In this document: positions 1-43,476 of the stretch, piece by piece
Layout: every line of letters begins with the position of its first letter
Numbering within the stretch: position 1 is the stretch's first letter
Origin: an uncultured Geobacter sp.
GTDB taxonomy: Bacteria > Desulfobacterota > Desulfuromonadia > Geobacterales > Geobacteraceae
Length of the DNA: 43,476 nucleotides
Assembly (NCBI GenBank): GCA_903925075.1
Contig: CAIYDQ010000362.1
Span: 1-43,476 of the forward strand
Direction of reading: 5' to 3'
Program-made: the position numbers and the translations under genes
Notes under the pieces: model-generated
Seen by the model: the letters and a program-made list of their open reading frames with translations, nothing else
Told to the model about the DNA's origin: nothing
The model's database searches: none

Positions 1-1
1 C

Positions 2-716
<715 letters not shown>

Positions 717-718
<2 letters not shown>

Positions 719-870
719 CCACAAAAAAGCACAAAAGACGCAAAAGGTTTAAACCAAAGACCAAAAGCACCTAAAACATTAGAATTTATCGGCGATCTTG
801 GCGTCTTTGCGGTTGAGTAGTTGCCGGGCTTCTACGTCTTTTTTTTGTGACTTTTGCGCCTTTTCGTGGC
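717..870. repeat. Composite inverted repeat filling a convergent spacer
   Basis: Imperfect inverted arms lie at about 717-747 (starting AGCCACAAAAAAGCACAAAA) and 838-870 (ending CTTTTCGTGGC). Between them, about 782-813 reads, on the other strand, ACCGCAAAGACGCC and AAGATCGCCGATAAATTC, closely matching the left arm of the repeat at 6640. The element begins inside the ABC gene stop codon and ends 2 bases before the stop of the nuclease gene. It could form a long hairpin in either transcript and act as a bidirectional transcription end, but no clean stem plus T-run terminator stands out. Confidence 0.7.
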
Positions 871-872
871 AA

Positions 873-1208
873 TTAACCGCCTTTGGTTTTGTTCAAATAA
901 TCCGCCAGGATTCCCCGGCTGTGTTCGTCGTCGTGACAATACACGCAAAGGTTTTCCCAATTGGACCCGTCGCTTGGATTGTTTTTGTGATTGCCGTCCT
1001 TGTGGTGGACGGTGAGCAATTGCAGGTTGCTTTGCTCGAACTCGCGCGCGCATTTCGCGCAGATCCAGCCATGAAGTTTTAACGACTTGGTCCGGTAGTC
1101 TTCCATCCCCGCCCGCTCGGCTCGCATCTTCACTACTAACTGGTCGGCTTCCTGCTGTGAAATAGGCTTCACCGTACGTGGTCTTCTTGAATTGAATCCA
1201 GCCGCCAT
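873..1208 (-). CDS. HNH endonuclease, YajD-like
   Basis: A 111-residue protein of the small HNH nuclease family that includes E. coli YajD. The metal-finger core is visible: CAKC, then TVHHKDGNHKNNP, then WENLCVYCHDDEHS, giving the paired Cys-x2-Cys zinc ligands and the HH...N...H catalytic pattern. A longer in-frame ATG exists at 1244, but the ATG at 1208 has an AGGAG-type ribosome binding site about 7 bases upstream, so I chose it. The gene converges on the ABC exporter gene and stands alone on its strand. Cytoplasmic, with presumed nucleic-acid cleavage; the biological target of YajD-type proteins is not established. Confidence 0.8.
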   Translation of the reverse strand: MAAGFNSRRPRTVKPISQQEADQLVVKMRAERAGMEDYRTKSLKLHGWICAKCAREFEQSNLQLLTVHHKDGNHKNNPSDGSNWENLCVYCHDDEHSRGILADYLNKTKGG

Positions 1209-1536
1209 TGTCTTCTCCTGAACGTGCCCGCCGATTGGCGCCATGCTGCACCACGGCGCGCTCTGCCTGCCGCATTGTTTTTACCTTCGTCATTTCCCGC
1301 TAGCATGCAATCTTCGCATCCGGAAATCAAGCTCCAATTAGCGCCGGTTGTTCAATGACTTCACCGCGTTAAAAGTCGATACCCAATTGCCGAACTAGAT
1401 CGAAAAAAAGCGCCCTTACCGGGCTTTGACGGGGCAGTTGCGAGGCCCATTCTGCGTTGACAACGCTTGTCTATAATGATACTTTCCGACACGTTCGCCG
1501 TCTCCCAACCTTAATCAGCCCGGAAAGGTTCATCTC
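1209..1536. other. Divergent intergenic region between nuclease and envelope operon
   Basis: A 328-base region separates the minus-strand nuclease from the plus-strand 985-residue protein. No gene is visible. The last 90 bases contain the candidate -10 box and palindrome listed separately. A weak hairpin (AAAGC...GGGCTTT) lies near 1405-1430, and its complement strand ends in a T-run, but no minus-strand gene lies to its right for it to terminate. Confidence 0.5.
1454..1477 (+). promoter_or_regulatory. Candidate -10 box with overlapping palindrome
   Basis: TATAAT at 1472-1477 is a perfect sigma-70 -10 box about 60 bases before the GTG start of the 985-residue protein. A perfect 6-1-6 palindrome, GCGTTG-A-CAACGC, occupies 1454-1466, where a repressor could block RNA polymerase. 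The palindrome contains TTGACA (1457-1462), but this lies only 9 bases from TATAAT, too near to be its -35. The true -35 is poor, so the promoter call is tentative. Confidence 0.4.
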
Positions 1537-4494
1537 GTGCATTTTAATCATATTTTCCGCGCCTCGTTCCTGAGAATGCTAGCAGTGTTGCTGTTAGTTG
1601 CCGTTCTTCTGCCCGCGCCTGCCTTCTCTCTCGATTCCGAAGACTCACAAATCTTTATTTCCGGATTCAATGCCTATCAAAGAAAAGACTATGAGTCTGC
1701 CATTGAAAGGATGTCGGTCTTACTCAAAAACTATCCGGACACTCCCCTGAAAGACATGGTGATCTTCTGGCTGGCTAGAGCCAACTATAAGGCCGGACAC
1801 CAGCTGGAAGCTGCGAAATACATGGCGCAGTTTCTCCGTGATTACCCGGATAGTCCTTTGAAAGGGACGGTCGACGAAGGACTGGTTGAGCTTGCTAACA
1901 GGTACCAAAAGGGCGAACGCCTGGATTTAATCGCAAAACCGGTTGTAAACCCGCCCGCGGCCGGAAGTGCCGCGACCGGCCCGTCAGCTGCGGAATCCCA
2001 ATTGCCTCAAACAGCCGCCGCAACTGCCGCCGCCGAAATGGCCGCAGCCGATAAGGCTGCCGCCGAGGAAGCTGCCGCCGAAAAAGCGGCTGCGGAGCAG
2101 GCTGCGGCTGAAAAAGCGGCATTGGATAGAGCCGCACGCGAAAAAGCTGCCGCTAAAGCCGCCGCCGAGAGGGCTGCCGCCGATAAGGCCGCCGCCGCAA
2201 AAGCGGCCGAAGCGAAGAGTGCCGCAGAGAGAGCTGCTGCGGCCGCAGCTAAACGCGCTGTTGCTGAAAAGGCCGCTGCTGAGAAAGCCGCTGCTGAAAG
2301 AGCTGCTGCAGAACGAGCCGCTGCTGAGAAAGCCGCGACTGAAAGAGCCGCCGAAGAACGGATTGCTGCCGAAAGGGCTGCGACTGAAAGGGCCGCCGAA
2401 GAACGGATTGCTGCCGAAAGGGCTGCGACTGAAAGAGCTGCCGAGGAACGGATTGCTGCCGAAAAGGCTGCGACTGAAAGAGCCGCCGAAGAACGAGTTG
2501 CCGCTGAAAGAGCCGCGTCCGAAAGAGCCGCCGAAGAACGAATAGCCGCTGAAAGAGCCGCGTCTGAACGAGCCGTCGAAGAGCGATTTGCAGCCGAAAA
2601 AGCCGCGTCTGAGCGAGCTGCCGAAGAACGAGCTGCTGCCGAAAGATCCGCTGCCGAAAGAGCTGCCGAACAGCGAATCGCCGCTGAGAGGTCAGCCGCC
2701 GAACGAGCTGCCGAACAACGAATCGCTGCGGAGAGGGCTGCGTCCGAACGAGCTGCCGACCGAGCTGCCGCGGCGCGAGCTGCCGAGAGAATCGCCGCTG
2801 AAAAAGCAGGCGAGAGGGCTGTTCAGCAAAAAACCGCTGAAGGGAAAAGAAGAAAGGGTTCGGAGAAATCGACGAAATCGGGCGTCATGCGCAACAAGGC
2901 AATTGCCGCTTATAAGTCTGTCATTGACAAGTTTCCCGGCACTGCTGCAGCTACTAGCGCCTCGGAAAAACTGTTAAAACTCGGCGTCGAATATCCCATT
3001 CATCGAAAAGCGGTGGCGAGCGCTCCCAAGGGGGAGATCTCTCAGGTTTTCAATTTAGAGGTGGCGCAATTTGGCGATCTCGAAGTCCACATCGGACCGG
3101 CGCCTGAGACGCAAGAGGTCGGCAGACATTTCGTTATCCCTATCGATATCGTCAATACCGGTAACGGCCGCGACAGTTTTTACCTGGAGTCCGGCTTCCC
3201 TCCCGAATTCGACTTCCATTTTGCCGCCGCGTCCAAACCCGATGCCCCCATAAACAGCACGCCGAATCTCGCCGTTGGGGAAAAATTCAAGGCAGTCGGT
3301 GTCGGCACCATGCCGCGCGGCAACATAGACGGACAGAAGAACAGCTTCCCTATCAAGGTGATTTCCACCTTTGCCAGGGAGGTTTCCCTGTCCAAGGAGT
3401 TGGTGCTGACTTCGTCGGCTCCGCTGCTGCGCGCCGTCGTCAAAACCGACAAGGCGAAGCTGCTGCCGGGAGAAAAAGTCTCCTACCGCATCTCCTTGCT
3501 GAACATCGGCACCGCTGCCGCTCGCGGCGTTACCGTCAGATTGAACTTCCCTCCCCAGTACGAGCCGGTCAGCTTCTTGTCGGCGGGCTTCAAACAGGAG
3601 ACCAGGGCCACCCTCGTGCTCGACAGCGTGCAGCTCAAGTCGGGAGAGAGCAAGGATTACACCCTTAACTTTCAATTGAAGGATGAGGCGCTGGCGGAGC
3701 AGGAGCTGTTCCTGCGTGCCGATGTGATCAACAACGATCTGGACAAGAAGGAATCCTTCGTCTCCGCTACCAGCGTGGTGCAGAGGGTAAGCGGAGTTGC
3801 CGCCAGGACCACTGCTGAAAAATTGATGGTGATTCCTGGACAGACGATCGCCATTCCGCTGATAGTCACCAACACGGGCAACGTGCGGGAGCTTTTCACC
3901 ATCAAGGCGAATGTTCCCGACAACGCGACCTACACCTTTTTCGACGACTTGAATCGCGACGGCAAAAGGCAGTCGAACGAGCCGATCATCAACCTCGTCG
4001 GCCCCTTGTCTCCCAAGGAGGAGGCCTACGTCGTGCTGGAGATCACCACGCCGGCATCGGCCAACGACGGAACGGTAGCCCCCATCTCGGTCGCCTTCGA
4101 GCCGGAAAATGCCGCTGCCAGATCGGCGGCGGTCAACTTGCAACTTACCTATTCGCGTCCCATAATAGAGCTCGCCATGGCCGCCAAGGGTGGAAGACTC
4201 AGGCCGGGCGAGGTTTCTTCGCTGGAACTCAACTGCACCAACAGCGGGTCCAATATCGCCAAACAGGTGACCTTGCAGAGTATCATCCCCACGCAGCTGG
4301 AAGTGGTCGCGGCCGATCCGATGTTCTCCAGGTCCGATAACGGCATCTACACCTGGCGCTTTGATGAACTTGGCGCGGGAGAGAAGCGCAACATCAAGGT
4401 GACCTATCGAGTCAAGCCGGGCATAGCGGTCGGCACCAACATGCAGCTCAAGAACCTGCTCAGTTATCAGGACCAACTAGGGAACAGGTACTGA
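1537..4494 (+). CDS. Secreted TPR / Ala-Glu-rich / DUF11-like repeat protein (985 aa)
   Basis: Function unknown. A signal peptide covers about residues 1-31 (cleavage after PAFS). Residues ~40-130 contain two TPR-like units of the YbgF/YfiO kind (FNAYQRKDYESAIERM, AAKYMAQFLRDYPDSP). Residues ~150-440 are a very long Ala/Glu/Arg/Lys repeat (variants of AAAERAAEERI), predicted as a continuous charged helix, much like the rod of TolA. A further TPR-like piece follows (~447-480), then several beta-sandwich units of the DUF11/CARDB type (for example LLPGEKVSYRISLLNIG, IPGQTIAIPLIVTNTGN, LRPGEVSSLELNCTNSG). The start is GTG at 1537 with GGAAAGG upstream; an ATG at 1576 is the alternative. It probably spans or decorates the periplasm or outer membrane. 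The next gene starts 1 base after the stop, so the two are co-translated. Confidence 0.8.
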   Translation: MHFNHIFRASFLRMLAVLLLVAVLLPAPAFSLDSEDSQIFISGFNAYQRKDYESAIERMSVLLKNYPDTPLKDMVIFWLARANYKAGHQLEAAKYMAQFLRDYPDSPLKGTVDEGLVELANRYQKGERLDLIAKPVVNPPAAGSAATGPSAAESQLPQTAAATAAAEMAAADKAAAEEAAAEKAAAEQAAAEKAALDRAAREKAAAKAAAERAAADKAAAAKAAEAKSAAERAAAAAAKRAVAEKAAAEKAAAERAAAERAAAEKAATERAAEERIAAERAATERAAEERIAAERAATERAAEERIAAEKAATERAAEERVAAERAASERAAEERIAAERAASERAVEERFAAEKAASERAAEERAAAERSAAERAAEQRIAAERSAAERAAEQRIAAERAASERAADRAAAARAAERIAAEKAGERAVQQKTAEGKRRKGSEKSTKSGVMRNKAIAAYKSVIDKFPGTAAATSASEKLLKLGVEYPIHRKAVASAPKGEISQVFNLEVAQFGDLEVHIGPAPETQEVGRHFVIPIDIVNTGNGRDSFYLESGFPPEFDFHFAAASKPDAPINSTPNLAVGEKFKAVGVGTMPRGNIDGQKNSFPIKVISTFAREVSLSKELVLTSSAPLLRAVVKTDKAKLLPGEKVSYRISLLNIGTAAARGVTVRLNFPPQYEPVSFLSAGFKQETRATLVLDSVQLKSGESKDYTLNFQLKDEALAEQELFLRADVINNDLDKKESFVSATSVVQRVSGVAARTTAEKLMVIPGQTIAIPLIVTNTGNVRELFTIKANVPDNATYTFFDDLNRDGKRQSNEPIINLVGPLSPKEEAYVVLEITTPASANDGTVAPISVAFEPENAAARSAAVNLQLTYSRPIIELAMAAKGGRLRPGEVSSLELNCTNSGSNIAKQVTLQSIIPTQLEVVAADPMFSRSDNGIYTWRFDELGAGEKRNIKVTYRVKPGIAVGTNMQLKNLLSYQDQLGNRY

Positions 4495-4495
4495 C

Positions 4496-5362
4496 ATGAG
4501 GACTTCGAAGCTCCTGACGCTCTCCTGCCTGCTCACGGTGCTGCTGGCGCCCGGTCTCTCCGGAGGCGAGGAGTTTCTGCTCTATGCCCCGAAACCCGCT
4601 GCGGGCGATCAAGTGCCCGCTTCTCCCGATGAGGGTGTTCTGGTCAGGTCGGTAACGGTAAAGCGCGGCGACACGCTCGCCGACCTCGCCAGGAAACACA
4701 TCGGCACGGCAAGCTGGTTCCCGCAGGTTTTGCTCTTTAACACCATCAAGAACCCCGATCTCATCTATCCTGGCGAAAAACTCCTTATTCCGGTCAACGG
4801 CGGGCATAATCCGAGCGTGAAGAAGTCGGCCAAAAGCGCCAAGGCTGCCAAGAGGGCCAAGGGTAAACGGCGCCATCCGGCCAGTGCTCCTGCTCCCGCC
4901 AAGCCTTCCGCAGAGCAACCCGCAACGGCGGTAGCGCCTACCGTGCTTTCGCCCGAGAAGGCCGCACCTGCCAAGGCCGCGCCCACGAAGGCTGCACCCG
5001 CGAAGGCGGCACCTGCGAAGGCTACACCGGCTGCACCTGCGAAGGCTACACCGGCTACACCTGCAAAGGCTACATCTGCCAAGGCTGCATCCGAGAAGGC
5101 TGCGTCCACGAAGGCCGCGTCCACAAAGGCCTCGTCCACAAAGGCCTCGTCTGCTAAGGCCGCGTCTGCTAAGGCCGCACCTGCTGCCGGGGTGATTGAA
5201 CGTCAGAGCTACCAGCGCGCCAAACGGGCTTATTTAGCTGGAGACTATCAGAAAGCGCAGAACCTGTTTGCCCGTTTCCTCAGATATTTCCCCAATTCGA
5301 ACCTCGCGCCGGACGCCTCGCTGTACCAAGCGGATTGCTACCTGCAATTGTCAGGGCAATAG
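4496..5362 (+). CDS. LysM domain protein with Lys/Ala-rich linker and C-terminal TPR
   Basis: A 288-residue exported protein. After an N-terminal signal peptide (~residues 1-23) comes one LysM domain at ~50-102 (VKRGDTLADLARKHIG ... NPDLIYPGEKLLIP), which binds peptidoglycan glycan chains. A long low-complexity linker of AKAAPAKAAPTKAA-type repeats spans ~107-238. The C-terminus is a YbgF-like TPR (RAKRAYLAGDYQKAQNLFARF ... DASLYQADCYLQL). The gene starts 1 base after the 985-residue protein stops, and both proteins share TPR pieces and charged alanine-rich rods, so they probably work together in the envelope, with this one as the cell-wall anchor. No catalytic domain is seen. Confidence 0.8.
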   Translation: MRTSKLLTLSCLLTVLLAPGLSGGEEFLLYAPKPAAGDQVPASPDEGVLVRSVTVKRGDTLADLARKHIGTASWFPQVLLFNTIKNPDLIYPGEKLLIPVNGGHNPSVKKSAKSAKAAKRAKGKRRHPASAPAPAKPSAEQPATAVAPTVLSPEKAAPAKAAPTKAAPAKAAPAKATPAAPAKATPATPAKATSAKAASEKAASTKAASTKASSTKASSAKAASAKAAPAAGVIERQSYQRAKRAYLAGDYQKAQNLFARFLRYFPNSNLAPDASLYQADCYLQLSGQ

Positions 5363-5441
5363 ACCTTTGTATTAGGAGAGAAATCGGTTACTATTGGGCG
5401 TGCTTTGATGGTGACTGCCGGGGTACATTTGGAGGATCGCC

Positions 5442-5915
5442 TTGACGGACAGCGCTGACGCAGTGAAAGATGGGCTGGAAGTGTGCGGTTCCGTAGAGCT
5501 TGCCTGCGCCAACCTGTACCATTATTTCGCCGAGCATTTCAAGGCGGACCGAGAGAATTTTCTTCTCTGGCTGAAGGCTGCCATGGAGGAGGAGAACCAC
5601 GCCAGGCTGTTCGCGCTCCTGGGTAAGCTGCGAGGCAACAACGAGGAGTTGACCCCGGTGAAATCCTTCGCCGCGGAGTTGATGCTCATGTACGTGGAAT
5701 CGCTGATAGAAACGGTTCAGGAACAGCCGCTTTCCATGAAGGATGCGCTGAACATCGCCATCGAGCTGGAAGCGAAGATGGATGCTTTTTTGAAGGAAGA
5801 CGTAGTTAAAATGGCTGGCGAATCCTACGAGCAGTCGTTCCTGAACATCGCCGTATCGGGGAGCAAGCATCTGCAATTGTTAAAGGAAACGTACGACCGG
5901 TTGCAGATTGATTGA
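5442..5915 (+). CDS. Small rubrerythrin/ferritin-like helical protein
   Basis: A 157-residue, nearly all-helical protein. It starts with TTG, supported by GGAGG 7 bases upstream. The order of motifs suggests a ferritin-like four-helix bundle: LACANLYHYFAEHF (helix 1), LKAAMEEENHARLFALL (an E-x2-H iron-binding pattern, helix 2), AIELEAKMDAFL (helix 3), GSKHLQLLKETY (helix 4). That would allow a di-iron centre, but the ligand set is less clear than in canonical rubrerythrin and there is no C-terminal rubredoxin domain. No signal peptide. It lies 79 bases after the LysM gene on the same strand and may or may not share its transcript. Confidence 0.6.
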   Translation: MTDSADAVKDGLEVCGSVELACANLYHYFAEHFKADRENFLLWLKAAMEEENHARLFALLGKLRGNNEELTPVKSFAAELMLMYVESLIETVQEQPLSMKDALNIAIELEAKMDAFLKEDVVKMAGESYEQSFLNIAVSGSKHLQLLKETYDRLQID

Positions 5916-6064
5916 CTGCCGGCAACCAACCCTGTTTATCCCCCGTCGCCTGACGCACCCTCACCTTGAGAGCAAACAACGCAGCACCCCCCACTTTGGA
6001 ACTCCGTCGCCAATGCCTGCTGATTTAGGCCTGTTGCGGTGCTAAACCCGTGAAAGAGGCGGCC

Positions 6065-6514
6065 TCAGTGAGGGCCGATGTGCAGCCGCGCCTTGGCGAT
6101 GAAAATTTCCCTCAAGAAATTGATCAGCCCAAGGACCAGCAGCAACATTGCCAGGATGAAAAGCAGCGCTATCGGCAAGGACATGTCGTAGCGTATATAG
6201 TCGCCAACGAATAGCAAGGCGATCACCGTGCAGACGAGCACCGCCGTGCTGGTGCAAAGGGTGATGGCGTGACCTATCAGGTCGGCCCGGCGCGACAAGG
6301 TGGCGAGGTTGGTATGCAGTTTAACCGTGGCCTCGGGGTGATCGGGGTGAGCGGCTTCCAGCTTCGCCTCCAGAACGCGCGCCCGGTCGATGATGCGCGC
6401 CAGTCGGTTGGTCATGACGCTCAACATGGTGCCGACTGCGGTTAGCAGGAACACCGGGGCTACGGCGAGTTGAATAACATGGGCAACGGCGCCGACGTTT
6501 TGAAAATCGCGCAA
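6065..6514 (-). CDS. DUF2721 family membrane protein
   Basis: A 149-residue protein with three predicted membrane helices: residues ~10-33 (VIQLAVAPVFLLTAVGTMLSVM), ~80-103 (AITLCTSTAVLVCTVIALLFVG) and ~110-133 (LPIALLFILAMLLLVLGLINFL). Between the first and second is a cytoplasmic Arg-rich helix (NRLARIIDRARVLEAKL), which is the hallmark of DUF2721. The start is TTG with an AGGAG site about 9 bases upstream; no ATG is suitably placed. It faces away from rne and converges on the ferritin-like gene. The family has no established function. Confidence 0.8.
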   Translation of the reverse strand: MRDFQNVGAVAHVIQLAVAPVFLLTAVGTMLSVMTNRLARIIDRARVLEAKLEAAHPDHPEATVKLHTNLATLSRRADLIGHAITLCTSTAVLVCTVIALLFVGDYIRYDMSLPIALLFILAMLLLVLGLINFLREIFIAKARLHIGPH

Positions 6515-6639
6515 ATTTAGACGCTCCTTTTCCGGTTAACTTTGCGGATGAAAGTAGCACGAATACGCGGGATCATGAACCATATTCGCACTTGGCGCTG
6601 TCGGTTGGCCCTTGCTGCAACCAAAGTCACCCCTGCACT

Positions 6640-6773
6640 CACCGCGAAGACGCGAAGAGCGCCGAGAAATTCAAAGGCTTCCCAAGGTGAAAATCCAAGC
6701 CGACTTTGTGGAAAGTGTTTTGCCTTGACTTTGGGGTTTTCTCCGCGCGCTTCGCGTCTTCGCGGTTCAAAGG
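6640..6773. repeat. Inverted repeat (ACCGCGAAGACGCGAAG family)
   Basis: The left arm at 6640-6672 begins CACCGCGAAGACGCGAAG. The right arm at about 6740-6767 is its inverted copy (CTTCGCGTCTTCGCGGTT). Some 80 bases separate them. The left arm closely matches part of the element at 717-870. It lies between the DUF2721 gene and the rne promoter region and is not translated. Confidence 0.75.
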
Positions 6774-6864
6774 TCTTCTGTGCCGTAATTCACCGAATAA
6801 TAACGGTATTTTGTGATGAATCGGCCTTATCGGCCCCTGCCGCGGCCAAAAATACTCCCATCTG

Positions 6865-6890
6865 GACGGCAGCTCTGCTGTTAAGCCGTC
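6865..6890 (+). other. Hairpin upstream of the rne promoter
   Basis: GACGGC (6865-6870) and GCCGTC (6885-6890) form a 6-bp stem around a loop that can itself pair (AGC with GCT). A run of eight T lies 20 bases further on (6911-6918), too distant for a classic intrinsic terminator. It could be a terminator remnant that isolates rne from read-through, or have no role. Confidence 0.3.
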
Positions 6891-6939
6891 AATACCGCGT
6901 CGTGATTGCGTTTTTTTTATGTGCGCCGGCAGCAAACTC

Positions 6940-6948
6940 TGCTATAAT
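6940..6948 (+). promoter_or_regulatory. Extended -10 promoter for RNase E/G gene
   Basis: TGCTATAAT is a perfect extended -10 element (TG, one base, TATAAT at 6943-6948). The -35 region (about 6919-6925) is poor, as usual for extended -10 promoters. Transcription would begin near 6955, giving a leader of about 157 bases. The leader contains a GC-rich hairpin (CGGCCG, 5-base loop, CGGCCG at 7013-7029). In E. coli the rne leader mediates autoregulation; a similar role here is only an inference. Confidence 0.6.
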
Positions 6949-7111
6949 CACTCGGTTTTCATTAATCTTGACACCCTCCTTCTGTTGGGGGGACGCATAT
7001 AGAGAAGCTGACCGGCCGGCTTGCGGCCGAGACAAAAATGGGCAAGAAGCGCGCAGGAGTCGTTCCCGACCTTGTGCCACGAGGCCCCAAACGAAAGGAA
7101 AGAACATAGTT

Positions 7112-10093
7112 ATGTCAAAGAAGATGCTGATTAACGCGCTGCACGCCGAGGAGGCGCGGGTGGCTATCGTCGAGGATGGGCGCCTTGTGGATCTGGATGT
7201 GGAGATTGCCGGCAACGAGCAGATCCGCGGCAACATCTACAAGGGAGTGGTGGTACGCGTAGAGCCGGGGCTGCAGGCCGCCTTCGTGGACATCGGCTTG
7301 AAGAAGCTCGGGTTCCTGCAGATGGGGGAACTTCATCCGGAAAACTGGCGCTGGCGCGACGACATCGGCGAGGACCAGCGGCACCGCAGGCCCCGCATTC
7401 AGGAGGTCTTGAGGAGAGGCCAGGAACTGATCGTCCAGGTGGAGAAGGGAGAGCGCGACAACAAGGGCTCCGCGCTCACCACCTACGCGTCGTTGCCGGG
7501 CCGCTACATGGTGTTGATGCCGGGCAGCGACTCCTCCGGCATCTCCCGGAAGGTGGAGGCGGAAGGCGAGCGCAAGAAACTGAAGGAAATCATCTCCGAG
7601 ATGACCATCCCCGAAGGGTACGGCTACATCATCAGGACCGAGGCCATGGGGAGAAGCCGCGAGGAACTCCAGAAGGACCTCGATTCGCTGATCGCGCTCT
7701 ACGAGGGCATCGGGGTGCAGGGTGCCAACATGAAGGGGGCCGGCCTCATCTATCAGGAGTCCGCGCTGATCATCCGGACCATACGCGACTACTTCTCGGC
7801 GGACATCGACGAGGTGCTGGTCGACAGCAAGGACGTCTACAAGGACGTGCGCGAATGCCTGAAGGAGATCGACCCGCAATTCGAGAAGCTCGTCAAGATG
7901 CACCAGGAGAAACGTCCGATCTTCTCCCGCTACCAGTTGGAGGAACAGATCGACCTGATCTACGAGAAGAAGGTGCCGCTGAAGTCGGGGGGCTCCATCT
8001 TCATCGAGCCCACCGAGGCGCTGGTCTCCATCGACGTCAACTCGGGCAAGTCCACCGGGGAAAAAGGAGTCGAGGACACCGCCTTTAAAACCAATATGGA
8101 GGCTGCCGAGGAGGCCGCCAGGCAGTTGAGGCTGCGCGACTTGGGCGGTCTGATCGTCATCGACTTCATCGACATGCGGGACAGAAAGCACAACGCCGAA
8201 GTGGAGAAGACGCTGAAGACGGCGTTGAAGGCGGATAAGGCGCGGGTGAACGTGGCTCGCATTTCCGAGTTCGGGTTGCTGGAGATGTCGCGGCAGCGCA
8301 TCCGTCAGACGCTGAACCAGGCGAGCACCCTGGAGTGCCCGCACTGCGACGGCAGAGGGAAGGTCAAGTCCGTGGAGGCCATGGCGCTTTCCTTCCTGAG
8401 GAAGGTGCACGCGGCGGCGGCGAAGGGGACCATCGGCGAGGTGGTGGGGAGCCTGCCGCTGGAGGTCGCCTATTATCTGCTGAACCGAAAAAGACACGAA
8501 CTTTCGCAGATCGAGAGCGATTACGACATCGAAGTGACGGTGAAGGGGAAGCCTTCCTACCTCCTGAACCAGATGGAGCTGGAGTTGGTCAAGAGGGAGA
8601 AACTGCCGCAAGAGGAACTGCCGCAGGAAAGGCCCGTGGAGAAAGTGCCGTTCCGTCCGCCGGTCAAGGAAGACGTCGCGCTCCAGGAGTCGGCAGCTGC
8701 CGAAGCGCGCAAGAAGAAAAAGAAGGGCGGCAAAGGCAAGCCCCAGTTGGAAGTCGAGGCGGCGGTTGTGCCCGAGGCCGTGCCGATTGCCCTGGCGGTC
8801 GAGCCGGGAGGCGCGGAGCGCGTGATCACGGTCGAGGGCGAACAAGAGGAACAGAAGAAAAAGCGTCGGCGCAAACGGAAGCGCGGCAAGGGAGCCGGGG
8901 CTGATGCCGCCGCTGAACACGCCGCGGAACACGCCGCCGGTCATCCGGTGGAGGAGCCGGTAGACCTGCCGGCAGGGCATTTGGCCGAGGCCGGCGAGCC
9001 CGTCGAAGCGGCACAGCAACTCCCGCCTGCCGGTGAGCAGGGCGTGGAGCAGGTCGTCGAGCAGCCTGAGCAGGCTGCCGCCGAACAAGCTGAAGAGCAG
9101 GCAGCGGAGCCGACAGGCGAGGATGCAGGCGAAGAAGGGAAGAAGAAGCGGCGCCGCAAGCGTCGGCGGGGCGGGAAACATGCTCACGAAGCCGAGTTGC
9201 AGGAGGTGGTTTCCGAGCCTTACCGGCAAGTTGGGGCTGCGGCGGCGTGGCCGGCTACGACGCCGGTAGAGATCGCAGCGGTTTCAGAGGAGCCGCCGGC
9301 AGCGGTTGAGTCGCCGGCAGTTGTCGAGCCCCCGGTGGTCGCCAAGAGGAAACCGGGCCGTCCGCCGCGCGCAGCTAAAGCTGCCGCGGAGACTCACGTG
9401 GCGGAGCCGATGGTCGAAGTCCCTACCGTTGTGGCGGAGATTGTTGAGCCTGCCAGAGCCAAACGTGCTGCCAGAGGAGCGCGAGCAGGCAAGGCCGCCG
9501 CGGGGGCCGAAACTGCGGGGACTCTCGAGCTTGGTCACCCTGTTCCGATCACGGATGTCGTCGAGATAGCCGGTTACGCCGGAGTCGACGCTGCCGCAAC
9601 GACCGCCGGCCCCGTCGATGATGCCAAGGCTACCAGCGGCGCCAAAGCGGCTAAGGCCGGCAGGGAATCCAAGGCGTCTAAGGCTGCCAAAGGATCTAAG
9701 GAAGCCAAGGCGTCTAAGGAAGGGAAGGCTACTAAGGAAGCCAAGGCGTCTAAGGAAGGGAAGGCTACTAAGGAAGCAAAGGCGTCTAAGGAAGGGAAGG
9801 AACCGAAATCCAAGGAGCCGAAAGCGGCTAAGGAAGCCAAGGAACTCAAAGCAAGTAAAGGAGCTAAGCCAGCTAAGGAACCTAAGGCCAAGGCTTCCAA
9901 GGCGGCCGCCGTTGAGGCCGCCGGTGCGGTGGAGAGTGCAGCGTCCGCAGCGGAGCTCACTGGGGCAGCCGGCAAAAAGCGGACCGCTAAGCAGAAGGGC
10001 GAACCCGTTCCCGCGTCGGAGCAAGAGCGACCGGCATCGGCTTCCCCCGAAGAAGCTGCTAAGAAGACGCGCGGGCGGAAGAAGAAAGAGTAA
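7112..10093 (+). CDS. rne: Ribonuclease E/G family endoribonuclease
   Basis: A 993-residue RNase E/G. The frame is open back to 6542, but homology begins at MSKKMLINALHAEE, and the ATG at 7112 follows AAAGGAAAG. An S1 RNA-binding domain lies at ~36-125 (GNIYKGVVVRVEPGLQAAFVDIG). The DNase I-like catalytic core carries the two metal-binding aspartates in SIDVNSGKST (~D308) and VIDFIDMRD (~D351). The Zn-link CPHC (~409-412) joins dimers into tetramers. Residues ~1-520 are the enzyme, which cleaves single-stranded AU-rich RNA in mRNA decay and rRNA/tRNA maturation. Residues ~520-993 are low complexity with KKKRRRKRKRGK blocks and AKASKEGKATKE repeats, presumably a disordered RNA- or partner-binding scaffold as in E. 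coli RNase E. Confidence 0.95.
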   Translation: MSKKMLINALHAEEARVAIVEDGRLVDLDVEIAGNEQIRGNIYKGVVVRVEPGLQAAFVDIGLKKLGFLQMGELHPENWRWRDDIGEDQRHRRPRIQEVLRRGQELIVQVEKGERDNKGSALTTYASLPGRYMVLMPGSDSSGISRKVEAEGERKKLKEIISEMTIPEGYGYIIRTEAMGRSREELQKDLDSLIALYEGIGVQGANMKGAGLIYQESALIIRTIRDYFSADIDEVLVDSKDVYKDVRECLKEIDPQFEKLVKMHQEKRPIFSRYQLEEQIDLIYEKKVPLKSGGSIFIEPTEALVSIDVNSGKSTGEKGVEDTAFKTNMEAAEEAARQLRLRDLGGLIVIDFIDMRDRKHNAEVEKTLKTALKADKARVNVARISEFGLLEMSRQRIRQTLNQASTLECPHCDGRGKVKSVEAMALSFLRKVHAAAAKGTIGEVVGSLPLEVAYYLLNRKRHELSQIESDYDIEVTVKGKPSYLLNQMELELVKREKLPQEELPQERPVEKVPFRPPVKEDVALQESAAAEARKKKKKGGKGKPQLEVEAAVVPEAVPIALAVEPGGAERVITVEGEQEEQKKKRRRKRKRGKGAGADAAAEHAAEHAAGHPVEEPVDLPAGHLAEAGEPVEAAQQLPPAGEQGVEQVVEQPEQAAAEQAEEQAAEPTGEDAGEEGKKKRRRKRRRGGKHAHEAELQEVVSEPYRQVGAAAAWPATTPVEIAAVSEEPPAAVESPAVVEPPVVAKRKPGRPPRAAKAAAETHVAEPMVEVPTVVAEIVEPARAKRAARGARAGKAAAGAETAGTLELGHPVPITDVVEIAGYAGVDAAATTAGPVDDAKATSGAKAAKAGRESKASKAAKGSKEAKASKEGKATKEAKASKEGKATKEAKASKEGKEPKSKEPKAAKEAKELKASKGAKPAKEPKAKASKAAAVEAAGAVESAASAAELTGAAGKKRTAKQKGEPVPASEQERPASASPEEAAKKTRGRKKKE
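9701..9796 (+). repeat. 36-bp in-frame tandem repeat in the rne tail
   Basis: A 36-base unit (starting GAAGCCAAGGCGTCTAAGGA) is present twice in full at 9701-9736 and 9737-9772 with no difference, plus a partial third copy to 9796. Each full copy encodes EAKASKEGKATK. Near-perfect identity implies recent expansion by slippage or recombination, and the copy number is likely to vary among strains. Confidence 0.85.
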
Positions 10094-10098
10094 CTGGA

Positions 10099-10887
10099 AT
10101 GTACAAGTTTCTACTCGTGCTGCTGGCTGTATTAGCACATGCGCTGCCAGCCTCCGCGCTCACCTTCGAGGAGCTGACCCCTTACCTCTCGGGGCAGTAC
10201 TTCACCTGGGATGAGAGCATCAATGGCCGCAGGCTCTTGAAGGAGAGCGGCCCCCTGGTTTCCGCCGGGGTGGTGGCTGGCTTTACCACCGCCTCCTCCT
10301 GGACCATCAAGGGGAGGGCGGAAGTTTTCGGTGGGCGCATCGGCTACGACGGCGAGACTCAGGCGCCGGTTTCGGCCAAGGTGCAGACGGACGTGAACTA
10401 CTTCGGCACCAGACAGGAACTCGATCTGGGGTACCGCATCTCTTCCGGCAACCTCGGCATCGAGCCCTTTGCCGGCTTGGGGTACCGATGGTGGTTGCGA
10501 GATCTGCAGGATACCTCCACCGCCGGAATGCGCGTCTCCGGATACACGGAATTGTGGCAAACCGGGTACTGCCGACTGGGCGCCCGGGCACGCTACCTGG
10601 CGCCTCGCCGCGTTGCCTTCTTCGCCGAAGGGGGAGCCAAATACCCTTTCTACACGGGAAACAGCGTTGACTTCGCCGGCAGCGGGGTAATGACGCTGCA
10701 ACCGGTCGGCAGGTGGAGCGGATTCGCGGAGACCGGGGTCGCCTGGCGGCATCTCAAGCTGACCCTGTCTTACGAAGCGTTCAGATATTCGCGCTCTCCT
10801 CTGGCGGCGGCCGGCAATCTGTTGTTTTTTCAACCTGATTCATCCTCCGACCTCGTCGGTTTGAGTCTCGGCTGGGCCTTCAGATAA
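10099..10887 (+). CDS. Predicted outer-membrane beta-barrel protein
   Basis: A 262-residue exported protein with a signal peptide (~residues 1-20, cleavage after ASA). The remainder alternates aromatic and small residues in short stretches typical of transmembrane beta strands (GQYFTWDE, VVAGFTTASSWTIKGRAEVFGGRIGYDG, LDLGYRISSGNLGIEPFAGLGYRWW, FAETGVAWRHLKLTLSYEAFRYS), and it ends LSLGWAFR. I do not recognise a named family; it is close in style to OmpA-barrel or OprF-like hypothetical proteins. It begins 6 bases after rne and may be transcribed with it; no strong ribosome binding site is visible. Confidence 0.7.
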   Translation: MYKFLLVLLAVLAHALPASALTFEELTPYLSGQYFTWDESINGRRLLKESGPLVSAGVVAGFTTASSWTIKGRAEVFGGRIGYDGETQAPVSAKVQTDVNYFGTRQELDLGYRISSGNLGIEPFAGLGYRWWLRDLQDTSTAGMRVSGYTELWQTGYCRLGARARYLAPRRVAFFAEGGAKYPFYTGNSVDFAGSGVMTLQPVGRWSGFAETGVAWRHLKLTLSYEAFRYSRSPLAAAGNLLFFQPDSSSDLVGLSLGWAFR

Positions 10888-10917
10888 AGCTGGCGCCGGT
10901 CACAGAGTGGTTGCAAC

Positions 10918-11292
10918 ATGGAGCAGTTGGTCTACATAGCGCTTTTCGGCGCCCTTGGTTGCCTCGCCCGCTACTTTCTTTCCGGGTGGGTGTACCAGCT
11001 TTTCGGCAGGGGCTTTCCCTACGGCACCCTGGCCGTCAACGTCATCGGGGCATTTCTCATCGGGCTGATCATGGAGTTCTCCATCCGGAGCGCCCTCGTC
11101 TCGCCTACCCTCAGGATCGCGCTCACCATCGGTTTCCTCGGGGGGCTCACCACTTTTTCCACCTTCAGTTTCGAGACCTTCCGCCTGCTTGAAGAGGGCG
11201 CTTTCCTGATTGCCTTTTTCAACGTGTTAGTCAGCGTAATATCCTGTCTTGCCTGCACCTGGATCGGCATCATGGTAGCCAGGGCGATGTGA
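10918..11292 (+). CDS. crcB: Fluoride exporter CrcB/FluC
   Basis: A 124-residue four-helix membrane protein. Diagnostic motifs are GALGCLARYFLS at the N-terminus, GTLAVNVIGAFLIG (the conserved Asn of the pore) and GFLGGLTTFSTFSFE (the TTFSTF motif that lines the fluoride pathway and contributes to the central Na+ site). FluC forms antiparallel homodimers that passively release F-. A single gene is present, consistent with a homodimer. It lies 30 bases after the barrel protein and 155 before a DUF190 gene, a frequent neighbour of crcB. No fluoride riboswitch fits in the 30-base gap. Confidence 0.95.
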   Translation: MEQLVYIALFGALGCLARYFLSGWVYQLFGRGFPYGTLAVNVIGAFLIGLIMEFSIRSALVSPTLRIALTIGFLGGLTTFSTFSFETFRLLEEGAFLIAFFNVLVSVISCLACTWIGIMVARAM

Positions 11293-11310
11293 CAACGGCC
11301 AAAAAGCCGT

Positions 11311-11412
11311 TCAACGTTCTACGTTCGACGTTCTACGTTGAAGGAATCGAACATCGCACCGCTTTTAGCCGTTGCCTTTCGCGTTGAACGTAGAACGTAG
11401 AACGTAGAACGG
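11311..11412. repeat. Inverted repeat of AACGTAGAACGTAG units
   Basis: The left arm (about 11311-11340) contains CGTTCTACG heptad-like units; the right arm (about 11383-11412) is the inverted copy with three successive GTAGAAC units. The loop is about 40 bases. A small separate stem, ACGGC around CAAAAA and GCCGT, lies just upstream at 11295-11310. The element separates crcB from the DUF190 gene. The same unit recurs as direct repeats at 22368-22402. Confidence 0.8.
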
Positions 11413-11447
11413 TTTCTGCCGTAGAACGGTTTATAAGGAGTAAGCAA

Positions 11448-11813
11448 ATGGAGACAAAGCAAATGGAGATAAAGGAAATGGTCGGCGAACAGGCCCTGCT
11501 GAGGATTTTTATCGGGGAGAGCGACCGATTCGCACATATCCCGCTCTACGAGGCGCTGGTGGAACTCTTCCGCAAGGAGGGATTCGCCGGGGCCACCGTG
11601 CTGCGCGGCGTCGCCGGCTTCGGCGCCCACAGCATGTATCATACCGACAGGCTGCTGCGCCTTTCCTCGGACCTGCCGATCGTGCTGGAAGTGGTCGACA
11701 GCAAGGAGCGCTTCGATGCCGTTTTGCCTCAGGTGGAGGAGATGATGGACGGGGGGATGATCACCATGGAAAAGGTCTCCGTCTGGCGCTATGCGCGCAA
11801 GCGCGACGCTTGA
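11448..11813 (+). CDS. DUF190 family PII-like protein
   Basis: A 121-residue cytoplasmic protein. Family landmarks are LLRIFIGESDRF..IPLYEALVELFRKEGFAGATVLRGVAGFG near the start and LSSDLPIVLEVVDSKERFDAVLPQV later. These match DUF190 proteins, which have a ferredoxin-like fold related to PII signalling proteins and are often encoded next to crcB or chromate/ion transporters. AAGGAG lies 8 bases before the ATG. Because crcB is just upstream, a role in sensing or handling fluoride is a reasonable inference, though the repeat between them may separate their transcripts. Confidence 0.85.
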   Translation: METKQMEIKEMVGEQALLRIFIGESDRFAHIPLYEALVELFRKEGFAGATVLRGVAGFGAHSMYHTDRLLRLSSDLPIVLEVVDSKERFDAVLPQVEEMMDGGMITMEKVSVWRYARKRDA

Positions 11814-11864
11814 AACCGCTAAGTCACCTGCTACACTTCGCTAGTTCATGAAAAGGAGCAAGCA

Positions 11865-14555
11865 ATGGGAGTGTTGGACAATCTGAGTCCATTGTGGATT
11901 GAGAATCAGTATTTACTCTGGAAGCAAGAGCCGGAAAAGCTCTCGGAAGAATGGCGCGCATTTTTTACCGGCTTCGAGTTGGGCGGCGCTCGGGAAGCGA
12001 CCGGCGGCGCTCCCCTGGCCGCCGAGGAGGCGCTGAAGCACTCCGCCGTGCAATCCCTCATTTACCGTTACCGCGACATCGGTCACCTGCTCGCCTGCAC
12101 CGATCCGCTTTCCCCCTGCAGCATGGAGCACGAACTCCTGGCGCTCTCCGCTTTCGGTCTTGACGGCTCCGACCTTGCCAAAACCTTTCATTCCCGGCGC
12201 TTCCTGAAGCAAAGCGCCACCCTGAAGGAGATCGTGCAGGTGTTGAGGAGCACCTACTGCGGCTCCATCGGCGTCGAGTTCATGCACATGCAGGATCCCG
12301 ACCAGCGGCAGTGGCTGATCGACCGCATGGAACCCAGTTGCAACCGAGGGAACTTCAGCAAGGATCAGCGGCTGGTCATACTTAAAAAGCTGAAAGAGGC
12401 CGCCTTCTTCGAACGCCATCTGCAGAAGAAGTTTCCCGGCCAGACCCGCTTCTCTCTGGAAGGGGGCGACGTTCTGATCCCGATGCTGGACGCGGCGGTG
12501 AGCAAGGCGGCTTCGCTGGGCGTAAGCGATATCGTCCTGGGCATGCCGCACCGCGGCCGCTTGAACGTGCTGGTGAACATCTTCCGCATGCCCTTCGAGA
12601 ACATGTTCGCCGAATTCGCCGACAACGCCGAATACGGCGTGGTCGGCGAGGGGGACGTCAAGTACCACAAGGGATACTCCGCCGATCTCGCCCTGTCCGG
12701 GGAGCGCTCCATCCATCTGACCCTGACCGCCAACCCGAGCCATCTGGAGGCGATAGATCCGGTGGTGGAGGGGAAATGCCGGGCGCGCCAGGACCGCCTG
12801 GGCGAGGAGGGGGAGGGACGTGTGCTCCCCGTTTTGATCCACGGCGACGCGGCCTTCTCCGGCCAGGGAGTGGTGGCGGAAACCCTGAACCTCTCCCAGC
12901 TTGCCGGCTACCGGACCGGCGGCACGCTGCACATCGTGCTCAACAACCAGATCGGCTTCACCACCATCCCGGCGGATGCCAGATCCAGCCATTACGCCAC
13001 CGACGTGGCGAGGCTGGTGGCGGCGCCGGTCTTCCACGTCTACGGCGACGACCCGGAGGCGGTGGTGCATGCCACGGAACTGGCCCTGAGCTACCGGGAC
13101 CGTTACCGCAGGGACGTGGTGGTGGAGGTGATCTGCTACCGCAGGCACGGGCACAACGAGGGGGACGAGCCCAACTTCACCCAGCCGATCATGTACGAGC
13201 AGATCAAGCTGCGCCCGCAACTGCACGCCATCTACGAGGCGGAACTCCTTCGGGAAGGATGCGCGCAGGAGGAACTGAAAAGCATCGAAGACGAGGTCTC
13301 CGAGCAGCTTCGGCAGTCCGCCGACCGAGAGGCGGCGCCGCCGGAGTCGGCCTTTCTGGCCCGCTGGTGCGGGATGAAGCCCGGCTTTGCCAGGGCTTCG
13401 GTGCAGACCGCCGTCGACGGCACAGCGCTCTTGGCGCTTGCCGAGCAACTGAGCGCCATCCCGGAGGGGTTCACGCCGCATCCGAAGGTGGCGGCCTTGC
13501 TGCAGAAAAGGCGCGAGGCGGCAGTGAAAGGCGGGCCGCTTGACTGGGGGAACGCCGAGACGCTGGCCTTCGCCACACTGCTCGCCCAGGGGGTGCCGGT
13601 GCGCCTGTCGGGGCAGGACGTGCGGCGCGGCACCTTCAGTCATCGGCACGCCGCGCTTTTCGATCAAGCAAACGGCTCCGCCTATCTGCCGCTTGCCGGC
13701 GTGGCTCGGGACGGGGCCAGCTTTCGCGCCTTCGACAGCATGCTGGCGGAGTACTCGGTGCTCGGTTTCGACTACGGTTATTCGCTGGAGTCTCCCGAGA
13801 CGTTGACCGTTTGGGAGGCGCAGTACGGCGACTTCGCCAATGGTGCCCAGGTGATCATCGACCAGTTCATTTCCAGCGGCGAAGCCAAGTGGGAGCGTTG
13901 CAGCGGTCTGGTCCTACTGCTGCCGCACGGTTACGAGGGGCAGGGCGCGGAGCACTCCAGCGCCCGCATCGAGCGTTTTCTGGCGCTGTCGGCCGGCTTC
14001 AACATGCAGATCGTCTACCCGAGCACGCCCGCCCAGTTGTTTCATGTGTTAAGAAGACAAATGCTACAGAGCTTTCGCAAGCCCTTGGTGCTGTTCACCC
14101 CGAAAAGCCTGTTGCGGCACCCGCTCTGCGTGTCGAAGCTGGACGATCTTACCACCGGCGAATTCCGCGAGGTAATCGCCGAACCGGCGGCCTTCGGCGA
14201 CCTGCAGCAGGTGTTGATCTGCACGGGAAAGATCTACTACGATCTGGCGGAGCGGATCGCGAGGGACCAGGTACAGGGGACGGCGCTGGTGAGGGTCGAG
14301 CAGCTTTATCCGCTGGGCGTCGACCTTTTGCGCGGCGAACTGCAGCGCTATTCCCGCAGCGCCCGCTTTAGCTGGGTGCAGGAGGAGCCGCGCAACATGG
14401 GCGCCTGGCCTTTCCTGAGCCCGCACCTGACCGAGATCCTGGGAGCCGCGCCGCGCTACGTCGGGCGTCCCGATGCCGCGGCGCCCGCCTCCGGCTCGCA
14501 CCGGTTGGACAGGGTCGAACAGGAGCGCATCATCGACGAGGCGTTGAAGCTGTGA
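11865..14555 (+). CDS. sucA: 2-oxoglutarate dehydrogenase E1 component
   Basis: An 896-residue thiamine diphosphate enzyme, close to the usual 900-940. It decarboxylates 2-oxoglutarate and passes the succinyl group to the lipoyl arm of E2 in the TCA cycle. Visible are the N-terminal assembly segment (NQYLLWKQEPEKLSEEWRAFF), MPHRGRLNVLVN, NPSHLEAIDPVVEGK, the Mg/ThDP-binding motif GDAAFSGQGVVAETLN with NNQIGFTT (~residues 326-365), RRHGHNEGDEP and the C-terminal HGYEGQGAEHSSAR. The ATG has AGGAG 9 bases upstream. First gene of sucA-sucB-lpdA-lipB; sucB begins 40 bases after the stop. Confidence 0.97.
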   Translation: MGVLDNLSPLWIENQYLLWKQEPEKLSEEWRAFFTGFELGGAREATGGAPLAAEEALKHSAVQSLIYRYRDIGHLLACTDPLSPCSMEHELLALSAFGLDGSDLAKTFHSRRFLKQSATLKEIVQVLRSTYCGSIGVEFMHMQDPDQRQWLIDRMEPSCNRGNFSKDQRLVILKKLKEAAFFERHLQKKFPGQTRFSLEGGDVLIPMLDAAVSKAASLGVSDIVLGMPHRGRLNVLVNIFRMPFENMFAEFADNAEYGVVGEGDVKYHKGYSADLALSGERSIHLTLTANPSHLEAIDPVVEGKCRARQDRLGEEGEGRVLPVLIHGDAAFSGQGVVAETLNLSQLAGYRTGGTLHIVLNNQIGFTTIPADARSSHYATDVARLVAAPVFHVYGDDPEAVVHATELALSYRDRYRRDVVVEVICYRRHGHNEGDEPNFTQPIMYEQIKLRPQLHAIYEAELLREGCAQEELKSIEDEVSEQLRQSADREAAPPESAFLARWCGMKPGFARASVQTAVDGTALLALAEQLSAIPEGFTPHPKVAALLQKRREAAVKGGPLDWGNAETLAFATLLAQGVPVRLSGQDVRRGTFSHRHAALFDQANGSAYLPLAGVARDGASFRAFDSMLAEYSVLGFDYGYSLESPETLTVWEAQYGDFANGAQVIIDQFISSGEAKWERCSGLVLLLPHGYEGQGAEHSSARIERFLALSAGFNMQIVYPSTPAQLFHVLRRQMLQSFRKPLVLFTPKSLLRHPLCVSKLDDLTTGEFREVIAEPAAFGDLQQVLICTGKIYYDLAERIARDQVQGTALVRVEQLYPLGVDLLRGELQRYSRSARFSWVQEEPRNMGAWPFLSPHLTEILGAAPRYVGRPDAAAPASGSHRLDRVEQERIIDEALKL

Positions 14556-14595
14556 GTTGAACGTTACCAATGTTATTGTCCCTGGAGGGAGTGTA

Positions 14596-16008
<1,413 letters not shown>

Positions 16009-16048
16009 CGCCGCATGCCGCATCTAAATTTAAACGGGGGTTATCGAG

Positions 16049-17458
16049 ATGTCCGAGGAAGTTTTCGACCTGGTGGTAATCGGCGCGGGTCCCGGCGGCT
16101 ATGTTGCCGCCATACGAGGAGCCCAGCTCGGCCTGAAGGTGGCCGTGGTGGAGAAGCGGGAGACGCTGGGAGGCGTCTGCCTGAACGAAGGGTGCATCCC
16201 GAGCAAGGCGCTGCTTGATTCCAGCGAACTGTTCCACCTGGCCCGCGAGCGTTTCGCCGGGCACGGCATCGAGGTGGCGCCGCCGACCCTTAACCTGGGC
16301 CGGATGATGGCGCGCAAAAATGAGGTGGTGAAGAAGCTCACCGACGGCGTCGCCTATCTCTTCAAGAAAAACAATATCCGCAGTTTTGCCGGCACAGCCG
16401 CGCTCCTGGGTGCCGATGCGGCCGGCAGCCAGCAGGTGGAGGTGCTAGGAGAGAACGCGACGCGGCTCACGGCCAAAAAGGTGCTGCTTGCCACCGGCAG
16501 CGAGGCGGTGCAGATTCCCTCGCTCCCCTTTGACGGCGAAACGGTGGTGAGCGCGCGCGAGGCGCTCGCCTTCGGCGAGGTGCCGGGGCACCTGCTGGTG
16601 GTGGGGGGAGGCTACATCGGCCTGGAACTCGGCTCGGTCTGGCTTAGGCTTGGCGCTCGGGTGACCGTGGTCGAGATGCTGCCGCGCCTGGTGGCCGGCA
16701 GCGACGGTCAGGTGGCGGACGCGCTGATGCGCTCGCTCAAGAAACAGGGGATGCGCTTCCTGATGGGGGCCAAGGTGGCCGGGGTGGAGCGGCGAGAGGG
16801 CGGACTGGTGGCGCGGGTGGAGCTCGAAGGGGGCGCGCAGGAGATCGAATGCGACAAGGTGTTGGTGGCCGTCGGCCGCAGGCCGCTGACTGCGGGCCTG
16901 GGGCTTGAAAAACTGGGCGTAAAGATGGAGCAGGGGCGCGTGCTGGTCGACGTCGATTACCTCACCAGCGTGCCGGGGATCTACGCCATCGGCGATCTGA
17001 TCGCGGGGCCGATGCTGGCCCACAAGGCGATGGAGGAGGGAGCTGTCTGCGTGGAGCGGATGCAGGGGGAGCCGAGCCTGGTCGATTACGGCTGCGTCCC
17101 CGGAGTCTGCTATACCTGGCCCGAGGCGGCCTCCGTCGGCAGGACCGAGGAGGCGCTCAAAGAGGCGGGCATCCCCTACAAGGTCGGCAGGTTCAATTTC
17201 TCCGCCAACGGCCGGGCGATGTGCATGGACGAGAGCGAGGGGTTCGTCAAGGTGCTCGCCGAAAGCGAGGGGGGGCGGGTGCTGGGGGTCCATATCCTCG
17301 GGCCGCGCGCCTCCGACATGATCGTCGAAGCCGTCACCGTGATGAGCTTTGGCGGGAGCGGCGAAGACATCGCCCTCACCATGCATGCCCATCCGACCCT
17401 CTCCGAGGCGGTCAAGGAAGCCGCCCTCAACCTGGACAAGCGGGCGATCCACGGCTGA
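16049..17458 (+). CDS. lpdA: Dihydrolipoyl dehydrogenase (E3)
   Basis: A 469-residue flavoprotein that reoxidises dihydrolipoamide of E2 with NAD+. It has an FAD-binding GAGPGGYVAA at 12-21, the redox disulfide in GGVCLNEGCIPSK (C44 and C49), an NAD-binding GGGYIGLELGSVW (~190), the second FAD motif YAIGDL (~313-318) and the C-terminal active-site His-Glu in HAHPTLSEA (~445). The order and length are standard. It starts 40 bases after sucB and is followed at once by lipB, so it probably serves this complex, although E3 can also be shared with pyruvate dehydrogenase and the glycine cleavage system. Confidence 0.97.
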   Translation: MSEEVFDLVVIGAGPGGYVAAIRGAQLGLKVAVVEKRETLGGVCLNEGCIPSKALLDSSELFHLARERFAGHGIEVAPPTLNLGRMMARKNEVVKKLTDGVAYLFKKNNIRSFAGTAALLGADAAGSQQVEVLGENATRLTAKKVLLATGSEAVQIPSLPFDGETVVSAREALAFGEVPGHLLVVGGGYIGLELGSVWLRLGARVTVVEMLPRLVAGSDGQVADALMRSLKKQGMRFLMGAKVAGVERREGGLVARVELEGGAQEIECDKVLVAVGRRPLTAGLGLEKLGVKMEQGRVLVDVDYLTSVPGIYAIGDLIAGPMLAHKAMEEGAVCVERMQGEPSLVDYGCVPGVCYTWPEAASVGRTEEALKEAGIPYKVGRFNFSANGRAMCMDESEGFVKVLAESEGGRVLGVHILGPRASDMIVEAVTVMSFGGSGEDIALTMHAHPTLSEAVKEAALNLDKRAIHG

Positions 17459-17470
17459 AAGAAACACCTG

Positions 17471-18097
17471 GTGCGCGACATGGTTTATACAGATCTGGGG
17501 ATGATCGGCTACGCCGAGGCGCTGACGCTGCAGGAACGGCTGGCCTCGGCGGTGCTGGCAGGCCATGAGGAGACCTTGCTGCTCCTGGAGCACCCCGCCG
17601 TCTACACCATCGGCTCCGGGGGAAGCCTCGCCAACCTGCTCGATCCGGAGATCCAGGCGCTGCGGGTCAACCGCGGAGGGGACGTGACCTACCACGGACC
17701 GGGACAGTTGGTCGGCTACCCGATCCTCGATCTGTCGCGGCGCGGCCGTGACCTGCACCGTTACCTGCGTTTCCTGGAAGCCTTCCTGCTGCGACTGGCG
17801 GCGGAGGTCGAGGTCGCCGGCTTCGCCGTGCCGGGGCGCACCGGGGTCTGGACCGGGCGCGGCAAACTCGCATCCATCGGGGTGGGCGTCAGGCGCTGGG
17901 TGTCGATGCACGGCTTTTCCCTCAACGTTTCTCCGGACACCTCGGCTTTTGCCCGCATCAACCCGTGCGGCATGCCCGGCTGTCGCATCACCTCGCTGGC
18001 CCTGGAAACGGGGGGCGAACTCGCCATGGAGGACGTCAAGGAACTGGTTCGCGCCAGTTTCCACCATATGCTGGAGCAGCACCTACCGCTAGCCTGA
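17471..18097 (+). CDS. lipB: Octanoyl-[acyl-carrier-protein]:protein N-octanoyltransferase
   Basis: A 208-residue LipB. It moves octanoyl from ACP to the lipoyl-domain lysine of E2 or GcvH, the first step of lipoate synthesis. Seen are RGGDVTYHGPGQLVGYPI, GVWTGRGKLASIGVGVRRWVS with the catalytic Lys (K132) and NPCGMPGCRITSL with the catalytic Cys (C166), counting from the GTG at 17471. An ATG at 17480 is an equally possible start, as no strong ribosome binding site decides between them. It starts 12 bases after lpdA, so the complex and an enzyme that lipoylates it are encoded together. lipA, needed to insert sulfur, is not in the window. Confidence 0.95.
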   Translation: MRDMVYTDLGMIGYAEALTLQERLASAVLAGHEETLLLLEHPAVYTIGSGGSLANLLDPEIQALRVNRGGDVTYHGPGQLVGYPILDLSRRGRDLHRYLRFLEAFLLRLAAEVEVAGFAVPGRTGVWTGRGKLASIGVGVRRWVSMHGFSLNVSPDTSAFARINPCGMPGCRITSLALETGGELAMEDVKELVRASFHHMLEQHLPLA

Positions 18098-18141
18098 TCG
18101 TCGTTCGGCAATTTACCTGCATCTTCTTCAAGGAGGCTCGT

Positions 18142-20565
18142 ATGTCGGCAACAGATTGCAAAGTCCCCGTAGAAAAACTCAGGTGGGTGTGCGACCCCGC
18201 CCTGTTCAGCTTCAAGACCACCTCCGAGATCGCCACCCTGGAAGGGAGCATCGGCCAGGAGCGCGCGCTCGCCTCGATAGATTTCGGGCTGGGCATGACG
18301 GACGGCGGTTTCAACCTCTACCTGGCGGGCGAACCGGGCACCGGCAGGAGTTCCACCATCAGCAGCATGCTGAAGAAACGGGTGAAGGACAGCTCCCCTC
18401 CCAGCGATTGGTGCTACGTGCACAACTTCGCCGCGCCGGATGCGCCGCTGGCGCTCTCCCTGCCGGCGGGGATGGGGAGCGAACTCGAGCGGGACATGCG
18501 CGAACTGCTCGAATACGTGCGGGCCAACATCCCGAGCGCCCTGGACAGCAAGGAGTACGAGACCAACCGGGTCGCCCTGGTCGAGCGGTATCAGGAGAAA
18601 AACGGCGAGATCTTCTCCGGGCTGGAAAAGGAGGCGCAGGAAAACGGCTTCGCGCTGCAGCGCACCGTGTCCGGACTGGTGATCGTGCCCCAGAAAGAGG
18701 GGCGCAACTTCACTCAGGAAGAATACGAGGCGCTGGAAAAAGAGGAGCGGGACAGGGTCGACGCCCTGGGGCGCGAGCTGACGGAAAAGCTCAACGACGG
18801 GCTCAGGCAGGTGCGCGAGAACGAGAAGGCGCTCAAGAACGCCCTGGCGCAGTTGGACCGGGAACTGGGGCTGTCCGCGGTCGGCCACCACCTGAACCCC
18901 CTCAAGGAGAAGTACGCCGGCTTCCAGAAGATCCTGCATTACCTGGAGAGCGTGCAGGAGGACCTGCTTTTAAACCTCGAGGACTTCAAGCCGCAGGCCC
19001 CTCCCCCGCAGATCCCCGGATTGAAGCTTCCCAAGCAGGAGCCGACCTTCGAGCGCTACCAGGTGAACGTCCTGGTGGAGCACAACCCCGAAAACGGCGC
19101 GCCCATCGTCTTCGAGTCCAATCCCACCTACAACAACCTTTTCGGCCGCATCGAGAACATCATGCAGATGGGGGGGGTGGCCACCACCAACTTCACCCTG
19201 ATCAAGCCGGGCGCGCTGCACCGCGCCAACGGCGGCTACCTGGTGGTGGACGCGCGCGAGGTGCTGATCAACCCGTTCGCCTGGGAGTCGCTCAAACGCT
19301 GCATCAGGAACTCCGAGATCCGGATCGACGACGTGCTGGAGCAGTACCGGTTCATGACCGTGGTGTCGCTGAAGCCCGAGCCGATCCCGCTGCGCGCCAA
19401 GATCATCATGATCGGCTCGCTCTGGATTTACTACCTGCTGTTCCACCTGGAGCCGGACTACCGGAAGTTCTTCAAGGTTAAGGCGGATTTCGACAGCAGG
19501 TTGAACCGCAGCCCGGAGATCATGCAGGACTACGCGCTCTTCGTCGCCACCCATTGCAAGACCGAAGGGCTGCTCCCCTTCGACGCCGGCGGGGTCGCCG
19601 CGCTCCTGGAGCACGCCTCGCGCCTGGTCGAGGACCAGGACCGGCTCTCCGCGCAGTTCACCGAGCTCTCGGACCTGATCAGGGAGGCGAGTTACTGGGC
19701 CAAGCGCGAAGACGCCGAAGTGGTGGACCGGGGCTGGGTCAAAAAGGCGATCAGGGAGAAGACCTACCGCAGCAACCGGATCGAGGAGCGCATCCAGGAA
19801 TACCTGGCCGACGGCACCATCCTCTGCGATACGGCCGGCGGCACGGTCGGGCAGATCAACGGGCTGTCGGTGATGACCCTCGGCGACTACGCCTTCGGCA
19901 GGCCGTCGCGCCTCACCGCGCGCGTCTCGCTGGGACGCGCCGGCATGGTGAACATCGAGCGGGAGGTCAAGCTCTCCGGGCCGATCCACGACAAGGGGAT
20001 GATGATCCTGACCGGCTACCTGGCGGGGAAATTCGCCCGGGAGACCCCGCTCTCCTTTTCCGCCTCCATCTGCTTCGAGCAGTCCTACGAGGGGGTCGAG
20101 GGGGATTCCGCCTCCTCGACCGAACTCTACGCCCTGCTTTCCGCCATCTCCGGGCTCCCCATCCGGCAGGGGGTGGCGGTGACCGGCAGCGTGAATCAGC
20201 ACGGGCAGGTGCAGCCGATCGGCGGGGTGAACTACAAGATCGAGGGGTTCTACGCCGTCTGCAAGGCCAAGGGGCTGACCGGCGAGCAGGGGGTGATGAT
20301 CCCGAAGCTCAACGAGCGCAACCTGATGCTGAGCGACGAAGTGGTGCAGGCGGTCGAGTCGGGGAGCTTCCATATCTGGAGCGTCGCCGACGTGGACCAG
20401 GGGATCGAGATCCTGACCGGGGTGCCGGCGGGAAAGGCGGCCGACGACGGCAGCTACCCGGAGGGGAGCGTGAACTTCCTGGTGGAGCAAAGGTTGAAGG
20501 CGATGGTGGAGAGCATGCGGCGCTTCGCCGTGCCCCAGGAAAAAAACGGCGCCAAGAGCGAATAG
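18142..20565 (+). CDS. Lon-type ATP-dependent protease (AAA_32/S16)
   Basis: An 807-residue protease. The frame is open further upstream, but the ATG at 18142 has AAGGAGG in front and gives the family start. An AAA+ module holds the P-loop GEPGTGRSS (residues 63-71), in which Arg69 takes the place of the usual Lys. A coiled-coil region at ~130-275 is inserted in it, and Walker B is GGYLVVDARE. The C-terminal S16 protease domain has the Ser-Lys dyad: S656 in EGDSASST and K699 in GGVNYKIEGF, 43 residues apart as in E. coli Lon (S679/K722). There is no Lon N-domain, so this is the LonB/LonC-like type. It presumably degrades unfolded or regulatory proteins in the cytoplasm. Confidence 0.9.
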   Translation: MSATDCKVPVEKLRWVCDPALFSFKTTSEIATLEGSIGQERALASIDFGLGMTDGGFNLYLAGEPGTGRSSTISSMLKKRVKDSSPPSDWCYVHNFAAPDAPLALSLPAGMGSELERDMRELLEYVRANIPSALDSKEYETNRVALVERYQEKNGEIFSGLEKEAQENGFALQRTVSGLVIVPQKEGRNFTQEEYEALEKEERDRVDALGRELTEKLNDGLRQVRENEKALKNALAQLDRELGLSAVGHHLNPLKEKYAGFQKILHYLESVQEDLLLNLEDFKPQAPPPQIPGLKLPKQEPTFERYQVNVLVEHNPENGAPIVFESNPTYNNLFGRIENIMQMGGVATTNFTLIKPGALHRANGGYLVVDAREVLINPFAWESLKRCIRNSEIRIDDVLEQYRFMTVVSLKPEPIPLRAKIIMIGSLWIYYLLFHLEPDYRKFFKVKADFDSRLNRSPEIMQDYALFVATHCKTEGLLPFDAGGVAALLEHASRLVEDQDRLSAQFTELSDLIREASYWAKREDAEVVDRGWVKKAIREKTYRSNRIEERIQEYLADGTILCDTAGGTVGQINGLSVMTLGDYAFGRPSRLTARVSLGRAGMVNIEREVKLSGPIHDKGMMILTGYLAGKFARETPLSFSASICFEQSYEGVEGDSASSTELYALLSAISGLPIRQGVAVTGSVNQHGQVQPIGGVNYKIEGFYAVCKAKGLTGEQGVMIPKLNERNLMLSDEVVQAVESGSFHIWSVADVDQGIEILTGVPAGKAADDGSYPEGSVNFLVEQRLKAMVESMRRFAVPQEKNGAKSE

Positions 20566-20590
20566 GCCACGTGACCCAAGCGAGAATCTT

Positions 20591-21460
20591 TTGACGAAAC
20601 CCTGCTTTTTGATCGTAAATCCCACCTCAGGAAGTTATTCCCGAAGCTCCATCGACCGGATCCAGGCGCGGCTGACGGCGAGCGGCCTGGATCCGGTGGT
20701 GCTCCCCACGGGGAGCCCCTCCGACGCCGCGCTCTTTGCCTCGCGCATCTGCGCCGAACAGCCCGACCCTTTGATCCTGGTGGCGGGCGGGGACGGCACC
20801 GTCAACGGGGTGCTGAACGGGCTGCTCCCCGGCGCAGCGACCTTGGGAGTGATCCCGGTCGGCACCTCCAACGTGTTGGCGCGGGAACTGAAGATCCGCT
20901 CCATCGAGGACGCGCTGGACAGGATCGCCGCCGGCAGGACGCGCGCCGTCACGGTCGGCGAAGCCGCCTGCGGCGGTGTAAAAAGGCGCTTTCTGCTGAT
21001 GGCGGGCGTCGGCGTGGACGGCGCCGTGGTCCGGGGCGTGCGCCTGCGTGAAAAGAGGGTATTGGGCGCGGGCGCCTATCTGCTCTCCGCGCTGCGTCTG
21101 CTGAGGGCCTGGGACCGCGGCCGGCTGCAGGTCGAGGGGGGAGGCCGGAGCCTTTCCTGCCACAGCGTCATCGTCTGCAACGCCGCCAGGTACGGCGGCA
21201 ACTATCTGCTGGCGCCGGAAGTCGACATCTTCAGTCCCACCTTTCAAGTGATCTGCATCACCGGAGGGCCGCTCAGCTATTTCGGACTGTTTTTGCTAAT
21301 GGCGTCGGGAAGGGGGGTGACGGGCCGGTCGGTGACCAGTTTCCCGGCCAGCGAGCTGGAGGTTTCGGGGGGGAAGGCGGCGCAGTTGGACGGAGACTTT
21401 TTCGGCTGCGGCCCGTTGCGCCTCAGGGCGGTGCCCGCCCTGCTGCGGTTGATCGTTTGA
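20591..21460 (+). CDS. Diacylglycerol/sphingosine kinase-like lipid kinase (DagK/YegS family)
   Basis: A 289-residue protein of the diacylglycerol kinase catalytic family. Visible are the N-terminal LIVNPTSGS, the nucleotide-binding VAGGDGTVNGVLNGL and the PVGTSNVLAREL motif, followed by the beta-rich C-terminal half (AGVGVDGAVVRGV, ending in AAQLDGDFFG). It would phosphorylate a lipid or lipid-like alcohol at the membrane with ATP; the substrate is not evident. The start is TTG, 25 bases after the Lon-like gene, with only a weak ribosome binding site, so translation may depend on the upstream gene. Confidence 0.85.
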   Translation: MTKPCFLIVNPTSGSYSRSSIDRIQARLTASGLDPVVLPTGSPSDAALFASRICAEQPDPLILVAGGDGTVNGVLNGLLPGAATLGVIPVGTSNVLARELKIRSIEDALDRIAAGRTRAVTVGEAACGGVKRRFLLMAGVGVDGAVVRGVRLREKRVLGAGAYLLSALRLLRAWDRGRLQVEGGGRSLSCHSVIVCNAARYGGNYLLAPEVDIFSPTFQVICITGGPLSYFGLFLLMASGRGVTGRSVTSFPASELEVSGGKAAQLDGDFFGCGPLRLRAVPALLRLIV

Positions 21461-21484
21461 CGGGAGGGGGGATATTTTTACCTC

Positions 21485-21514
21485 TTGACAAACTCCGCGC
21501 AGTATCGGATTAAT
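21485..21514 (+). promoter_or_regulatory. Sigma-70-like promoter for receiver-PilZ gene
   Basis: TTGACA at 21485-21490 (perfect -35) is followed after 18 bases by ATTAAT (21509-21514), or after 17 by GATTAA. It lies about 115 bases before the GTG start of the regulator and just after the lipid-kinase gene stop. The -10 is a 4/6 match. Confidence 0.5.
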
Positions 21515-21629
21515 GTCCTCTGCCCTTATTGCCTGCGTCGTCCAGGTTGGCTCTCCAACCCGGATCGCGCCGCTTTACCGCCTGCCGCCGCAGGGCAACC
21601 CTAGACGCACACCGAGGAGTGGTTTCGCC

Positions 21630-22358
21630 GTGGCTAAAGCTAAAATTTTGCTGGTGGACGATACCAGGCTGGTGCTGGAACTGGAGAAAAGCTTCCTGAA
21701 GCTCTCGCGGGTCGAGGTGGCGACCGCCGCCAACGGCGTCGAGGCGCTGGAGCAGATCAGGCGGGACCGCCCGGACCTGATCTTCATGGACATGAACATG
21801 CCGGCCATGGACGGGATCTCCTGCTGCTCGCTTTTGAAGGCGGATCCTTTCCTTTGCAAGATTCCGGTGGTGATGCTGACCACGGCGGGGAGGGAGGGGG
21901 ACCGCGAGCGCGCCCTGCAGGCGGGGTGCGACGATTACCTCACCAAGCCGATCGACCGCCGCGAATTCCTGGAAAAGGCGCGCAAGTACACGGAAGCGGT
22001 GGAGAGGCGGCAGCACCGCATCCTCTGCCATTTCCCGGCCCTGTTTCTTTCCGGCAAGAGCCCGCTGGGCGCCTATGCGCTGGATATAAGCGACGGCGGC
22101 GTCTTCCTGGCCACCAAAGCGGAGGTGCGGCCGGCCAGGCCGCTCAGAGTGGCGCTCTACCTGCCGTCGGTGAGCCCGGTGCTGATGGAGCTGGCCGGGG
22201 TGGTGGCTTGGGTCAACGAGGAGGGAAAAAGGGTGAAGGACAAACTCCCCGCGGGCTTCGGCTTGGAGTTCCAGGATCTGGACGAGCAGGAAACCGCCAT
22301 GCTGAACGCCTTCCTGGACGCGGAGCACGCCGGCCGCTTAGCCCCCGACGCGGGGTAG
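21630..22358 (+). CDS. Response regulator with C-terminal PilZ domain
   Basis: A 242-residue two-domain regulator. The GTG at 21630 has GAGGAG upstream and gives the standard receiver start VAKAKILLVDD; the longer open frame from 21513 has no coding character. Receiver: acidic pair D10/D11, phospho-acceptor D54 in LIFMDMNMPAMDG, and the conserved Lys in YLTKP. The C-terminal PilZ domain has the c-di-GMP motifs RRQHR (RxxxR) and DISDGGVF ((D/N)xSxxG). It therefore could join a phosphorylation input to c-di-GMP binding, controlling motility, exopolysaccharide or pili. No kinase is adjacent. Confidence 0.88.
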   Translation: MAKAKILLVDDTRLVLELEKSFLKLSRVEVATAANGVEALEQIRRDRPDLIFMDMNMPAMDGISCCSLLKADPFLCKIPVVMLTTAGREGDRERALQAGCDDYLTKPIDRREFLEKARKYTEAVERRQHRILCHFPALFLSGKSPLGAYALDISDGGVFLATKAEVRPARPLRVALYLPSVSPVLMELAGVVAWVNEEGKRVKDKLPAGFGLEFQDLDEQETAMLNAFLDAEHAGRLAPDAG

Positions 22359-22367
22359 GGACCGGCC

Positions 22368-22428
22368 CGTTCCACGTTCCACGTTCCACGTTCTACGTTC
22401 TACACGTCCATTTCCGTCCATTTCCGTC
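22368..22428. repeat. Tandem 7-bp repeats (CGTTCYA) and TTTCCGTCCA repeats
   Basis: Five head-to-tail CGTTCCA/CGTTCTA units fill 22368-22402, the same units as in the inverted repeat at 11311-11412. Two to three TTTCCGTCC units follow at about 22409-22428. The stretch fills the spacer between two convergent genes and stops directly at the stop codon of the glycosyltransferase gene. Confidence 0.8.
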
Positions 22429-23523
22429 CTACCGCCGTCTTTCATCCCGAGCACGCCTTCGACAGCCAAGAAGCGTCAGGCGGAACCAGATCCGAACCAT
22501 GGTTGCCGCGACGAAATCCCCCCCCCTGTTGTCGATCAGCCGCGCCAGCCATCGGTCGTGGCAGGCCAAGAACCTTCCCCCTTTCCCCGCGCTCACCCCT
22601 CCCCACAGCAGGTCGAAAAAAAAGGGAATCTGCCAGGCGTTGGCGCGGACGTAGCCCCCGGTCGCCCGCCAGAAGCGGCGTCTCTCCTCGGCCGGCAGCG
22701 CGGCGATCCGTTCGGACAAGGCGACCAGCATGGGGGTCAACCGCAGCCTGTGCGCGGCGTGCTGGCTGCGATAGCTCTCCTGGAGCGAGCCGATCAGCTC
22801 CAGCCGGCCGATGGCGGCGAGATTCATCAGGATGGCGTTCAGGGTCTGTCTGGGGAGGAGCCCCTCGGCCAGGAAACGGCGCGGCGAGGTCTTGATGCGG
22901 GAGGGGAGGAGCAGCCAACTGCCGGCCCGCCTGATCCGCTCGGCGAGGAAGGTGTCCTCCATGAGCGGCAAGCGTTCGTCGAAAGGCGAGATTTCGCCGA
23001 AAAAGGCGCGGCCGATCAGCAGCCCCTGGTCGCCGTGGGTGCATCCCGGGCGGTCGAGGGTGGCCTTGGCCTGATAGAAGCGGTACGGCAAGGGGGGAGT
23101 GTGGTCGAACGCGAATTCCAGCGCGAAGCGACCGGCGACCCGGCCGTCGCCGCCGCGGAGGGCGCCCGCCAGCGCGTCCAACCCCCGGCGAAAGGAGAGG
23201 GGATCGGGGAAGCTTGAGTCGATGTGCAGAAAGAGCAGCGTCGACGCGCGGGCGACCGGGACCGCCAGGTTCATCTGCCTGGCCCTCCCCTTTGCCCCCG
23301 CGACCACCTGCACCGGAAAGCCCGCTTCCTGACGAAGCCTCGCCGCCGCGGCGGCGCTCTCGTCCGTCGAGCCGCCGTCGGAGAGGATCAACTCGAAGCG
23401 GACCTCGCGCTGTCGCGCCAACTCGGCGAAGAACGGGGCCAGGCCCCGCTCCTCGTTGAAAACCGGCACGATCAGCGAGAGTTCCGGGCGCTCCTCAAAG
23501 CACAAGGCTGTCCGCTTTCTCAA
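22429..23523 (-). CDS. Family 2 glycosyltransferase (TIGR04283-like) with C-terminal extension
   Basis: A protein of up to 364 residues. The N-terminal ~230 residues are a GT-A glycosyltransferase: LSLIVPVFNEERGL, LILSDGGSTDES, AKGRARQMNLA and LFLHIDSSFPDP (DxD position), close to the rSAM/selenodomain-associated transferase 2 group. The last ~130 residues (from about LTPMLVALSERI) are extra compared with that group, include hydrophobic stretches and are not recognised. The first start is a TTG at 23523, which overlaps the end of cheV by 29 bases; a second TTG six codons later is possible. Both genes are on the minus strand, so they are co-transcribed, though a functional link is not obvious. 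Confidence 0.8.
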   Translation of the reverse strand: MRKRTALCFEERPELSLIVPVFNEERGLAPFFAELARQREVRFELILSDGGSTDESAAAAARLRQEAGFPVQVVAGAKGRARQMNLAVPVARASTLLFLHIDSSFPDPLSFRRGLDALAGALRGGDGRVAGRFALEFAFDHTPPLPYRFYQAKATLDRPGCTHGDQGLLIGRAFFGEISPFDERLPLMEDTFLAERIRRAGSWLLLPSRIKTSPRRFLAEGLLPRQTLNAILMNLAAIGRLELIGSLQESYRSQHAAHRLRLTPMLVALSERIAALPAEERRRFWRATGGYVRANAWQIPFFFDLLWGGVSAGKGGRFLACHDRWLARLIDNRGGDFVAATMVRIWFRLTLLGCRRRARDERRR

Positions 23524-24436
23524 CCAGGTTGGGGAGGTCCGGCTTGGTCAGGATGTCGCTGGCGCCCAGGTCCTTCCAGCGCGCCTTGTTGTCTTCGCTC
23601 GCCAGCGAGGAGAAGATCACCACCGGCACGTCGTCCAGGGTGCTCTCTTTTCTGATCAGCGCGGTCAGGTGCAGCCCGTCCATGCGGGGCATCTCGATGT
23701 CGGTGATGATCAGGTTCAGCATCTTGGAGATGGGCGTTCTCTTCTCCAGCGAGGCGCCGCGTATGGCGCTGACGATGTTCCACGCCTCCTCGCCGTTTTC
23801 CGCCTCCAGCACGTTGTACCCCGCGGTGCGCAGCGAGCCGGCGATGGTGTTGCGGATGAAGTTGGAGTCGTCGGCCACCAGGATGGTCTTCTCGCCGCGG
23901 TTGACGGTCGAGTGCGCCAGCATCAGTTCCTCGCTGGGGGCGGAAAGCGCCATGGTCGAGGAGAGCTCGCCGATGATCTTCTCGAAGTCGAGGATCAGGA
24001 TGATGCGGTCCTCCATCTTCACCACGCCGGTGATGTTGGCGTCGTGGATCGCCCTGACCGGCGGCTCCACGTTTTCCCAGGAGATGCGGTAGATGCGGGA
24101 GACGGAGTGGACCAGGATGCCGACGATGACCCGGTTGAACTCAAGGACGATGACCCGGTCGGCGGTCAGCCCCTCGGTGTTCTTGTTCAGCGACTTGGCC
24201 AGGTCGATCAGGGTGATCACCTGGTCGCGCAGCTTGATCATGCCGCTCACGGCGGCGTTGGAGTTCACCACCTTGCGCAGGTTCGGCAGCCGGATGATCT
24301 CCCGGACCTTGGCGACGTTGACGCCGAAGTAGCAGGGAATGACGTTGCCCTTGTTGTCGACCTCGTCGATCCTGAACTCCACGATCTCAAGCTCGTTGGT
24401 GCCGGTCTCCAAGAGGATCTTCTTGTTCGTTTCCAT
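23495..24436 (-). CDS. cheV: Chemotaxis coupling/response protein CheV
   Basis: A 313-residue protein with a CheW-like domain (~15-165: ELEIVEFRID, NVAKVREIIRLP, GMIKLRDQVITLIDLAKSL) and a receiver domain (~185-313: ILVADDSNFIRNT, phospho-Asp in IITDIEMPRMDG, Lys in ILTKPDLPN). CheV couples receptors to CheA and is itself phosphorylated, which helps adaptation. A purine-rich GGGGG site precedes the ATG. It is 6.5 kb from the cheA module and may supply a CheW-like coupling protein for it, since that module has none. Confidence 0.93.
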   Translation of the reverse strand: METNKKILLETGTNELEIVEFRIDEVDNKGNVIPCYFGVNVAKVREIIRLPNLRKVVNSNAAVSGMIKLRDQVITLIDLAKSLNKNTEGLTADRVIVLEFNRVIVGILVHSVSRIYRISWENVEPPVRAIHDANITGVVKMEDRIILILDFEKIIGELSSTMALSAPSEELMLAHSTVNRGEKTILVADDSNFIRNTIAGSLRTAGYNVLEAENGEEAWNIVSAIRGASLEKRTPISKMLNLIITDIEMPRMDGLHLTALIRKESTLDDVPVVIFSSLASEDNKARWKDLGASDILTKPDLPNLVEKADSLVL

Positions 24437-24488
24437 GCCTCAGCCCCCGCTTCCCTTATTAATTAATAGTTCCCAGAATGGTTCTCAG

Positions 24489-26546
24489 TTAGTTCCCATT
24501 CGTATCGGCAATTCCCGGTAAAGCATGAGGCAAATCTGCGCCGGATGCCCGACGCACGTCCACCCGGTTGTCGTAGAAGGTGCTCCCGCCCCCCTGGTCG
24601 GTGAGACGCTGCGAGGTGAGGGCGTTGACGGAGCGGCTGCCGGGGGCGAATTGCAGCCACCAGACCCCTTCCGCCACCGCCACGCCGGGCGGCACCTTTT
24701 CCGTCAGGCTCAAAAGAAAGGTCACCTCGCCCAACTCGTTCCAGGCGACCGCCGGCTCGCCGTCGGTCAGCCCCTTGGCCGCGGCGTCCGCCGGGTTCAT
24801 CTGCAGCCGCATCCCCCCCTGCTTTCGGCGCAGTTCCTCCTGCTCGTAGAAGGTGGCGTTGAGCGCAAAGGGGTTCGGCGCCGTCATCAGCCGGAAGGGG
24901 AGCGTCCCCCCTTCCTCGTGGCTTGGAAGGTAGCGGGGCAGGGGGTGCGCCTGGGCGGGGTTCAGGATCTCGATCTTGCCCGAAGCGGTCCGATACCCTT
25001 CCCGGTCGATGCTCAGCTCCACGGCGCGACCGGCGGCGAGCGCCTCCCGGTCGATCCCCCGCCGCAGGGGAGAGGGGAGCGCCAGCAGCCGGTCGATCAT
25101 CTGGTCGGCGCTCAGGGCGAAGATCTCCTCCTCGAAACCGAGCGCCCGGGCCAAGAGGGAGAAGACCTCCCAGTTGGACTTGCTTTCCCCGACCGGCTCG
25201 ACGGCCGCCGCGGCCCGCTGGATGCAATAGGTGCCGTAGGAGCGGTAGATGTCGCTGTACTCAAGCGAGGAGGTGGCGGGGAGCACCAGGTCGGCGTAGC
25301 GCGCCGTGTCGGTCAGGAAGCGCTCGTGCACCACGGTGAAAAGGTCCTCGCGGGCCAGCCCCCGCAGCACGGCGTTCTGATCCGGGGCGACCGCCGCCGG
25401 ATTGGAGTGATAGACGTACAGCGCCCGCACCGGCGGGTCGGCCAGTTCGTTCAGGGCGTGCCCCAGCCGGTTCATGTTCACCAGGCGGGCGGAGCCCGGC
25501 ATCAGGTCCTCCCGGAGCAGCTCCTCCATGGCGAAAGCGCCTCCGGTGGCGGTGTCCGGGAAGCATCCCCCCCCGTCCTTGCCGTAGGCGCCGACCAGCG
25601 CCGGCAGGCAGGAGATGCAGCGCACCGTCATGGCGCCGTTGCCGTAGCGGGAGAGCCCGCTTCCCAGGCGGATGAAGGGCGCCCGGGCGGCGCCGTAGGC
25701 CGCGGCCATGGATTCGATCGCCTCCTGCGCCAGGCCGGTGAGCCGCGCCGTATGCTGCGGGGTGAACTCGGGGAGCACCTCCCGCCGCAGCTCGTCGAAT
25801 CCCTGCACCTGCGTCTGCAGGAAGGGGAGGTCGATGAGGGCGTCGCGGACCAGGATGTGCATGATGCCGAGGGCCAGCGCGCCGTCGCTCCCCGGGCGCA
25901 CCAAAAAGGTGCGGTCGGCGGCCGAGGCGGTCGGAGTCCGGTAGGTGTCGATCAGCCAGACCTTCCCGCCGTTTTTCTTGACCTCCTGCACCATGTTCAT
26001 GAAATGGATGCTGGTGGCCGCCGCGTTGATCCCCCACAGGATCAGCAGATCGCTGCGGCCGGCGCTCTCCGGAGACGGAGTCGGCGTGCCCCCCATGACC
26101 GCCTGCCAACCCGCCCCCTTGGCCGGCGAGCAGATGGTCCGGTCCAGCCGGGAGGCGCCCAGCCGGTGGAAGAAGGGGTGGCCGGCGTTTCTTTGAATGA
26201 CGCCCATGGTGCCGGCGTAGGAGTAGGGGAGGATCGCCTCGGCGCCGAACTCGGCCGCGATGCCGCGCCAGCGCTCGGTTATGGTCTCGATGGCCCGCTC
26301 CCAGGAGATCGGGGTGAACTCGCCGGACCCCTTGGGGCCGCTTCTCAAAAGCGGCGTGGTGAGCCTGAGCGGCGAGTGGACGCTTTTTTCATAGTGAAGC
26401 ATCTTGGGGCAGAGAGTGCCGCGGGAGAAAGGGTGCTGCGGGTCTCCCTGCACCCCGACCGCCTTCCCACCCACCACCTGCACCAGCATGCCGCAGGTGT
26501 CCGGGCAGTCGAACGGGCAGACGGATCTCTTGGTGTCGCAGCTCAT
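24489..26546 (-). CDS. Molybdopterin oxidoreductase, DMSO-reductase superfamily
   Basis: A 685-residue Mo/W-bis-MGD enzyme. The N-terminus binds one [4Fe-4S] cluster through C10, C14, C18 and C46 (VCPFDCPDTC ... TLCPK). C139 in RTICSPAKGAGW lies where the metal-ligand residue is expected, but this is inferred by position. The C-terminal ~110 residues from TASGKIEIL form the molybdopterin-dinucleotide-binding domain. There is no Tat signal, so the enzyme is probably cytoplasmic. No iron-sulfur or membrane subunit gene is adjacent, so its electron partner is unknown. Start: ATG with AAGGAA 9 bases upstream. The substrate cannot be assigned. Confidence 0.88.
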   Translation of the reverse strand: MSCDTKRSVCPFDCPDTCGMLVQVVGGKAVGVQGDPQHPFSRGTLCPKMLHYEKSVHSPLRLTTPLLRSGPKGSGEFTPISWERAIETITERWRGIAAEFGAEAILPYSYAGTMGVIQRNAGHPFFHRLGASRLDRTICSPAKGAGWQAVMGGTPTPSPESAGRSDLLILWGINAAATSIHFMNMVQEVKKNGGKVWLIDTYRTPTASAADRTFLVRPGSDGALALGIMHILVRDALIDLPFLQTQVQGFDELRREVLPEFTPQHTARLTGLAQEAIESMAAAYGAARAPFIRLGSGLSRYGNGAMTVRCISCLPALVGAYGKDGGGCFPDTATGGAFAMEELLREDLMPGSARLVNMNRLGHALNELADPPVRALYVYHSNPAAVAPDQNAVLRGLAREDLFTVVHERFLTDTARYADLVLPATSSLEYSDIYRSYGTYCIQRAAAAVEPVGESKSNWEVFSLLARALGFEEEIFALSADQMIDRLLALPSPLRRGIDREALAAGRAVELSIDREGYRTASGKIEILNPAQAHPLPRYLPSHEEGGTLPFRLMTAPNPFALNATFYEQEELRRKQGGMRLQMNPADAAAKGLTDGEPAVAWNELGEVTFLLSLTEKVPPGVAVAEGVWWLQFAPGSRSVNALTSQRLTDQGGGSTFYDNRVDVRRASGADLPHALPGIADTNGN

Positions 26547-26718
26547 GGCTCTGGTTCCTTTCCTGGTTGAGTCTATTCCGGGGTGCCGGCGACGGCCCTC
26601 TTTACGGTATTCAGACCCAGCTTGTCCTTTTTAAGTCTTTTCTGCGCATTGATCAACAGAAATCGCAAACACCCTTTCTTTTAGGGGAGGGGAGGGGGGC
26701 CCTTAAGCGTCGCGTTTG

Positions 26719-26747
26719 TTGCTATTGGCGGGCGATCCTGCTATAAA
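26719..26747 (+). promoter_or_regulatory. Promoter of chromate transporter operon, possibly leaderless
   Basis: TTGCTA (26719-26724), a 17-base spacer and TATAAA (26742-26747) preceded by TGC (extended -10). The ATG of the first chr gene begins at 26754, exactly where transcription should start, and no ribosome binding site lies between. Confidence 0.6.
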
Positions 26748-26753
26748 ACCGGC

Positions 26754-27311
26754 ATGGAAAAGAGACCTGAAAAAGTGGCGCTGAGGGAGATCGCGGCCAC
26801 CTTCTTCGTGATCGGAGCCACCGGCTTCGGCGGCGGCATGGCGATCGTCGCCCTGGTCGAGCGGCGCTGCGTGCTGGAGAAGAAATGGCTGGGCCACGAC
26901 GAGTTCATGCACGGGCTCGCCTTCGGCCAGCTGCTGGGACCTTTTTCGCTTAACAGCTGCACCTTCGTCGGCAGCCGCCTGCGCGGCCCGGTGGGGGGAG
27001 CGCTGGCCGCAGCCAGCTTCATCGCCCCCTCCTTTCTGCTGATATCGGCGCTGAGTCTGCTCTACTTTCGCTACCACGAGCTTCCCGAACTGAAATCGGC
27101 GCTCTTGGGGTCGAACCCGATCGTCATTGCCTTGATCCTGGTGGCCGGCATCGGCATGGCCCGCCGCAAGGCGGCGCGCCTGCCTGCCGCCGCCATTGCC
27201 GCCGCTGCCTTCGCCGCCGCCGGTCTCTTCGGGGTCAGCGCTCTGAGCGTGCTGGTGGTGGCCGGCTGTTGGGGCATCTGGAAAGGGTGGCGAGCGGGGA
27301 GGATGCGCTGA
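26754..27311 (+). CDS. Chromate transporter, N-terminal half (short-chain ChrA subunit 1)
   Basis: A 185-residue membrane protein of the CHR family. It carries the conserved FGGGMAIVALVERR and GQLLGPFSLNSCTFVGSRLRGPVGG region, which matches the usual (G/Q)LxPGPxxxxAxxxG family signature except that Ser, Asn and Ser occupy usual positions. About five hydrophobic segments. Single-domain ChrA proteins come in pairs encoded together, with opposite membrane orientation. The proposed role is export or uptake of chromate or sulfate-like anions. The ATG lacks a Shine-Dalgarno sequence (see promoter). The stop overlaps the start of the next gene (TGATG). Confidence 0.88.
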   Translation: MEKRPEKVALREIAATFFVIGATGFGGGMAIVALVERRCVLEKKWLGHDEFMHGLAFGQLLGPFSLNSCTFVGSRLRGPVGGALAAASFIAPSFLLISALSLLYFRYHELPELKSALLGSNPIVIALILVAGIGMARRKAARLPAAAIAAAAFAAAGLFGVSALSVLVVAGCWGIWKGWRAGRMR

Positions 27312-27835
27312 TGGCCGGCATGCTGAAACTCGCTGTAATCTTTCTGAAGATAGGGGTGGTCTTCTTCGGCGGAGGCTACGTGCTGATACCGCTTTTGCAT
27401 CGCATCATGGTGGATCAACTGCACTGGCTTACCCTGAAGGAATTCCTGGACGGGGTGGCCCTCTCCCAGCTCACCCCCGGTCCGCTCGCCATGCTGGCCA
27501 CCTTCGTCGGCTTCAAGGACGCCGGTTTCTTCGGGGCGCTGCTGGCGACGGTCTGCATCTTTTTGCCCTGCACGGCGCTGATGCTCTTCATCGCCAGCCG
27601 CTACGAGCGCTTTCGCCGGATCGACGCGGTCAACCATTTCCTGGACGGCATCCTCCCGGCGGTGGTCGGGCTGGTTTTCGCCGCGGCCTTCAACCTCGGC
27701 AGGACCTCGCTTACCGGCGCCAGGGATTTCCTGCTTTTGGCCGTCGGCTTCCTGGTGCTCCAGTTCACGGCCATAGCGCCTATGGCCGTGATCCTGGGAG
27801 CTTCCCTGGTTGGTCTTTTGCTCCGCTTTGCCTGA
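27311..27835 (+). CDS. Chromate transporter, C-terminal half (short-chain ChrA subunit 2)
   Basis: A 174-residue partner of the preceding protein. It has FFGGGYVLIPLLHR, then LSQLTPGPLAMLATFVGF, the canonical ChrA signature, followed by hydrophobic helices. The ATG at 27311 overlaps the previous stop by one base, so translation is coupled and the two halves are made in equal amounts. Its stop at 27835 is 6 bases from the stop of the convergent cytochrome gene, leaving no room for a separate terminator. Confidence 0.9.
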   Translation: MAGMLKLAVIFLKIGVVFFGGGYVLIPLLHRIMVDQLHWLTLKEFLDGVALSQLTPGPLAMLATFVGFKDAGFFGALLATVCIFLPCTALMLFIASRYERFRRIDAVNHFLDGILPAVVGLVFAAAFNLGRTSLTGARDFLLLAVGFLVLQFTAIAPMAVILGASLVGLLLRFA

Positions 27836-27841
27836 AACGGA

Positions 27842-28150
27842 TTACTTCTTGTGGCACTTGGTGCAGTTGCCTTTGGGCGCGAAAGCCCTCTTGCCGTTGT
27901 GGCACTCACCGCAGAACTTGCCGGCGTTGATGTCGGCCATCTTCATCTCGGTGCTCCCTTTTTTCATCTTGAAGATCTTGCTGTGGCACTCGTTGCACTT
28001 GAGCCCCTTGCCGGCATGGTCGTCGCCCTTAAAGGTGACTTCCCCCATCGAGGTTTTCCACTCCACCGTCTTGCCGGCGGAAACCGCCATGGCTTGGGTT
28101 GCCGCCAGCACCACAAAAAGGGCTGCCGCCATCGTTAACGTCTTTTTCAT
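27842..28150 (-). CDS. Periplasmic triheme c7-type cytochrome
   Basis: A 102-residue exported protein. Signal peptide ~1-22 (cleavage after AMA). It has three CxxCH heme-binding motifs (CNECH, CGECH, CTKCH) and extra histidines (DDH and others) that could serve as distal ligands. Lys-rich mature sequence. This is the size and layout of the c7/c3-like small cytochromes that carry electrons through the periplasm in Geobacter-type metal respiration. AAGGAGA precedes the ATG and a promoter is visible upstream, so it is a single-gene transcript. Confidence 0.9.
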   Translation of the reverse strand: MKKTLTMAAALFVVLAATQAMAVSAGKTVEWKTSMGEVTFKGDDHAGKGLKCNECHSKIFKMKKGSTEMKMADINAGKFCGECHNGKRAFAPKGNCTKCHKK

Positions 28151-28190
28151 AGATTCTCCTTGGTGCAGTTTTTTATTAAAACATCGTCTC

Positions 28191-28218
28191 TGGATAACAT
28201 ACGCTGGCCAAAAGTCAA
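28191..28218 (-). promoter_or_regulatory. Promoter of the triheme cytochrome gene
   Basis: On the minus strand TTGACT (28213-28218), a 16-base spacer and TATCCA (28191-28196). Transcription would begin near 28184, giving a 34-base leader with the ribosome binding site. No c-di-GMP riboswitch fits in this short leader. Confidence 0.55.
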
Positions 28219-28342
28219 GAAATTCTAGAAGGCCGAGATCTTGCCGAAGGTCGCAGTTTGGCGGAAAAACCTTGCAATTTGGATTGGTTGCGGGTTAATG
28301 TGCTGATGGTTGCTTATCCAATAAACTTGATGGACGGACATT

Positions 28343-29350
28343 ATGCGCAACGACGATTACGAAGCCTTTAGGCCTTATCTGCAGCCGGAGATGCGGTTGG
28401 AAATGGGCATCCCGCTGGTGGGCGGCGGGGTGTTCCGCGACTGGGCGATCATCAGCGAGTCCGCGGAAGACAAGCTGCTGGTGCAGATCTCCCGGGATGT
28501 GCTCCCCACCAACGTGCGTATCGATCTCGGATTCATCCTCGATGTGAGCATCACCATCAAGGATGAGGTCTACACCTGCAGCGGCATCGTGGTGGAAAAA
28601 TTCGGAGCCAGGATTCTGCGCATCCAGCTTTTCGGCGTTTTCAACCTGCGCGAGCGCCGTCAATATTTCCGCCTGGACATCAACCTGAAGATCAAGTACG
28701 CGCTGGTGACCGACGAGAGCTGGAGCGAAGTCGAGAGCGACTGGGAGCTGCGCAAGAACCTCGAACACATCAAATTTCAGGGCCTGGACGAGGTCGCTTT
28801 GGCCGAGGCGAGGGCGCGCTACGGCAAGCCCAGGGAGCGCGAGTGGCGCGAGATGTTGCGGAGCGAGGTCAACCTCGGGGGAGGAGGGATCGGCATCCGG
28901 CTCCCCGAACCGGTGAGCCCCGATCAGCTTATCTGTCTGGTCGTCCATCTCCCCCTCAACCCGCCCCGGGAGATCCAGGCGGTAGCCCAGGTCCTGATGG
29001 TGAAGCCGCCCGAGCAAAGGGGGCGCCGCATGATCTACGAGGCGGGGATGCAGTTTGTCTGCATGAACGACAAGGACCGCGAACTGATCTTTCAGCACAT
29101 CTCCATCTCGCAACTGGAGTATCTGAGGGAGACCGCCGACCGCCGCGACCTCACCTTCGCCGAGCGCAGCGAACTGAGCAAGGCGGAGAAACGGCGGCGG
29201 CTGCTGATCAGGATTTTGTGGAGCGGCCTCTTTCTGGTGCTGACTTCTTACCTCGTCAGGTATTTCATCTACTACGAGCAGGAACACCCCTCCAACGAGA
29301 TTCAGAGAACCTACGAAAAGGCGATCAGGCAGTACCGTCATCTGGACTGA
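28343..29350 (+). CDS. PilZ-domain protein with C-terminal membrane helix
   Basis: A 335-residue protein. The N-terminal ~100 residues look like the YcgR/PilZNR flagellar-brake fold (LGFILDVSITIKDEVYTCSGIVVE). The c-di-GMP motif RxxxR occurs in RERRQYFR (103-110). The second motif is NLGGGGIGI (~177), with Gly instead of the usual Ser. A charged linker of ~45 residues (WSEVESDW ... RYGKPREREW) lies between the two PilZ motifs, longer than usual. Near the C-terminus one membrane helix (~293-310: ILWSGLFLVLTSYLVRYF) is followed by a short charged tail. It probably relays c-di-GMP levels to a membrane machine; which one is unknown. Confidence 0.8.
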   Translation: MRNDDYEAFRPYLQPEMRLEMGIPLVGGGVFRDWAIISESAEDKLLVQISRDVLPTNVRIDLGFILDVSITIKDEVYTCSGIVVEKFGARILRIQLFGVFNLRERRQYFRLDINLKIKYALVTDESWSEVESDWELRKNLEHIKFQGLDEVALAEARARYGKPREREWREMLRSEVNLGGGGIGIRLPEPVSPDQLICLVVHLPLNPPREIQAVAQVLMVKPPEQRGRRMIYEAGMQFVCMNDKDRELIFQHISISQLEYLRETADRRDLTFAERSELSKAEKRRRLLIRILWSGLFLVLTSYLVRYFIYYEQEHPSNEIQRTYEKAIRQYRHLD

Positions 29351-29373
29351 GAACGGAAACTTGAGGAGGGGGA

Positions 29374-29973
29374 ATGATAGCGAGAATGTCTCTTGCGGTG
29401 GGGCTGGCGCTGACGCTTGCCTGCGGCGCCGCGTACGGCAAGGAAGAGCGCTGGACTAATTTCGCGGACGACGGCGATCTGAAGTACTACCTGGATCGGC
29501 AGTCGATGGTCACCCTCCCCGACAACGTGCACCTTTTCTGGGTAAAGTCGGTCGCCAAGGACAAGCAATACTTCCAAAAAGAGTACAATCTGAACGACCT
29601 CTCCTATATCTTGACCAACTACGAGCTGGACTGCGCAGTCTCAAGCTATCGGATCCGCGGCACGATCTTGTTCGACAAGCACCGCCGTGAGATCAACAAG
29701 GTTGTGGCCGGCGCGGAGGCCGTCTTTGAGCCGGTGCCGCCCGAATCGCTTCTGGAGCTGGCGCAGAACGAGATCTGCGCCGACGAGGAAAGCGCCGCCG
29801 CCGCGCCGGAACAAAACGAGCAGGCAATCACCGCGACGACCCTCGACTCCGCCGAACCCCCGGAGTCGCCGGAATCGCCGGAATCGCCGTCGGCTCCCGA
29901 CTTGCCGTCGGCTCCGAAATCGCCGTCGGCTCCGAAATCGCCCGCGGCGGTTCAGCCGCCCTCCATCATGTGA
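29374..29973 (+). CDS. Secreted protein with surface-adhesin E-like domain
   Basis: A 199-residue exported protein with a signal peptide (~1-22, AAYG). Residues ~25-130 (RWTNFADDGDLKYYLDRQSM ... VHLFWVKSV ... YELDCAVSSYRIRG) match the pattern of the small 'surface-adhesin protein E' domain found in many secreted bacterial proteins. The C-terminal ~60 residues are a Pro/Glu/Ser-rich tail with SPESPESP and SAPKSPSAPKSP repeats. GAGGAGG precedes the ATG. It starts 23 bases after the PilZ gene, so the two may be an operon. Function unknown. Confidence 0.7.
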   Translation: MIARMSLAVGLALTLACGAAYGKEERWTNFADDGDLKYYLDRQSMVTLPDNVHLFWVKSVAKDKQYFQKEYNLNDLSYILTNYELDCAVSSYRIRGTILFDKHRREINKVVAGAEAVFEPVPPESLLELAQNEICADEESAAAAPEQNEQAITATTLDSAEPPESPESPESPSAPDLPSAPKSPSAPKSPAAVQPPSIM

Positions 29974-30067
29974 TGGAACCGCCACACCTCGACCCTTCGC
30001 CGCCGGCTCCCCCTCCCTTGGTGGCGTTTCATCGCTGTGCGGCGGACAACCAAAAAAGGAAACCTAG

Positions 30068-30544
30068 ATGACCAACATGATAAGCGCCGAGGGGCGAAGG
30101 CGGCTACAGGAGCGCTACGATCTGCTTTGGGAGATCGAAAGGCCGCACATGGTTAAAAACATGGCCGAAGCCGCGGCGGAGGGCGATCGCTCGGAAAACG
30201 CGGAGTACATCTATTCGAAGAAGCGCCTGCGGGAGATCGACCGGGAGTTGAAACATCTGGGAAACCGGCTCAAGGTGTTGAAGGTGGTGTACCCGCCGCT
30301 CAATCCCACTGCGGTTAGTTTCGGCTGCTGGGTGAGCTATGAGGACGAAGACGGCAACGAGCGCTGCTACCAACTGGTGGGGCCGGACGAATTCGACGTC
30401 AGCCTCGGGCGGATCAGCGTCGATTCTCCGGTCGGCACGGCGCTGCTCGGCAAAAAGGTGGACGACGAGATCACCATCAAGCGCCCCGCCGGCGATCTGA
30501 CGGTAACTATCGTGGCCATCACTTCCAGCAGGCCGGCGAAGTAA
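30068..30544 (+). CDS. greB: Transcription elongation factor GreB
   Basis: A 158-residue Gre factor. The N-terminal coiled coil bears the acidic tip in EGDRSENAEYIYSKKRLREIDREL, which matches GreB rather than GreA (ENAEYIY, KRLREIDR). The C-terminal FKBP-like domain includes GPDEFDVSLGRISVDSPVGTALLGK. It enters the secondary channel of RNA polymerase and stimulates cleavage of backtracked RNA. AAGGAAA lies upstream of the ATG. Confidence 0.95.
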   Translation: MTNMISAEGRRRLQERYDLLWEIERPHMVKNMAEAAAEGDRSENAEYIYSKKRLREIDRELKHLGNRLKVLKVVYPPLNPTAVSFGCWVSYEDEDGNERCYQLVGPDEFDVSLGRISVDSPVGTALLGKKVDDEITIKRPAGDLTVTIVAITSSRPAK

Positions 30545-30940
30545 CGCGAAGCTGCGGTCGCCGCTTTCAGCTGGTGACCTTTCGTAACTATCTGAAAAAC
30601 AACAACTCATGATAAAAGATAAAATTTGTCTTTAGCTATCGTTTCCAGCATCCGAATAGGTGTGGAGTAGGTGGGACCGGACGAGCGCGCAGAGGAGGCG
30701 GGGCGAACACAAGGTTCGCCCCTACGGGAAGGGAGTATGCGCCCGTTATAGGGTGTTTACCCGATAGCTGAAACGGCCGCTTCAAAGTAATCATGAAGTA
30801 GCGGCGCGTTGGGCATGCATGGGCGGCACCAAAGCTCTTCCCTCGGGAGCGCCGCCGCGGGCCCGGTTGCCGTCCGAACGTTTACCCATGGTTAACCGAC
30901 TAGAATGAGCTGCGCATCCGATATCGGGAAACATTCATCC
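30545..30940. other. Intergenic region upstream of the chemosensory module
   Basis: A 396-base spacer without a visible gene. It contains the small palindrome at 30700-30722 (listed separately), an AT-rich stretch at 30590-30640 that could carry the cheA promoter, and sequence pieces in inverted orientation either side of the palindrome (GCTTTCAGCTGG at about 30561 and AGCTGAAACGGC at about 30766). No clear -35/-10 pair, sigma-54 site or sigma-28 site was found. Confidence 0.4.
30700..30722. repeat. Small palindrome GGGGCGAAC/GTTCGCCCC
   Basis: Perfect 9-bp arms, GGGGCGAAC and GTTCGCCCC, around the loop ACAAG, followed by TACGGG. From memory this unit (gggcgaac-acaag-gttcgcccctac) recurs in intergenic DNA of many environmental bacteria. 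One copy here. Confidence 0.75.
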
Positions 30941-33103
30941 ATGAATACCTTAACGCAACAGTTCATCGCTGAAGTAAGGGACTATGTCGACGAGGCCGCC
31001 ACGGGGTTTCTGGCCCTTGAGCAGTCCGCGCACGATCAGTCCCTCATCAACGGCATCTTTCGAAATTTCCATACCATCAAAGGCACCTCCGGCATTTTCC
31101 CGGAGTTCGCTCCCATTACCTCCCTGACCCACGTCGCCGAAGACCTGATGGACCAGATCAGAAACGGCGAGCGGGAGATCAGCACCGACCTGGTGGACCT
31201 GTTCCTCGCGACTCTCGACCTGCTCTCCACCTGGATCGACGCTCTGGAAGCCAACGGTTTGCTCCCCGCCAGCGCGGAGAGCGCCGGCGAGGATCTGCGC
31301 GGCCGCATTCTCGTCATCCTGGGGGAGGGGGGAGCCGCTCAACCGCCTGAGGAGACCGGGGCGGAGCAAGCCGGCGACGAGGGGGACGACTGCCGGCGTC
31401 GACTGCTGGCGGCCTGGCTCCTCGGTTTGGAGGCCGCAGAGAAAGCACGGTTGGATGAGTTGGCTCGCATCTCGCCCGCCGCCGTCGCCTTTTGCTACAC
31501 CCCGGACCCTTCTTGTTTTTTCTTCGGCGAGGACCCGGTCAACCTGTTTCGCCAATTGGACCAGATCCACCAACTGCGCGCCGTGCTGCCCGATGCGCCG
31601 GTAGACGTCGGCGCGCTCGATCCCTTCGCCTGCTGCATCAGCTTCATCGCCGTGTCGTGCGACCAGACCGAGGACATCGACAGCGTCTTTGGCTACGTCA
31701 GGCAGCAGATCACCCTGCTCCCCCTTGAGCAGGCGCTACTTCCGCCGCCGGCTGCTTCAGCCTCTGCTTCAGCGTCTGCTTCAGCGGTCCCGGCTCCGGC
31801 TCCGGCCCCGGCCCCGGCCGGCGCGTCGATCGTGCTGGGCCTTTCCGCCGAGGCGCCGGCGGCCGAAGCGCCGGAGTTCGTCGCCAATGCCGCGGCGGGT
31901 GGGACGCGAGCCGGCGCCGCCACCTTCATCCGGGTCGACCAACTGCTCATCCACCGCTTCACCGACCTGGTGGGCGAGATGATCATCGCCAAAAACAGCC
32001 TTCCCTACCTGTGCCAGCGCGCGGACAGCGAGTACCTGGCGCCGGAGCTGGCCGGCGAGATCGACGCCTGTTACACGACCATCAACCACATCGTCGGAGG
32101 GCTGCAGGACATCGCCATGGGGATGCGCATGCTGCCGGCCAGCAAGGCGTTCGAGCGCTTCCCGAGGCTGGTGCGCGACATCTCCCACAAACTCGGCAAA
32201 AAGATCGCCCTGTCCCTGGAAGGCGAGGATACCTGCGCCGACAAGGACGTCATCGAGGCCCTGGCCGAGCCGCTGGTGCACATGGTGCGCAACAGCCTCG
32301 ATCACGGCATCGAGCTCCCCGAGGAGCGCCTTGCGGCCGGCAAAAGCGCGGAAGGACGGATCACCCTGCGGGCGGCGCAGGAGACTGCCTGCATCGTGGT
32401 GCAGATCATCGACGACGGCAAGGGGATCGACCCGGCGATGATCAGGCGCAAGGCCGCGGAAAAGGGGATCATGTCCGCCGAGGCGCTCTCTGTCATGCCG
32501 GACGACGAGGTGATCCAACTGGTGATGGCGCCCAACTTCTCCACGGCCGAGACGATCTCCGACCTCTCCGGGCGCGGGGTCGGCATGGACGCGGTCCACG
32601 CTATGGTTACCTTCTTCGGCGGCTCGATCCGGGTGGCGAGCAAGCTCGGGCAGGGAACCACCGTGCGCATCTCGCTGCCGCTCAGCATGGCCGTCACCAA
32701 GGCGCTGATCGTGCGCCAGGGCGCATGCACCTTCGGCATCCCCGCCGCCGAAGTGGTGGAAAGCATCATCAACATACCCCTCTCCCGGGTGGTCACGGTG
32801 CGCACCGCTCCCGGCCTGAAGGTGCGCGGCGAACTGCTGCCGCTCTATTCCATGGAGCGCCTGCTGGACATGGAGGGCGCCCACCCCTGGTTCCCGGAGG
32901 GGTTTTCCGCCGTGGTGGTGCGGATGCGCAACGAGGTCGTCGCCCTGTCCGTGGAAACGTCCAGCGACATCGTCGAGGTGGTGGTGAAGCCGCTGCATCG
33001 CGCGCTGGCCCATCTCTCCATATACACGGGGAGCACCATCCTCGGCGACGGCTCCATCATGTTCATGCTCAATCTCGCCGAGGTGATCGCCCATGCCGAT
33101 TAG
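30941..33103 (+). CDS. cheA: Chemotaxis histidine kinase CheA
   Basis: A 720-residue kinase (an ATG 12 codons earlier at 30905 is possible; neither has a strong ribosome binding site). Domains: P1/Hpt with phospho-His H44 (NFHTIKGTSG); a middle domain (~160-270) of the kind found in place of P2 in many CheAs; a linker of ASASASA and PAPAPAP repeats (~270-300); P3 dimerisation; P4 kinase with the N-box HMVRNSLDHGIE, G1 DDGKGID and G2 SGRGVGMD; and P5 CheW-like. All catalytic motifs are intact. It would phosphorylate the CheY and possibly the receiver of the long protein downstream. Its last 11 bases overlap the next gene. Confidence 0.95.
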   Translation: MNTLTQQFIAEVRDYVDEAATGFLALEQSAHDQSLINGIFRNFHTIKGTSGIFPEFAPITSLTHVAEDLMDQIRNGEREISTDLVDLFLATLDLLSTWIDALEANGLLPASAESAGEDLRGRILVILGEGGAAQPPEETGAEQAGDEGDDCRRRLLAAWLLGLEAAEKARLDELARISPAAVAFCYTPDPSCFFFGEDPVNLFRQLDQIHQLRAVLPDAPVDVGALDPFACCISFIAVSCDQTEDIDSVFGYVRQQITLLPLEQALLPPPAASASASASASAVPAPAPAPAPAGASIVLGLSAEAPAAEAPEFVANAAAGGTRAGAATFIRVDQLLIHRFTDLVGEMIIAKNSLPYLCQRADSEYLAPELAGEIDACYTTINHIVGGLQDIAMGMRMLPASKAFERFPRLVRDISHKLGKKIALSLEGEDTCADKDVIEALAEPLVHMVRNSLDHGIELPEERLAAGKSAEGRITLRAAQETACIVVQIIDDGKGIDPAMIRRKAAEKGIMSAEALSVMPDDEVIQLVMAPNFSTAETISDLSGRGVGMDAVHAMVTFFGGSIRVASKLGQGTTVRISLPLSMAVTKALIVRQGACTFGIPAAEVVESIINIPLSRVVTVRTAPGLKVRGELLPLYSMERLLDMEGAHPWFPEGFSAVVVRMRNEVVALSVETSSDIVEVVVKPLHRALAHLSIYTGSTILGDGSIMFMLNLAEVIAHAD

Positions 33104-33362
33104 TCTTAGCAGCGTCCAGGGAGAGCCGCGGATCGTTCTGGAGGGGGTGGTCTCCCCCGAGGAGGTGGACCAGCTCCACGAGCTGCTGCGCGACCATCCG
33201 GGCGCAGGCGTCGACCTGCGCGCCTGCGAACACCTGCACACGGCCGCGCTGCAGTTGCTTTTGCTGCTGAAAACGCCGGTTGCCGCACCTTCCGATACGC
33301 CATTTTGGCGCCACTTTTTCCCCCAGGAGGAAGCAGTACATGAAGACGATCATGCTGGTTGA
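33093..33362 (+). CDS. Small STAS-domain protein
   Basis: An 89-residue protein whose ORF overlaps cheA by 11 bases and cheY by 23 bases; GAGGTG lies before the ATG. The pattern IVLEGVVSPEEVDQLHELL ... VDLRACEHLHTAALQLLLLL matches the STAS (anti-anti-sigma) fold, in which the conserved phospho-Ser/Thr region (D-S-x-G) appears here as HTAAL, so phosphorylation is uncertain. STAS genes occur in some chemosensory clusters. The tight nesting implies coupled translation with cheA and cheY. It is easily missed by annotation. Confidence 0.7.
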   Translation: MPISLSSVQGEPRIVLEGVVSPEEVDQLHELLRDHPGAGVDLRACEHLHTAALQLLLLLKTPVAAPSDTPFWRHFFPQEEAVHEDDHAG

Positions 33363-33702
33363 CGATTCCACCACCTTATTGATGAGCATGAAGGTGATTT
33401 TGGAGAAGGCAGGCTACGCGGTGGAAACCGCAACCGGAGGCGATCTGGCCTTGGGGAAGCTGAAAACCATGAAGCCCAACCTGCTGATCACCGACCTGAA
33501 CATGCCCGGCATGGACGGCATCACGCTGATCAGGGAGGTCAAGAAACTGCCGACCTGCCGTTTCATGCCGGTGCTGGTGATGACCACCGAGTCGCAGCAG
33601 AGTAAGCGCGACGAGGCCCGCGGCGCAGGCGCCACCGGCTGGCTGGTGAAGCCGGTCAAGCCGGAAGAGCTGCAGGCCGTTTTGAAGAAGCTTTTGCCCT
33701 AA
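33340..33702 (+). CDS. cheY: CheY-like single-domain response regulator
   Basis: A 120-residue receiver protein. The ATG at 33340 has AGGAGG upstream; the frame open from 33280 is not used. Acid pair D8/D9 (LVDDSTT), phospho-acceptor D52 in [13 protein letters not shown], conserved Thr in VMTTES and Lys in [11 protein letters not shown]. It has no output domain, so it acts by protein contact. It is the likely direct target of the adjacent CheA and the substrate of any phosphatase in the module. Confidence 0.95.
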
Positions 33703-33778
33703 AAGCATCCGCCGTGACAGGGAGTCGTCTCCCGTCGGGACCTTTGCCCGGCCGGCATCTACCTCAGGAGGTTCCCCG

Positions 33779-35059
33779 TTGAACAACCGACCTCACACCA
33801 ATGCCCCGCCGCATCTTCTCTGGCTCATGCGCCACGGCGTGCTCTGCCTGCCGGCGGTCTGCGTGCTGCTCTTCGCCCTGTCGCTGGCCGTTCGCTGGTG
33901 CTTCGCTCCCGCCGCCACCTCCTGGCTCGCCATGGCGGCGGAGGCCTTGGCGGTGGCGGCGCTGGGCACGGTTCCCGCCGGCCTGGGCCTGCTTTTTCTG
34001 GGCCAGGCGGCGCGGCAGATCGAGCCGCTCTGCGAGAGCCTGAGCGACAGCCATGCGCGCCTGCGGCAGGATCTGAGCGGCTTCGCCGCGCAGATTTCCG
34101 CCAGCATCGGCGCCTCGACGCGCCTGAACCGCTCGCACCTCAACTCGGTGATCCAGGATACCGAAGGGGCCTCCGGGGAGATCGTCTCCTCCCTGTTGGC
34201 GATCGACGGCGGCGTCGGTTCGCTCTTGCAGGAGATGGACAGCTTCATCAGCCAGACCTCGACCACCCTGTCGGACTCCAACCAGGTGCTGGCGAGCAAC
34301 TCGACGCTGGTGGCTTCGATCGAGCGGCATCTGCTCTCCAGAGAAGGCGCCTTGGCGCAGGAGCAGGCGCGCTTGAAAACCATCGTGGACACGGTCGGCC
34401 AGCTTGCCGAGTTGGTCACCCACATCAGGGACATCAGCGACCAGACCAACCTGCTGGCGCTGAACGCCGCCATCGAAGCGGCCCGAGCCGGCGAAGCCGG
34501 ACGCGGATTCGCGGTGGTGGCGGACGAGGTGAGGCGGCTCTCCTCCACCGTGGACGCCACCGCCACCCGGATCGGCAACGGCATGAAGGACATGGAGAAA
34601 CTGATCAACGCCGAGTTTTCGCAACGGGCGGCGCGCGCGGAGGTGACCGAGGAGAACGACCGGCTGAACGCGCTACGCGGCCAACTGGTGACCCTGGAGG
34701 AGTTGATGCGCGCCATTCAGGAGCAGGTGACGGTCACCATCCATAGCCTGCGCGAGCGCGGCGGCTCCATCGAAACGCTGGTGATGAACGCCACCGGCGC
34801 CGTGCAGTTTCAGGACATCACCCGACAAAAAATCGAGCAGGTGATCTCCATACTGGAGGCGCTTTCCTCGGGCATGGAGGCGGTGGAGCGCCGCTCGACC
34901 GAGCCGGATTTCTGCCCGGACCAGATCCAGGCCATGCTCTACGACGCCGAAAGCGCCTTCAACAGCTACGTCATGGAAGACCAGCGCCGCACCCATGAAG
35001 CCGAAACCGGCGCACGCCAGTCGGGGCAGGCGGGCCTGGCCGCGGTGGAGCTGTTCTGA
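33779..35059 (+). CDS. MCP-like signalling protein with no sensory domain
   Basis: A 426-residue protein (TTG start with AGGAGG upstream). Two membrane helices, ~21-42 and ~49-75, lie only about 7 residues apart, so there is no periplasmic ligand domain. There is no HAMP domain; a long cytoplasmic coiled coil follows, with the canonical MCP tip [20 protein letters not shown] and [15 protein letters not shown] at ~219-253. After the tip, the sequence departs from normal MCPs: at 340-360 it reads [15 protein letters not shown], matching the CheZ active-site pattern (DFQDLTGQ; Asp and Gln four apart, here D346 and Q350). It presumably activates the adjacent CheA and might dephosphorylate CheY. 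The stop overlaps the start codon of the next gene. Confidence 0.85.
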
Positions 35060-37278
35060 TGGCGGGACCACAGGGAGCAAAGGACATGACGACTGCGGAG
35101 ATGGAGAAGGGCGGTCTGCACGCCGTGCTGCTGGGCGAGGACGACGCGGAGCGCGGGGCATTGTTGTCGCAACTCGCCGGCTCCTGCCACAGCGTGGCGG
35201 TGGCCGATTCGGTTCAGGAGGCGCTGGAGCGCCTGGCCCTGATAAAAACGGATCTGGCGGTGCTCTGCAGCCGGCCGGAGGAGGAACTGTTCGCCCTGGC
35301 GGTCGCCATGCTGGAGGCGCGCCCCGAACTGCAGGTGATACTGGTAGGTCCCCCGGCGGATGCCCGGACCATCTGCCGCGCCATGGAGCTGGGGATAGCG
35401 TCTTACTGCGTCCGGCCGGTGGAGCCGGCGCGCTTGCAGGCGGCGCTTTCCCGCTGCCGCCGCGAGCTTGCTTTGCGCGACGCCTTCCACTGCAGCTGCT
35501 TCGTGGCGGCCAACAGCGACCCGCGCCACGCCTATCTGCATCTGGAGCGCGGCGGCGGCATCAGGCAGTTGAACGACTCCGCGCGGCAGATGGCGCCGAT
35601 CGACGACGCCGTCGGCGCAGGGATGAGCGAGTTCTCCCTCTTTGCCTCCCGGGCCCTTGCCGACCGTCGCGGCGACACGGTGGACGCTTTGCTGACCGCC
35701 GCCCTGGCGGCAAAGGCCTGGCGCGGAGAATTGTACGGCAACGGCGGCGACGGCGGCAGGATATACGAGGTGGAGGTCCTTCCCTGCCCGTCGCAAGGGA
35801 CCGGGTTTTGCGGGGTCGCCATCCGCGAGGTGAGCCGCTACGCCGCGGTCATCGACGAACTGCTGCTGCGGGAAAACGAGGCCCTCGACCTGCTGCAGTT
35901 GCGCGCTCCCAAGACAGCGGTTCTCGAACAGGAAAAGCTGCGGCCCATCGAGCTGGAAGCCCTGGTCACACAGGCCTTCCAGGCCGGTTGCGGCGCGCCG
36001 CTGACGGTCAAGCTCGACCCTCACGTCCCTCCCTTAGCCCTGGCGCCGGCGGCTCCCTTGCAGGAGCTGTGCGCGGGGCTCGCCCTGCACGTGAGTTCCC
36101 TGTCCAAAGTGCGCTCGGTCGTCTTCAGCGCGGCGGTAAAAGAGCACGCGCCCGAGGAGGTGGTGGCGACCTGCAGCTTCGCCGTGCAGTGCGCCGTCGA
36201 CGCCACCCGCCATCTCGCCGCGAGCGACTATCTTGCCCCGTCGCCCACCGGGGGGGGGAGGGTGCACGGCATAGGGCTGGCCGCGGCTCGCGCCGAGGCC
36301 CTGGGGGGGCGCCTCACCGTGAAGAGCGTCGCCGAAGAGGGGCTTCGCTTTTCCTTCCGGCTGCGCCTGCAAGCGGCGCAGGGAAGGGAGGCGCCGCCGG
36401 CGCCGCCCGCGGCGCCGGCCGATTCCGGCGGCACGAGTTTCTGGAGTCAGCCCGATTCCCCCTTGCTCGTCCCGCACCCCGGCGCCTGGCGCGTACTGGT
36501 GGCGGACGACAACGTCATCGATCAAGTGGGCCTGAAATGCCTGCTGGAGGAAGCCGGCTGCCAGGTCGTCACCGTGGGCGACGGGCGCGAGGCCATGGAC
36601 GAATTCGAATTCGGCGAGTACGATCTGGTGCTGATGGATATCCTGATGCCGGTGATGGACGGCTTCGAGGCCACCCGAGTGATCCGGGAGCAGCAGCGGC
36701 TGACCGGCGCCCGCACGCCGATCATCGCCCTCACCTCCTATGCGCTGAAGGCGGTTCGCGACAAATGCATCAGCTCCGGCATGAACGGCTACATCTCCAA
36801 GCCGGTGAAGCAGGCCGACATCGCGGCGCTCTTAGCCTCCCTGTCCCCCCCGGCCGCGTCGCCGGCCCGGGCGCCGCTGGCGGCGGCAGAGTCCCGTCCC
36901 GATCTCGCCCGGCTGGTCCCCGCGTGGTTGCAGGTGCTGAACGTCGCCGGCAAGCTGGTCGGCCTTAACGGCAGGGTTTCCATTTACCGGCAGTTGGTGA
37001 CGGTGTTCGAAGAATTCGCCGACGACCAGCTCGCCCACCTCCTGTCGGCGCTCTCCTCGGCCGACGCCGGCGACGCGGAACATGCGGCCCACAAGTTGCG
37101 GGGCTCGGCCGGCGCCTTGGGAGGCGAGCGTTTGGCCGCGCTGCTCAAGTCTATCGAGGAGCTGACGCGCGGCGGGGAGCTGGGCTGCGGCGATAAATGG
37201 GGAGAGTTGGTGAGCGCCGAGTACGCGGCGCTCAAGGGTGCCCTGGCGGCAATCGACTGGGAAGAGCTCGGCGGGTGA
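35059..37278 (+). CDS. Receiver/pseudo-kinase/receiver/Hpt hybrid protein
   Basis: 739 residues from the ATG overlapping the previous stop, or 730 from the ATG at 35086 (GGGAG site). Residues ~20-140: receiver-like, but where the phospho-Asp should be it reads DLAVLCSRPEEE, so probably inactive. ~145-285: PAS-like or unclassified. ~290-440: resembles a histidine-kinase core, but no phospho-His helix (no H-E-x-x-T/N-P) is seen, the N-box is LQELCAGLALHVSS without Asn, G1 is absent, and only a G2-like HGIGLAAARAEALGG remains. ~475-595: an intact receiver with D527 (LVLMDILMPVMDG). ~620-739: Hpt domain with H678 in HAAHKLRGSAGALG. It looks like a phosphorelay scaffold that cannot phosphorylate itself and must be charged by another kinase, most simply CheA. 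Confidence 0.85.
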   Translation: MAGPQGAKDMTTAEMEKGGLHAVLLGEDDAERGALLSQLAGSCHSVAVADSVQEALERLALIKTDLAVLCSRPEEELFALAVAMLEARPELQVILVGPPADARTICRAMELGIASYCVRPVEPARLQAALSRCRRELALRDAFHCSCFVAANSDPRHAYLHLERGGGIRQLNDSARQMAPIDDAVGAGMSEFSLFASRALADRRGDTVDALLTAALAAKAWRGELYGNGGDGGRIYEVEVLPCPSQGTGFCGVAIREVSRYAAVIDELLLRENEALDLLQLRAPKTAVLEQEKLRPIELEALVTQAFQAGCGAPLTVKLDPHVPPLALAPAAPLQELCAGLALHVSSLSKVRSVVFSAAVKEHAPEEVVATCSFAVQCAVDATRHLAASDYLAPSPTGGGRVHGIGLAAARAEALGGRLTVKSVAEEGLRFSFRLRLQAAQGREAPPAPPAAPADSGGTSFWSQPDSPLLVPHPGAWRVLVADDNVIDQVGLKCLLEEAGCQVVTVGDGREAMDEFEFGEYDLVLMDILMPVMDGFEATRVIREQQRLTGARTPIIALTSYALKAVRDKCISSGMNGYISKPVKQADIAALLASLSPPAASPARAPLAAAESRPDLARLVPAWLQVLNVAGKLVGLNGRVSIYRQLVTVFEEFADDQLAHLLSALSSADAGDAEHAAHKLRGSAGALGGERLAALLKSIEELTRGGELGCGDKWGELVSAEYAALKGALAAIDWEELGG

Positions 37279-37323
37279 GGGGAGGCGCCGGGTCGGCAAA
37301 AACGGGAAGAGGCGAGTGAACGA

Positions 37324-38091
37324 ATGTGTACGTTGTTGATAGCTTATGAGGCGCATCCTCGCTACCGGCTGGTGCTGGCGGCCAACAGGGACGAATACTA
37401 CCAGCGAGCGACGGCGGCTGCCCATTTCTGGGAGGATGCCCCGAGCATTTTCGCCGGCAGGGATCTGGTGCACGGCGGCACCTGGCTGGGGGTAACGGCG
37501 GACGGGCGCTTGGCGGCCCTGACCAACTATCGGGAAGGGCAGGTGGCCGCGAAGCATGGCCCGTCACGGGGGAAGTTGGTGAGCGACTTCCTGGCGGAGG
37601 AAACGGCTGCGGAGCGTTTTGCCGAGAGGGCGCGCGACCACGGACCCTGTAGCGGCTACAACCTGATCATGGGAGATCGGCGCGGTCTCTTTTACTACTC
37701 CAACAGGAGCGAACAACCGATCAGGAGGGTGGAGCCCGGCATTCACGGCTTGAGCAATCACCTGTTGGACACGCCCTGGCCAAAAGTGGCGCTTGGCAAG
37801 GAACGGCTGGCCCGCGTGCTGGCCGCCGAAGATTTCGCCGTCGAAGAGCTCTTCGAGATCCTTGCCGACCGGGTCAAGGCCCCGGACGAACAATTGCCCG
37901 ATACCGGGGTGGGGCTTGAGCTGGAACGGCTGCTCTCCTCGATTTTCATCGAAAGCGAGCGCTACGGCACCCGTTCCTCAACGGTTCTGCTCATGGACCG
38001 AGAAGGCCAGGCGAGTCTAGTGGAGCGGACTTTCGACGGCGGCACTTCGCGCGACGTCAAGGCGACGTTCGATTGGTCCCCGCACCCGTAG
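37324..38091 (+). CDS. NRDE/TANGO2 family protein
   Basis: A 255-residue protein with the family opening MCTLLIAY ... VLAANRDEYYQRAT (Cys2 and the NRDE motif) and GGTWLGVTADGRLAALTNYR. The family has an Ntn-hydrolase-like fold in which Cys2 becomes the N-terminal nucleophile after Met removal; the enzymatic activity is not established. Human TANGO2 belongs to it. Cytoplasmic; no operon partner. Its TAG stop is inside the palindrome at 38088-38157. Confidence 0.9.
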   Translation: MCTLLIAYEAHPRYRLVLAANRDEYYQRATAAAHFWEDAPSIFAGRDLVHGGTWLGVTADGRLAALTNYREGQVAAKHGPSRGKLVSDFLAEETAAERFAERARDHGPCSGYNLIMGDRRGLFYYSNRSEQPIRRVEPGIHGLSNHLLDTPWPKVALGKERLARVLAAEDFAVEELFEILADRVKAPDEQLPDTGVGLELERLLSSIFIESERYGTRSSTVLLMDREGQASLVERTFDGGTSRDVKATFDWSPHP

Positions 38092-38157
38092 GATGCGGTG
38101 AACATCGTGAACCGCATCGATCCCAACCGATGCGGTTCGAGCCTCACCGCATCCTAC
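38088..38157. repeat. Palindrome providing stop codons for both flanking genes
   Basis: A 70-base nested inverted repeat: outer arms GTAGGATGCGGTGA (38088-38101) and TCACCGCATCCTAC (38144-38157), inner arms AACCGCATCG and CGATGCGGTT around a short loop. The TAG of the left arm (38089-38091) ends the NRDE gene; the TAG on the other strand of the right arm (38154-38156) ends the convergent lipoprotein gene. The symmetry is exact. It can fold in both transcripts and probably works as a bidirectional 3' end. Confidence 0.9.
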
Positions 38158-39395
38158 TGGTACTGAATGTAGATCGGTTTGGGGTGCAGCTTCAGCACGT
38201 CCGCCGGGGTCAGCAGCGGATCTCCCTTTTTGGTGTCGTTGTGGTAGAAGAGCTTGAAGCCGGTAAGTTCCACCGGTTCGGACACTATGTAGTCCTTGTA
38301 GGAGTCGCGCTTCAACCAGGGCGCGCCCCAGCCGTCCATGTTCATGACGATTTGCACCTCGGGACGCAGCACGATGTTGCGATAATTGGTGACCCCCTTG
38401 CGGGTGAACCGGTGCACGATGAACACCTTGGGCGGCAGGTTGTACTTCTTGACCAGGTCCCTCAGATAACCGCTGGCGAAATTGATGTCTTCCGCGTCGT
38501 AGGTGCCGATCTTGCTCCCCGGCTTCGCCTTGCTCTTGATCAAGTTGAACTCCGGATCGATCCCCAGGTGCACGTCGGGATTTTTCAGCAGCCACTCGAA
38601 GCGGGGCAGCAGGGTGCGTATGTTGTCGTGGCCGGTCTGGATGTCGATGAACAGGATGGCGTTGGCTTCCTTAGCCCAGCCGTACACCTTGTTGATGAGC
38701 GCGTCCGGCATGACCATGCGATACATCCCGGCCTTGCCCGGTTCGCCCTGGGCCACCACGGCGATCAGGTGCAGCGCCGGTTGCACCGGATGGGCGGGAT
38801 CTGCCGCCTGCCAGCGCGTCGCCTCGCGCTTTAGCCTCTGCAGCATGTCGTCCTTCTCGTATTCGCCCAAAGCCCCCATGCGCTTGGAGAGAGGATTGCC
38901 GTAGTAAGCGACGATCCGCTTCTGTGGCAGGATGGAGCCGGGCAGGGGAGCCGGGTACTTCACCGGCCAACCTTTGCGAGCGGCGAAATCGGGATCCTCT
39001 CCCGCGTTGTATTTGATCTTGGGGGGCGCGCCGGCCGCCGCGGGTCCCTTCGCCTTGGAGCCCTTCCCTTTCGCGCCGTCCTGGCCGCGGCTTGCGCTTG
39101 AATGCGGCGCGAAACCGGCGCCCTTGTCCGCGGTCGGTGCCGTGCCGGCAGAGGCGGGCGGCGCAGTCGCCGCGGTTCCCGGCGTTGTCGGGAGGGCGGA
39201 AGCGGGCGCAGCCGGGCCAGCTTTAGTTGCCGAAGACGAGGCGCCGTACTTCGCGCTGCCGGCAGCAGGGGTTGGTTGCTGCTGGGCGTTGGACGACTTG
39301 TCTTTGCAGGCCGGCAGGCAAAACGACAGCGCGGCGAGCGCTGACAGCAGCAAGACGCTGGACGCGCGGTTGCGCGGCGTGTGCGGGTGCTTCAC
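38154..39395 (-). CDS. Lipoprotein of unknown function
   Basis: A 413-residue protein. The GTG at 39395 has AGGAG 6 bases upstream; the frame open to 39554 is not used. The N-terminus is a lipoprotein signal with lipobox LPAC (Cys ~26), then a disordered Ala/Pro/Thr/Gly-rich linker to ~140. The globular part (~150-413) starts KRIVAYYGNPLSKRMG and has ANAILFIDIQTGHDN, VHLGIDPEFNL, NLPPKVFIVHRFTRKGV and VQIVMNMDGWG, alternating strands and helices with acidic residues at strand ends, suggestive of a TIM-barrel hydrolase. The family is not recognised and catalytic residues are not proven. Without Asp at +2 (CKDK) it should be sorted to the outer membrane. Confidence 0.75.
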   Translation of the reverse strand: MKHPHTPRNRASSVLLLSALAALSFCLPACKDKSSNAQQQPTPAAGSAKYGASSSATKAGPAAPASALPTTPGTAATAPPASAGTAPTADKGAGFAPHSSASRGQDGAKGKGSKAKGPAAAGAPPKIKYNAGEDPDFAARKGWPVKYPAPLPGSILPQKRIVAYYGNPLSKRMGALGEYEKDDMLQRLKREATRWQAADPAHPVQPALHLIAVVAQGEPGKAGMYRMVMPDALINKVYGWAKEANAILFIDIQTGHDNIRTLLPRFEWLLKNPDVHLGIDPEFNLIKSKAKPGSKIGTYDAEDINFASGYLRDLVKKYNLPPKVFIVHRFTRKGVTNYRNIVLRPEVQIVMNMDGWGAPWLKRDSYKDYIVSEPVELTGFKLFYHNDTKKGDPLLTPADVLKLHPKPIYIQYQ

Positions 39396-39763
39396 GTGGG
39401 ACTCCTTCAATGGGTGTGCATGCCCGAGCCGCCGGCTGATTGCGCCGGCAGCGGCCATGCCCGAGCGTAAAGCCGGCGACCGCATTGCTTCTGGATTATT
39501 GGCGGATGCTGTGAATGAACCGATTTGGAGTGGAAAAAACGTCGCCGCGCCCATTAGCAGGCGGGCGTTTTCCCATTGCGGTCTTCGTCAAGCGGACAAC
39601 CTTGCGTACTGTAGCTTTTTTTGCCTTCGGGTGTCAACAGGGAGCTCCCTTCCGCGGGAAAAAAATTCTAATGCTGGCGCGGGATTCTTCCTCCCCCAAG
39701 TGCGCTGCGGGGAGGCGGCCGACCAAGCGCCGTGGGCCAACAGGGAACTGCGGGCGATAACTA
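39396..39763. other. Intergenic region between lipoprotein and hisI
   Basis: About 370 bases. No gene, RNA or clear repeat is seen. It must hold the promoter of the lipoprotein gene on the minus strand, but no good -35/-10 pair stands out. Long antisense open frames running in from the lipoprotein gene are GC-driven shadows. Confidence 0.4.
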
Positions 39764-39792
39764 TTGACAGGGGGCTTGGCTGGGTGTATGAA
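39764..39792 (+). promoter_or_regulatory. Sigma-70 promoter of hisI
   Basis: TTGACA (39764-39769), 17-base spacer, TATGAA (39787-39792). Transcription would start near 39799, 40 bases before the hisI ATG. Best -35/spacing match in the window. Confidence 0.7.
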
Positions 39793-39838
39793 AAACTACT
39801 TTTTTGTGAATAAAGCCGCACAAGGACCGACAGAAACT

Positions 39839-40216
39839 ATGATAAAGATCGATTTCGAGAAGATGGGCGGGCTGATTCCCGCGGTCATCCAGGACTACGA
39901 GAACGGCGAGGTGTTGATGGTCGCCTTCATGGACGAGAAGACCCTGAAGCTGACGCTGGAGTCGGGGAAGACCTGGTTCTTCAGCCGCACCCGGAACAAG
40001 TATTGGATGAAGGGGGAGGAGTCCGGCAACACCCAGGAAGTGATGGAGGTGCTGACCGATTGCGATGCCGACACCGTCGTGATCAAGGTCAAGCAAAACG
40101 GGCCGGCTGCCTGCCATACCGGGAACCGCAGCTGCTTCTACGTCAAGTACGAAGAGGGCAATTGGGTGGAGCACTCCAATCCGCTCTTCGATCCGGCCGA
40201 GGTTTATAAAAAATAA
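39839..40216 (+). CDS. hisI: Phosphoribosyl-AMP cyclohydrolase
   Basis: A 125-residue monofunctional HisI, the third step of histidine synthesis (PR-AMP ring opening). Motifs: [31 protein letters not shown], the metal-binding DCDADTV and the zinc [10 protein letters not shown]. The ATG at 39839 gives the family start [16 protein letters not shown] lies about 13 bases upstream. There is no HisE (PR-ATP pyrophosphohydrolase) domain, so that must be separate. hisG follows 234 bases downstream on the same strand, with a large repeat between. Confidence 0.95.
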
Positions 40217-40233
40217 ACTACCAAAACCGTTAG

Positions 40234-40424
40234 CCACGGAGAAAATCCGAGAACGTCTGAGGTAACTGCCAGGTCAAAGGCTGCAAACGGGGAAAAGCTG
40301 AAAGGCACACACCTTGGCCATGCAGAAAATCCGAGAAGGTCTGAGGTACTTCAAAGGACTTTCGATTTTCCCCCGTCTGTAGCCTTTAAGGATTTTCTCT
40401 GACTTTCTCAGATTTTCTCCGTGG
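40234..40424. repeat. Large nested inverted repeat between hisI and hisG
   Basis: Outer arms CCACGGAGAAAATC (40234-40247) and GATTTTCTCCGTGG (40411-40424) are exact complements. The pairing continues inward with interruptions (AAAGGCTGCAAACGGGG at ~40276 against CCCCGTCTGTAGCCTTT at ~40371). A second, direct copy of the left arm (CAGAAAATCCGAGAAGGTCTGAGG, written in two parts: CAGAAAATCCGAG, AAGGTCTGAGG) sits in the loop at about 40323-40347. The element fills almost the entire hisI-hisG spacer, so read-through to hisG must pass it. Confidence 0.85.
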
Positions 40425-40450
40425 CAAATCGGTTTTTAAAAGGGGTTGTA

Positions 40451-41326
40451 ATGGAAAACGTACTAAAGTTGGGCATTCCCAAGGGAAGCCTGGAAGCCGC
40501 CACCGTTGAGCTGTTCCAGAAGGCCGGCTGGCAGATATCGATCTCCTCGCGCAGCTATTTCCCGACGGTGGACGACAACGAGCTGAAATGCTCCCTGATA
40601 CGCCCCCAGGAAATGGGCAAATACGTGGAGCGCGGCACCATCGACGTCGGCATCGCCGGCCGCGATTGGGTGCGCGAGAACCAGTCGGACGTGGTGGAAG
40701 TCTGCGAGATGGTCTATTCCAAGGTGTCGCGCCGCCCCGCCCGCTGGGTGCTGGTGGTGAACGGCGACTCCAAGGTACAGGGCCCCGAGGACCTGCACGG
40801 CGCCACCATTTCCACCGAGCTGGTGGGCTTCACCCAGCGCTACTTTGCCGAGCGCAACATCCCGGTTACCGTGGAGTTTTCTTGGGGCGCCACCGAGGCC
40901 AAGGTCGTGGAAGGGCTGTGCGACGCGATCGTCGAGGTGACCGAGACCGGCTCCACCATCAAGGCCAACGGCCTGCGCATCGTCTGCGAACTGATGGAAT
41001 CGGTGCCGGTGATGGTGGTCAACAAGGCGTCCTGGGACGATCCCTGGAAGCGCGCCAAGATCCAGCAGATCGCCACCCTGCTCCAGTCCGCTCTGCGCGC
41101 CGAAGGGATGGTCGGCCTGAAGATGAACGCCCCGAGCGACCGCCTTCCGGCCATCACCAGCATCCTGCCGAGCCTGAATCACCCGACGGTTTCCAACCTT
41201 TACAATTCGGAGTGGGTTTCCATCGAGAGCATCATGCCGGAAAAGGAAGTGCGCCGGATCGTCCCGGAACTGATCAAACTCGGCGCGGAAGGGATCGTGG
41301 AATACTCGCTGACCAAGATCATCTAG
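40451..41326 (+). CDS. hisG: ATP phosphoribosyltransferase, long (HisG_L) form
   Basis: A 291-residue enzyme of the first, committed step of histidine synthesis. Opening [23 protein letters not shown]; catalytic domain with [15 protein letters not shown] and the PRPP loop [19 protein letters not shown]. The length and the C-terminal ~75 residues ([26 protein letters not shown]) show the long form with the ACT-like regulatory domain, so it should be inhibited by histidine and not need HisZ. Start ATG at 40451 with AGGGG upstream. An intrinsic terminator follows the stop. Confidence 0.96.
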
Positions 41327-41336
41327 TTTTGATGCC

Positions 41337-41365
41337 CCCTCCCCCGTCACGGGGGAGGGTTTTTT
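41337..41365 (+). terminator. Rho-independent terminator after hisG
   Basis: Stem arms CCCTCCCCCGT (41337-41347) and ACGGGGGAGGG (41349-41359), 11 of 11 complementary and in practice closing over the innermost bases, followed by TTTTTT. It begins 11 bases after the hisG stop. Confidence 0.92.
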
Positions 41366-41381
41366 GATATACCTTGAAGCG

Positions 41382-41579
41382 TTACGCCTGCTCGGTGACC
41401 TCGCAGTCGTCCTCGCGCCAGCTGTCCAGGCTGCCGTCGGGAAGTTCCACCTGCACGGTGTCCCCTTCGATGGTGCAGCCGAAGCTTAGCCCTATCTCGC
41501 CGGTCTGCCGGTTCCTCACCGTGACCCTCTCGTCCTTTCTTTCCGTCCTGTCGCAGATGTCCGAATGTGGTCCTTTCAT
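41382..41579 (-). CDS. Small hypothetical protein (65 aa)
   Basis: A 65-residue acidic protein. The ATG at 41579 has AGGAGGG 6 bases upstream, stronger than any other start in the frame (which is open to 41621). It includes VTVRNRQTGEIGLSFG and TVQVELPDGSLDSWREDDCEV, predicted as small beta structure, perhaps an SH3-like or single-sheet fold, and three cysteines. No family recognised. It lies 97 bases downstream of pckA on the same strand, so it could be co-transcribed, and converges on hisG. Confidence 0.65.
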   Translation of the reverse strand: MKGPHSDICDRTERKDERVTVRNRQTGEIGLSFGCTIEGDTVQVELPDGSLDSWREDDCEVTEQA

Positions 41580-41676
41580 GGTCGCCCTCCTTGTATGACC
41601 TGAGTAAATCAACGATACCACGGAGCGCTCGGCCTCTGCAAGATCCCCGATTCCTCCGTCGGCGCCTTCTGCCGCG

Positions 41677-43266
41677 CTAGAGCACGGCGGCGATTTCGGG
41701 GGCGACCGTGCCCCTGAACTGCTCGAAGTTGCCTTGGAACATCTCGACCAGCTTTCTGGCGGTCGCGTCGTAGGCTCCCTTGTCGGCCCAGGCGTTTCTC
41801 GGGTTCAGCACCTCCCGGGCCACGCCGGGGCAACCGGTCGGGACGCTCAGGCCGAAAATGGGGTCTTGTTCGAAGGCGCCGGCGCTCAGGGTACCGTCCA
41901 AGGCGGCGTTGACCAGGGCGCGCGAATAGGCGATCTTCATCCTGGCGCCGACTCCGGGGCCGCCGCCGCTCCAGCCGGTGTTGACCAGCCAGCAACTCAC
42001 CTGCTGCGAGCCTATCTTCTCACCCAATAGCTCGGCGTAGCGCGAGGGGCGAAGCGCCATGAAGGGCGCGCCGAAACAGGCGGAGAAGGTCGCCTGCGGC
42101 TCGGTGACGCCGGCCTCGGTCCCCGCTACCTTGGCGGTGTAGCCGGAGAGGAAGTGGTACATCGCCTGCTCGGGGGTGAGACGGGCGATGGGCGGCAGCA
42201 CGCCGAAGGCGTCGCAGGTGAGCATGATCACGTGGCTCGGGTGTCCGCCGACGCCGGATTTGACGATGTTGGGTATGTGGGTGATCGGATAGGAGGCCCG
42301 GGTGTTCTCGGTGAAGGAGTCGTCGTTCAAATCGATCCTGCGGGAGATGGTGTCGATGGCCACGTTTTCCAGGATGGTGCCGAACTTCCTGGTGCACTCG
42401 TAGATCTCCGGCTCGGACTCCTTGGAGAGGTTGATGACCTTCGCGTAGCAACCCCCTTCGAAATTGAATACCCCCCGATCGTCCCAGCCGTGCTCGTCGT
42501 CGCCGATCAGGAGCCGGTTGGGAGCGGCGGACAAAGTGGTCTTGCCGGTGCCGGAGAGGCCGAAGAATACCGCCACCTCGCCTTTTTCCGAGGCGTTGGC
42601 GGAGCAGTGCATGGACAGCACCCTCTTTTGCGGCAAAAGGTAGTTCAGCACCGTGAAGATCGACTTCTTGATCTCGCCCGCATAGCTGGTGCCGCCGATG
42701 ATCACCAGTTTCCTGGCGAAGTTGATGATGATGAAGGCCTCGGAGTTGGTGCCGTCGATTTTGGGCTGGGCATGGAAGGCGGGGAGGTCGATGACGGTGA
42801 ACTGGGTCCGGTGCGTCTGCAACTCCTCGGGCGTGGCGCGCAGAAACATGTTGCGGCTGAACAGCGAGTGCCAGGCCCTCTCGGAGATGATCCGCACCGG
42901 CAGCTTGTGCTCCGGGCTCGCGCCGGCAAAGCAGTCCTGCACGAACAGGTCCCGCCCCTGCATGTAGATGGTCATCCGCTTGTAGAGCGCGTCGAACTTG
43001 GCGGCGTCGAAGGGGCGGTTCACCTTCCCCCAGTTGATCTGCTCGCTGCTGGAGGGCTCGTCCACGATGAACTTCTCGTTGGCGGCCCGGCCGGTGTAGT
43101 GGCCGGTCTTGACGGCCAAGGCGCCCAGGTGGGAAATGAGCCCCTCGCCCCTTCTCACTACCTGCTCGTACAGCACCGAGGTCGGAGAGGTCCAGTAGAT
43201 AAGGTTGGCGTTGGTGATGCCATGTTCTTCGAGTCCGGTTCCCCTGGTAATGTCATTGAGTCTCAC
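41677..43266 (-). CDS. pckA: Phosphoenolpyruvate carboxykinase (ATP)
   Basis: A 529-residue enzyme, oxaloacetate + ATP to PEP + CO2 + ADP, the entry to gluconeogenesis. Motifs: RAANEKFIVDEP, GTSYAGEIKKS, the kinase P-loop FFGLSGTGKTTLS, the metal-binding IGDDEHGWDDRGVFNFEGGCYAK and the R-rich ENTRASYPI. The ATP-type length and motifs separate it from the GTP form. Start GTG at 43266, supported by AGGAGG 4 bases upstream. In an organism that feeds acetate into the TCA cycle it would be essential for making sugars. Confidence 0.96.
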   Translation of the reverse strand: MRLNDITRGTGLEEHGITNANLIYWTSPTSVLYEQVVRRGEGLISHLGALAVKTGHYTGRAANEKFIVDEPSSSEQINWGKVNRPFDAAKFDALYKRMTIYMQGRDLFVQDCFAGASPEHKLPVRIISERAWHSLFSRNMFLRATPEELQTHRTQFTVIDLPAFHAQPKIDGTNSEAFIIINFARKLVIIGGTSYAGEIKKSIFTVLNYLLPQKRVLSMHCSANASEKGEVAVFFGLSGTGKTTLSAAPNRLLIGDDEHGWDDRGVFNFEGGCYAKVINLSKESEPEIYECTRKFGTILENVAIDTISRRIDLNDDSFTENTRASYPITHIPNIVKSGVGGHPSHVIMLTCDAFGVLPPIARLTPEQAMYHFLSGYTAKVAGTEAGVTEPQATFSACFGAPFMALRPSRYAELLGEKIGSQQVSCWLVNTGWSGGGPGVGARMKIAYSRALVNAALDGTLSAGAFEQDPIFGLSVPTGCPGVAREVLNPRNAWADKGAYDATARKLVEMFQGNFEQFRGTVAPEIAAVL

Positions 43267-43301
43267 AATCCCTCCTCGTTATTCAGCGGATGTCAAGCCA
43301 G

Positions 43302-43329
43302 GGTATAAGATAACAGGAGAGTTCGGCAA
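43302..43329 (-). promoter_or_regulatory. Candidate promoter of pckA
   Basis: On the minus strand TTGCCG (43324-43329), 16-base spacer, TATACC (43302-43307); each box is a 4/6 match. The start would lie near 43295, a leader of about 29 bases. A TTGACA nearer the gene (43291-43296 region) is too close to the start codon to serve as a -35. Confidence 0.4.
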
Positions 43330-43476
43330 TGCAACGGTAAAGGTCACATCGCTGACGCATGATAGCGCTAGCCAAGGTCCGCACGCTCCAGCCTATGGGT
43401 TGTTGCGCTCTAGGTTGATGACAGTTTCGCCAACACCCGAGACTTAACGCTTCATGAAGCCCTTTGCCACCTATCC

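Follow-up and report, generated by a model that had tools for sequence, protein, structure and literature searches.

The window, i.e., the whole stretch of 43,476 nucleotides analyzed here, carries a five-gene chemosensory locus, and we put at about two in three the probability that it is a reduced relative of F9-type loci, with a receptor that, by means of a CheZ-type site, dephosphorylates its own CheY. We call MCPZ the receptors that, like this one, have a CheZ-like C-terminus. The sequence-only reading had taken the receptor for a constitutive or membrane-state input, and the absence of a ligand-binding domain was borne out. However, it had overlooked the CheZ-like site which, judging from sequence, likely moves the role of the receptor to CheY-P removal.

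The five frames, all on the + strand, were borne out, together with the overlaps noticed at three of their four junctions (11 nt for cheA/STAS, 23 nt for STAS/cheY, 1 nt for the receptor gene and the fifth gene) and the 76-nt gap between cheY and the receptor gene. Because other genomes show this gene order too, chance or mis-called frames are ruled out. CheA (30941-33103, +, 720 aa) matches Pfam Hpt, H-kinase_dim, HATPase_c, and CheW, each over the cut-off, and is intact, as had been claimed; it retains H44 in the Hpt domain, the P3 dimerisation domain, the N, G1, and G2 boxes, and a CheW-like P5. A second in-frame ATG lies at 30905. The STAS protein (33093-33362, +, 89 aa) matches Pfam STAS_2 with an E-value of 1.6e-5 and 25.4 bits, under the cut-off of 29.2, and presents HLHTA at the usual Ser position, as do all eight module-type STAS proteins, that of the window included. 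CheY (33340-33702, +, 120 aa, Pfam Response_reg E 1.2e-27) has its phospho-acceptor at D52, and the CheYs of the other modules are 80-85% identical to it. The MCP-like receptor (33779-35059, +, 426 aa, TTG start) is followed by a pseudo-REC/pseudo-kinase/REC/Hpt protein (35059-37278, +), whose first receiver has no Asp in the window copy. Its D527, in the second receiver, and H678, in the Hpt domain, were found where they had been placed, and both are kept in 7/7 aligned rows, window included. A scan for promoters and terminators gave results near chance (one promoter-like match vs. 0.7 expected, four terminator-like matches vs. 4.7 expected). Moreover, a CheV protein is encoded 6.5 kb upstream of the module (23495-24436, −; Pfam CheW 100 bits, Response_reg 74 bits) and is a possible coupling protein.

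The receptor exceeds the Pfam MCPsignal (PF00015) cut-off (81.8 vs. 34.6 bits) and its signalling hairpin tip (34448-34543, +, residues 224-255) is intact and mostly invariant in two receptor alignments. Hydropathy and AlphaFold2 place two membrane helices and a short loop, with no ligand-binding domain, at residues ~12-70 (33812-33988, +). AlphaFold2 predicts helices at residues 12-18, 23-42, and from 49 onward, i.e., a long helical protein, in a monomer model with a pTM of 0.44 that carries no information on the dimer. By the consensus pattern for methylation sites, no strict site was found in either helix of the window receptor, and a single loose match lies in the first helix. The same holds for the family: a strict consensus is present in the second helix of 2/81 MCPZ vs. 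22/48 other receptors, and in the first helix of 1/81 MCPZ. With neither ligand domain nor strict consensus, this receptor is unlikely, judging from its sequence, to adapt by methylation, as the sequence-only reading had held. It is in the region where methylation sites usually lie that the CheZ-like site is found. Over this stretch, MCPZ match ordinary receptors only weakly in profile-profile comparison (E 0.005, probability 7%), and on this basis we judge that the methylation helix has been replaced rather than merely diverged.

The CheZ-like segment (34658-34882, +, residues 294-368) was delimited by a match to NCBIfam CheZ (NF041271; E 1.3e-7, 31.4 bits, under the curated cut-off of 350) and by a profile-profile match to CheZ. 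The receptor is also under the Pfam CheZ (PF04344) cut-off, with 15.7 vs. 30.7 bits. Against the CheZ reading, NF041271 had matches in no more than five of 58 genomes, and those MCPZ that genomes G023, G035, G034, and G029 carry escaped it. In its favor, PF04344 found no CheZ over its cut-off in any of the 58 sampled genomes of the order, where no stand-alone CheZ was recognized; five weak sub-threshold matches were left, among them the MCPZ of G034 and a 92-aa frame in G011. The putative phosphatase site, D346-I-T-R-Q350 (34814-34828, +), follows AVQFQ, so that residues 341-350 fit the CheZ active-site pattern AxxFQ-DxxxQ, as it is given in an excerpt of PMC7750401. When 84 MCPZ rows were compared with 12 CheZ by hhalign (L163 being left out of the set as a duplicate of L162), 72 columns were aligned with an E-value of 5e-5 and a probability of 66%, whereas 47 ordinary receptors used as a control gave E-values of 0.04-0.11 and a probability of about 1%. 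Since control receptors do not match CheZ, a generic coiled-coil likeness was rejected. Furthermore, the MCPZ profile aligns to the CheZ of 1KMI with the active sites in exact register. A helical-wheel analysis puts D and Q on an exposed helix face, at angles close to those in CheZ, and outside the motif the two hydrophobicity patterns correlate most strongly at register 0 (r 0.60, the next being 0.46). In gammaproteobacterial genomes, the MCPZ profile also picks up proteins of 226-263 aa; of 13 such proteins, 12 end in DDLLxSLGF, and the four that were tested all exceed the Pfam CheZ cut-off.

These results bear on the reading of the protein as an ordinary sensorless receptor, with a convergent coiled coil resembling CheZ and a motif used for array packing or for contact with CheD or CheR. 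The scores are modest and, in a PDB search with the MCPZ profile, two unrelated helical proteins outscore CheZ, which goes against the CheZ reading; with the full receptor, the same search returned receptors and three chance matches (E 0.3-0.8). The presence of cheD beside 2/8 modules, and beside a number of Rhodocyclales clusters where CheD was recognized by motif only, would also suit it. We nevertheless consider convergence improbable, because the control receptors lack the CheZ match over the same stretch, because the register is exact, the face exposed, and CheZ itself retrieved by the receptor profile, and because the methylation consensus, the substrate of CheR, is gone. The resemblance has its limits. 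Like CheZ, the receptor possesses the AxxFQ-DxxxQ site, its helix face and surrounding hydrophobic pattern, a flexible C-terminal tail, and a gene beside cheY. Unlike CheZ, its site lies within a receptor hairpin with membrane helices, it remains under the family cut-offs, and its tail, AAVELF (35039-35056, +; conservation of E424 and F426 90% or higher), is another conserved tail than DDLLxSLGF, the CheY-binding helix of CheZ.

We then consider how constant the site and its surroundings are. Of 383 relatives, the best 80 were kept. Patterns containing the motif served to fetch the 80 named loci, and the 84-row set (the window and 83 MCPZ frames out of 86 loci; no frame came from L076, where the receptor is split in two frames, L093, or L138) was selected on the motif, so that D/Q invariance in them is by construction. 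Within the 84-row set, the tip motif and FQD are separated by 120 residues in 82/84 rows and by 118 in the other two. A motif-blind census of four genomes is free of this selection: D followed by Q four residues later occurs at +118 to +122 from the signalling tip in 6/6 tail-bearing receptors vs. 3/95 others (Fisher 7e-8), i.e., tail and DxxxQ co-occur. This census retained 116 loci from 124 matches, second matches per frame being skipped, and 101 receptors once 15 loci without a tip by pattern were left out. Among profile-retrieved loci, of which 59/60 could be aligned (L219, with stop codons, could not), D and Q are paired in 56/59 by alignment and in the other three (L177, L179, and L184) by eye, the alignment being gapped at the site where the text reads DRVSQ or DRVTQ. 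The spacing of L206 is off by one residue, and some loci with a D/Q row contributed additional rows in which T, S, or E replaces D, or N replaces Q. CheZ-like receptors were seen in Geobacter relatives, Rhodocyclales, Nitrospirota, and gammaproteobacteria. Setting aside 11 of the 83 MCPZ that lie at a contig edge, cheY adjoins 62/72 testable MCPZ genes vs. 0/37 other receptors of the same loci, and at least one of the 10 misses (L058) is an over-long-frame artefact.

Such cheY adjacency, like the conservation of the tail, requires binding only, and would also be expected if the segment were a docking scaffold holding CheY or CheY-P at the array, with no catalysis. This reading can also invoke R349 and E353, which are invariant in the 84 MCPZ rows and absent from CheZ at those places, so that the site may have an additional or a different function. 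We regard docking as unlikely, though less so than convergence, since the D/Q pair, which is catalytic in CheZ, persists in divergent members in which the Arg has become Ser, Thr, Val, or Gly.

The four-gene core was found in seven further genomes, six of which also have the fifth gene. The module lies between gre and TANGO2, and in 12/18 sister species gre and TANGO2 are close together without it. An F9-type cluster is present elsewhere in the same genome (contig C95), and the module shares the order CheA-STAS-CheY-receptor with the F9-type clusters of C95, G023, G035, and G101. In a first CheA tree (77 of 86 CheA matches kept, Marinospirillum L106 left out), the module CheAs form a clade grouped with F9-type CheAs; this tree carried a long-branch warning, including for the branch below the module clade. 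It was rebuilt by a careful method with 39 rows, after removal of four long rows and thinning out of 34 Rhodocyclales-type rows, and rooted at midpoint, with no V. cholerae sequence among the rows. The grouping is unchanged: the module clade (9 rows, 100/100) stands beside seven F9-type CheAs (84/91), and both are joined at 100/100. The locus is probably a reduced, horizontally acquired relative of F9-type systems.

It had been proposed, on the contrary, that the absence of CheW, CheR, CheB, and CheD marks a new class, in which a constitutive receptor is merged with a phosphorelay. None of the four is encoded at the locus, and the conserved D527 and H678 would suit a phosphorelay. Genome-wide, however, there are 40 CheW-domain, 19 CheR, 13 CheB, and one CheD matches, so that the absence is local, and by Pfam cheW adjoins 3/8 modules and cheD 2/8. 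Since the CheA trees, moreover, place the module beside F9-type CheAs, a wholly new class was rejected on their account, and the proposal as a whole is left with very little probability. The search for the same gene order that had been suggested with it thus returned a recurrent order, together with synteny and a grouping that point, in part, to an already described class.

For F9, our reference is V. cholerae cluster I (CheA VC1397, triple CheW VC1402, the double-signalling-domain receptor DosM VC1403, 24H receptor VC1394), whose gene order we take to be CheA-STAS-CheY-24H receptor. The window locus shares with F9-type clusters the CheA-STAS-CheY-receptor block and the grouping of the CheAs. 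It differs in its fifth REC/REC/Hpt gene, in the separate clade of its CheA, and in that a triple CheW, a DosM-like receptor, CheB, CheR, and a second CheY are all missing from it. Both G023 and G101 have, in their F9-type clusters, a CheW protein of 515-518 aa and a receptor whose frame matches MCPsignal twice. The window receptor resembles VC1394, as described in section 8.1 of PMC7534058, in being membrane-anchored without a ligand domain. A non-flagellar output of the module is plausible; the same review reports no detectable phenotype for an F9 cheA deletion under standard conditions.

In the reading that we favor, CheA would join the receptor array via its own P5 and a CheW or CheV encoded elsewhere, and would phosphorylate CheY. 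The receptor would be a membrane-anchored helical rod in which the CheZ-type D346-xxx-Q350, set at a constant spacing to the tip, replaces the methylation helix, and its flexible tail ending in ELF may tether CheY, the activity being suggested by similarity. A single receptor protein would thus both help to switch CheA and strip phosphate from CheY-P, siting signal termination at the receptor array. The fifth protein may take phosphate on D527 and H678, as a side branch or sink, and, more tentatively, the STAS protein is probably a partner-switch output or a scaffold. CheX adjoins one module (G056), indicating that a second CheY-P phosphatase can coexist.

This site would give a concrete, testable job to the conserved C-terminus of McpA-like receptors, whose role was published as unclear (Ortega et al.). 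According to an excerpt of PMC7184735, McpA-like receptors of F7 systems have a membrane region without a ligand domain and a conserved C-terminus without a CheR pentapeptide, and the clusters of some F7 systems have cheY and no cheZ; PMC7534058 describes VC1394 as little known. If our reading is true, such receptors can remove signal as well as help to make it, which suggests how these F7 systems and F9-type systems clear CheY-P. It also fits the reported dispensability of McpA-like receptors for F7 array building despite their retention in the cluster. Geobacter relatives, for which an excerpt of PMC2577667 reports no cheZ, would have, besides CheC and CheX, a further candidate for a CheY-P phosphatase. 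VC1394 and other McpA-like (24H) receptors probably belong with the CheZ-like receptors. More tentatively, and at somewhat less than even odds, those of F7, F9, and F9-derived systems would form a superfamily of anchored sensorless receptor-phosphatases, with a CheZ active site in place of the methylation helix, in which array or membrane state gates the dephosphorylation of the neighbor CheY and termination replaces methylation as adaptation. Compared by description, the F7 McpA-like receptors (24H or unclassed, e.g., P. aeruginosa McpA/CttP, V. cholerae VCA1088) share with the window receptor the lack of a ligand domain, but they differ from it by their clusters, which contain CheW, CheR, CheD, and CheB. 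In the F7-like cluster of G101, two such receptors are present, with D-xxx-Q (the motif being QFGDINGQ) and VELF, each beside a cheY.

All five genes proposed by the sequence-only reading were recovered as open frames on the + strand: CheA (30941-33103), STAS (33093-33362), CheY (33340-33702), an MCP-like receptor (33779-35059; TTG start, AGGAGG upstream), and a REC/pseudo-kinase/REC/Hpt protein (35059-37278), hereafter the fifth protein. Their junctions are as it described, i.e., overlaps of 11, 23, and 1 nt and a gap of 76 nt, and D527 and H678 of the fifth protein were correctly placed. In this protein, the Asp of the second receiver and the His of the Hpt domain persist in 7/7 aligned rows (window counted); the first-receiver Asp is absent in the window, and one other module (L074) seems to retain a candidate. 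In the window's copy, Pfam does not recognise a HisKA, and its ATPase match falls below threshold. The claimed lack of CheW, CheR, CheB, and CheD holds at the locus but not genome-wide. Indeed, the genome (6.55 Mb, 368 contigs, 99.97% complete) gives 40 CheW-domain, 19 CheR, 13 CheB, and one CheD matches, and a CheV is encoded within the window, so the absence is local.

The C-terminus of the receptor resembles the phosphatase CheZ. The NCBIfam CheZ model NF041271 matches residues 294-368 (E 1.3e-7) and the Pfam CheZ model gives E 0.015, both below their curated cut-offs; the core of the match spans 13 residues and includes the putative pair D346 and Q350. PMC7750401 describes the CheZ phosphatase motif across proteobacteria as a DXXXQ next to which an AXXFQ motif lies. 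We call such receptors MCPZ. With hhalign, 84 MCPZ rows matched 12 CheZ over 72 columns (E 5e-5, probability 66%, and 64% in the reverse direction), versus E 0.04-0.11 and a probability of about 1% for 47 ordinary receptors. A 35-row profile of the MCPZ C-terminal segment (A4) aligned with the CheZ of 1KMI at E 0.048, its D and Q falling on those of CheZ (D143/Q147 in E. coli numbering); two unrelated helical proteins scored higher.

The geometry also agrees. The distance from the motif of the signalling hairpin tip to FQD is 120 residues in 82/84 rows and 118 in two. On a helical wheel of period 3.5, the angles of D and Q to the hydrophobic core are 116 and 167 degrees in MCPZ and 132 and 184 in CheZ, and the hydrophobicity of the two outside the motif correlates best at register 0 of 21 registers (r 0.60; next 0.46). 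Of 59 loci retrieved by profile, 56 have both residues aligned, and in the remaining three D and Q are readable, while the Arg of the motif varies (Ser, Thr, Val). Since the motif had served both to fetch the 80 named loci and to select the 84 rows, we made a motif-blind census of the Pfam MCPsignal receptors of four genomes (G023, G059, G061, and G101), the genomes being picked for holding such receptors but not the receptors inside them. It gave 124 matches, with 116 loci examined and a recognisable tip in 101. A DxxxQ at +118 to +122 was present in 6/6 receptors with an [ILV]x[LF]F end versus 3/95 without (Fisher 7e-8). Two of these six, from an F7-like cluster of G101, carry QFGDINGQ and were missed by the A4 profile. 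In locus L347 of this genome, which holds F7-like cluster(s), the two McpA-like receptors bearing QFGDINGQ and VELF are each encoded immediately 5' of a cheY and a cheA.

Over one gammaproteobacterial order, the A4 profile matched in 47/119 genomes. The 30 loci fetched comprise 16 receptors with DxxxQ, 13 proteins of 226-263 aa, and one soluble protein of 191 aa. Twelve of the 13 end in DDLLxSLGF, as CheZ does (L185 ends otherwise), and the four checked (L178, L180, L182, and L185) all exceed the Pfam CheZ cut-off. The 191-aa protein (L176:1498-2073, -), with FYDRLSQ and a DDIELF tail, has neither a receptor hairpin nor a Pfam match and is possibly a free-standing form of the CheZ-like module. 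In the window's phylum, 107/395 genomes matched, with CheZ-sized and double receptor-like proteins among the hits. A 595-aa receptor-like protein on another contig of the window's genome (C279; L341:7568-9355, -) has two CheZ-like profile matches and lies beside CheY, CheA, CheR, and CheB genes, giving this genome a second CheZ-like receptor type. In long relatives (L069, L070, L220-L225), the first site is mostly QFHD (QMHD in L070, QFQD in L224). A Thermodesulfovibrio protein (L162, genome G063) is a CheZ fusion of another kind: it joins a CheW-like N-terminus, recognised by eye, to a CheZ that contains FQDLTGQ and ends in DELLKEFGF.

MCPZ combines CheZ similarity and geometry with linkage to cheY, a lost methylation consensus, and membrane helices without a ligand domain. 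In 62/72 testable cases, a gene for a single receiver is found on the same strand no more than 300 nt away, versus 0/37 for the other receptors of the same loci. The strict methylation-site consensus occurs in the second helix of 2/81 MCPZ versus 22/48 other receptors; in the window receptor, the first helix contains a single loose match. No CheZ exceeded the Pfam cut-off in 58 sampled genomes of the order (weak matches in five), in agreement with the zero cheZ count for three Geobacter genomes in a table of PMC2577667. We propose that MCPZ removes phosphate from CheY-P, that its tail would dock CheY, and that it may join a CheA array with CheW or CheV made elsewhere; phosphate could also be relayed to the fifth protein. 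Ortega et al. (PMC7184735) report that the C-terminus of McpA-like receptors is highly conserved, although its role is unclear, and that these receptors have no CheR pentapeptide; both observations would be compatible with a phosphatase site. The McpA homologue of Shewanella is reported to cluster with another of the cell's CheAs (PMC9855816); were MCPZ to do the same, its site could also connect two pathways. McpA, VC1394, VCA1088, and SO_2117 probably belong with MCPZ, judging by gene order, by topology, and by the clusters of G101. In open-licence PMC papers, judged by title, abstract, or passages, we found no statement of a chemoreceptor with a CheZ site; a prior description elsewhere is possible.

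Eight distinct modules were compared: those of the window, G056 (also L071), G040, and L072 to L076, the L075 stretch stopping before a fifth gene could appear and the L076 receptor being split across two frames. A Pfam-confirmed cheW adjoins three of the eight (L071, where a contig end cuts it, L072, and L073), cheD two (G040 and L073), CheV one (L073), and CheX one (G056); BLAST found no cheR or cheB beside any, several stretches being cut by contig ends. In G040, the genes flanking the module (L052:2166-3431 and 9802-12878) encode a receiver protein and a REC-HisKA-HATPase-REC hybrid before it and an EAL-HDOD protein after it, and the gene preceding cheA in L075 (2331-3431) encodes a receiver joined to an HD_5-family HD domain; these neighbours hint at a c-di-GMP link.

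The window receptor retrieved relatives at E 5e-110 in G056 and 1e-79 in G040; 18 same-genus genomes gave generic receptor matches only (best E 2e-19). Around TANGO2, no module genes were found in the 1.5 kb fetched from 18 sister species. There, gre lies directly upstream of TANGO2 in 12/18, and the next downstream gene was seen in 17/18. The gre-TANGO2 gap is 0.82-0.90 kb in the nine sisters where gre matched in full and about 1.3 kb in three others, versus 6,779 nt, module included, in the window. Together with the GC content (64-70% in the module versus 57-65% in the flanks), this spacing suggests that the module was inserted here, or else lost in the sister species. A PilZN1-PilZ protein is encoded upstream of gre (28343-29350, +); as its end also adjoins gre in 3/18 module-less sister stretches, its position does not point to a connection with the module.

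In both CheA trees, the window CheA falls in a 9-row clade of module CheAs only. The first, quick tree (77 rows) set this clade inside a 16-row group with CheAs of F9-type clusters (support 99), their order being open and long-branch warnings being raised. In the careful tree (39 rows, midpoint root, longest branches removed), support was 100/100 for the clade, 84/91 for the seven others, and 100/100 for all 16 together. The window CheA shares 48-49% identity with the CheAs of G023, G035, and contig C95 of its own genome; for G034 and G029 the figure is 34-35%. The F9-type order CheW-CheB-CheR-CheY-CheA-STAS-CheY-receptor occurs in C95, G023, G035, and G101, and is presumably that of V. cholerae cluster I; the Thermodesulfovibrio and Opacimonas stretches start at CheB and that of Marinospirillum, absent from the trees, at CheR. 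No MCPZ was recognised beside the seventh F9-type CheA (Aureimonas). A CheW protein of 515-526 aa is encoded in G101, G023, and G035, and in G101 and G023 its neighbour is a receptor frame that matches the signalling domain twice. Such features characterise the F9 class, for which PMC7534058 lists the triple CheW VC1402, DosM VC1403, CheA VC1397, and the 24H receptor VC1394. From the trees and these clusters, the module is best described as an F9 relative in reduced form that falls short of the full definition of the class. In all eight modules, the STAS protein carries HLHTA, and therefore a Thr near the usual Ser position, which varies among the F9-type relatives; the word STAS is absent from the passages of PMC10542144 consulted. 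In C95 (16807-18246), a stop divides the F9-type CheW array into a two-domain frame (320 aa) and a one-domain frame (177 aa), whereas G023, G035, and G101 have a single frame.
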